Assembly: GCA_026388255.1 (NCBI GenBank)
Contig: JAPLKC010000027.1
Span: 1 to 37,509 of the forward strand
DNA length: 37,509 bases
From: Pseudomonadota bacterium
Lineage (GTDB): Bacteria > Desulfobacterota > Syntrophorhabdia > Syntrophorhabdales > Syntrophorhabdaceae
Direction of reading: 5' to 3'
Part shown: one piece after another, positions 1 through 37,509 of the stretch
Layout of the letters: each line of letters starts with the position of its first letter
How positions within the stretch are numbered: the stretch's first letter is position 1
Translations under genes and position numbers: made by a program
Notes under the pieces: model-generated
The model's database searches: none
What the model saw: only the letters and a program-made list of their open reading frames with translations
What the model was told of the DNA's origin: nothing

Positions 1-2
1 TA

Positions 3-881
3 CAAAACAATTTCAGTGTCTATCCGCTTCCCTATGGAATTGATACCGAAAAGGACGCAGAGCTTACCGGCCGGGTCATTGAAGAGGAGACGGGACATAC
101 TGATTTTCTTATTATTGACCACTATGGTCTTGATTTGTCCTGGGAGGAATATATAAGACCATATACAGAAAAAATTATGGTTATTGATGATTTTGTCAAC
201 CGCAGGCATGCATGCGATATACTGCTTAATCAGAACTATGGAGTTGAAGCGCTGATGTATAACGATCTTGTGCCCCTGAAATGCAGAAAACTTACAGGTT
301 CATCGTATGTACTTTTACGAAATCAATTCAGAGACATGCGAAAGAAGATTTCCCCACGTAACGGTGAGATTAAAAAAATATTCATTTTTTTCGGCGGAGC
401 AGACCCGACAAATGAGACTAAAAAAGCTATCGAAGCAGTGAGGCTTCTTGATAATCCCAATGTCTCCTGTATCATACTGGTCGGAAATTCCAATCCTTAC
501 CGGAAAGAGATTGAAAGTGTCTGTGCTTTGTTGCCAAAAACAGTCTTTTGTCGGCAAGTATATGATGTTGCCGATCTTATGGCCGAAGCAGATCTTGCCA
601 TTGGTGCAGGTGGCAGTAATACCTGGGAGCGGTGTTGTCTTGGATTGCCGAGTATGATGATAATCCTTGCTGAAAACCAGCGATTAGTTGTCGAAAAGCT
701 TGCCACGGATGGTATTGCAGTGAATGCGGGGTGGTATGAAGACGTTACATCTTTAAGCCTTGTAAAGATTTTGAAGGAACTTTTTACGGATCCTAAGAAA
801 CTGTTAGATTTGAGCGATAAGGCTTTTGAGATTGTTGACGGAAAGGGCGCCAGTAGAGTTGCCAAAGAAATGTTGCAATAG
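3..881 (+). CDS. pseG: PseG-like UDP-sugar hydrolase, 5' end cut by window edge
   Basis: PseG removes UDP from UDP-2,4-diacetamido-2,4,6-trideoxy-L-altrose in CMP-pseudaminic acid synthesis, acting in the cytoplasm. The frame is open from base 3, so the gene starts outside the window; a TTG at 135 lies inside the conserved stretch and is not the start. Visible family signatures are the DHYGLD..W segment near the beginning, FFGGADPTNETKKA in the middle, and AIGAGGSNTWERCCLGLP (the UDP-binding part of this GT-B-like fold) near the end. It lies upstream of a SpsF/GNAT fusion and pseI, as expected for a pseudaminic-type pathway. PseB and PseC should lie to the left, outside the window. The family call is firm; the exact sugar (pseudaminic acid or a relative) cannot be read from the sequence. 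Confidence 0.88.
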   Translation, partial: QNNFSVYPLPYGIDTEKDAELTGRVIEEETGHTDFLIIDHYGLDLSWEEYIRPYTEKIMVIDDFVNRRHACDILLNQNYGVEALMYNDLVPLKCRKLTGSSYVLLRNQFRDMRKKISPRNGEIKKIFIFFGGADPTNETKKAIEAVRLLDNPNVSCIILVGNSNPYRKEIESVCALLPKTVFCRQVYDVADLMAEADLAIGAGGSNTWERCCLGLPSMMIILAENQRLVVEKLATDGIAVNAGWYEDVTSLSLVKILKELFTDPKKLLDLSDKAFEIVDGKGASRVAKEMLQ

Positions 882-957
882 AAGCATGATATAAAAATAA
901 AGAAGCCGACAGAAGAAGCAAAGCGTTTGAATACAAGGTTGTTAATAATATGTAGTA

Positions 958-972
958 CCCCCCCCTTTTTTT
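958..972 (+). repeat. C8-T7 homopolymer tract in an intergenic gap
   Basis: Eight C followed by seven T lie in the 194-bp gap between pseG and the next gene, just upstream of a possible promoter. Such tracts are prone to slipped-strand length change. The tract is not inside a reading frame, so any effect would be on transcription. The C run is unusual in an otherwise AT-rich gap. Confidence 0.6.
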
Positions 973-992
973 ATTGAGTAAAATAACTTTAT

Positions 993-1020
993 TTGAATAC
1001 AGAAAGCAGCTTTTTATAAA
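993..1020 (+). promoter_or_regulatory. Candidate internal sigma-70 promoter
   Basis: TTGAAT (993-998) and TATAAA (1015-1020) are separated by 16 bp, upstream of the gene starting at 1076. The 194-bp gap is among the largest in this otherwise tightly packed strand, so an internal promoter is plausible. AT-rich sequence produces such matches by chance, so support is moderate at best. Confidence 0.35.
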
Positions 1021-1075
1021 TGTATAAAATAGTTCATTAAAAGTGCAAATCTGTTAAATTCGAAAGGAACGAGAT

Positions 1076-2404
1076 ATGACTAAGATAATTGGAGTTATCA
1101 CAGCACGAATATTGTCTAATCAATTTCCTCCGAATATGGTTATGGAGGATATTGCAGGCAAAACAAGTTTTGCCCACCATGTTGAAAGGTTAAGCCGAGT
1201 GAAAGGTATTGATGGTATTTTTCTTGCTACGTCGAAAAACCAAGAAAACAAACCCCTTATCGAAGAAGCTGATAAACTTGGTTGCGGTTGGTATGAAGGC
1301 GACGAGGATGATGTTGTTGAACGGCATATCGCATTATGTGAACGCGAAGGTGCTGAAGCGGTGATAAGAGTTACCGGTAATTGCCCGTTATTTGATATTG
1401 ATAGCCCAACTGCTTTTGTTAAAGAGTTTAAAAGACAATATCATGATTTTATATATGTATCTAATTTATCAACTATTTATGGAACGCTTTCAGAACTCAT
1501 ATCATATAATGCCTTATTGGAAGTGCATAAGCACTATGAGGGGGCAGCGGTTAGCTTATATATTAGGAAAAATATGGAGTTATTTGACACTTTTGGAATT
1601 GAAATAGATGAAAGTCTTTGTCGGCAAGAATATAGGTTGATACTTGATAAGCAGCCCGATTTAGATATCGTAAGACGTATATATAATGATCTATATAAAG
1701 GCAGCCCGCTGAATTTGGGTGAAGTTTATATGTGGCTTGATGATAATCCAGAGATAGCCCATATTAATAGGGATATCAAAGCGCATAGTATTAATATCCA
1801 AGTAGCGAATCTGATGGAGAAGCCTGTTTATTCTGTAATCAGCTTAGGCAGCAGATATATAATCCTTGATGAACAAAAAAGACCTATTGATCAATCTGAA
1901 TTGGTAAAACGCCTGAGAGCAAAGATTACAGATAAAAGAATTGCACATAGAGGTCGTAAGCTTGATATAAGACCTGCCAATGATGGAGATGCCAAGGATG
2001 TGTTTGATTGGAGAAATAATCCTCAAGTACGCAAAAGTTCTTTTAATACTAATAAAATAAAATGGGAACAACATGAACAATGGTTTAACAATAAATTGCA
2101 AGATCCCCTTGTTGCAACATATATATTTAGTTCCGAAGAAATAAAGTTGGGTTCAATACGTTTCGAAGAAAAGGACAGTGGAATCTGGGTTAGTGTTATG
2201 CTTAACCCTGGTTATGTCCGTAAAAAACTTGGAGCACAACTTATCAAACTTGCTACAGAAAAGTATATTCGTGAAAAGAAACCGGAAAAACAAATTATTG
2301 CCGAAGTTAAAGCTAACAACATAATATCTAATAAAACCTTTTTAAAAGCAGGATACGAAGAAAGCCATATTGTATATGCATTTCGTCAAAACGAGGTGGT
2401 ATGA
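1076..2404 (+). CDS. SpsF-like cytidylyltransferase domain (degenerate) fused to GNAT acetyltransferase
   Basis: Residues 1-240 follow the SpsF/CMP-sugar synthetase fold; residues 296-442 are a GNAT domain with the PseH-type opening LDIRPANDGDAKDVFDWRNN. PseH-like enzymes N-acetylate the 4-amino group of the pseudaminic precursor, which suits the position between pseG and pseI. In the first domain the usual nucleotide-binding loop AR..S.R.P.K reads ARILSNQFPPN, so Arg is Gln16 and Lys is Asn20. The usual TGDCP reads TGNCP, with Asn102 replacing the Asp. The cytidylyltransferase may therefore be inactive or altered. The gene looks AT-richer than its neighbours. SD AAAGGAACGAG precedes the ATG. 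It overlaps pseI by 4 nt (ATGA). Domain calls are firm; loss of activity is inference. Confidence 0.8.
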   Translation: MTKIIGVITARILSNQFPPNMVMEDIAGKTSFAHHVERLSRVKGIDGIFLATSKNQENKPLIEEADKLGCGWYEGDEDDVVERHIALCEREGAEAVIRVTGNCPLFDIDSPTAFVKEFKRQYHDFIYVSNLSTIYGTLSELISYNALLEVHKHYEGAAVSLYIRKNMELFDTFGIEIDESLCRQEYRLILDKQPDLDIVRRIYNDLYKGSPLNLGEVYMWLDDNPEIAHINRDIKAHSINIQVANLMEKPVYSVISLGSRYIILDEQKRPIDQSELVKRLRAKITDKRIAHRGRKLDIRPANDGDAKDVFDWRNNPQVRKSSFNTNKIKWEQHEQWFNNKLQDPLVATYIFSSEEIKLGSIRFEEKDSGIWVSVMLNPGYVRKKLGAQLIKLATEKYIREKKPEKQIIAEVKANNIISNKTFLKAGYEESHIVYAFRQNEVV

Positions 2405-3474
2405 ACAAGCCAATAAAAATCAATGAACATTTGATTGGCTCGCAATATCCTCCTTTTATTGTGGCTGAAATGTCCGGGAACCACAATCAGTCTCTGGAGA
2501 GTGCTTTTAAAATCGTTGAAGCTGCTGCTATGGCAGGCGTCCATGCAGTGAAGCTCCAAACCTATACTGCTGATACAATTACAATAGATGCTGATTCCAG
2601 TGATTTTTTTATTGATGACCCGGAAAGTCTATGGAAAGGTCAGTCGCTTTATAAGTTATATCAGCAGGCATATACACCCTGGGAATGGCATGGACCTATA
2701 TTTAAACGTTGTCAAGAACTCGGTATTATTGCATTCAGTACGCCTTTTGATGAAACGGCTGTTGATTTTCTCGAAAGCCTTAATGTCCCGGCGTATAAGA
2801 TTGCATCATTTGAAAATAATCATCTGCCTTTAATCAAAAAAGTTGCCTCGACGGGAAAACCCTTGATCATATCGACAGGTATGGCAACGGATATTGAAAT
2901 TCAAGAAGCGATCCAGACTGCACAGAACGCAGGGTGCCGTGATATTATTTTGCTTAAATGTACGAGTACATACCCGGCAACACCGGAAAACACTAATCTT
3001 ATGACCATTCCGGATATGAAGGAGCGTTTCCGGGTACATGTTGGTATTTCCGATCATACGCTCAGTATCGGCGTCAGCATTGCTGCAGTTGCCTTGGGAG
3101 CAGTTATTATTGAGAAACATTTAACTGTGGCAAGATTGGAGGGTGGCGTAGATGCAGCCTTTTCGCTTGAGCCAATGGAAATGAAATCTCTTGTTGAGGA
3201 AACTGAAAAAGCCTGGCAAGCTCTTGGAAGAGTTCATTATGGGCCTGTCGATGAAGAAAAGCCGTCGCTCAGGTTTAGACGTTCAATTTATATTGTTAAG
3301 AACATAAAAAAAGGACAAAAATTTACATCTGAAAATATAAGAATTATTCGGCCGGGACTGGGTATGCATCCGAGATATTACGAAGAAACCCTGGGTCAGA
3401 AAGCTGCGTGCAATATCAAAAAAGGAATGCCTCTGAATCGTGAATTTATAGATAAGGATCAACATACTTCGTAA
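2401..3474 (+). CDS. pseI: Pseudaminic acid synthase (NeuB/SAF family)
   Basis: The enzyme condenses phosphoenolpyruvate with a 2,4-diacetamido-trideoxy hexose to give the nine-carbon nonulosonic acid in the cytoplasm. The N-terminal TIM barrel shows PPFIVAEMSGNHNQSLE, close to PseI rather than to generic NeuB, then VKLQTYTADT, FSTPFDETAVDFLE and HLTVARLEGGVDAAFSLEP. The C-terminal SAF (antifreeze-like) domain covers about residues 295-350 (FRRSIYIVKNIKKGQ onward). The length of 357 aa is normal for the family (about 340-360). The start overlaps the stop of the upstream gene in ATGA, and GAGGTGG lies just upstream. Legionaminic-type synthases share the fold, but the NHNQSLE segment favours the pseudaminic type. 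Confidence 0.9.
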   Translation: MNKPIKINEHLIGSQYPPFIVAEMSGNHNQSLESAFKIVEAAAMAGVHAVKLQTYTADTITIDADSSDFFIDDPESLWKGQSLYKLYQQAYTPWEWHGPIFKRCQELGIIAFSTPFDETAVDFLESLNVPAYKIASFENNHLPLIKKVASTGKPLIISTGMATDIEIQEAIQTAQNAGCRDIILLKCTSTYPATPENTNLMTIPDMKERFRVHVGISDHTLSIGVSIAAVALGAVIIEKHLTVARLEGGVDAAFSLEPMEMKSLVEETEKAWQALGRVHYGPVDEEKPSLRFRRSIYIVKNIKKGQKFTSENIRIIRPGLGMHPRYYEETLGQKAACNIKKGMPLNREFIDKDQHTS

Positions 3475-3487
3475 GGGAATGCCATAA

Positions 3488-5464
3488 ATGAAAAAAAAGT
3501 GTCTTGTTATTTACCGTCTTACCATGCCTGCCATGTTATATATTACTATCCGCAGGTTGTTCGGGGACTATGATGTCTATTACCTGGATATGCATAATGT
3601 TTACAGAGATGTACAAAAAATAAAAAGCCTTGAGGAAAGAGGGATCAAATGGGTGAAAAGGGAATATCAACATTTTTCTCAATACCTTGCAGGTATGTTT
3701 GATGCGGTGGCATACGCAGAACATATATACGAAAAGATACGTTTATCACATCTGAACAAAGCCATATCAAATGCCCTCTTGGAAAACGATTCACAGAGAG
3801 AGAAGATGGATGTTTTCTGGAAGTACTATATATATCGCATGATATGGCCCTTTGCAGAGCAATACGCCGCAGCCAGATATCTTGCGGGTACTGGTATATA
3901 TGACCAGGTAACTGTTATTGCATTCAATTCCCTTGCTTCTTTTTTAAGGGAAAGGCTTGAAAGTAACATAAAGGTAAGAATTCTTCCGGGCCTTGATTTC
4001 TATAAAGGTTATACAAGGATTTTAAAAGAATATGGCCGAAGCTTTTTCAACAGGGGGATTGGTTTCTTTCGTGGCCACAAATCGAAACAGAGTCCAGTCA
4101 AAAATGGCTGTTATGAAAAGAGCCCTCATCTTCAGGATATTGAGGATTATGAAGTTATTTATTTTCCTCACCAAGGAGTATTCTACAGTGATCTCTTCAC
4201 TAAAGATCAGTTTTACAGTAATGATGTCGATTCTCCTCTCCATAAATCAAAAATTCTTCATATTTCGCTCGGTGAAAAAGATGAAAAATATATGGCAGAG
4301 AACTATAAGTTCTATAATGAAAACAAAATACCCTATACAGATCTTTATGAAATAAATTACGATAAAAGTGCTCCAAGAAAGAAGGTTATAGACCTTTTCT
4401 TTCAGCTTAAGGTTAAGCTTTTTTCGGACATAATACACTACAGCTTCTGGTATATTATGTATGCCTTCTACCTCTATTTTACTGTTGAACGTTACCGGTC
4501 GGTATTTTCCAGTTTTAAAAATCTAAAAGTTGCCCTTGTAGGATACGATCATCTATTTCAGAGATACCTTTCTATTGCTCTTACCACAACAGGTACTAAG
4601 GTCTGCGCTACCCAGGAGAGGCTTATTTTTGCATTTTGGCCGGACAATTATTACATATTTGATTACTATTTTGTTGCAGGGAGGGCTGCAAAGGAAGAAG
4701 GTCTGAAAACCAGTTATATCGATTATTGTATACCTGTCGGGATGATGAGAGAAGATAAACTCTACGAATATGAAAAATTGCAGATCTATGATGAAAAATA
4801 TGACAGGATAAAAGAAAAAAAGAAACTTATACTTGCCCTTGATTACCACATGCCCGACAACGAGATAGAAGATGCCACTCGTCAAGCCGCAAAAATTCAC
4901 CAGACAAGGCAATTTTATAGGGATCTCATCAGGCTTTCCAGGAAATTCCCCTCACTTCATATTGCCATAAAAGGCAAAATATCCGACCTTTACAAAAGCC
5001 CTTTTATAAAAGATCTTGTTGAGGAGATAGGTGATCTTGATAATATGGAGATTGAGCTTAATTTAAAAAAGTACAACCCTTATTTTATTACCGAGAAAGC
5101 GGATTTAACCATAGCTTGCCACACATCTCTTGCAGATGAACTATTGGCGGCTGGTAGAAAAGTAATTTTTTATGAGACGACAGACCTTATGGAAACGCTC
5201 CTTGTATATGATAATCTGCCGATTATTGTTAAAGATTACGAAGGGTTGGCATATCATGTAAACAATTTCATCAATGGCCATTACTTGGATGAAGAGAAGA
5301 TAAAAGCATTGCAGGAAAAATTTTACGCTGATTGTTTCCATGGAAAAGCGCAAAAGATCGTTCAGGAAATGCTCGAAAAGATTATCAGGGACGGTTATTT
5401 AGACGAAAATAACGTCAAAGCCATTTTAAATGATCCAGAAATTCAAAAAGCAAATGAAGCTTAA
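3488..5464 (+). CDS. Large putative glycosyltransferase of a surface-polysaccharide locus, family not recognised
   Basis: This 658-aa protein has no domain I can name with certainty. The N-terminal half (1-210) is rich in aromatic and charged residues; residues about 315-335 (IIHYSFWYIMYAFYLYFTV) form a hydrophobic stretch that could be a membrane-attached helix. The C-terminal half resembles a GT-B nucleotide-sugar-binding domain: VALVGYDH, CATQER, KKLILALDYHMPDN, a LHIAIKGK strand, then KADLTIACHTSLADELLAAGRKVIFYE. That last stretch matches the acceptor/donor loop pattern of capsule or CDP-glycerol type transferases, where a Ser/Thr in a CxTS turn is followed by a small-residue helix. Its place directly after pseI makes it a candidate transferase for the CMP-nonulosonate. 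SD AAGGGAATG precedes the ATG. Confidence 0.55.
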   Translation: MKKKCLVIYRLTMPAMLYITIRRLFGDYDVYYLDMHNVYRDVQKIKSLEERGIKWVKREYQHFSQYLAGMFDAVAYAEHIYEKIRLSHLNKAISNALLENDSQREKMDVFWKYYIYRMIWPFAEQYAAARYLAGTGIYDQVTVIAFNSLASFLRERLESNIKVRILPGLDFYKGYTRILKEYGRSFFNRGIGFFRGHKSKQSPVKNGCYEKSPHLQDIEDYEVIYFPHQGVFYSDLFTKDQFYSNDVDSPLHKSKILHISLGEKDEKYMAENYKFYNENKIPYTDLYEINYDKSAPRKKVIDLFFQLKVKLFSDIIHYSFWYIMYAFYLYFTVERYRSVFSSFKNLKVALVGYDHLFQRYLSIALTTTGTKVCATQERLIFAFWPDNYYIFDYYFVAGRAAKEEGLKTSYIDYCIPVGMMREDKLYEYEKLQIYDEKYDRIKEKKKLILALDYHMPDNEIEDATRQAAKIHQTRQFYRDLIRLSRKFPSLHIAIKGKISDLYKSPFIKDLVEEIGDLDNMEIELNLKKYNPYFITEKADLTIACHTSLADELLAAGRKVIFYETTDLMETLLVYDNLPIIVKDYEGLAYHVNNFINGHYLDEEKIKALQEKFYADCFHGKAQKIVQEMLEKIIRDGYLDENNVKAILNDPEIQKANEA

Positions 5465-6215
5465 ACCCCTATTTGACAAATTTTGTGATCCGGAGCGAAA
5501 AATCCGGGACAGTTATATCTTTAAAAGTATCGACGCAGGGGTGTCAGCTATTTACGGGTTGGCCGGGGTCAACCCTCCCTGGAAACCCGATGAAGCTAAA
5601 TATTGGCGCTCAAGGAATCCGGGCGATAAACATGGCCCGGAGAACTACATTTTGGAAGACAACTCTACCTATGTAATGTTCGAGGACCTTTTAAAAGTTG
5701 TTAAAGCTGACTGCTCTTTCCTTGAAATAGGGTGTAATGCCGGAAGAAATTTGAATTATCTGCTAAATCATGGCTATACAGACCTTGCAGGAATAGAAAT
5801 AAATAATGCATCGGTTAATGTTGTTTTGAAAGAGCGTTTCCCCGATCTTTACAAAAAAGGAACATTTTTTATCGGTAATGCCCTTGATGAGATCAAAACA
5901 ATACCCGACGCACGGTACGATGTTGTATTTTCAATCGGTGTGCTTGAGCATATTCCATATGAGGACAAAGCCCTGTTCAACGAAATTGCCAGGGTATCGA
6001 AGCAGTATATTGCGATTATAACCGGTGCAAAATCGATACTATTTAATCACGACTATGAGAATATATTTAGGAAAGCCGGTTATACCACCATTGTTTATAG
6101 GCTTTTTTATGGGGAAGGCCATAATTTTCAGTTACCTATGGAACCTTATAATGAAAAAAAACATGCCTTTGATTCTATGTTCTTACGGATATTTATAAAA
6201 AATTCCCGGAAATAA
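5430..6215 (+). CDS. Class I SAM-dependent methyltransferase
   Basis: The protein has a Rossmann-type methyltransferase fold. Motif I is FLEIGCNAGRNLNYL, with an acidic end of strand two at LAGIEINNASV, and the motif IV/post region reads YDVVFSIGVLEHIPYEDK. It probably methylates a sugar or glycan, given its position between a putative glycosyltransferase and an ABC flippase; the substrate cannot be read. Two in-frame ATGs compete: 5430 (35-nt overlap with the upstream gene) and 5454 (11-nt overlap). Neither has a convincing Shine-Dalgarno. The N-terminal 80 residues before motif I, including WKPDEAKYWRSRNPGDKHG, are typical of sugar-locus methyltransferases. Confidence 0.82.
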   Translation: MIQKFKKQMKLKPLFDKFCDPERKIRDSYIFKSIDAGVSAIYGLAGVNPPWKPDEAKYWRSRNPGDKHGPENYILEDNSTYVMFEDLLKVVKADCSFLEIGCNAGRNLNYLLNHGYTDLAGIEINNASVNVVLKERFPDLYKKGTFFIGNALDEIKTIPDARYDVVFSIGVLEHIPYEDKALFNEIARVSKQYIAIITGAKSILFNHDYENIFRKAGYTTIVYRLFYGEGHNFQLPMEPYNEKKHAFDSMFLRIFIKNSRK

Positions 6216-6232
6216 TCATTAATCTATAATCT

Positions 6233-8071
6233 ATGACAAAGTTTGCGATGCAGGAAAAAGACATAAGCGATATAAGGATAATGGTCTGGTTCTTGAGACC
6301 TTATTGGTTCAAGGCGCTTTTTGTGTTCACACTACTTTTTGTATATGCATTCTTTGAGACGTTGAGTGTAGGTGCATTATATCCTTTTGTAAGCAGGATA
6401 CTTTCTAAAGGCGATTCAACAGCACAATACGGTGGGAAAATATTGGAATATCTCGATTCGGTCTCGTCATTGCTGCCCGTTGATGATAAACTCATTGCTG
6501 CAAGCCTGTTCCTTCTCGTATTGATCATTTTCAGCCGGATTTTCGGGATTATATCGGAAAGTGCATCACTCTGGTATCATTTACGACTCCATGCTGATCT
6601 CCAAAATAAGATTTTCCAGAAAATACTTCTGAATCAATATGGTTATTTTCACACCAGGAAACACGGAGACCTTATGTATATCGGCGGGGAAGCATCTCAG
6701 TCTGTGGGTGAAATGTTTTTTTATTTCCCTAAAGCCGGCGTAGAATTTTTCAGAATTATCATAATAACCGTTCTTTTGCTCACGATTTCAATAAAATTTA
6801 CCTTCCTGATGTACTTGGTTATCGCCGGGTTCAGTATTATTGTCTATATACTTTCAAATAAGATTATCAATCCTTCTGCAAAGAGGGTCCAGGTAGCACG
6901 TTCAAATATTATGTCGCTCTTCTCGGAATCATTTTCCGGTATAAGGCAGATAAAGCTTTTTGACAATTACAAATACTGGTTTGAAAAGTTGAAAAAAGAG
7001 ACGGCTATCGCACGAAAACAACAATTTACATATACTGCGCCGGCATATTTTTCTTCACATTTAATACTGTCGGTTGGTTCTTTAAGCACGGTTTTAGCTA
7101 TTATTTATGCCAAGCTCTATACGCCGTACAGTTTTACCATGATTTTCCCTATCATTATTGTTTATGTAGGTGCATTAATGAGGCTCATGCCTTCTGTCAA
7201 GGAAATTGCGCATCAGTGGATGGGACTCAAAGGACTGGCACCGCGCATCCGCATTACCTATGAAACGCTGGCCGATACACGATATGAGATGGATGATAAT
7301 GGAGAAGAGTTCCCTGGTTTAGCGGGCGAAATAAGGTTGAGTAACGCTTCCTTCTCCTATCCCACAAGACAGGATGTCCTGAAAAATATCAATATCATGA
7401 TACCGAGAAACCATACGGTTGCTATTGTTGGAGAATCAGGGTCCGGAAAATCAACTTTGGCCGATATACTGCTTCGTTTGTATGTACCTTCTGAAGGTAA
7501 GATATTCATTGATGGGATTGATTACCAGCATTATTCGCGTACTTCATGGTTAAGACATTTAGGGATTGTAAGTCAGGATCCCTTCATATTCCACGCTTCT
7601 GTAAAAGATAACATCAAGATAGGTAAACTTAATGCTACTGATGAAGAAATTATAGATGCAGCAAGAATTGCCAATGCCCATCAGTTCATTATGGAACTGC
7701 CTGAGAGATATGATACAATTGTAGGTGACCGGGGAATGACATTGTCAGGAGGGCAATGCCAAAGAGTGGCCATTGCAAGGGCACTGATAAAAAACCCTGA
7801 AATACTTATCCTTGATGAAGCTACAAGCTCTTTAGACAATATTTCTGAGAAAACGATACAGGATTCTCTTAGAGAGGTAGCAAAAAGCAGGACAACAGTT
7901 GTGATTGCACATAGACTTTCAACAATTGAGCATGCCGATAAAATCTTTGTTATGAAACAAGGAGAGATTGTGGAAGAAGGGACGCATGAAAGTTTGCTTG
8001 AAAATCGCAGTTATTACCACTCTCTTTATCAGAGAGAGAAAGAAGGGGAAGCAGGGACAAATTGTATATGA
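6233..8071 (+). CDS. ABC-type lipid-linked glycan flippase (PglK/MsbA-like)
   Basis: This is a half-transporter with an N-terminal type IV exporter membrane domain (about residues 20-325, roughly six hydrophobic helices) and a C-terminal ATPase. ATPase motifs are Walker A GESGSGKST, signature LSGGQCQRVAIARAL, Walker B ILILDEATSSLD and switch VVIAHRLST. It most likely works as a homodimer in the inner membrane, flipping a lipid-linked oligosaccharide or glycolipid. The GT neighbours on both sides favour a PglK-like glycan flippase over a drug exporter. The length of 612 aa is normal. No clear Shine-Dalgarno precedes ATG 6233; the in-frame ATG at 6248 is an alternative. Confidence 0.88.
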   Translation: MTKFAMQEKDISDIRIMVWFLRPYWFKALFVFTLLFVYAFFETLSVGALYPFVSRILSKGDSTAQYGGKILEYLDSVSSLLPVDDKLIAASLFLLVLIIFSRIFGIISESASLWYHLRLHADLQNKIFQKILLNQYGYFHTRKHGDLMYIGGEASQSVGEMFFYFPKAGVEFFRIIIITVLLLTISIKFTFLMYLVIAGFSIIVYILSNKIINPSAKRVQVARSNIMSLFSESFSGIRQIKLFDNYKYWFEKLKKETAIARKQQFTYTAPAYFSSHLILSVGSLSTVLAIIYAKLYTPYSFTMIFPIIIVYVGALMRLMPSVKEIAHQWMGLKGLAPRIRITYETLADTRYEMDDNGEEFPGLAGEIRLSNASFSYPTRQDVLKNINIMIPRNHTVAIVGESGSGKSTLADILLRLYVPSEGKIFIDGIDYQHYSRTSWLRHLGIVSQDPFIFHASVKDNIKIGKLNATDEEIIDAARIANAHQFIMELPERYDTIVGDRGMTLSGGQCQRVAIARALIKNPEILILDEATSSLDNISEKTIQDSLREVAKSRTTVVIAHRLSTIEHADKIFVMKQGEIVEEGTHESLLENRSYYHSLYQREKEGEAGTNCI

Positions 8072-8143
8072 TTGATTCTTTTTATCATCACACAAGCATT
8101 TTGGGCTGCCCATGGGTTATTCAAAATTAAAAGAGGATTGAAA

Positions 8144-9871
8144 ATGGATTCTGATAAGCTTCCACATTTTGATATTTTGGATTGTACAATAAGAGATGGC
8201 GGGTACTTAAACAATTGGCGTTTTGATGCAAAAATGGTGCGGGAAGTATACCGTGCGCTCTCTAAGGCTGGTGTTGATATTGTTGAAATTGGATTTAGAG
8301 GGACAGACAAATATTTTAACAGAAATGAATTCGGTCCCTGGAGATTTACCGATATAAAAGACCTGAAAGAAGTAGTTGGGGGTATCAAAGGTGCCAGGCT
8401 TGCAATCATGGGGGACTATGGAAAGCTTGATGTCGAAGATTTTACAGATGATTATAGGGAGTATGTTGATTTTATCAGGATTGCCGTACATAAGGACGGT
8501 ACACCCGGGGCAATCAGACAGCTTGAAGAAATTAAGAAGAAAGGATTTGAGGTATCTCTGAATGCTATGGGTATTACGGGCTATACCGGAGAAGAAACGC
8601 AAGAATTGGTCAAGATGCTTGCGGATTCCGATATAGATTATATATATATTGCAGACAGTTATGGTTCAATTCTGCCGGATCAGATGCGACAGCTCGTTGA
8701 GCCTTTTTTGGGGCTTAAGCATATAAAGATCGGTTTTCATCCCCACAATAGTTTACAGATGGCTTTTGCGAATACCCTTGAAGCAATAAAGTGTGGTGTT
8801 GATATCATTGACGGTACAATATACGGTATGGGCCGGGGTGCTGGAAATCTTCCTACAGAGGTTATACTCTCATATCTTCAGCTTTCAACAACGGATAAGT
8901 ACAATGTTATCCCCATATTGCACTGTATAGACAGGTTTTTTACAAACATTCAAACAGATGAGCCCTGGGGATATCAGCTTCCGTATATGCTCTCAGGCAT
9001 ATTTCAGTGCCATCCTTATTATCCCAAAACACTTGTAGATTACCGCGAGTTTTCAATGGAAGATATCTGGAAAGCCCTTGAAGTTTTACGCAAGATAAAC
9101 CCTGTCGGTTTTTCAAAAGATATTCTTGATGATATCATAAAGAGTGGCATGATAGGCGGTCTTAGAAAGGGTAAGATAGGTGAAGGGAAATCTGTTGATG
9201 CAAATAAGCAGAGGGAGAGGACAATTGAGGTCCCATATAAAGATCTGTATAAGGGGAGGGATTTTCTCTTACTGGCCAACGGTCCTACCCTGAAGGAGTA
9301 TGGAACGAAGATTGATGAATTTATCAAGAAGTATAATCCTGTAATCCTTGGCGCTAATTATCTTTCCGGTTTATTCAAACCACATTATCATTCCTTTAAC
9401 AACAAAAAGAGGTTTGTAGATTATATTGATACTGTTGACAACAATGCGGTTTTGTTGCTTGGAGAAAACTTTCCGGACGATATGATCAGGGAATATACAT
9501 CCAGGAGTTATGAAACCCTTTATTTTAATGATGAACTGAATGATTTTGATATTATTGACGGAGTGATCCAGTCTAATTGCAGGACAATTGCGGTATTACT
9601 TATGGGTGTGGCCATTGTTATGGGTGCAAACAGAATATTTGCCGTAGGAATGGACGGTTATGCCGGTTCAGAGTTGAAAGAGGGTTTTCATTTTTATGAC
9701 GAAAAGGTTGAGCCCGAAGAAAAAGACCTTGTTATTGAGCGTCACCGCTATAACCAGCATTTTATTGAGCAGATTGATGAATACCTGAATAGCATAGGAA
9801 AAGAGGGCATACATATACTTACTCCCACAAGCTATAAGGCCTTTTATAAAGGGATAGAAAATTACCTCTAA
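8144..9871 (+). CDS. DRE-TIM pyruvate aldolase fused to a DUF115-like domain
   Basis: Residues 9-350 resemble 4-hydroxy-2-oxovalerate aldolase (HMGL-like DRE-TIM family). They show the DCTIRDGGYLNNW opening with catalytic Arg-Asp at 17-18, the metal-binding HPH at 199-201, and DGTIYGMGRGAGN at 223 onward. Known members join pyruvate enolate to an aldehyde or cleave the reverse. Residues about 370-575 are a second domain with DFLLLANGPTLKEY and IFAVGMDGY, like the DUF115/MptE-like domain that binds phosphorylated or nucleotide substrates. An upstream TTG at 8072 keeps the frame open, but ATG 8144 has AAGAGG 8 nt upstream and begins right before the barrel. It probably opens the sugar-acid cassette with the next genes. 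Domain calls are good; the substrate is unknown. Confidence 0.82.
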   Translation: MDSDKLPHFDILDCTIRDGGYLNNWRFDAKMVREVYRALSKAGVDIVEIGFRGTDKYFNRNEFGPWRFTDIKDLKEVVGGIKGARLAIMGDYGKLDVEDFTDDYREYVDFIRIAVHKDGTPGAIRQLEEIKKKGFEVSLNAMGITGYTGEETQELVKMLADSDIDYIYIADSYGSILPDQMRQLVEPFLGLKHIKIGFHPHNSLQMAFANTLEAIKCGVDIIDGTIYGMGRGAGNLPTEVILSYLQLSTTDKYNVIPILHCIDRFFTNIQTDEPWGYQLPYMLSGIFQCHPYYPKTLVDYREFSMEDIWKALEVLRKINPVGFSKDILDDIIKSGMIGGLRKGKIGEGKSVDANKQRERTIEVPYKDLYKGRDFLLLANGPTLKEYGTKIDEFIKKYNPVILGANYLSGLFKPHYHSFNNKKRFVDYIDTVDNNAVLLLGENFPDDMIREYTSRSYETLYFNDELNDFDIIDGVIQSNCRTIAVLLMGVAIVMGANRIFAVGMDGYAGSELKEGFHFYDEKVEPEEKDLVIERHRYNQHFIEQIDEYLNSIGKEGIHILTPTSYKAFYKGIENYL

Positions 9872-10005
9872 TACCATGCTGTCTTCGTCTGCCCATCTTT
9901 GTTGTCTCCTCCTTACACTCCTAGATTTACTAGTGTGGTACGCCTGCGTCGGTTCGTCGTCGGCGCCTCGATGTGCTTTTGAATACAAAATAGTATAAAA
10001 AACCT
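9872..10005. repeat. Probable dispersed palindromic intergenic element
   Basis: This gap is clearly GC-richer than its surroundings around 9935-9972, and holds tandem GTCGG/CGTCG motifs plus an imperfect stem CACTCCTAG / CTAGTGTG around ATTTA (about 9915-9935). It ends in GCTTTTGAATACAA (9975-9988), which recurs as GCGTTTGAATACAA in the gap at 923-936. The look is that of short palindromic elements scattered between genes in related genomes; I cannot confirm copy number from one window. A minus-strand frame running through it is not a credible gene. Confidence 0.4.
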
Positions 10006-11013
10006 ATGACAGACCGCTACCAGGAATTAAGAAAACTTTTTCAGGAACGGAAACTTTTTAAACTTGTCTGTGGTGCAGGAAACGAGGACCTTACCGAGGT
10101 GAGGAGACTTGCAACAATATACACCCTTGCTGGTGCGGCCATGCATGATCTTTCTGCTAATGTGGATGTTGTTGAGGCGGCGAAAAAAGGTATAAAGACT
10201 GCGTACGAACTGGCTCCCATGATGGACAGAAAGATAGCTCTTCGGCCTTTCCTCAATGTTAGCATAGGTATCAAAGGAGACCCTCATGTGCGTAAAGCAC
10301 AAATAGACAAAAAAGTCTGTACATGTTGCGGTAAGTGCATCGATGTTTGTAGACAGGAGGCAATAGAAGAAGACTTTATTATACAGGAATTCCGGTGTAT
10401 CGGCTGCGGCGACTGTGAAAAGGCCTGTGCTTTTGAGGCAATTAACTTTATCCATAAAAAGGCGGATTTTGACAAAATACTCCCTGAATGTGCCAGAGCG
10501 GGAGTTGAAACTATGGAACTCCATGCTGTTACTGAAGATGATGATGCGGCAATAAGGGACTGGAGGCTTCTCAATAGGATTATAAAAGATAATTTTGTCA
10601 GCGTATGCCTTGACAGGTCGTTGCTATCGAATAAACGTATTATAGAACGTATTGAAAAAATGTACGAGATTACCGGTGAGCGCATGATAGTTCAGGCAGA
10701 CGGTGTGCCCATGAGCGGCGAAGGGGACGATTTTAATACCACATTACAGGCAGTGGCTTGTGCTGATGTTGTAATGAAAAGCGGCATGCCTGTCATGGTT
10801 CTTCTTTCAGGTGGAACAAACAGCAAAACCGGCACCCTTGCAAGGCAGTGCGGTGTTTTTGCGCATGGTGTTGCTGTGGGCAGTTTTGCCAGAAAGATTG
10901 TAAAGCCTTTTGTGATGCGGGATGATTTTGATGCTGATTTTGATATCATAAAAGAGGCTGTCTCTGTAGCTGAAGACCTTGTCCGACTGAACCTGGAAGA
11001 CATCCATGGTTGA
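10006..11013 (+). CDS. LdpA-like protein with two [4Fe-4S] ferredoxin motifs
   Basis: The N-terminus (FKLVCGAGNEDLTEVRRLAT followed by a TLAGAAMHDLSA segment) and C-terminus (QADGVPMSGEGDDFNTT, LLSGGTNSKTGTLARQCGV, GVAVGSFARKIVKPF) match the cyanobacterial LdpA family as I remember it. Two CxxCxxCxxxC motifs lie between them: Cys105/108/111/115 and Cys131/134/137/141. Each should bind a [4Fe-4S] cluster. In cyanobacteria LdpA senses redox for the clock; that role is unlikely here. The place between an aldolase and a HAD phosphatase suggests a redox or TIM-barrel-like enzyme of sugar-acid synthesis. No Shine-Dalgarno is visible before ATG 10006. The stop overlaps the next start by 8 nt. The family call is by recall, the function is unknown. 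Confidence 0.72.
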   Translation: MTDRYQELRKLFQERKLFKLVCGAGNEDLTEVRRLATIYTLAGAAMHDLSANVDVVEAAKKGIKTAYELAPMMDRKIALRPFLNVSIGIKGDPHVRKAQIDKKVCTCCGKCIDVCRQEAIEEDFIIQEFRCIGCGDCEKACAFEAINFIHKKADFDKILPECARAGVETMELHAVTEDDDAAIRDWRLLNRIIKDNFVSVCLDRSLLSNKRIIERIEKMYEITGERMIVQADGVPMSGEGDDFNTTLQAVACADVVMKSGMPVMVLLSGGTNSKTGTLARQCGVFAHGVAVGSFARKIVKPFVMRDDFDADFDIIKEAVSVAEDLVRLNLEDIHG

Positions 11014-11782
11014 CTTACTTGTAGGGAAAGCCATTATCGATGATGTCCGTGTAATTATCTTCGACAAGGATGGAACCCTTATAGAGCTTTATCATTACTG
11101 GTCTAAGATGGTGGAACTCAGGGCGAGACTTATTTGTGAAAGACTGTCACTTGATAACATACATGTAAAGAATATTTCCTATGAAATGGGGGTTGATGAT
11201 AATACCGGCAGGCTCAGACCGGATGGCCCGGTAGGTCTCAAGAAGCGGGAAATAGTTATGCAGGCTGCTATAGATTATCTCGCAGGTCTGGGATATAAAG
11301 AAACATACAACCTTTGTTTCAATATCTTTAAAGAAGTGGATGAGTTTACTTCCAGCGATCTCAAGGGATTCGTAAAACCCATATCCGGTGCAAAAGAGCT
11401 TGTGAGAAAAGCCTCTAAAAACGGATGCAAAATAGCTGTTGCTACGACAGACAGACGGGAAAGAGCGGGACTGGCAATGAACTTTATAGGAATTGGTGAT
11501 GTTGTTGACATGATTGTTGGTGCAGACGATGTGTCCAGACAGAAACCTGATCCTGAGCAGGTATACATGATCCTTAATACCTTTGGTATAGACCGGTCGC
11601 ATGCTGTCATGGTTGGTGATGCCCTAACTGATGTCGAGATGGGGATAAACGCTGGTGTGAAGGCCTCAATCGGTCTTTTGACAGGTTTTGCAACATATGA
11701 ACAACTTATGAAAACTACACCCTATGTGGCTGACGATATTTCAAAAATAGAAATAATAACAAGGGATGGTGACAAGCCATGA
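11006..11782 (+). CDS. HAD-superfamily sugar phosphatase
   Basis: The catalytic loop is IIFDKDGTL with nucleophile Asp20 and acid Asp22. Motif II is AVATTD (Thr147/148), motif III Lys180 in RQKPDPEQ, and motif IV GDALTDVEMG with Asp205 and Asp209. The large insert between motifs I and II (about 100 residues) is a C1-type helical cap, as in phosphoglycolate phosphatase. The neighbours (two pyruvate-type aldolases and a KdsB-like enzyme) suggest it removes a phosphate from a ulosonate phosphate, filling the slot that KdsC fills in Kdo synthesis; this is inference. It overlaps the upstream gene by 8 nt, and the next start by 4 nt (ATGA). SD GGAAGA lies about 8 nt before the ATG. Confidence 0.85.
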   Translation: MVDLLVGKAIIDDVRVIIFDKDGTLIELYHYWSKMVELRARLICERLSLDNIHVKNISYEMGVDDNTGRLRPDGPVGLKKREIVMQAAIDYLAGLGYKETYNLCFNIFKEVDEFTSSDLKGFVKPISGAKELVRKASKNGCKIAVATTDRRERAGLAMNFIGIGDVVDMIVGADDVSRQKPDPEQVYMILNTFGIDRSHAVMVGDALTDVEMGINAGVKASIGLLTGFATYEQLMKTTPYVADDISKIEIITRDGDKP

Positions 11783-12558
11783 AAAACACACTTAAAAATA
11801 CGCTGAAAAAAGGCAATGTGGTCTATGGCCCCTGGTGTACGATTCCCTCTGCTGCGGTTGTTAATGTAATTGCCGCTACAGGGGTAGATTTTATAATTAT
11901 TGACATGGAGCACGGATCTCATAATATAGAGACCGTTGAAAATATGATACGGGCTGCTGAAGTCGAAGGATGTTTTTCGATAGTGAGGGTGGCGAAAAAC
12001 GACGAGGCATTGATATTAAGCGCTCTTGATATCGGCGCCTGTGGAGTAATCGTCCCCCATATCGAGTCTAAGGAAGATGCTGAACTGGCAATTTCTTATA
12101 CGAAATATTACCCATTAGGAACAAGAGGTTTTTCGCCATTTACAAGAGCCGGCGGGTATTCGCTCCACAATGTGAAAGGTCACGCTGAAAAACAGAACAA
12201 AGAAACGTCGCTGATCCTTCTTCTTGAAGGCAAGGCGGGTATCGGGAACCTCGAAGACATCCTTTCTATTGAAGATGTTGAAACAAAAGTTGATGCCATA
12301 TATATCGGTGCATACGATCTTTCACAGGCGCTCGGTGTTCCCGGCCAGGTGGATCATCCTGATGTGAGGAGCACCATGGAGATATGTATAGCCAGGATCA
12401 ATAAAAGTGGAATTGCCGCAGGCGGGTATGTGGCAAAGGATGAGAACGATATCCGGTGGATGCGTGATATGGGCATGCAGTTAATCACCCTTCTGCCAGA
12501 TTGTACCATGATTTACCATGCCTTTGAGAGGTTTTACCATGATTTCAGGAAGAGATGA
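11779..12558 (+). CDS. HpcH/HpaI-family pyruvate aldolase
   Basis: This is a metal-dependent class II aldolase barrel of 259 aa, normal for the family. Landmarks are IIDMEHG (44-46 region), SIVRVAKND with Arg70, GVIVPHIESKEDA, GTRGFSPF, Glu150 in LLLEGKAGIGN and Asp180 in YIGAYDLS. The Glu and Asp are the metal ligands in HpaI and the 2-keto-3-deoxy-L-rhamnonate aldolase group. Known members join pyruvate with an aldehyde to a 4-hydroxy-2-oxo acid, or cleave it. Placed just before a CMP-ulosonate-synthetase-like gene, a synthetic role making a 3-deoxy-2-ulosonate is likely (inference). The usual E...AVxN reads EGKAGIGN, so specificity may be altered. The start overlaps the upstream stop by 4 nt. 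Confidence 0.88.
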   Translation: MKNTLKNTLKKGNVVYGPWCTIPSAAVVNVIAATGVDFIIIDMEHGSHNIETVENMIRAAEVEGCFSIVRVAKNDEALILSALDIGACGVIVPHIESKEDAELAISYTKYYPLGTRGFSPFTRAGGYSLHNVKGHAEKQNKETSLILLLEGKAGIGNLEDILSIEDVETKVDAIYIGAYDLSQALGVPGQVDHPDVRSTMEICIARINKSGIAAGGYVAKDENDIRWMRDMGMQLITLLPDCTMIYHAFERFYHDFRKR

Positions 12559-12597
12559 AAATCACCTTTATGAAATATTAATTTTAGGGGGTGGGAT

Positions 12598-13335
12598 ATG
12601 AAGATTGTCGGTATGGTCCCGGCAAGGCTTCAATCAAGCAGGCTGCCTGAAAAAGCCCTTATAGATATAGAAGGTCTGCCCATAGTCATCCATACCTGTA
12701 AAAGAGCCAAGCTGGCCGGAAAACTCGAAGAAGTTTACCTTGTAACGGATAGTGAGAAAATAAGAGAAGCGGGAGAGTTCCACAGCATTAAGGTCATCAT
12801 GACAGGAACGCATCACAGAAGCGGTTCCGATAGACTTGCAGAGGCGTGTACTTATATTGAGTGTGATATTGTAGTAAATATCCAGGGCGACGAACCCCTT
12901 GTTGTGCCTGAACATATTGACGCAATTGTTGATCCCCTTGTGCTGGATCCTGCTGTCCAGATTGCTGTTGGGGTTACACCCTATAAAAAAAGAGGCAGCA
13001 CCTCTGATATTAAGGCTGTTTTAGACCTTGAGGGCAATATTATGTATTGTTCCCGTAACGATCTGCCAAGCGATGCACGAAGTACAGTAAATGAGATGTT
13101 TAAGATGTGTTTTATAGTTCCATTCAGGAAGGGGTTTCTCCTCCAGTACACATTGTGGGAACCGACGCCCCTTGAAACCATTGAATTCAACGAGTACCTC
13201 CGGGTGTTGGAACATGGCGTGAAGATGCGCGCTGTTAAGATCGACAATGCCAGGATCAGTGTCGACACCCCTGAAGACCTTGCGATTGTGCGCGAGATGA
13301 TGAAGGAAGATACAATCAAGCACAGATATATGTGA
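12598..13335 (+). CDS. KdsB-like CMP-3-deoxy-ulosonate cytidylyltransferase
   Basis: The family activates Kdo or related 3-deoxy-ulosonates with CTP. All key motifs are present: PARLQSSRLPEKAL (Arg10, Arg15, Lys19), HHRSGSDRLAEA in place of KdsB HxSGTDR, VVNIQGDEPL with the metal-binding Asp98, and SVDTPEDL near the C-terminus. The length of 245 aa is typical. The KdsB tail E..EQLR.LE.G reads EFNEYLRVLEHG, a small change that may mark a different ulosonic acid. Placement behind two aldolases and a phosphatase, rather than with lpxK or kdsA, points to a specialised paralogue. A G-rich stretch AGGGGGTGGG precedes the ATG. Confidence 0.85.
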   Translation: MKIVGMVPARLQSSRLPEKALIDIEGLPIVIHTCKRAKLAGKLEEVYLVTDSEKIREAGEFHSIKVIMTGTHHRSGSDRLAEACTYIECDIVVNIQGDEPLVVPEHIDAIVDPLVLDPAVQIAVGVTPYKKRGSTSDIKAVLDLEGNIMYCSRNDLPSDARSTVNEMFKMCFIVPFRKGFLLQYTLWEPTPLETIEFNEYLRVLEHGVKMRAVKIDNARISVDTPEDLAIVREMMKEDTIKHRYM

Positions 13336-13344
13336 TTTTTTTAG

Positions 13345-15159
13345 ATGAATAAACTTGCCATCATTCATAGCAGCCTGTCCAACGAAAAGATAAGCTCTTT
13401 TTTGAAGATTTCGGGTTGTACGAAGTGGTTGCCTTTAATAAGTGATTATGAGAGGGTACGTGAGCTTGAAGAGGTTCTTGCAGGTGCAGAAAAAATTTGT
13501 GATATAAGCGGTGATCTCCAGGACACGGCAGACTTACTCAGAAGGCCATTCTATGAAGTGACAGCAGAATTAGGAGTAAAGTATAACTCTCTTGAATGGT
13601 GGGCTAACAACATATCCGAGCGAAACACCATGAAGTGTAATCTTTTTCTCCACTGCTGCTATTGTTATATTTTTTCCCGCAAAATGGAGGAGGGAGAAGA
13701 TTTTTGTGTTATATCGGACAGCCGCGCTGTTATAAAAAATATCACGGACATTGCCGAAAAAAAAAGAATGGATGTAATAAGTAAAACCCCTTTAGTTATT
13801 ATGGATGGTAGGTTTGGAGCTTTTATTGATGGGCTTTATAAACTGATCCTGCATCTTAGCGTTTTTGCTTTGACAAGACTGAACAGGTTCTATCACAGGA
13901 CAATAACGGAAAGATGGAAACCCTTAAAAAATCCTGATGTAGTCCTTCATACATGGGTAGACGAGAAATGTTTTGGTCCGGAAGGCCAGTTCAGGGATCG
14001 CTATTTTACTGTTCTGCCCGATTATTACCGGAGTAAAGGCGTTAATAAAGCAACTTTTGTTACTTTTTCTTACCGTAATATTACCCGTTCCCTATGGGAT
14101 GCCTTTTCTTTTCTCCATACCAATAAAGAGGATTTTATCGTTCCACGGGATTATTATCATATTGGGGACTACCTGTTTCCTTTCATGTTACGTTTTAAAC
14201 AACGCCGTTTTATTTTTCAGCATATTATTTTAAAGGGTGTTGATTGTTCCATGCTGTTTTATGAGTATCATCGGAACGAACCCATTCACTTCGAGGCAAT
14301 GTATTACCTGCTCATTAAAAGACTTGCAAATCAAGGCATAAAGCCTAAAGTGCTGATTGACGGGTTTGAGAATATGATAACCGATAAGATGATCCAGCTT
14401 GGGGTACGGGAATTTATGCACGGGACAGAGGTATATGGTTTTTTTCATGTGGCGCCGCCTCCTCATGTACTTAGTTTTTTTACCGACATTGGCGAATATG
14501 ACGTTGCTCCTCTGCCGGACAGGATCATATGCAATGGCCCAAAATACAAGGATATCCTTGCAAAGGAACACTTCCCTGAAGAACGGATTTTTGTAGGTGC
14601 CGCACTTCGGTATCTATATCTTCATAACATTAAAAAGGCATCCGGTGATAGACACGACAATTTTATAATTTTAGTTGTTTTGCCAATTGAAAAAGAGGTA
14701 GTAATAGAGCTTTTCTATAAGCTTAAGGCAGCAATCGGGGGGATTGATCATTACCGGATGATCCTGAAGCCTCACCCCATGGAGACGACGATCATCGAAA
14801 AGATTAAAGGCGATTTCCTCCCCGATACGGAAGTTTTTACCGGCGGGATGGATGAGGCGCTAAAAAAGTGTGATATTGTAGTCAGCGCTGCCACAGGAGC
14901 TGTTCTTGATTGTGTTATGGCTGATAAAGAGGTAGTCAGGGTTGGGAGAAGCACACAGATTGACTTTGATCCCCTGGCGTGGTTTGAGGAATTCGGCAGG
15001 CCATGCAGCAGCATAGATGAATTAAGAAAAAAACTTATTGACGCTGAGAAAAGAATAAAAAGTCAATCTTATGAAAAGCCCAAGTATTCCGCAATGCTCC
15101 CGGAACTTTTTTCTCCGATGACAGAGGAGACCATGAAGCCATTTCTCCCACCCGGCTAA
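13345..15159 (+). CDS. Large surface-carbohydrate transferase, GT-B-like (putative ulosonate transferase)
   Basis: This 604-aa protein resembles the large surface-carbohydrate biosynthesis proteins of Leptospira-type O-antigen loci, by recall. The C-terminal half is GT-B-like: REFMHGTEVYGFFHVAPPPH, then PDRIICNGPKY, RIFVGAALRY, YRMILKPHPMETT and CDIVVSAATGAVLDCVMADKEVVRVG. The KPHP turn and the later Ser/Thr-rich loop recur in capsule, polysialyl and CDP-glycerol type transferases that use CMP- or CDP-linked donors. The N-terminal 300 residues match nothing I know. It begins 9 nt after the KdsB-like gene, so transfer of that CMP-sugar is the simplest guess. A TTTTTTAGATG context gives no clear Shine-Dalgarno, suggesting coupling. 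Confidence 0.6.
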   Translation: MNKLAIIHSSLSNEKISSFLKISGCTKWLPLISDYERVRELEEVLAGAEKICDISGDLQDTADLLRRPFYEVTAELGVKYNSLEWWANNISERNTMKCNLFLHCCYCYIFSRKMEEGEDFCVISDSRAVIKNITDIAEKKRMDVISKTPLVIMDGRFGAFIDGLYKLILHLSVFALTRLNRFYHRTITERWKPLKNPDVVLHTWVDEKCFGPEGQFRDRYFTVLPDYYRSKGVNKATFVTFSYRNITRSLWDAFSFLHTNKEDFIVPRDYYHIGDYLFPFMLRFKQRRFIFQHIILKGVDCSMLFYEYHRNEPIHFEAMYYLLIKRLANQGIKPKVLIDGFENMITDKMIQLGVREFMHGTEVYGFFHVAPPPHVLSFFTDIGEYDVAPLPDRIICNGPKYKDILAKEHFPEERIFVGAALRYLYLHNIKKASGDRHDNFIILVVLPIEKEVVIELFYKLKAAIGGIDHYRMILKPHPMETTIIEKIKGDFLPDTEVFTGGMDEALKKCDIVVSAATGAVLDCVMADKEVVRVGRSTQIDFDPLAWFEEFGRPCSSIDELRKKLIDAEKRIKSQSYEKPKYSAMLPELFSPMTEETMKPFLPPG

Positions 15160-15218
15160 GGCTGGTATGTTGATAAGGAAGTTTATTTTAAAGACTCAAA
15201 TTTTCGGAGGTTTTAACG

Positions 15219-16331
15219 ATGTTACAGGCACATAGACCCTCTATCGGTAATGAAGAGCTTGAAGAGGTTAGAAAGGTATTTGAAACAGGTTGGCTTGGTA
15301 TGGGCTCGCAGGTATTAGAATTTGAAAATATGATGAAGGACTATCTGGGTGCGCGCAATGTGGTGGCTGTAAATACAGGAACGACAGCGCTCCATATTAC
15401 ACTCGATGCTTACGGCATCGGACCGGGAGATGAGGTGATCACTCCTTCATTGACATTTTGTGCAGGTATACAAAGCATTATTGCCCTTGGTGCAACCCCT
15501 GTTTTTTGTGAAATTGATCCGTATACCCTCAATATTGATCTTGCTGATATGGAAAAACGGATAACGACAGAAACAAAGGCTATTATGCCGGTTCATTATT
15601 GTGGTTATGCCTGTGATATGGACAGGCTCCTTGAAATTGCAGGAAGCAAAAAAATTGTTGTTATCGAAGATGCTGCCCATGCCTTCGGTTCATCATACAA
15701 AGGCAGGAAGATCGGCAGTATCGGCGATGCAACCTGCTTCAGCTTTGACCCGATAAAAAATATTACCTGCGGTGAGGGAGGGGCAATAGCTGTCAGCGAT
15801 GATGTGATTGCAGAAAAGATACGCAAAAAAAGGGTTCTTGGAATATCAAAGGATTCCTGGCAGAGACAGGAAAAGACGCAGAGTTGGTTTTATGAGGTGG
15901 TGACGCAGGGATACCGTTACCATATGAGCAATATCAATGCTGCTATAGGGATAGTACAGCTCAGGAAGATTCATAAATTCATTGAGCGAAAGAGATTTAT
16001 TATAGAAAAGTACGATAGAGCCTTTAAAAATATCAATAACATCAAGACATTTAAGTGGGACTTCAGCGAGATGGCCCCCTTTATGTACATACTGCGTGTT
16101 GCAGGCGGCAGAAGGGACGAGATGATGGATTTCCTTGCATCAAAAGGTGTGGCAAGTGGTGTCCATTACATACCTAATCATATCCAGCCATTTTTTAAAG
16201 ATTATACAACAGAGCTTCCTGTTACGGAAATGATATGGAAGGAAATTATCACACTTCCTCTCTTCTATGACATGACAGACGAGGATGTGAACCTTGTCAT
16301 CCGCTCTGTAACAGAATTTTGTAATCAGTGA
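15219..16331 (+). CDS. DegT/DnrJ/EryC1-type sugar aminotransferase
   Basis: This PLP enzyme makes an amino sugar from a nucleotide-linked keto sugar. Marks are GWLGMGSQVLEFE, VAVNTGTTALHITL, GDEVITPSLTF, VVIEDAAHAFGSSYKGRKIG and the PLP-lysine motif FSFDPIKNITCGEGG. A YRYHMSNINAAIGIVQL segment and HYIPNHIQPFF follow the family pattern. The length of 370 aa is standard. A strong Shine-Dalgarno (CGGAGG) sits 8 nt before ATG 15219, and the 59-nt gap makes this a possible new translation unit. Its keto-sugar partner may be the product of the SDR gene at 20674 or of genes outside the window. Confidence 0.9.
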   Translation: MLQAHRPSIGNEELEEVRKVFETGWLGMGSQVLEFENMMKDYLGARNVVAVNTGTTALHITLDAYGIGPGDEVITPSLTFCAGIQSIIALGATPVFCEIDPYTLNIDLADMEKRITTETKAIMPVHYCGYACDMDRLLEIAGSKKIVVIEDAAHAFGSSYKGRKIGSIGDATCFSFDPIKNITCGEGGAIAVSDDVIAEKIRKKRVLGISKDSWQRQEKTQSWFYEVVTQGYRYHMSNINAAIGIVQLRKIHKFIERKRFIIEKYDRAFKNINNIKTFKWDFSEMAPFMYILRVAGGRRDEMMDFLASKGVASGVHYIPNHIQPFFKDYTTELPVTEMIWKEIITLPLFYDMTDEDVNLVIRSVTEFCNQ

Positions 16332-16341
16332 CCAACTCTTT

Positions 16342-17271
16342 ATGCCTCCAAAAGTAAGCATCAATCTGTGCTGCTACAATTCCGAACAGTTTCTGGCTGA
16401 AACATTACAAAGCATCGAAGACCAGACATTCAGGGATTGGGAGCTTATTGTGATTAACGACGGGTCTTCAGATTCGACAGAGTCTATGATCATGGAATTT
16501 AAGAGCCGTGGATTCCCGGTAGTATACCTGTATCAGGAAAACAAGGGGCTCGGCTATTCGCGTAACCGGGCCCTTCAATTTTCTCAGGGTGAGTATATTG
16601 CCTTTATTGACCATGATGATGTGTGGCTTCCGGAAAAGCTTAAAAAACAGGTAGAGATATTTGAACAGAGAAGCGACGTCGACTTTATATATACGAACTA
16701 TTTTGTGTTGAAAGAAGAACAAAGGAGATTGGCGTTTAAAAGCTCCAAACCTGACGGAGATGTTTTTGAACGTTTCCTGAAGCAATATCCTGTGAGTGTT
16801 CTGACTGCCGCGGTTAGAATGAGCGCAATTCGGGGATTAGGGGAGTATTTTGACACTAACCTGAGGCTCTGCGAGGAATACGATCTTTTTATGAGGCTTC
16901 TGTTTCGCTCTAAGGCGGCTTATATCAGGGAACCATTAGCTGTCTACAGGATACATCCTGAAAGAGCCAGCATTAAGTTTATAGACGGATGGCCCCGCGA
17001 GATGGAGGACATTATCGGGAAATACAAAAAAGTTCTCGAAGGCTTCGAGGAAAATTATGCGGCAACGCTGCGATATGTTTACGCAAAAATAGGCTATTAC
17101 CGTGCGCGCGCAGAAATGGCAAAACAAAAGCCCGAAAAAGCCAGGGCATACCTGCGACCTTATCTTGGAATAGATTTCCGTTTCCCCCTTCTCTACCTGA
17201 TTACTTTTCTGCCACCTTCAGTTTGGTATAGAGCTATCTCTATAAGGAGCAAGGGATATTTCGATACTTAA
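16342..17271 (+). CDS. Family 2 glycosyltransferase (GT-A)
   Basis: The N-terminal domain is a standard GT2: VSINLCCYNSEQFLAETLQSI, the nucleotide-binding VINDGSSDST, NKGLGYSRNRAL and the metal-binding FIDHDDVW. Further on, LCEEYDLFMRLLF provides the catalytic-base ED segment, and VYRIHPERAS is common in this group. The C-terminal 70 residues are basic and aromatic and end near a hydrophobic stretch (FPLLYLITFLPPSVWY), so the protein may sit at the membrane. It starts 10 nt after the aminotransferase. Donor and acceptor are unknown. Confidence 0.9.
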   Translation: MPPKVSINLCCYNSEQFLAETLQSIEDQTFRDWELIVINDGSSDSTESMIMEFKSRGFPVVYLYQENKGLGYSRNRALQFSQGEYIAFIDHDDVWLPEKLKKQVEIFEQRSDVDFIYTNYFVLKEEQRRLAFKSSKPDGDVFERFLKQYPVSVLTAAVRMSAIRGLGEYFDTNLRLCEEYDLFMRLLFRSKAAYIREPLAVYRIHPERASIKFIDGWPREMEDIIGKYKKVLEGFEENYAATLRYVYAKIGYYRARAEMAKQKPEKARAYLRPYLGIDFRFPLLYLITFLPPSVWYRAISIRSKGYFDT

Positions 17272-17320
17272 TAAATGGGGATCAGTTAAACAATAATAAG
17301 AATATCTGGATACGATTGAA

Positions 17321-18520
17321 TTGAAAATATCAAGTAATCACAGAGAAGACAGAAAAATTTGTTTTGTAGCTGCAATAGAACTTACCATACGTGTCTTTAT
17401 GGTTGAGCACATAAAAAGACTTAGCAGGGAGAACAGGGTAACGGTGGTAGTCAATACGGATAATGTAGATTTTCTTATGGCCTATGGACTTGATGTGAAG
17501 GTTGTCCCCGTAAAGATTAAAAGAAGACCCTCACCGTTTTCCGACATAATAGCATTGTTCAAACTTTATATGCTTTTCAGAGAGGAAGGTTTTTATGCAG
17601 TCCACTCAATTACGCCAAAGGCAGGCCTTATATCGATGCTCGCGGCATTTTTGGCCAATATCCCGTTGAGAATACACACTTTTACGGGCCAGGTCTGGGC
17701 CACCAAAAAAGGGATCAAACGGGGAATATTGAAGAATATGGACAGATTGCTTGCCTTATGTACAACGCATATTCTTACAGACAGTAAGTCCCAACAGGAC
17801 TTTATCGTAAAGGAAGGCATTGTCTTGCCCGGAAAATCTTTTATCATCGGGAACGGATCTATATGCGGAGTGGACAGTATACGCTTTCGACCTGATCAAG
17901 GGGCAAGGATGTTATTGAGGGAACAGTTGCTTATACCTGAAAGTGATATTCTATTTCTTTTCCTCGGTAGACTTACTTTTGACAAGGGACTCCTTGATCT
18001 TGCAAGGGCTTTTTCAAAACTGTGCGGGTCTGTGAAAAATACACATCTTCTTATTGTGGGCCCGGATGAAGAGGGGATGAAAGACAGGGTTATTTCAAAA
18101 TGCAGTAATTGTATTGATAAAATACATTTTTATGATTTTACCGATGCACCGGAGAAATTTATGGCTGCATCAGATGTGTTCTGTCTTCCAAGCTATCGTG
18201 AAGGATTCGGTATTGCTGTTATTGAAGCAGGATCCGCAGGCATTCCGTCAATAGGAACCAGAATCTATGGCGTTATTGATTCAATTGAGGAAAATGTGAC
18301 TGGATACCTGTATGAGCCTGGTGATATTGACGGGCTTTTTGAAGAGATGCGGAAAATAATTGATGAGCCCGAAGTGAGGATGGAGATGGGTAGACTTGCA
18401 CGTGAAAGGGCAATCAGTTTATTTTCTAAGGAATATGTTGCCGATGCCTTTTTTGCTTTTTATAATTGTATACTCGTAAAGAGCAAAGATAAAAGAGATA
18501 TCTGTGAAACGGATTCTTGA
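17321..18520 (+). CDS. Family 4 glycosyltransferase (GT-B)
   Basis: This is a retaining GT-B enzyme. The acceptor domain starts at KICFVAAIEL and the donor domain at LFLFLGRLTFDKGLLDLARAF, followed by LLIVGPDEEGM and the E-x7-E donor motif YREGFGIAVIEAGSAGIPSIG. The frame begins with TTG at 17321; the first in-frame ATG (17399) would remove the first beta strand, so a TTG or similar start is needed. No good Shine-Dalgarno is visible. The 3' end overlaps the phosphoglycosyl transferase by 17 nt, making the first of two GT4-PGT pairs in the locus. Confidence 0.88.
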   Translation: MKISSNHREDRKICFVAAIELTIRVFMVEHIKRLSRENRVTVVVNTDNVDFLMAYGLDVKVVPVKIKRRPSPFSDIIALFKLYMLFREEGFYAVHSITPKAGLISMLAAFLANIPLRIHTFTGQVWATKKGIKRGILKNMDRLLALCTTHILTDSKSQQDFIVKEGIVLPGKSFIIGNGSICGVDSIRFRPDQGARMLLREQLLIPESDILFLFLGRLTFDKGLLDLARAFSKLCGSVKNTHLLIVGPDEEGMKDRVISKCSNCIDKIHFYDFTDAPEKFMAASDVFCLPSYREGFGIAVIEAGSAGIPSIGTRIYGVIDSIEENVTGYLYEPGDIDGLFEEMRKIIDEPEVRMEMGRLARERAISLFSKEYVADAFFAFYNCILVKSKDKRDICETDS

Positions 18521-19103
18521 TTTTTTCTTTTCTGTTATTCTTATTATACTTTTATCCCCTGTTATCTTTTCTATTGGTATGATGGTATTTGCAACAATGG
18601 GAAGGCCCGTATTATTTGCACAGGTCCGGCCAGGATTAAAAGGAAAACCTTTCAGGATCTATAAATTTCGAACCATGAATAACCTAATCAATCAATCAGG
18701 GGATATGCTTCCTGACGAAATGCGTCTCACTAAGGTCGGACGTTTTCTTAGAAGGTTGAGCCTTGATGAACTACCGCAGCTTTTTAACGTGACAAAAGGT
18801 GATCTGAGCTTTGTGGGGCCACGCCCTCTCCTGATGGAATATCTGCCCCTGTACACCCCGGATCAGGCACGGCGCCATGATGTAAGACCGGGAATTACCG
18901 GGTGGGCACAAATAAACGGACGAAATGTTATTACCTGGGAAGAGCGTTTCAAGCTTGATATATGGTATCTAGACCACAAGAGCTTATGGCTGGACATGGA
19001 GATACTCCTCCGTACTGTTTTGAAGGTTGCAAAAGGAGAAGGCATTAGTGCCGAGGGTTGTGTGACTATGCCAAAGTTTACCGGTTCCAGGACAGAAGGA
19101 TAA
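18504..19103 (+). CDS. Monotopic phosphoglycosyl transferase (initiating sugar-1-P transferase)
   Basis: Small PGTs of the PglC/WcaJ-C-terminal type move a sugar-1-phosphate from UDP-sugar to undecaprenyl phosphate and so start lipid-linked glycan synthesis. The N-terminal membrane helix is [19 protein letters not shown], followed by YKFRTM, the catalytic Asp-Glu in [13 protein letters not shown], and [12 protein letters not shown]. The [13 protein letters not shown] segment is the classical family signature. The start is GTG at 18504, inside the upstream GT4 gene. The length of 199 aa matches PglC-type enzymes without the large N-terminal WbaP domain. Confidence 0.93.
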
Positions 19104-19108
19104 AGGAT

Positions 19109-20677
19109 ATGAATATAAAGCAAGCTATAACATCCGGCAAAAATATCTGGTTGTTTCCCGTTATTGCCTTTATAGGTACCTTCGCCGTGAGGTTTTATCT
19201 GGTTCTATTCTCAAATGTTATAACACCCGACGGGATTCTTTATATCAAAACCGCTAAGTTGATTGAGCTGGGCGAATCAAAAAAACTTATGGAATTTACT
19301 TTTATCCACTTGTACCCCTTCCTTGTTTTGCTTGTCCATAAGATTATTCCCGATTGGGAACTGGCAGGAAGAATGACTTCCGTGCTTATGGGATCGCTCA
19401 CAGTGATCCCGTTTTTTCTTTTGATAAAGGGAATATTCAATATCCGCATAGCGGCAGTATCATCGTTTTTCTATGCCATAAGCCCCAGACTTGCAGATTA
19501 TTCATCAGATGTGCTGAGAGAGCCCACCTTCTGGTTTTTTTCTATGATGGCACTATGGCTTGCATGGGAAGGGATCTCGCGCGGCAGCCTGTTGCGTATG
19601 GTACTTGCAAGCATTTCTACAGGGCTGTCAGCTTTTGCACGTATCGAGGGTATTGCGGTCTTCGTATTGATCTTTCTTTGGATCATCTGGTATTTCTGGA
19701 AGTTGAAACCTGATTCCAAAAAGCTCTTCTTATATCTCTTTGTCTTTATCTTTACCCTTCCTGTTTTGCTGTTATTTTTCATATTCTTTTTCAGCGAAAG
19801 ACTGGGCAAGTGGGACTTCGGTTTTACTATGTTAAAAATATGGCTTCTTCTGACAAGTAAGAGCGGAGAATCACTTGAGTTAACTACAGATATTATCCAG
19901 ATTATGCCGCCGGAATTTCCCACATTCCTTGAGCTTGCAAAAAGCCATAAATACGTCATCTTTCTTTCCGATGTTATTCTTAAACTCGTAAAGTCAATCA
20001 ATGTAGTCTTTGCCTTCCTTGCAATCTTTGGCATATTCAGAAGGAAAAATATAGCCTACAATAAAAACGAGATATTAATTGCGATCTGGTTTGTTGTCTT
20101 TTTTGTCACCGCTTATTTGTATATTTCAAAGGTTTTTTATTTTAGTACGAGGCACGGACTTCTGATGGGAATTCCAATGCTTGTCTGGTCAGGTATTGGT
20201 TTTTTAGAAATAAAACATCGGATTTATTTATGGTTCAAAAAAGCATATCCGTTTAATTTTTTTACGAGAAACATCACAATAGCATTTATTCTGGCAATTC
20301 TGATTATTATTTTGCCGAAAACTTTGTCTCCCGGAGGTTATGACAAGCGTGAATTGAAGAGGGCAGGCGTCTATCTTAAAAGTATGGGATATTCAGGGGT
20401 TAGATTTGCCGGAGAGCCCTGTCTTTACAGGATTGCCTTCTACGCAGACTCCGAATACAGCCCCTTTCTTTCTGCAAAAACAACTGATGAATTGGTGGGT
20501 TTTATGAGAGAAAACAAGGCGGACCTGCTGATTTTTGACGAAAATACAAATAATGTCTTTTATAGAAATGTTCAAAACAAAATTGATTCTTCTGTCTTTG
20601 AGAAGATGAATCTGCCTGAATTTGAAAAGTTCCGGGAATATAAAATCACTGTATACCGGTTAAAAAACAGATTATGA
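19109..20677 (+). CDS. GT-C membrane glycosyltransferase (PMT/ArnT-like)
   Basis: This is an integral membrane protein with about ten hydrophobic helices, starting with IWLFPVIAFIGTFAVRFYLV. The first periplasmic loop has the acidic PDGILYI, in the position of the catalytic Asp in PMT_2/ArnT-type enzymes that use polyprenyl-phosphate sugars. The C-terminal 110 residues form a soluble domain. The frame is open upstream to TTG 19058, but ATG 19109 follows GAAGGATAAAGG and is the better start, after the end of the upstream gene. It overlaps the SDR start by 4 nt (ATGA). It likely acts on the periplasmic side, decorating the lipid-linked glycan; this is inference. Confidence 0.78.
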   Translation: MNIKQAITSGKNIWLFPVIAFIGTFAVRFYLVLFSNVITPDGILYIKTAKLIELGESKKLMEFTFIHLYPFLVLLVHKIIPDWELAGRMTSVLMGSLTVIPFFLLIKGIFNIRIAAVSSFFYAISPRLADYSSDVLREPTFWFFSMMALWLAWEGISRGSLLRMVLASISTGLSAFARIEGIAVFVLIFLWIIWYFWKLKPDSKKLFLYLFVFIFTLPVLLLFFIFFFSERLGKWDFGFTMLKIWLLLTSKSGESLELTTDIIQIMPPEFPTFLELAKSHKYVIFLSDVILKLVKSINVVFAFLAIFGIFRRKNIAYNKNEILIAIWFVVFFVTAYLYISKVFYFSTRHGLLMGIPMLVWSGIGFLEIKHRIYLWFKKAYPFNFFTRNITIAFILAILIIILPKTLSPGGYDKRELKRAGVYLKSMGYSGVRFAGEPCLYRIAFYADSEYSPFLSAKTTDELVGFMRENKADLLIFDENTNNVFYRNVQNKIDSSVFEKMNLPEFEKFREYKITVYRLKNRL

Positions 20678-21645
20678 AAAAGAGGGCCGTGCTTGTAACG
20701 GGGGCAACAGGATTTATCGGGAAGTATGTAATGGCCTGTCTTATTAAAGAGGGATTACGGGTATTTGCCCTTACACGGGCAGACGACGGTGGCTTTGCGT
20801 TTAACAGCGATGTTGAGATCGTAAATGGTGATATTACAAACAGGCTTGTAATTCCTGATGAAGTGAGCACAATTTACCATTGTGCGGGAGTTATTGGCAG
20901 GGAAGATGATATATGGCCGGTAAATGTTCAGGGAACGCAAAACGTTGTAGAGGTTGCATTTGATCATAATTGCCGGTTGATCTATCTTTCAAGTGCAGGC
21001 GTAGTAGGGAGGACGACAAAAAAAACTGTTGATGAAGAAACTCCCTGTAATCCGGACAATCTCTACGAAATGACAAAGTTTAAGGCAGAGGAGATTGTAA
21101 GGCAAGGGATAAAAAGAGGGTTAAAGGCACAGATGCTGCGCCCTACGACGGTTTTTGGGGAAGGCCGGGAGCCTGAAAAAGACAGTTTCCTGCAACTCAT
21201 GCGTTCGATTGCTGCCGGCAGGTACAGGCATATTCGTAAGGGAAGAGGTATATATAATATTATCTATGCCGGTGAAGTTGCCCATGCTATGTTTGTACTC
21301 GATAATGATAATATTCCTAATGGCAGAACGTATTTCATCAATACCCCTGTAAGTTTCTCTGAATTTACCTCAATTGTGTCCAAATCATTAGGAAATCAAA
21401 AAGAAAGCATTGGGAATTTACCCTATATCGTTGCATTCACAGCAGCAGGAGTTTTTTCTTTTATAGGATTGTTGACCGGAAAAAAACGAGGATTGACATT
21501 TTCGAGGTTGAAGGCATTGACGGACACAAGGGTTTTTTCTCAGGAACGCCTGCTTAACGAAACGGACTATAGGCCGTTCTACAGGGTTGATGAGTATCTG
21601 GAACAGTTGTGCAACAAATACCGTAAGATCGGTTTTCTTTCTTAA
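20674..21645 (+). CDS. Extended SDR: nucleotide-sugar epimerase/dehydratase
   Basis: The NAD(P)-binding motif is VTGATGFIGKYV at the N-terminus. A Thr/Ser-rich LIYLSSAGVVG and the catalytic YEMTK (Tyr-x3-Lys) follow, then MLRPTTVFGEGREP. The 323-aa length and layout fit the WbpV/Gne or UDP-GlcNAc-4-epimerase-like group that often precedes a phosphoglycosyl transferase in O-antigen loci. Whether it epimerises C4 or acts as a 4-reductase/dehydratase cannot be told. The start overlaps the upstream stop by 4 nt. Confidence 0.88.
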   Translation: MKKRAVLVTGATGFIGKYVMACLIKEGLRVFALTRADDGGFAFNSDVEIVNGDITNRLVIPDEVSTIYHCAGVIGREDDIWPVNVQGTQNVVEVAFDHNCRLIYLSSAGVVGRTTKKTVDEETPCNPDNLYEMTKFKAEEIVRQGIKRGLKAQMLRPTTVFGEGREPEKDSFLQLMRSIAAGRYRHIRKGRGIYNIIYAGEVAHAMFVLDNDNIPNGRTYFINTPVSFSEFTSIVSKSLGNQKESIGNLPYIVAFTAAGVFSFIGLLTGKKRGLTFSRLKALTDTRVFSQERLLNETDYRPFYRVDEYLEQLCNKYRKIGFLS

Positions 21646-21714
21646 TCCTACAAATATTTCTTCAATAAAATAATCAAAGACAAAAATTGTATGTTGTAAA
21701 GCAAGGTTTCATAT

Positions 21715-22860
21715 ATGACAAAGATACTCTGTGTCGCTAATACCGCTTTTTTTATATATAACTACCTGCTTGTGGTTATGAAGGTATTAAGGACAGAAGG
21801 GTTAGAGATAGTCCTTGTTGCCCCCGAAGATGAATACATCCTTTTACTGGAGGCAGAAGGATTCAGGTGTATGCCTATAAAAAAGCTCGACAGAAAAGGC
21901 GCTAACGCCTTTAGAGATTTAGAACTGATGCTGGAGCTTTATGAGATCTATAATATGGAAAGGCCGGATCTGGTTCTGCATTATACGATCAAGGTTAACG
22001 TATATGGTACATTTGCTGCAAAGCTTGCCAAAACAGACTCTGTCTGCACTGTGAGCGGCCTTGGCTGGTTGTTTACCGAGAAAAGTATCAAGACGATTAT
22101 AGGGGGTTTTCTATATAAAATCCTTTATAAAATAGCGTTCTCAATAGCATTGAATGTTGTTTTCCAAAACAGGTATGATCAGGCATTTTTTATTGAAAAT
22201 AGATTGGTCAATAAGGATAAGGTTTTCTTAACCCCTGGTCCGGGGGTTGATACCGGATATTTTTGTCCTGAGCAGTGTAAGGATATTAGCAAAAACCGGG
22301 ACAAGTGTATATTTCTTTTAATGGCAAGAATGCTATGGGATAAGGGTATCAAGGAATTTGCAGAAGCGGCAAAGATAGTGAAGAAAAGGTTCCCCTTTGC
22401 CGAATTTTGGCTTATAGGCCCGATTGATAAAGAAAACAGGGCTGCTATACCGGAAGATGTAATCAAAAGCTGGGAGAGTGAAGGTATCGTCCAATATTTA
22501 GGCAAGACAACCGATGTTCGTCCGTTTCTTTGCGAATGCGATGTAGCTGTTCTGCCGTCTTACAGGGAGGGTACGGCAAGTTCACTCATTGAAGCAATGG
22601 CTGTAGGAAAACCCGTTATAACCACGGATGCTATCGGATGCAGAGAGGTTGTAGAAGACAATAAAAATGGTTTCTTAGTTCCTGTAAAAGACGAAAGAGC
22701 ATTGTCTGATGCAATCATGAAATATATTCTCCTTCCGCAGGAAGAGAAAAACAAAATGGGAAAATACAGCAGAGAAAAGGCACTCAATGAGTTTGATAAA
22801 AAGATCGTTATCGATATTTATAGAACGATAATTTGCAATGCAGCAGGACCAGGAAATTGA
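21715..22860 (+). CDS. Family 4 glycosyltransferase (PglA/WbpH-like)
   Basis: This is a GT-B retaining transferase. The acceptor-domain TVSGLGWLFTEKSIK is typical of the WbpH/PglA group acting on the first lipid-linked sugar. The donor domain has FLLMARMLWDKGIKEFAEAA, FWLIGPIDKENRAAIP and the E-x7-E motif YREGTASSLIEAMAVGKPVITT. The 69-nt gap to the SDR carries no obvious terminator. Its 3' end overlaps the next phosphoglycosyl transferase in TTGA, forming the second GT4-PGT pair. The role is probably addition of the second sugar. Confidence 0.9.
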   Translation: MTKILCVANTAFFIYNYLLVVMKVLRTEGLEIVLVAPEDEYILLLEAEGFRCMPIKKLDRKGANAFRDLELMLELYEIYNMERPDLVLHYTIKVNVYGTFAAKLAKTDSVCTVSGLGWLFTEKSIKTIIGGFLYKILYKIAFSIALNVVFQNRYDQAFFIENRLVNKDKVFLTPGPGVDTGYFCPEQCKDISKNRDKCIFLLMARMLWDKGIKEFAEAAKIVKKRFPFAEFWLIGPIDKENRAAIPEDVIKSWESEGIVQYLGKTTDVRPFLCECDVAVLPSYREGTASSLIEAMAVGKPVITTDAIGCREVVEDNKNGFLVPVKDERALSDAIMKYILLPQEEKNKMGKYSREKALNEFDKKIVIDIYRTIICNAAGPGN

Positions 22861-23459
22861 AACGGGTTTTTGATGTGTTCCTTTCATCTGTAGGGCTATT
22901 GGTTTCGACCCCTTTGTGGATATTAATCATAATTGTAATCAAAATTGAGGACGGAGGTCCTGTATTTTATTTGCAGGAGCGCGTGGGTAAGCATGGAAGA
23001 ATCTTTCGGGTGATTAAATTCCGTTCAATGATTATAGATGCGGAAAAAGAATCGGGACCAATCCAAGCCTCAGAGCATGATTCCCGGGTAACAAAGGTTG
23101 GCAGGATATTACGCAAAACCGCTATGGATGAACTCCCGCAGCTTGTCAACATATGGAAGGGCGATATGAGTTTTGTGGGCCCGAGGGCGTTGAGGCCTGA
23201 AGAGAAAGAGGTAAGAGGAGGCGGGGTATCGTTCAGGATTGAAGAGGTGCCGAGGTATAAAGAAAGGCTTGCCGCCATCCCTGGTCTTACAGGGCTTGCC
23301 CAGGTTTATCTGCCGGCGGATGCCCCGCGGCGTCATAAATTCCGCTACGATGTGTTATATGTAAGAAAACGGTCATTTTGTCTTGATTTAAAACTTATAT
23401 CCCTGTCTTTCTGGATTACATTTAAGGGAAAATGGGAATCAAGTGGAAAGAAGATATAG
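22857..23459 (+). CDS. Second monotopic phosphoglycosyl transferase
   Basis: This follows the same family plan as the gene at 18504: membrane helix VFDVFLSSVGLLVSTPLWILI, IKFRSM, catalytic Asp-Glu in TAMDELPQLVN and GDMSFVGPRAL, then AAIPGLTGLAQV. The usual PRP is PRA here. The ORF is open from TTG 22833, but TTG 22857 aligns with the first PGT (MKRVFDVF versus MKRILDFF), lies 1 nt before the upstream stop in TTGA, and follows an AGGA sequence, so I prefer it. It ends with TAG at 23457-23459, in the same frame as the downstream flavoprotein. Confidence 0.9.
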   Translation: MKRVFDVFLSSVGLLVSTPLWILIIIVIKIEDGGPVFYLQERVGKHGRIFRVIKFRSMIIDAEKESGPIQASEHDSRVTKVGRILRKTAMDELPQLVNIWKGDMSFVGPRALRPEEKEVRGGGVSFRIEEVPRYKERLAAIPGLTGLAQVYLPADAPRRHKFRYDVLYVRKRSFCLDLKLISLSFWITFKGKWESSGKKI

Positions 23460-23486
23460 TCTAAGAAAATTAAAAAAGAAGAGTTA

Positions 23487-24623
23487 ATTATAGAGACGAA
23501 TAGAAAAATTTACGATGTAATAGTAGTTGGCGCAGGGCCTGCCGGCCTTTATACCGCTGGAATGCTTGCGCAAAAGGGTCTTGAAACGCTTGTACTTGAG
23601 GCAAAGGATGAAGTCGGTAAAAATGTTATATGCACCGGTATTATTGGCAAGGAAAGCTTTGAACAATTCGGTTTTTCAAATGAACAGATTGTGCGTAGCA
23701 TCCAGGATGTAAGAATAGACTCTCCTTCTGGTACGTCCCTTTTTTACAGACATCCTTTACCATTTGCCTTTGTTGTGGAAAGGCAAAGATTTGACAAATA
23801 TCTTTTGAAATTAGCGTTGGACAAGGGTGCGGAGGTCGTCCTGCAATGCAATGCAACGGATGCAATAATAGATGAAACTGGCGTGCAGATCGAGTGTACA
23901 AGCAATGGGAGTGGCCATGTAAGATATAAGGGGAAAACGCTGGTTCTCGCTACAGGGATTGAATATGAATTGAATAAAAAACTCGGTCTTGGATATCCGG
24001 TTAGTTTTATAAAAGCAGCCCAAAAACATTTGAAATTTAGTAAAAATGATGATGTTACCCTTATAATCGGTAATAAGCTTGCAAAAGGTGGTTTTGGCTG
24101 GATTGTGCCTGTTGGTGATAATATGGCAAGGGTAGGGCTCATAAGCAAGACCAATCCAAAAATAGGTTTTAAAAATATAATTGAGAGATATTTCCCTGAA
24201 GAGGACGATATGTCTTTACAGATAAAACCTATCGCTCAAGGTATTGTTTCAAAGACATTTGGAAACAGGGTGCTTGCGGTTGGTGAGGCAGCCGGTCAGG
24301 TGAAGGCAACGACCGGCGGCGGTATTTATTTCGGGCTTTTGTGCGCTGAAATCGCAGCAAATGTCATCAATGATGCTTTCAAAAAGGGCGATTTAAGTGA
24401 GAATAAATTTTATGTATATGAAAAACGATGGAAGTCTGAAATCGGTAAAGAAATCCGACTCGGAGCTGTTGCGAGAAACCTATGCGGCAGGTTGAAAGAC
24501 CCCCAGATAGAAAAGATATTTAATACTGTTCAGTCAAATGGTTATTTTGATTATATTGCAAGTCATGCCAATTTTGACAGGCATGGCAGTTTTGTACTAA
24601 GTTTCTTAAAGATGCTATATTAA
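23487..24623 (+). CDS. Geranylgeranyl-reductase-like FAD oxidoreductase, non-canonical start
   Basis: The dinucleotide-binding motif VIVVGAGPAGLYTAGML lies at 23517-23564, upstream of the first ATG (23562); starting there would remove it. In-frame codons from the TAG at 23457 to 23562 contain no ATG, GTG or TTG. ATT at 23487, after an AGAAGAG stretch, is the best guess; ATT 23469 is another. Other marks are the CTGI segment, FGWIVPVGDNMARVGL and AVGEAAGQVKATTGGGIYFGLL, the family's second FAD motif. The family saturates isoprenoid double bonds on geranylgeranyl lipids in archaea and bacteria. A role on a polyprenyl carrier is a guess. It shares frame with the upstream PGT, separated only by the amber stop. 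Confidence 0.75.
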   Translation: MIETNRKIYDVIVVGAGPAGLYTAGMLAQKGLETLVLEAKDEVGKNVICTGIIGKESFEQFGFSNEQIVRSIQDVRIDSPSGTSLFYRHPLPFAFVVERQRFDKYLLKLALDKGAEVVLQCNATDAIIDETGVQIECTSNGSGHVRYKGKTLVLATGIEYELNKKLGLGYPVSFIKAAQKHLKFSKNDDVTLIIGNKLAKGGFGWIVPVGDNMARVGLISKTNPKIGFKNIIERYFPEEDDMSLQIKPIAQGIVSKTFGNRVLAVGEAAGQVKATTGGGIYFGLLCAEIAANVINDAFKKGDLSENKFYVYEKRWKSEIGKEIRLGAVARNLCGRLKDPQIEKIFNTVQSNGYFDYIASHANFDRHGSFVLSFLKMLY

Positions 24624-24644
24624 TTCCATAACTTTGAGGTGAAA

Positions 24645-26555
24645 ATGACTTGTTGGTACATGATGATTGCAGATGTGCTTTTAACACTGACTTCAATTGT
24701 GTTCAGTCTTATGCTTCGTTTGGAGATTTCTAACCCCGGTTATTTGTTCAGCCGATATTTTCAGTCAATTTGGCCGTTTACCATCATGGCTGTCATTGTG
24801 AGACCTGCTTTGTTCTATGCAGCAGGCATGTACCGGCGCATCTGGAGATATGCAACGCCCCGCGATTTTATAATCTTAGTCGGTGCTGTTCTTGCCGGAT
24901 CCATTATACTTTTTTCTGTAACGGTCTTTGTTTTTACTCCGAATCTGATTGATGTTTTTCCAAGATCAATATTTGTCCTGGAAGCAATCCTCAGTATTTT
25001 GCTTCTCGGTGGCATCAGGGTACTCATAAAGGTATCGGAAAGCTACTCAGGCGATATTGATTGGAAAAAGTCCGACATTGTTAATAATAAGCGGGTTTTA
25101 ATAGTTGGTGCAGGAAATACTGGAATCAACATAGCGAGGGAGCTGAAAAATAACCTGCAACTGGGTATGAAAATTTGTGCATTTCTCGATGACGATCCAA
25201 AAAAGATAGGCATGAAAACGCAGGGTATCCCTGTATTCGGGCCTCTTATAAAACTATCCGATGTTGTTAAAAAGCATGATATTGATGAGGTTATTATTGC
25301 TATATCCGAAGCACCGGAACAGACTATAAAAAATGTCCAGTATATGTGTCAGAATATCCCCGTAGCCTTTATGACCATGCCTTCTTTGAGCAGTTTCATT
25401 GAAGGAACTGAAGAGTGGGGAGATATACCATCTTCTTCATTAAAACTTCCTATGGCAATGCCGGATATTACCGCTGAAGAAATAAAGGCTGTTGTGCGTG
25501 TAATGCAATCGAGGAATCTCAGCATCGGTTCTCAAACGCTCGAGTTTGAACGGCTGATCGCATTGCAGGCAAACGCTAAATACGCAGTGGCAGCGACTAA
25601 CGGCACCTCTGCCCTTCATCTGTGCATGATAGCTGCCAATATAAAACAAGATGATGAAGTAATTACAACGCCATTCAGTTTTATCTCATCTGCAAACTGT
25701 ATACTATATGAAAGGGCAAAACCGGTATTCGTCGATATTGATCCGGTTAGTTATAATATAAATTCCCATAAGATTGAAGCTGCAATTACGAAAAGGACCA
25801 AGGCTATTCTCGTTGTTCATATTTTTGGTCAGCCTGCAGATATGGACACTATCCTTGAAATTGCCGATAGATACAATCTCGTTGTCATCGAAGATGCATG
25901 TGAAGCAGTCGGGGCGGAATATAAAGGTAAGCGGACAGGCGCCATAGCAAAAGCAGGTGTCTTTGCTTTTTATCCGAATAAGCAGATGACAACCGGCGAA
26001 GGGGCGTGTCTCGTAACCAATGATGAGGAGTGGGCAGCGCTATTCAGGAGTCTTAGAAACCAGGGCAGGGATAAATTTGACGGGTGGCTCAATCATTCAA
26101 GGCTTGGTTATAATTACCGTATGTCGGAGATAAATGCAACCTTAGGGGTTGTTCAGTTAAAACGGCTCGATGAATTTCTCAAGAAAAGAAATATTGTGGC
26201 AAGTGAGTATAGCAAAGCACTTTCATCTTTTGAAGATTTGAGCCCGCTCAAGATAGTTCCAACAACAACCCGGATGAGTTGGTTTGTATATGTCGTGCGT
26301 TTATCACCTGGTATTGACAGAGATCATGTTATTAGAGAAATGGAAAAAAACGGTATCCCGACAAGGCCTTATTTTACACCTATCCATCTTCAGCCCTTTT
26401 ATATGGACCTATTTGGTTTTAAGGAAGGAGATTTCCCTGAAGCTGAGGCAGCAGGTAAGTCAGTCATTGCCCTCCCTTTTTACACGAATATGAAAGTAGA
26501 AGAAATTAATGTTGTTTGCCGTGCATTGAAAGATGTTTTAGCCGGGATGAAATAA
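24645..26555 (+). CDS. PglF/CapD-type membrane module fused to a DegT-type aminotransferase
   Basis: Residues 5-130 contain four membrane helices like those of PglF/WbpM/CapD. Residues 150-258 are the following Rossmann domain (RVLIVGAGNTGINIARELK, AFLDDDPKK). The SDR dehydratase domain that normally comes next is absent. At about residue 265 (DNA about 25434) a complete aminotransferase begins at LKLPMAMPDITAEEI, with TNGTSALHL, TPFSFISSANC, VVIEDACEAVGAEYKG and the PLP lysine Lys448 in FYPNKQMTTGEGA (counting from GTG 24639). It probably anchors transamination of a nucleotide-4-keto sugar at the inner membrane next to the phosphoglycosyl transferase. GTG 24639 is an alternative start; GAGGTG precedes ATG 24645. 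No frameshift is seen at the junction. Confidence 0.85.
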   Translation: MTCWYMMIADVLLTLTSIVFSLMLRLEISNPGYLFSRYFQSIWPFTIMAVIVRPALFYAAGMYRRIWRYATPRDFIILVGAVLAGSIILFSVTVFVFTPNLIDVFPRSIFVLEAILSILLLGGIRVLIKVSESYSGDIDWKKSDIVNNKRVLIVGAGNTGINIARELKNNLQLGMKICAFLDDDPKKIGMKTQGIPVFGPLIKLSDVVKKHDIDEVIIAISEAPEQTIKNVQYMCQNIPVAFMTMPSLSSFIEGTEEWGDIPSSSLKLPMAMPDITAEEIKAVVRVMQSRNLSIGSQTLEFERLIALQANAKYAVAATNGTSALHLCMIAANIKQDDEVITTPFSFISSANCILYERAKPVFVDIDPVSYNINSHKIEAAITKRTKAILVVHIFGQPADMDTILEIADRYNLVVIEDACEAVGAEYKGKRTGAIAKAGVFAFYPNKQMTTGEGACLVTNDEEWAALFRSLRNQGRDKFDGWLNHSRLGYNYRMSEINATLGVVQLKRLDEFLKKRNIVASEYSKALSSFEDLSPLKIVPTTTRMSWFVYVVRLSPGIDRDHVIREMEKNGIPTRPYFTPIHLQPFYMDLFGFKEGDFPEAEAAGKSVIALPFYTNMKVEEINVVCRALKDVLAGMK

Positions 26556-26615
26556 GATGAGTGAAAGAGAATATTATTCCCTGACGATATATCTTAGGGT
26601 TGCGAGATTATAAAT

Positions 26616-27215
26616 ATGAGAATATTAAGTGCACAATATATCAAAAGCATTGTTAAATTTGAGGAAACAAAGCAGTTGGAATACCCGGAGATCTGTTTTA
26701 TAGGCAGGTCCAATGTGGGCAAATCCTCAATGATAAATAAACTTGTCATGCAAAAGATTGCCAGGACAAGCTCTACTCCGGGAGCGACAAAGATGGTAAA
26801 CATCTACAAGATACACTGTGAAGTTGATAAAGAAAGGAAATTGCTTATTTTCTCTGATTTCCCAGGGTTTGGTTATTCAAAGGTATCAAAAAAAACATAC
26901 CAGGGATGGCAGGGCATGATAGAAGGATATATAAGGGAAAACCAATACATCAAGAGATTGATATGGGTTTACGATGTAAGAAGAGAAATGGATGAAATAG
27001 ACAGCAATGTAATAAAATGGATTGGCCGGACGGGGTTGGATTTTACGCTGGCAATTACCAAGATTGATAAAGTAAGTAAAAACGATGTATCAGTAAAAAA
27101 GAAGTTATTTGAACAGAATTTTGGTAATGACAGGGTTTTTGTATTCTCATCTAAGGATGGATACGGAAGGGATGAACTGCTCAACCATATTTCCAATATT
27201 CTGGGAAATATATAA
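26616..27215 (+). CDS. engB: Ribosome-biogenesis GTPase EngB (YsxC/YihA)
   Basis: This TRAFAC-class GTPase of 199 aa helps assemble the 50S ribosomal subunit. G motifs are G1 GRSNVGKSS, G2 TSSTPGATKM, G3 DFPGFGYSK (family norm D.PG.GYA), G4 TKIDK, and G5 FSSKDGYG. Length is normal for the family. It ends the plus-strand run, 60 nt after the aminotransferase fusion, and is followed by a strong hairpin. It has no role in glycan synthesis; it marks the boundary of the locus. The Shine-Dalgarno is weak. Confidence 0.95.
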   Translation: MRILSAQYIKSIVKFEETKQLEYPEICFIGRSNVGKSSMINKLVMQKIARTSSTPGATKMVNIYKIHCEVDKERKLLIFSDFPGFGYSKVSKKTYQGWQGMIEGYIRENQYIKRLIWVYDVRREMDEIDSNVIKWIGRTGLDFTLAITKIDKVSKNDVSVKKKLFEQNFGNDRVFVFSSKDGYGRDELLNHISNILGNI

Positions 27216-27282
27216 AGCTCTTTTTGGTTTTAACTTTTAGAACAAACCACTTATTGTCCGCTATAAAGAGGATTTTCTTTTT

Positions 27283-27310
27283 AATACCCTGTCTGTTGAG
27301 ACAGGGTATT
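27283..27310 (+). terminator. Hairpin terminator after engB
   Basis: A perfect 12-bp stem AATACCCTGTCT / AGACAGGGTATT closes a GTTG loop, followed on the plus strand by TTATTATTAT. It lies between the convergent engB and pyrE genes. The U-rich tail suits plus-strand termination; on the minus strand the tail would be A-rich, so pyrE is less well served. Confidence 0.85.
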
Positions 27311-27339
27311 TTATTATTATAACGATTATTTACAATATG

Positions 27340-27885
27340 TTATCTTAAATCGTTAAGGTTATATATTGATTTAAACGTATAACCTTTTGATTCTATAACT
27401 TCTTTACCGCCTTCCAACCTATCAAGGAGTGCTATAATACCTTTTACGTTATAGCCTTCACCTTCGGTTATTTCTACCGCCTTCAAAGAAGACCCGCCAG
27501 TAGTTACTACATCCTCAAGAATAATTACGTCCATTCCCTTTTTCAGGTTTTTTGCGCCTTCGATCCACAGGTTTTTCCCATGACCTTTTGGTTCTTTTCG
27601 TATGAAAAATCCGGTGAGATTGTCTTTCACGCCGTAAGAGGCCAATACTACAGCACATACAAGCGGATCTGCCCCGACGCTTACCCCGCCAACCGCACCT
27701 ATTCCGGGTATTTCGCGTACCATGCCATACATAATCCTGCCAATAAGATACATGCCTTCAGGGTTCAGGGCGGTTTCTCTTGCATCAATATAATAGGTGC
27801 TTTTTTTACCGCTTTTTAGAATGAATTCTCCTTCTTCATAAGATAATTTCTTTAGAATTTCCAGCAATCTCTGTTTTTCATCCAT
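27340..27885 (-). CDS. pyrE: Orotate phosphoribosyltransferase
   Basis: The enzyme joins orotate with PRPP to form OMP in pyrimidine synthesis. The PRPP-binding motif is VIILEDVVTTGGSSLKAV, and GFFIRKEPKGHGKNLWIEG is the flexible catalytic loop with conserved Lys and His. The N-terminus shows FILKSGKKSTYYIDAR, typical of PyrE. The length of 181 aa is at the short end for the family. It is the last gene of a minus-strand group with purF (81-nt gap) and the macro-domain gene. Confidence 0.95.
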   Translation of the reverse strand: MDEKQRLLEILKKLSYEEGEFILKSGKKSTYYIDARETALNPEGMYLIGRIMYGMVREIPGIGAVGGVSVGADPLVCAVVLASYGVKDNLTGFFIRKEPKGHGKNLWIEGAKNLKKGMDVIILEDVVTTGGSSLKAVEITEGEGYNVKGIIALLDRLEGGKEVIESKGYTFKSIYNLNDLR

Positions 27886-27966
27886 AATCGCTTGTCTCCC
27901 TTATTATATTCAAGTCTTTAAACAGGCAAAATGCCTGCCATGAAACCTTCAAACGGTTTTTTACTA

Positions 27967-29358
27967 TTATTTCTGAAACAGTTCCATTTGTTCCAATCCC
28001 ATCCCCCATGGAAAACTTGATGGATAGGAGCCTGAAAAGCAGGCATCACAAAAAGCATAATCAAATTCGTCTTCTTTATCTCCAATGGCTTTCTTGATAC
28101 CGTCAATGGTCAGATACCTGAGGCTATCCGATCCCATAAGTGTGTTGATCTCATCTGTAGAATGAGAAGATGCAACAAGCTGGCTTCTTGAAGGCGTGTC
28201 TATACCATAAAAACAGGGAAAAGCAGTCGGAGGGGAGCTAACCCTGAAATGAACCTCTTTGGCCCCCTGCTGCTGCAACATCTTTACAATCTTTCCTCCT
28301 GTTGTTGAGCGTACTATTGAATCGTCAACAACGATGATTCTTTTATCTTTCACCACGTCATGAACAGCGTTCAATTTCAGTTTTACGCCAAAATGTCTTA
28401 TAGAATCACGCGGCTCTATAAATGTCCTGCCCACGTAATGGTTCCTGATAAGCCCGAGTTCAAAAGGCAAACCTGTCTCCTGTGCGTATCCGACAGCAGC
28501 GCCAATACCTGAATCAGGAATTGGGATTACCATGTCTGCATCTACATGCGTTTCTTTCGCCAGCTCTCTTCCAAGGGCCTTCCTGACTGTATATACGGTT
28601 CTCCCGAACATATAACTATCCGGCCTGGCAAAATAAATATATTCAAACACACAATGTTTTGGTTTTACCTTTTTGAAGGGCATATATGACTTCATCCCGT
28701 CCTTTGTAATATGAAGCACCTCGCCTGGCTCAACCTCCCTGATATATGTTGCCTGCATGAGGTCAAAGGCGCACGTTTCACTTGAAATCACACATGAATC
28801 CCCGATTTTTCCGATCACGAGCGGCCTGAATCCATAGGGGTCTCTTGCGGCTATAAGCTCTTTGTCCGTTAAGATCAGAAGCGAATATGAGCCTTCTACT
28901 CTGTGAAGAGCACTGATTAACCTCTCGACAGTAGAATTTTCATGGGAAAGCGCCATAAGATGGACAATGACCTCTGTATCCATTGTGGATTGAAATATAG
29001 AGCCGTAATTTTGCAGCTCATCCCGTATGACCTTTGCATTTGTAAGATTTCCGTTGTGGGCAATGGCAAGACGACCTTTTGCATACTCAACGGAAAAGGG
29101 CTGAGCGTTTTGAACGTATGAGGCGCCTGTCGTTGAATACCTTACATGCCCAATTGCCATGTCCCCTTTCAATTCTTTTAATACATCTTCATTGAAGATA
29201 TCGGAAACGAGTCCCATTTCCTTACGGGAATACGAGGCCGAATGGTCGGAACTTACGATGCCGGCACTCTCCTGTCCCCGGTGCTGTAATGCATGCAGGC
29301 CAAGATAAGTTATATTTGCTGCTTCACTGTGATTGAATACTCCAAATATGCCGCACAT
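27967..29358 (-). CDS. purF: Amidophosphoribosyltransferase
   Basis: This is the first committed enzyme of purine synthesis (PRPP plus glutamine to phosphoribosylamine). The N-terminal nucleophile Cys is at position 2 (MCGIFGVFNHSEAA), with HALQHRGQESAGI and the glutamine-site RYSTTG. The C-terminal domain has VDDSIVRSTTGGKIV for PRPP. No propeptide is present, so removal of Met should expose Cys. SD GAAGAAGG lies within the end of the upstream macro gene, with only 2 nt between the genes, implying translational coupling. The gap to pyrE has a 6-bp CAGGCA/TGCCTG hairpin of no clear meaning. Confidence 0.95.
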   Translation of the reverse strand: MCGIFGVFNHSEAANITYLGLHALQHRGQESAGIVSSDHSASYSRKEMGLVSDIFNEDVLKELKGDMAIGHVRYSTTGASYVQNAQPFSVEYAKGRLAIAHNGNLTNAKVIRDELQNYGSIFQSTMDTEVIVHLMALSHENSTVERLISALHRVEGSYSLLILTDKELIAARDPYGFRPLVIGKIGDSCVISSETCAFDLMQATYIREVEPGEVLHITKDGMKSYMPFKKVKPKHCVFEYIYFARPDSYMFGRTVYTVRKALGRELAKETHVDADMVIPIPDSGIGAAVGYAQETGLPFELGLIRNHYVGRTFIEPRDSIRHFGVKLKLNAVHDVVKDKRIIVVDDSIVRSTTGGKIVKMLQQQGAKEVHFRVSSPPTAFPCFYGIDTPSRSQLVASSHSTDEINTLMGSDSLRYLTIDGIKKAIGDKEDEFDYAFCDACFSGSYPSSFPWGMGLEQMELFQK

Positions 29359-29360
29359 AG

Positions 29361-29909
29361 CTATTTACCTTCTTCAAGCCTTTCCAGCTCATTTTCAAAA
29401 AATTTGATGATTTCATCATCCATCAGACAGATGTCTATTTCTTTCAATGATGTTTCTTTACGCTTCACAAATTTTATTATCTCATTTACTATAATCCGGG
29501 CACAGCGTTCTTTCGGAAAACCGAATATGCCGGCGCTTATAGCCGGTATTGAAATGGTTTTGAATCCCTTTTCAGTGGCAAGTGTGAGCGTACCTTCAAC
29601 GGCATTCTTTAGTTTATTCTCCTCATCCCCTTCACCCCATCTTGGACCTACGGTATGGATTACATATTTTGCCTTAAGACTGCCTCCTGTAGTAAGTGCG
29701 CAACCGCCTACCGGAACATAACCTATCTTATTGCTTTCTTCCTGGATGATCTGTCCGCCTTTTCTTACGATGGCCCCTGCCACACCGCCACCGTGCTGAA
29801 GATGTGAGTTCGCTGCATTAACGATGGCGTCCACATCGCATTGAGTTAAATCGCCTCTGATAATCCTGACCCTGGTGTCTTTAAAAACAGATTCTTTTAA
29901 TATTTGCAT
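29361..29909 (-). CDS. Macro-domain protein (ADP-ribose-binding, YmdB-like)
   Basis: The single macro domain begins at VRIIRGDLTQCDVDAIVNAA. The ligand-binding loop NSHLQHGGGVAGAIV and the second loop SIPAISAGIFGFP are intact, and HTVGPRW is the usual strand between them. Such proteins bind or hydrolyse ADP-ribose, O-acetyl-ADP-ribose or ADP-ribosyl groups. The frame is open to TTG 29963, giving an 18-residue extension without family support, so I use ATG 29909; neither has a strong Shine-Dalgarno. It heads the purF-pyrE group and is divergent from recG. Confidence 0.9.
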   Translation of the reverse strand: MQILKESVFKDTRVRIIRGDLTQCDVDAIVNAANSHLQHGGGVAGAIVRKGGQIIQEESNKIGYVPVGGCALTTGGSLKAKYVIHTVGPRWGEGDEENKLKNAVEGTLTLATEKGFKTISIPAISAGIFGFPKERCARIIVNEIIKFVKRKETSLKEIDICLMDDEIIKFFENELERLEEGK

Positions 29910-29987
29910 AATCGCCCGGGAATATTTTAATGAATTTATAACTTCCTTCAAATGAAGACGCAAATATTGTAATATAAAAACTCACAA

Positions 29988-32114
29988 ATGGAAAAGAAAA
30001 AAGACCAACTTTCAACCCCTATCATTCACCTGAAAGGTGTAGGCCCGAAAACCGCAGTCCTGCTGGAAGGGAAGGGCATTAAAACCATTGAAGATTTGTT
30101 CTGGTTTTTGCCGGTGAGATATATGGACAGGAGTGTTATAAAGACCATCGGCGAACTGACGGAAGGCGAAAGAGCTTCAATCGTTGCAAGAGTAGTGGCG
30201 TCAAGATCGTTATATTTCCGTCATTCCCGCAAGAAGGCGTACGAGGCGGTTGTAGATGATGAAACCGACAGTATTTCTATCAAGTGGTTCCAATGGGTAG
30301 GAGAATATCTGAAACAAATCTGTAAAAAAGGAAATTTACTCATGTTATCCGGCGAGATAACGAAGTTCGGTGACAGGTTCCAGATGGTACACCCGGAAAT
30401 CCACATCCTGGGAGATGAAAACGAAGCAGAGGACCGTAAAACAATAGCCCCTATATATTCAGAAATAGATGGATTGAAACAGGGTACTCTGAGAACACTC
30501 ATGAAAAGGGCTTTTGAAGACTATGGAATATGTATTGAAAGTGTTGTTCCTGAAAGTATTGAAGAACATCACAAACTTGTTCCCCTTTATGAAGCCTTTA
30601 TGAAAATCCATTTTCCGGATAAAGATGATTTAAAATACGCGGATATTGAAGGTTCAGGGATACAAGGATATCTCCACCGTCTTATATTTGAAGAATATTT
30701 CCTTTTTCAGCTTGCGCTTTTAATAAAGAAAGAGGAGGTAAAAAAGGACAGGGGGATAAGGTTTAAACCTGCCGGTGCATGCTATCGGAAATTTAAAGCC
30801 AATTTGCCCTTTAAATTGACGTATGCGCAGGAGAGGGTGATAAAGGAAATCGAGAATGATATGGGCCAGGGTGTGCCCATGAACAGGCTCCTGCAAGGGG
30901 ATGTGGGCAGCGGAAAGACCGTTTGTGCCGTTATAGCTTCATTAATTGCCGTTGATAACAATTATCAGGTGGCGCTTATGGCGCCTACTGAAATCCTTGC
31001 CGAACAACATTACCTCACGATGCATAAATATTTTGATGAGATGGGAATATCTCTTGCCTTTTTAAGGGGTAATATGGGCAGTGATAGAAAGCGTATTCTG
31101 GAAGGAATAAAAAACGGAAAGACAAGGGTTGTAATAGGAACCCATGCCATTATTCAGGAAGATGTTGTTTTTAAAAGGCTTGGATTGATCATAATAGATG
31201 AACAGCACAGATTCGGTGTTATACAGCGTAAGCGATTGAAGGAAAAAATTTCTGTAGAATGCGAAACCGATTCTACCCCTGATGCCCTTGTTATGACGGC
31301 GACGCCGATCCCGAGAACGCTTTCCATGGTAATATATGGGGATCTTGACGTCTCCATTATTGATGAGATGCCCAAAGACAGGCAGAAGATAAGGACGAAG
31401 GCGCTTCAGGATAAAGATAAGGCTGCCGTTTATAAGATGGTGGAAGATGAGTTGAAGAAGGGCCGTCAGGCATATGTTGTATGCCCTCTGATTGAGGAAT
31501 CGGACAAGATTGACCTCTTGAATGCAAAGGAGATGGCAGCTTATCTGCAAACATCGGTTTTTCCTTCATACCGTGTAGGACTTCTCCATGGCAGGATGAA
31601 ACCGGAGGAAAAAGAAGGGATAATGGCGAGGTTTAAAGGCAGGGAAGTTGACGTACTGGTTTGTACTACGGTTATAGAAGTCGGCATAGATGTGCCTAAC
31701 GCAACGGTAATTATCATAGAAAACGCTGAACGATTCGGCCTTTCCCAGCTCCATCAGTTGAGGGGCAGGGTAGGCAGGGGGCAATATCCGTCAAAATGCG
31801 TTTTAATCTCATCTGCAAAAAGGACGGCACCGGCTGTGAAAAGACTAAGGGCCATGGAAGAGACAACAGATGGATTTATAATCGCCGAAGAAGATATGAA
31901 ACTCCGGGGGCCCGGTGACATGCTTGGCGTGAGGCAGGCCGGTCTGCCGGATTTCAGGGTAGGGGATATTGTGCGCGACGTGAATATCATGATACAAGCA
32001 AGGAAAATTGCAGGCGAAACAATGCTTGAAATGACTGACGACGATCTGGACAGAGTTCAGGAAAAGGCTAAGGAGCGCTGGAAGGGTATTTCATGTCTTA
32101 GCGATGTAGCATAA
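29988..32114 (+). CDS. recG: ATP-dependent DNA helicase RecG
   Basis: RecG remodels stalled forks and branched DNA. The N-terminal wedge region shows HLKGVGPKTAVLL and IEDLFWFLPVRYMDR. The helicase motifs are LLQGDVGSGKTVCAV (Walker A, about residue 305), APTEILAEQH, IIDEQHRFGV (DEXH), VMTATPIPRTL, VCTTVIEVGIDVPNAT and ERFGLSQLHQLRGRVGR. The C-terminal end keeps the family's KLRGPGDMLGVRQAGLP. The 708-aa length is full size. It has its own divergent start, opposite the macro-domain gene. Confidence 0.96.
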   Translation: MEKKKDQLSTPIIHLKGVGPKTAVLLEGKGIKTIEDLFWFLPVRYMDRSVIKTIGELTEGERASIVARVVASRSLYFRHSRKKAYEAVVDDETDSISIKWFQWVGEYLKQICKKGNLLMLSGEITKFGDRFQMVHPEIHILGDENEAEDRKTIAPIYSEIDGLKQGTLRTLMKRAFEDYGICIESVVPESIEEHHKLVPLYEAFMKIHFPDKDDLKYADIEGSGIQGYLHRLIFEEYFLFQLALLIKKEEVKKDRGIRFKPAGACYRKFKANLPFKLTYAQERVIKEIENDMGQGVPMNRLLQGDVGSGKTVCAVIASLIAVDNNYQVALMAPTEILAEQHYLTMHKYFDEMGISLAFLRGNMGSDRKRILEGIKNGKTRVVIGTHAIIQEDVVFKRLGLIIIDEQHRFGVIQRKRLKEKISVECETDSTPDALVMTATPIPRTLSMVIYGDLDVSIIDEMPKDRQKIRTKALQDKDKAAVYKMVEDELKKGRQAYVVCPLIEESDKIDLLNAKEMAAYLQTSVFPSYRVGLLHGRMKPEEKEGIMARFKGREVDVLVCTTVIEVGIDVPNATVIIIENAERFGLSQLHQLRGRVGRGQYPSKCVLISSAKRTAPAVKRLRAMEETTDGFIIAEEDMKLRGPGDMLGVRQAGLPDFRVGDIVRDVNIMIQARKIAGETMLEMTDDDLDRVQEKAKERWKGISCLSDVA

Positions 32115-32280
32115 GCCCGGTCTCCCGAATAGTTACATATTGATAAACAAAGATATAAACAAATAAGACGATCATGAGCCAAATGGAAAATATCTTTTGG
32201 ACCAATATATTTTGTTGTTATGTTCACCATGGTAAACTAGTTTTCGAATTTACCAAAATATTATCTTGAATACAAATTGA

Positions 32281-32299
32281 TGTCAAAATGGTTTTGACA
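32281..32299. promoter_or_regulatory. Perfect inverted repeat overlapping the PFOR -35 box
   Basis: TGTCAAAA and TTTTGACA flank TGG, a perfect 8-bp dyad with a 3-bp spacer. Its right arm contains the whole -35 hexamer TTGACA. That placement is classical for a repressor operator blocking RNA polymerase. The half-site matches no regulator I can name. Confidence 0.55.
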
Positions 32300-32322
32300 A
32301 ATAGCTGCAAAGAAGTTATCAT
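32294..32322 (+). promoter_or_regulatory. Near-consensus sigma-70 promoter of the PFOR gene
   Basis: The -35 box TTGACA (32294-32299) matches consensus exactly. A 17-bp spacer leads to TATCAT (32317-32322), five of six matches to TATAAT. The start codon lies about 170 nt downstream. This is the best promoter in the window and fits a strongly expressed central-metabolism gene. Confidence 0.75.
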
Positions 32323-32495
32323 AATATTAGTTTCAGGTTAACTGTGAAAAAAGGCTGCACATCTTGGAAATGTCCGAAGAGATCATTCAAAATACGGAAC
32401 AGAAATAGCTGAGTCTTATAAAGTTTTGTAGATGTGTATTAGAATACTGAATCAAATAATGCTTGAACGCATTATAACCATATTAAGGAGGCATT

Positions 32496-35400
32496 ATGAG
32501 TAAAAGAATGGTTACAGTAGACGGTTGTACTGCCTGTGCACACGTTGTTCATGCCACGAACGAAATCATCACCATATATCCGATAACACCTTCATCTCCT
32601 ATTGCTGAACTGTGCGATGCTAAATCGGCGGCAGGAGAGATCAACGTATGGGGTTCGGTACCAATGGTAAGTCAGATGCAATCTGAAGCAGGAGTTGCCG
32701 GCGCGGTTCATGGCTCTCTTACTACCGGAGCACTCACAACAACCATTTCTGCCTCTCAGGGATTGCTGCTTCTGATTCCGAACATGTACAAGATCGCCGG
32801 AGAGCTTATACCAACTGTTTTTCATGTGACAGCACGTTCACTTTCTACGCAGGCTCTTTGCATATTCGGAGACCATTCAGATGTTATGGCTGCAAGAGCT
32901 ACCGGTTTTGCAATGCTCTGTTCCAAAAATGTTCAGGAAGCTATGGATTTTGCACTTATTGCCCAGGCAGCTACTCTTGAAGCCAGAGTACCGTTTATCC
33001 ACTTCTTCGATGGTTTTAGAACATCCCATGAGATACAAAAGATTGAGGAACTTTCCATGGATGACATGCGGGCGATGATTGACGATGACCTTGTTATGGC
33101 CCACAGAATGAGAGGTCTTACTCCGGACAGGCCTTCCTTGCGTGGCACTGCACAGAATCCCGACGTCTACTTCCAGGGCAGGGAAACTGTAAATAAGTTT
33201 TATCAGGCAACGCCGGCAATTGTGCAAAAAGCAATGGATAAATTTGCATATCTGACAGGACGTAAATACAAATTATTTGATTATTTCGGAGCACCGAATG
33301 CCGAGCGTGTCATCGTAGTAATGGGTTCTGCAGGAGAAACAGTCTTAAGTACGATCAACATGCTTAATGCCCGGGGAGACAAACTCGGGCTTATTCAGGT
33401 AGCCCTCTACCTGCCATTTGATGTAGATGCTTTTTCAGCATCAATCCCATCAACAGTTAAAGCTATAGCAGTTCTTGACCGTACAAAAGAGCCGGGTTCG
33501 ATAGGAGAACCATTATATTTAGACGTAAGGACAGCTATCGGCGAGGCAACAGAGAAAGGGATTAATCGCTGGGGTCATTATCCGAAAGTAGTAGGAGGCC
33601 GTTACGGCCTTGGTTCAAAAGATTTTACCCCGGCCATGGTGAAGGCTGTATTTGAAAACCTTTCAGAAGCTATACCTAAGAATCATTTTACTGTAGGCAT
33701 TAATGACGATGTTGCCGGCAGCAGCCTTTCGGTAGATGAAAATTTTCATGTCAAAGCAAATGCATACAGGGCACTTTTTTACGGGCTGGGAGCCGACGGA
33801 ACTGTAGGTGCAAACAAAAACACTATTAAAATCATAGGAAAAGAAACAAATAACTATGCCCAGGGTTATTTTGCTTACGATTCGAAGAAATCCGGATCCA
33901 TGACGATATCACATCTGCGGTTCGGTAAGGAAATGATACAGAATCCATACCTTCTAACGGATGCAAACTTTGTTGCCTGTCATAACCCGTCTTTTCTTGA
34001 AAAGTATGACATGCTTGCCTATGCGAATGATGGGGCGACATTTTTACTAACCACATCCCGCGGTAAAGACGAAGTATGGGATACACTTCCGGCCATCGTG
34101 CAGAAACAGCTTATTGACAAGAAGATGAATTTCTATATTATTGATGCCTTTTCGATTGCCAAAAAGCTCGGTCTTGGAGCAAGGATAAATATGATTATGC
34201 AGACCGCTTTTTTTGTTATTTCAGGCATTATCCCCAGAGAGGATGCAGTAAGGGCAATCAAGAAAGAAATTGATAAAACTTACGGGAAAAAAGGCGAAAA
34301 AATACTTAATATGAACTACGGTGCTGTGGATGAGGCCCTTAATGGCATTATTGAAGTAAAAGTGCCGGAAAAAGTAACGTCCACTATAGAATTAAGGCCC
34401 CCCGTTCCAGGAAATGCTCCACAATTTGTAAAAGATGTGACTGCCATGATGATTGAAGGGAAGGGAGACTATATTCCCGTATCTGCCATACCTGCTGACG
34501 GGACATGGCCGACAGCCACAACTCAATACGAAAAACGTAACATTGCCGTATATATTCCGGTTTGGGAACCCGATGCCTGCCTCCAGTGCGGTACATGTTC
34601 GTTCGTATGTCCTCATGCAAGTATCAGGATAAAGGCATATGATCCTGCGCTTCTTAAAAATGCTCCTTCAACTTTCAAGTCTATTGATGCAAAAGGCAAA
34701 GAAATGCAGGGGCTCAAGTTTACGGTGCAGGTAGCCCCGGAAGACTGTACAGGCTGTGGCTCATGTGTATTTTCATGCCCAGGCTCAAAGAAAGACGCTG
34801 ACGGCAAGAAGACGGATCTTAAGGCCATCAATATGGGACTTCAGGAGCCGCTGAGAACAAAGGAAGCAGAAAACTATGCATTCTTTTTAAACCTGCCTGA
34901 AACCGACCCGTCATTTTACAATATTATGACTGTGAAGGGAAGCCAGCTTGTCAGACCACTTTTTGAGTACAGCGGTGCATGTTCAGGTTGTGGAGAAACG
35001 CCATATTTAAAATTGCTTACCCAGTTATTCGGAGACCGTTTATTTATAGGAAATGCTACCGGTTGTTCTTCCATTTATGGAGGGAATCTGCCTACAACGC
35101 CCTATGCAAAGAGAGCCGACGGCAGAGGTCCTGCCTGGTCCAACTCACTCTTTGAAGACGCGGCAGAATTTGCCTTTGGCATGGCACTTACAATAGAGAA
35201 GTTTAAATCCCAGGCCGAGGAAGTGATAGTTCGTCTGTCTGCGAACCCAGATTACACAGGGGCAAAAGAGCTTTTTGATGATATAAAGAATGCAGATCAG
35301 TCGGAACAAACAGGAATTGAAGCACAGAGGGCGCGTATCGAAGAACTAAAAGGGCTTCTTGCAAAAGACAATTCAACGGATGCCAAGAGCTTGACTTTTC

Positions 35401-36080
35401 TCGCCGATTATCTTGTTAAGAAAACAGTATGGGGTATCGGGGGAGACGGATGGGGTTACGACATTGGTTATGGTGGAGTTGATCAGGTTATGGCTTCCGG
35501 TAAAAATGTAAATCTCATGATTATGGACACAGAAATATATTCTAACACGGGCGGCCAGATGTCAAAATCTACTCCGCTTGGAGCTACGGCACAGTTTGCC
35601 GCAGCAGGAAAACGGACGCCTAAAAAGAATATCGGTGCCATGATGATACCTTATGGCAATGTATATGTAGCACAGGTGGCCTTTGGCGCAAATCCTGCCC
35701 AGACGATACGGGCAATGAAAGAAGCAGAAGCATTTAATGGACCATCGTTAATTATCGCCTATTCTACATGTATCGGTCAGGGCATCGACGATATGTCGAA
35801 GGGCGTTGAGGAACAGAGAAAGGCCGTAGCATCAGGTCACTGGCCTCTATTCAGACATAATCCAGCGCTGGAAGAGGAAGGAAAAAATCCCTTTGTTCTT
35901 GACAGCAAAGAACCGACTATGCCATATGCCGAATATGCATATGGAGAAAACCGTTTCAAAGCCCTAACGAGAAGTCATCCGGAAGCGGCAGCAGAGTTGA
36001 TGGTGAAGGCTCAGGTGTCTGTGGACAGAAGGTGGAGATATTTAAAACATCTTGCTGAATGGATGCCATCCGGAAAATAA
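32496..36080 (+). CDS. nifJ: Pyruvate:ferredoxin (flavodoxin) oxidoreductase
   Basis: This single-chain PFOR of 1194 aa converts pyruvate and CoA to acetyl-CoA, CO2 and reduced ferredoxin, or runs in reverse for CO2 fixation. It has IYPITPSSPIAE near residue 30 and catalytic Glu64 in MQSEAGVAGA. Ferredoxin-domain cysteines are 695/698/701/705 (CLQCGTCSFVC) and 751/754/757/761 (CTGCGSCVFSC). The ThDP domain shows GIGGDGWGYDIGYGG and TEIYSNTGGQMSKSTPLGA, and cysteines of the proximal cluster in SGACSGCGETPY, ATGCSSIYGG and STCIGQG. The gene is monocistronic with SD AAGGAGG 4 nt before the ATG. The enzyme marks a strictly or mainly anaerobic lifestyle. Confidence 0.97.
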   Translation: MSKRMVTVDGCTACAHVVHATNEIITIYPITPSSPIAELCDAKSAAGEINVWGSVPMVSQMQSEAGVAGAVHGSLTTGALTTTISASQGLLLLIPNMYKIAGELIPTVFHVTARSLSTQALCIFGDHSDVMAARATGFAMLCSKNVQEAMDFALIAQAATLEARVPFIHFFDGFRTSHEIQKIEELSMDDMRAMIDDDLVMAHRMRGLTPDRPSLRGTAQNPDVYFQGRETVNKFYQATPAIVQKAMDKFAYLTGRKYKLFDYFGAPNAERVIVVMGSAGETVLSTINMLNARGDKLGLIQVALYLPFDVDAFSASIPSTVKAIAVLDRTKEPGSIGEPLYLDVRTAIGEATEKGINRWGHYPKVVGGRYGLGSKDFTPAMVKAVFENLSEAIPKNHFTVGINDDVAGSSLSVDENFHVKANAYRALFYGLGADGTVGANKNTIKIIGKETNNYAQGYFAYDSKKSGSMTISHLRFGKEMIQNPYLLTDANFVACHNPSFLEKYDMLAYANDGATFLLTTSRGKDEVWDTLPAIVQKQLIDKKMNFYIIDAFSIAKKLGLGARINMIMQTAFFVISGIIPREDAVRAIKKEIDKTYGKKGEKILNMNYGAVDEALNGIIEVKVPEKVTSTIELRPPVPGNAPQFVKDVTAMMIEGKGDYIPVSAIPADGTWPTATTQYEKRNIAVYIPVWEPDACLQCGTCSFVCPHASIRIKAYDPALLKNAPSTFKSIDAKGKEMQGLKFTVQVAPEDCTGCGSCVFSCPGSKKDADGKKTDLKAINMGLQEPLRTKEAENYAFFLNLPETDPSFYNIMTVKGSQLVRPLFEYSGACSGCGETPYLKLLTQLFGDRLFIGNATGCSSIYGGNLPTTPYAKRADGRGPAWSNSLFEDAAEFAFGMALTIEKFKSQAEEVIVRLSANPDYTGAKELFDDIKNADQSEQTGIEAQRARIEELKGLLAKDNSTDAKSLTFLADYLVKKTVWGIGGDGWGYDIGYGGVDQVMASGKNVNLMIMDTEIYSNTGGQMSKSTPLGATAQFAAAGKRTPKKNIGAMMIPYGNVYVAQVAFGANPAQTIRAMKEAEAFNGPSLIIAYSTCIGQGIDDMSKGVEEQRKAVASGHWPLFRHNPALEEEGKNPFVLDSKEPTMPYAEYAYGENRFKALTRSHPEAAAELMVKAQVSVDRRWRYLKHLAEWMPSGK

Positions 36081-36100
36081 ACTGAAGAAAAGAACGTATA

Positions 36101-36133
36101 TCCGGCGCATTTTGCAGTACAAAATGCGCCGGA
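36101..36133 (+). terminator. Hairpin terminator after the PFOR gene
   Basis: A perfect 14-bp stem starts TCCGGCGCATTTTG and closes a 5-nt loop CAGTA. Flanking AAGAAC / GTTCTT can pair further across a one-sided bulge. The following TTCTTTAAA is a weak U tail. It sits between the convergent PFOR gene and the 36184 gene and may serve both strands. Confidence 0.78.
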
Positions 36134-36183
36134 GTTCTTTAAACGATAGGTTCAGTTTTTGAGAGCAGTCGCTTGGTTAAAAC

Positions 36184-36660
36184 TCATTTATCGTAGCTCA
36201 TGCCCCCCAGCAATTTCCAGGAAACACCCTCTTTCACCCACGTATGGGTTATCCGCGATGATTGTTTTTTCTCCACACCGGCGTTGTCACTGCAATTGAC
36301 GTGCAGAATGTATTGAGTCAGTGCGACCTCTCCAAGCAACCGGATACCGGATCGTTCAATCTTGAGAGTGCACGGAGTAGGCTTGGGGATTAATTGCTTC
36401 ATGAAGCGGGCACTTTCTTCTTTATCAATCGGTTGCGGCACGTTGCCCGGCCACCCGAGAAATTGATTATGCACAATGGCAAGCACCCCATCGTAATTTG
36501 CTCTATAGAGGTTTGTGAAGTACGCCTCTTCCAATGCCCAGATCTCCTCTTCCACCATGTCCCTCCTGTTGTCCCGGTCTGCCATCGCTGAAAATGCCTG
36601 TGAACAGGAGAAAAGCATAAATGCCAAAATGATTGTCGATAACAGAACCGTGTTTTTCAT
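36184..36660 (-). CDS. Secreted NTF2-like (SnoaL/DUF4440-type) protein
   Basis: The N-terminal 26 residues are a signal peptide (MKNTVLLSTIILAFMLFSCSQAFSA). FSC could serve as a lipobox-like site, or AFSA as a signal-peptidase I site; both are imperfect, so lipoprotein status is open. The mature part, with EEEIWALEEAYFTNLYRANYDGV, LGWPGNV and ITHTWVKEGVSWKLLGGMSYDK, has the pattern of NTF2-like DUF4440 proteins: a helix pair followed by strands ending in a W-K-L turn. Function is unknown. SD GAGGATC precedes the ATG by about 7 nt. It lies downstream of two other minus-strand genes. Confidence 0.72.
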   Translation of the reverse strand: MKNTVLLSTIILAFMLFSCSQAFSAMADRDNRRDMVEEEIWALEEAYFTNLYRANYDGVLAIVHNQFLGWPGNVPQPIDKEESARFMKQLIPKPTPCTLKIERSGIRLLGEVALTQYILHVNCSDNAGVEKKQSSRITHTWVKEGVSWKLLGGMSYDK

Positions 36661-36675
36661 AAAAAGATCCTCATT

Positions 36676-36689
36676 TCAAAATATTTTGA
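36676..36689. promoter_or_regulatory. 14-bp perfect palindrome upstream of the secreted-protein gene
   Basis: TCAAAATATTTTGA is an exact palindrome, 16 bp before the start codon of the gene on the minus strand. Its half-site TCAAAA also forms the dyad over the PFOR promoter, with a different spacer. It could be an operator, or chance in AT-rich sequence. Confidence 0.3.
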
Positions 36690-36707
36690 TACCTACCCCG
36701 CATTCGG

Positions 36708-37001
36708 TCATTCATTTATATATCCATCTACGAGAATGGCTTGAGTCTCGGCACCTTCTTCCCGCAAGGCTGCAATGGCCTCATATTCCGGTGATGCCAG
36801 CCATCTCCGGATATGGTCTTCTGTAGGGAACTCAATAATGATTATTCTGTCCGGTTTCCAGGCTCCAAGGGACCTGATTTTCTCCCCGCGAACATGGTAG
36901 CGACCGCAGTATTTTTTAACAATAGGGGAGACTTTATCAATATATTGCTGGTATTTCTCACGGTCTTTTACTTTGGAATCGATAATCAAGTATACTGACA
37001 T
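36708..37001 (-). CDS. DUF1330 family protein
   Basis: This is a small protein of 97 aa with the DUF1330 pattern: MSVYLIIDSKVKDREKYQQYIDK, YCGRYHVRGEKI, RIIIIEFPTEDHIRRWLASPEY and a closing ILVDGYI. It should form a dimeric alpha-beta barrel. Its function is not established. It starts 1 nt after the stop of the upstream DJ-1/PfpI gene, so the two are probably co-translated. The 47-nt gap to the 36184 gene holds a palindrome. Confidence 0.85.
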   Translation of the reverse strand: MSVYLIIDSKVKDREKYQQYIDKVSPIVKKYCGRYHVRGEKIRSLGAWKPDRIIIIEFPTEDHIRRWLASPEYEAIAALREEGAETQAILVDGYINE

Positions 37002-37002
37002 A

Positions 37003-37509
37003 TTAATCCTTCTCCTTCAGGTAATGAGGCGCCATGGGGCTTTTGTGTGAGGCGCCGTACCGCTTTACTGACGGGTAATATTCGGCGGCAAACTGGACTT
37101 TCCCCGCAGCCTCTTCATCGGCTATCTCCGCAATAAAGGCGAACATGAGATCGATACCGGCAGACACTCCTGCCGATGTCCAAATGTTTCCATCACAGAC
37201 AAAACGTTCTTCAACTGCCGTGATATCACCAAAAGCTTTCAAACGGTCAAGAGAGTTCCAATGGGTAGTGGCCTTTTTTCCATATAGCAGCCCGGCTTTG
37301 TGTAACAGGAAAGTCCCGGTGCACACAGAAAGTATCGCTTTGCATTGCCTTGCCTGTTCGGTGATAAAGCGAATAAGCACCGGGTTGTCCACTTCCTGGC
37401 GGGTTCCCTGACCACCCGGCACAAGAAGGAAATCAAGTTGAGGGCACTGCTCGAAGGATACATGAGGATTTACAGAAAGACCCTTCGCACAGATGACCGG
37501 CTCAAGCGA
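37003..37509 (-). CDS. DJ-1/PfpI family protein (GlxA / isonitrile-hydratase-like), cut by window edge
   Basis: The frame is open to the right edge, so the start lies outside. The GTG at 37422 is internal: upstream codons encode the family strand QLDFLLVPGGQGTR. The nucleophile elbow is SVCTGTFLLHKAGLL with Cys in CTG, followed by KKATTHWNSLDRL and SAGVSAGIDLMFAFI. This matches isonitrile hydratase and the DJ-1 half of GlxA-type regulators. The C-terminus ends shortly after the domain, without an AraC-type helix-turn-helix, so it is an enzyme-like stand-alone form. Confidence 0.88.
   Translation of the reverse strand, partial: SLEPVICAKGLSVNPHVSFEQCPQLDFLLVPGGQGTRQEVDNPVLIRFITEQARQCKAILSVCTGTFLLHKAGLLYGKKATTHWNSLDRLKAFGDITAVEERFVCDGNIWTSAGVSAGIDLMFAFIAEIADEEAAGKVQFAAEYYPSVKRYGASHKSPMAPHYLKEKD

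Follow-up and report, generated by a model that had tools for sequence, protein, structure and literature searches.

Gene content of a conserved cassette in a surface-glycan locus points to a probable pyruvate-aldolase route to a CMP-activated non-Kdo ulosonic acid

A six-gene set in a surface-glycan locus

The well-known CMP-activated ulosonates of bacteria (Kdo and the sialic, legionaminic and pseudaminic acids) begin with PEP-dependent synthases of the KdsA/NeuB type. What, then, is made by a gene set that encodes a KdsB-like synthetase together with two pyruvate aldolases and from which a KdsA-type PEP-dependent synthase is absent? Such a set lies at positions 8144–15159 of contig JAPLKC010000027.1 (assembly GCA_026388255.1, family Syntrophorhabdaceae); the window refers here to the whole stretch analysed, 37,509 nucleotides long. 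A preliminary description of this DNA had read the set as a possible new ulosonic-acid cassette, and all six open reading frames were found where it had placed them, collinear on the + strand. They sit within a surface-glycan locus, beside a pseudaminic-acid set. The pseudaminic-type set reported upstream is indeed present: PseI scores 495.9 bits against a cut-off of 340, and a PseG fragment (135–881) is also above its cut-off. The features are listed below; the start of the first cassette gene was set after homologue L008.

2401–3474, + strand: pseudaminic acid synthase PseI, a separate PEP-dependent nonulosonate route in the same locus
8144–9871, + strand: DRE-TIM metallo-aldolase (4-hydroxy-2-oxo acid (HOA) aldolase-like, residues ~1–310) with a C-terminal MptE-like/CST-I-like domain
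9873–9990, no strand: intergenic stretch of 118 bp, a dispersed repeat
10006–11013, + strand: LdpA-like protein, by prediction a TIM barrel of the phosphate type into which a 2[4Fe-4S] ferredoxin domain is inserted
11006–11782, + strand: HAD phosphatase, by Pfam/NCBIfam match and catalytic motifs
11779–12558, + strand: HpcH/HpaI class II pyruvate aldolase, by Pfam/NCBIfam match and conserved residues
12598–13335, + strand: KdsB-like CMP-ulosonate synthetase of a cassette-specific group
13345–15159, + strand: putative glycosyltransferase with a GT-B fold (TIGR04326 type), which may transfer the ulosonate
15219–16331, + strand: DegT-family aminotransferase, often but not always adjoining the cassette

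Occurrence and co-inheritance of the cassette

Five of these genes, encoding the DRE-TIM aldolase, the LdpA-like protein, the HAD phosphatase, the HpcH/HpaI aldolase and the KdsB-like enzyme, form a conserved mobile cassette. Among 39 genomes of the source family, the LdpA-like, DRE and HpcH genes are confined to one and the same set of 10, a pattern with a chance of one in C(39,10) (p ~1.6e-9) on the assumption of independent genomes, which those of one family are not. Cassette-type KdsB (71–100% identity) is present in nine of these 10 and in none of the other 29. A chance neighbourhood was considered as well and is contradicted by this all-or-none occurrence. MAGs from roughly ten phyla also have the cassette genes in clusters, in some cases without KdsA, and carriers include Thermodesulfobacteriota, Omnitrophota, Elusimicrobiota, Bacteroidota, Pseudomonadota, Actinomycetota, Chloroflexota, Parcubacteria and archaea. 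Relatives of the LdpA-like protein were found with an alignment as query, the first single-protein scans having given none. Glycan-locus neighbours recur around the cassette. The gene set is conserved as a biosynthetic unit within such loci in many phyla, and the absence from other genomes that would have told against the preliminary description is not seen. Both aldolases are not always present locally, since the HpcH gene is missing near the cassette in L016, L018, L021 and L089 and the DRE gene in L023 and L026. We found no published description of the cassette in the full text of open-access papers.

Aldolases, phosphatase and Fe-S protein

The DRE protein matches the HMGL-like family (3.5e-27), with 4-hydroxy-2-oxovalerate aldolase as the best subfamily (Pfam/NCBIfam), although at 115.9 bits it falls below the cut-off of 286 of the corresponding equivalog TIGR03217. 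Its matches include the 'putative aldolase' 3dxi (5e-45) and DmpG (1nvm, 6e-24), and the metal and HOA motifs are kept, with R20, D21 and H202/H204 conserved (numbering from a start at 8135). After the RDG motif, the window and 15 of 16 CMP-type cassettes have Tyr, whereas His stands there in six of seven cassettes of the ThDP type described below and in DmpG; L034 has Leu. In DmpG/BphI this His plays a catalytic role. The HpcH/HpaI protein (HpcH_HpaI, 5.3e-30, Pfam) is slightly closer to structure 4tv5, which we take to be the citrate synthase SbnG, than to HpaI, so a Claisen-type reaction is possible. Its residues E44, H45, R70, E150 and D180 correspond to the Glu/His/Arg and metal-binding Glu/Asp of AbHpaI, taken as reference (PMC8560999), and 95% or more of 27 sequences carry them. 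In the HAD protein (6.9e-26), the catalytic motifs D20, D22, T147, K180, D205 and D209 are invariant in 37 sequences. As judged from sequence, the active sites of the aldolases and the phosphatase are thus intact, and both aldolases retain those of pyruvate aldolases, save for the single exchange of His for Tyr on the DRE side.

The LdpA-like protein, from a family named for a role in the cyanobacterial clock, has matches to LdpA_C (1.2e-15) and a 4Fe-4S domain (Pfam/NCBIfam), while its 158.7 bits against the LdpA equivalog NF045992 lie well below the cut-off of 450. Two cysteine sets (C105/108/111/115 and C131/134/137/141) are those of a 2[4Fe-4S] ferredoxin. Its structure model (pLDDT 92.9) is a TIM barrel of the phosphate type that carries a ferredoxin insert and resembles phosphate-binding barrels such as RPE, KDPG aldolase and TrpA. 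The redox step that had been assigned to this protein is not supported by the model, although the ulosonate proposal largely stands in its other elements, namely the conserved cassette, the distinct KdsB-like group and the pyruvate-aldolase sites. No FMN-dehydrogenase (PreA-like) structure is among the matches listed, but a function of that kind is still possible.

Synthetase and putative transferase

The KdsB-like protein (CTP_transf_3, 1.1e-38, Pfam) scores 152.5 bits against the KdsB equivalog TIGR00466, whose cut-off is 155.2; its relatives score 140–176 bits. Because the cut-off is missed by only 3 bits and is passed in several relatives, Kdo-like substrates are possible. Carriers of the LPS type have a separate housekeeping KdsB (187–293 bits) besides the cassette enzyme, and the two lie on opposite sides of one branch of the tree (support 81/90). 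Nucleotide-side residues are kept in the cassette enzyme and sugar-side residues are switched, e.g. Y174V, L198N and Q200Y. The cassette enzymes thus stand as a group of their own beside the housekeeping KdsB, and their sugar-side domain is altered in a consistent way. In L018, a PseF-like synthetase is used instead.

The sole family match of the protein at 13345–15159 is TIGR04326 (3.9e-22, Pfam/NCBIfam). Its structure model (pLDDT 90.2) has a GT-B fold, a fold shared by epimerases, and model residues ~195–604 match NeuC/WecB-type epimerases, MurG (Z 12.6) and TarM. We regard it as a putative GT-B glycosyltransferase and as a candidate for the ulosonate transferase.

A sister cassette with a ThDP enzyme

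The LdpA-HAD-DRE-HpcH core also occurs without KdsB, in a sister cassette that includes a thiamine (ThDP) enzyme, tied to the core by gene neighbourhood. The LdpA tree is split with 100/100 support, all CMP-type cassettes falling on one side and all ThDP-type cassettes on the other. In L064, the best PDB match of the ThDP protein is the YerE-like JanthE (8rph, 456 bits), followed by AHAS (273 bits), and L089 has RfbF, RfbG and RfbH neighbours above cut-off. The related enzymes ErwE and MMAR_2332 favour hydroxy 2-oxo acids (PMC12247030), and 4-hydroxy-2-oxo acids, used by such relatives, are the product class of pyruvate aldolases. Moreover, the side chain of caryophyllose is a 1,3,4,5-tetrahydroxyhexyl group (PMC5706390), which corresponds to a decarboxylated 3-deoxy-ulosonate. 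By way of the sister cassette, a building block of the same type thus seems to enter branched sugars: a 2-oxo acid would be taken up by the YerE/JanthE-like enzyme and ligated to a CDP-4-keto-dideoxy sugar with loss of CO2, as in erwiniose and caryophyllose. The acceptor expected for a YerE-like enzyme is CDP-3,6-dideoxy-4-ketohexose.

Proposed pathway and alternatives

We consider it probable, at roughly 0.6, that a 3-deoxy-2-ulosonic acid other than Kdo is both made and converted to its CMP form by the five-gene cassette, for use in a surface glycan. The observations are the genes present, their conservation and co-inheritance, the intact active sites, the altered sugar-side domain of KdsB and the alternation of ThDP and CMP types; what each enzyme does, in which order, on which substrate and to which product is inferred. 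The LdpA-like barrel would act on a phosphorylated sugar or aldehyde, from which its constant partner, the HAD protein, would take off the phosphate; one or both of the metal-dependent aldolases would then join pyruvate and an aldehyde into a 4-hydroxy-2-oxo acid, i.e. the 3-deoxy-2-ulosonate, which the KdsB-like enzyme would convert to a CMP-sugar for transfer by the GT-B protein. The shared core probably makes the 3-deoxy-2-ulosonate, with CMP activation and transfer at this locus, and the acidic surface sugar is probably built from pyruvate and an aldehyde and not by the textbook PEP route. Gene order had been said to mirror Kdo synthesis. It does not strictly do so, since the LdpA gene lies between the DRE aldolase and HAD phosphatase genes, and order alone is no proof of the pathway.

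A variant of this reading, plausible but tentative, is that one aldolase builds the ulosonate while the other cleaves a substrate to supply the acceptor aldehyde, or that both act in turn for a longer chain. The local absence of either aldolase in some loci fits a division of roles, as do HpcH relatives that cleave 3-deoxy-2-keto acids (2-keto-3-deoxy-L-rhamnonate and 2-dehydro-3-deoxyglucarate aldolases), although both aldolases are present in many cassettes. The DRE fusion, for its part, might be bifunctional, which is compatible with the preferred reading and which we think unlikely. Its C-terminal domain (~214 aa, 9227–9868), absent from the preliminary description, would transfer the CMP-sugar or act as a kinase on the aldol product, with a further sugar then attached by the GT-B protein. 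PF01973 is above cut-off for this domain in homologues L022 and L029, and the domain has weak matches to CST-I and 6-hydroxymethyl-pterin pyrophosphokinase. These sequence matches are, however, weak, and the same domain is present in ThDP-type cassettes without a CMP-synthetase, which rules out CMP-sugar transfer as a role common to all its carriers.

Improbable, in our view, is a pyruvate-aldolase bypass of KdsA that leads to Kdo or a Kdo isomer, with the KdsB-like protein as an ordinary CMP-Kdo synthetase. KdsB is the nearest curated family, and several cassette members exceed its cut-off; but the source genome already encodes KdsA on another contig (C44, 382.9 bits) and, away from the cassette, a further KdsB that scores 240 bits, cassette KdsB has its own group with fixed sugar-side changes, and the cassette is found in lineages without KdsA, which is lacking in six genomes that carry cassette KdsB. 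Very improbable is a mixed catabolic or signalling set, with LdpA as a clock or redox sensor, placed in a glycan locus by chance. The clock role behind the name LdpA and catabolism as the best-known setting of both aldolase families speak for it; the LdpA score far below the equivalog cut-off, the co-inheritance of the genes and their recurrent glycan-locus neighbours speak against it. A purely catabolic aldolase set was likewise considered and dropped.

Relation to known systems

The proposed ulosonate pathway shares with the Kdo pathway (KdsA-KdsC-KdsB-WaaA) the logic of condensation, dephosphorylation, CMP activation and transfer, as well as KdsB homology. It differs in having pyruvate aldolases instead of PEP-dependent KdsA, an extra LdpA-like Fe-S protein, altered KdsB sugar-side residues, a GT-B protein of the TIGR04326 type and a HAD protein from another subfamily. 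A CMP-activated 2-ulosonate in a surface glycan is common to the NeuB/PseI and NeuA/PseF pathways, whereas the cassette lacks a NeuB-type PEP synthase and its synthetase is of the KdsB and not the NeuA type (except in L018). In YerE-type clusters (yersiniose, erwiniose, caryophyllose), the parallel is with the sister cassette, which combines a JanthE-like ThDP enzyme and RfbF/G/H-type genes with the shared core; the hydroxy 2-oxo acid donors of ErwE match the product class expected of that core. The window, in contrast, has no ThDP enzyme, and the acid would be activated with CTP instead. The metal- and pyruvate-binding residues of DmpG/BphI and HpaI are conserved in the cassette aldolases, but the acylating aldehyde dehydrogenase partner of DmpG/BphI is missing and the DRE protein has a fused extra domain. 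With cyanobacterial LdpA, the Fe-S protein shares the LdpA_C domain and Fe-S motifs, yet it is located in sugar cassettes.

On a broader scale, we put it close to, though short of, an even bet that the mobile four-enzyme core, including a new LdpA-like class of Fe-S phosphate barrels, is an undescribed PEP-independent route to surface keto-sugars in bacteria and possibly archaea, by which 3-deoxy-2-ulosonates that differ in chain length are made and then either activated with CMP or passed to ThDP enzymes as carboligation donors. If a common aldolase route exists, a wider range of surface sugars would be predictable from genomes. It would also suggest how the hydroxy 2-oxo acids that serve as donors for erwiniose- and caryophyllose-type sugars arise, and place the LdpA-like Fe-S proteins, a family familiar chiefly through a cyanobacterial clock protein, in an enzymatic context.

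Other features of the window

No Rfam family or tRNA was matched in the window, and the plasmid search gave no match. Repeats within the coding region look like chance matches. The 118-bp repeat probably has no part in the pathway; some 11 partial relatives of it lie in other regions of the genome, and in relative L008 the gap is short.

Gene content and active sites

The window, contig C27, comes from a 3.8-Mb genome that is 98% complete, and Syntrophorhabdaceae-type MAGs are its relatives in the named collection. It is a surface-glycan locus, arranged as follows.

Upstream: PseG fragment, cytidylyltransferase-GNAT fusion, PseI, methyltransferase, MsbA-like ABC transporter
8144-15159, + strand: DRE-TIM aldolase (DRE), LdpA-like Fe-S protein, HAD phosphatase, HpcH/HpaI aldolase (HpcH), KdsB-like CMP-sugar synthetase, putative transferase
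Downstream: DegT, GT2, GT4, two initiating sugar transferases, others

All six ORFs were confirmed in collinear arrangement, and in several cases neighbours share a few bases. The family assignments of the preliminary description were borne out, with two corrections: DRE is a fusion protein, and the LdpA-like gene is located between the first aldolase gene and the phosphatase gene. The pseudaminic-type set reported beside the cassette is also real, since both PseI and PseG surpass curated cut-offs. A 658-aa protein (3488-5464) that matches no Pfam or NCBIfam family but is kept in relatives of the locus is possibly another glycosyltransferase. In a single ORF at 24639-26555, the N-terminus is of the WcaJ-like CoA-binding_3 type and is joined to a PseC-like DegT aminotransferase.

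The active sites of the two aldolases and the phosphatase are intact, apart from one His-to-Tyr change in DRE. HpcH residues E44, H45, R70, E150 and D180 correspond to Glu46, His47, Arg72, Glu151 and Asp177 of AbHpaI, and the DxD, Thr, Lys and DxxxD motifs of the HAD protein are invariant. Among solved proteins, DRE is most closely related to 3dxi (5e-45), a 'putative aldolase', and to DmpG 1nvm (6e-24), and it retains the R-D, H-x-H and GMGRGAGN motifs. It is a fusion, with an extra C-terminal domain of ~214 residues that matches Pfam MptE-like (above cut-off in homologues L022 and L029) and, weakly, CST-I sialyltransferases. The 604-residue putative transferase is modelled as GT-B (pLDDT 90.2), with NeuC/WecB-like epimerases, MurG and TarM as structural neighbours, and would transfer the CMP-ulosonate.

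The LdpA-like protein is modelled as a TIM barrel with an inserted ferredoxin (pLDDT 92.9), and two C-x2-C-x2-C-x3-C motifs occur in all but one of 82 relatives longer than 300 aa; a redox role is possible. The structural neighbours listed for the barrel model (ribulose-phosphate epimerase, KDPG aldolase, hexulose-phosphate synthase, TrpA and class II aldolases; Z ~16-17.5) suggest that its substrate is phosphorylated. The gene also lies outside any cassette in many gut Gastranaerophilales (L044-L090), often after a kept ~390-aa protein, which suggests a further role for the family.

Conservation and taxonomic spread

The DRE-LdpA-HAD-HpcH-KdsB block is kept in three relatives (L008, L009 and L010) despite differing flanks; in L010 it is 56-75% identical, versus just 28% for the next gene, and the ABC transporter is gone. 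LdpA, DRE and HpcH occur in the same 10 of 39 family genomes, nine of which carry the cassette-type KdsB (71-100%), while the contig of the tenth ends before the KdsB position. None of the four was found in the other 29, although an ordinary KdsB (30-35%) is present in nearly all of these. A patchy pattern of this kind, with either all of the genes or none, is typical of glycan cassettes that are exchanged.

An LdpA-alignment scan of 84,980 species yielded at least 80 loci, whose gene content was then determined by tblastn and HMMs. Among the matches listed, HAD+DRE+HpcH+KdsB blocks were found in MAGs of Omnitrophota, Elusimicrobiota, Bacteroidota, Pseudomonadota, Actinomycetota (Microthrix), Micrarchaeota and Methanomicrobiales, a block without HpcH in Parcubacteria, and partial blocks in Chloroflexota and Planctomycetota; these assignments rest on MAGs, which may contain binning errors, particularly among the archaeal contigs. 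The conserved co-occurrence proposed as a check was thus found both within the family and in MAGs of many phyla. The most constant unit is the LdpA-HAD pair, which stands without other cassette genes in L077, L080, L084 and L085.

Eight cassette loci (L008, L017, L018, L019, L020, L022, L023 and L025) contain, or lie next to, genes for radical SAM-like proteins that share a CxxxCxxC motif, and in L008, the window's closest relative, such a gene (7813-9354) separates HpcH from KdsB. Prochlorococcus single-cell genomes (L039, L046, L052, L057 and L060) have a divergent set with two LdpA-like proteins in succession, of which just the first has Fe-S motifs; some add KdsB-like, HpcH, HAD, a second HpcH-like (F13) and a functionally unassigned gene (F34). 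In the window, the 118-bp gap between DRE and LdpA (9873-9990) is a dispersed REP- or MITE-like repeat, with ~11 partial relatives elsewhere in the genome (73-96% identity), and is absent from L008.

Relation to the housekeeping Kdo system

The cassette with its KdsB-like gene is probably distinct from the housekeeping Kdo system. KdsA is above cut-off on another contig of the window's genome, and likewise in LPS-type cassette genomes. It had no match in the Parcubacteria, Methanomicrobiales, SI034, Microthrix, Acidimicrobiales, Chloroflexi and Magasanikbacteria genomes, which are MAGs, so that the absence may be a gap; all of these except Magasanikbacteria have the KdsB-like gene. In the KdsB search, most LPS-type carriers showed two copies, of which the housekeeping copy scored strongly and the cassette copy less so. 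One branch of the tree (81/90, alone not decisive) parts the two sets. Nucleotide-side residues are common to both (P8, R10, R15, K19, D98, E99 and D223), and the switches from housekeeping to cassette KdsB (K27L, A148I, P155D, Y174V, L198N, Q200Y and G221S) fall mostly in the sugar-side domain; Kdo binding has been located in the C-terminal domain (PMC3149649). In Anammoxibacter (L018, 11762-12496), a PseF/NeuA-like CMP-sugar synthetase replaces the KdsB-like gene, directly after LdpA-HAD.

A sister cassette with a thiamine enzyme

In seven loci among the matches listed, the core runs LdpA-HAD-DRE-HpcH and a ThDP protein of ~600 aa comes next, with no KdsB; L089 lacks HpcH. The ThDP-type carriers G310 and G311 have the housekeeping KdsB only. 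In the LdpA tree, a 100/100 branch places all CMP-type cassettes (those with a CMP-sugar synthetase) on one side and all ThDP-type cassettes on the other. The residue after RDGG in DRE is Tyr in 15 of 16 CMP-type and His in six of seven ThDP-type cassettes (Fisher p 3e-5, ignoring the relatedness of the sequences), a split that makes different acceptors for the two types probable.

The cassette in L089 has a glucose-1-phosphate cytidylyltransferase, a CDP-glucose 4,6-dehydratase and RfbH as neighbours, each over cut-off, and the closest match of the L064 ThDP protein is JanthE, a YerE-like enzyme of a branched-sugar pathway. Pyruvate is not a substrate for ErwE, another such enzyme, whose preference is for 4-hydroxy-2-oxo acids; MMAR_2332 is similar (reviewed in PMC12247030). 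The caryophyllose branch is 1,3,4,5-tetrahydroxyhexyl (PMC5706390), which, with the C-C bond drawn back, would be a decarboxylated 3-deoxy-2-ulosonate. The simplest reading is one core with two outlets, each requiring a 3-deoxy-2-oxo acid.

The central proposal of the preliminary description, a new ulosonic-acid route through pyruvate aldolases rather than a PEP-dependent synthase, is still the best hypothesis for the cassette. Co-inheritance, the spread across taxa, the divergence of KdsB and the alternation with the ThDP enzyme all strengthen it.

On a predicted viral IMG/VR contig (L092, 5932-15326), RfbF, RfbH, LdpA, HAD, DRE, HpcH, a ThDP enzyme and an SDR lie amid phage-like small ORFs, and a virus may therefore carry this ThDP-type cassette.
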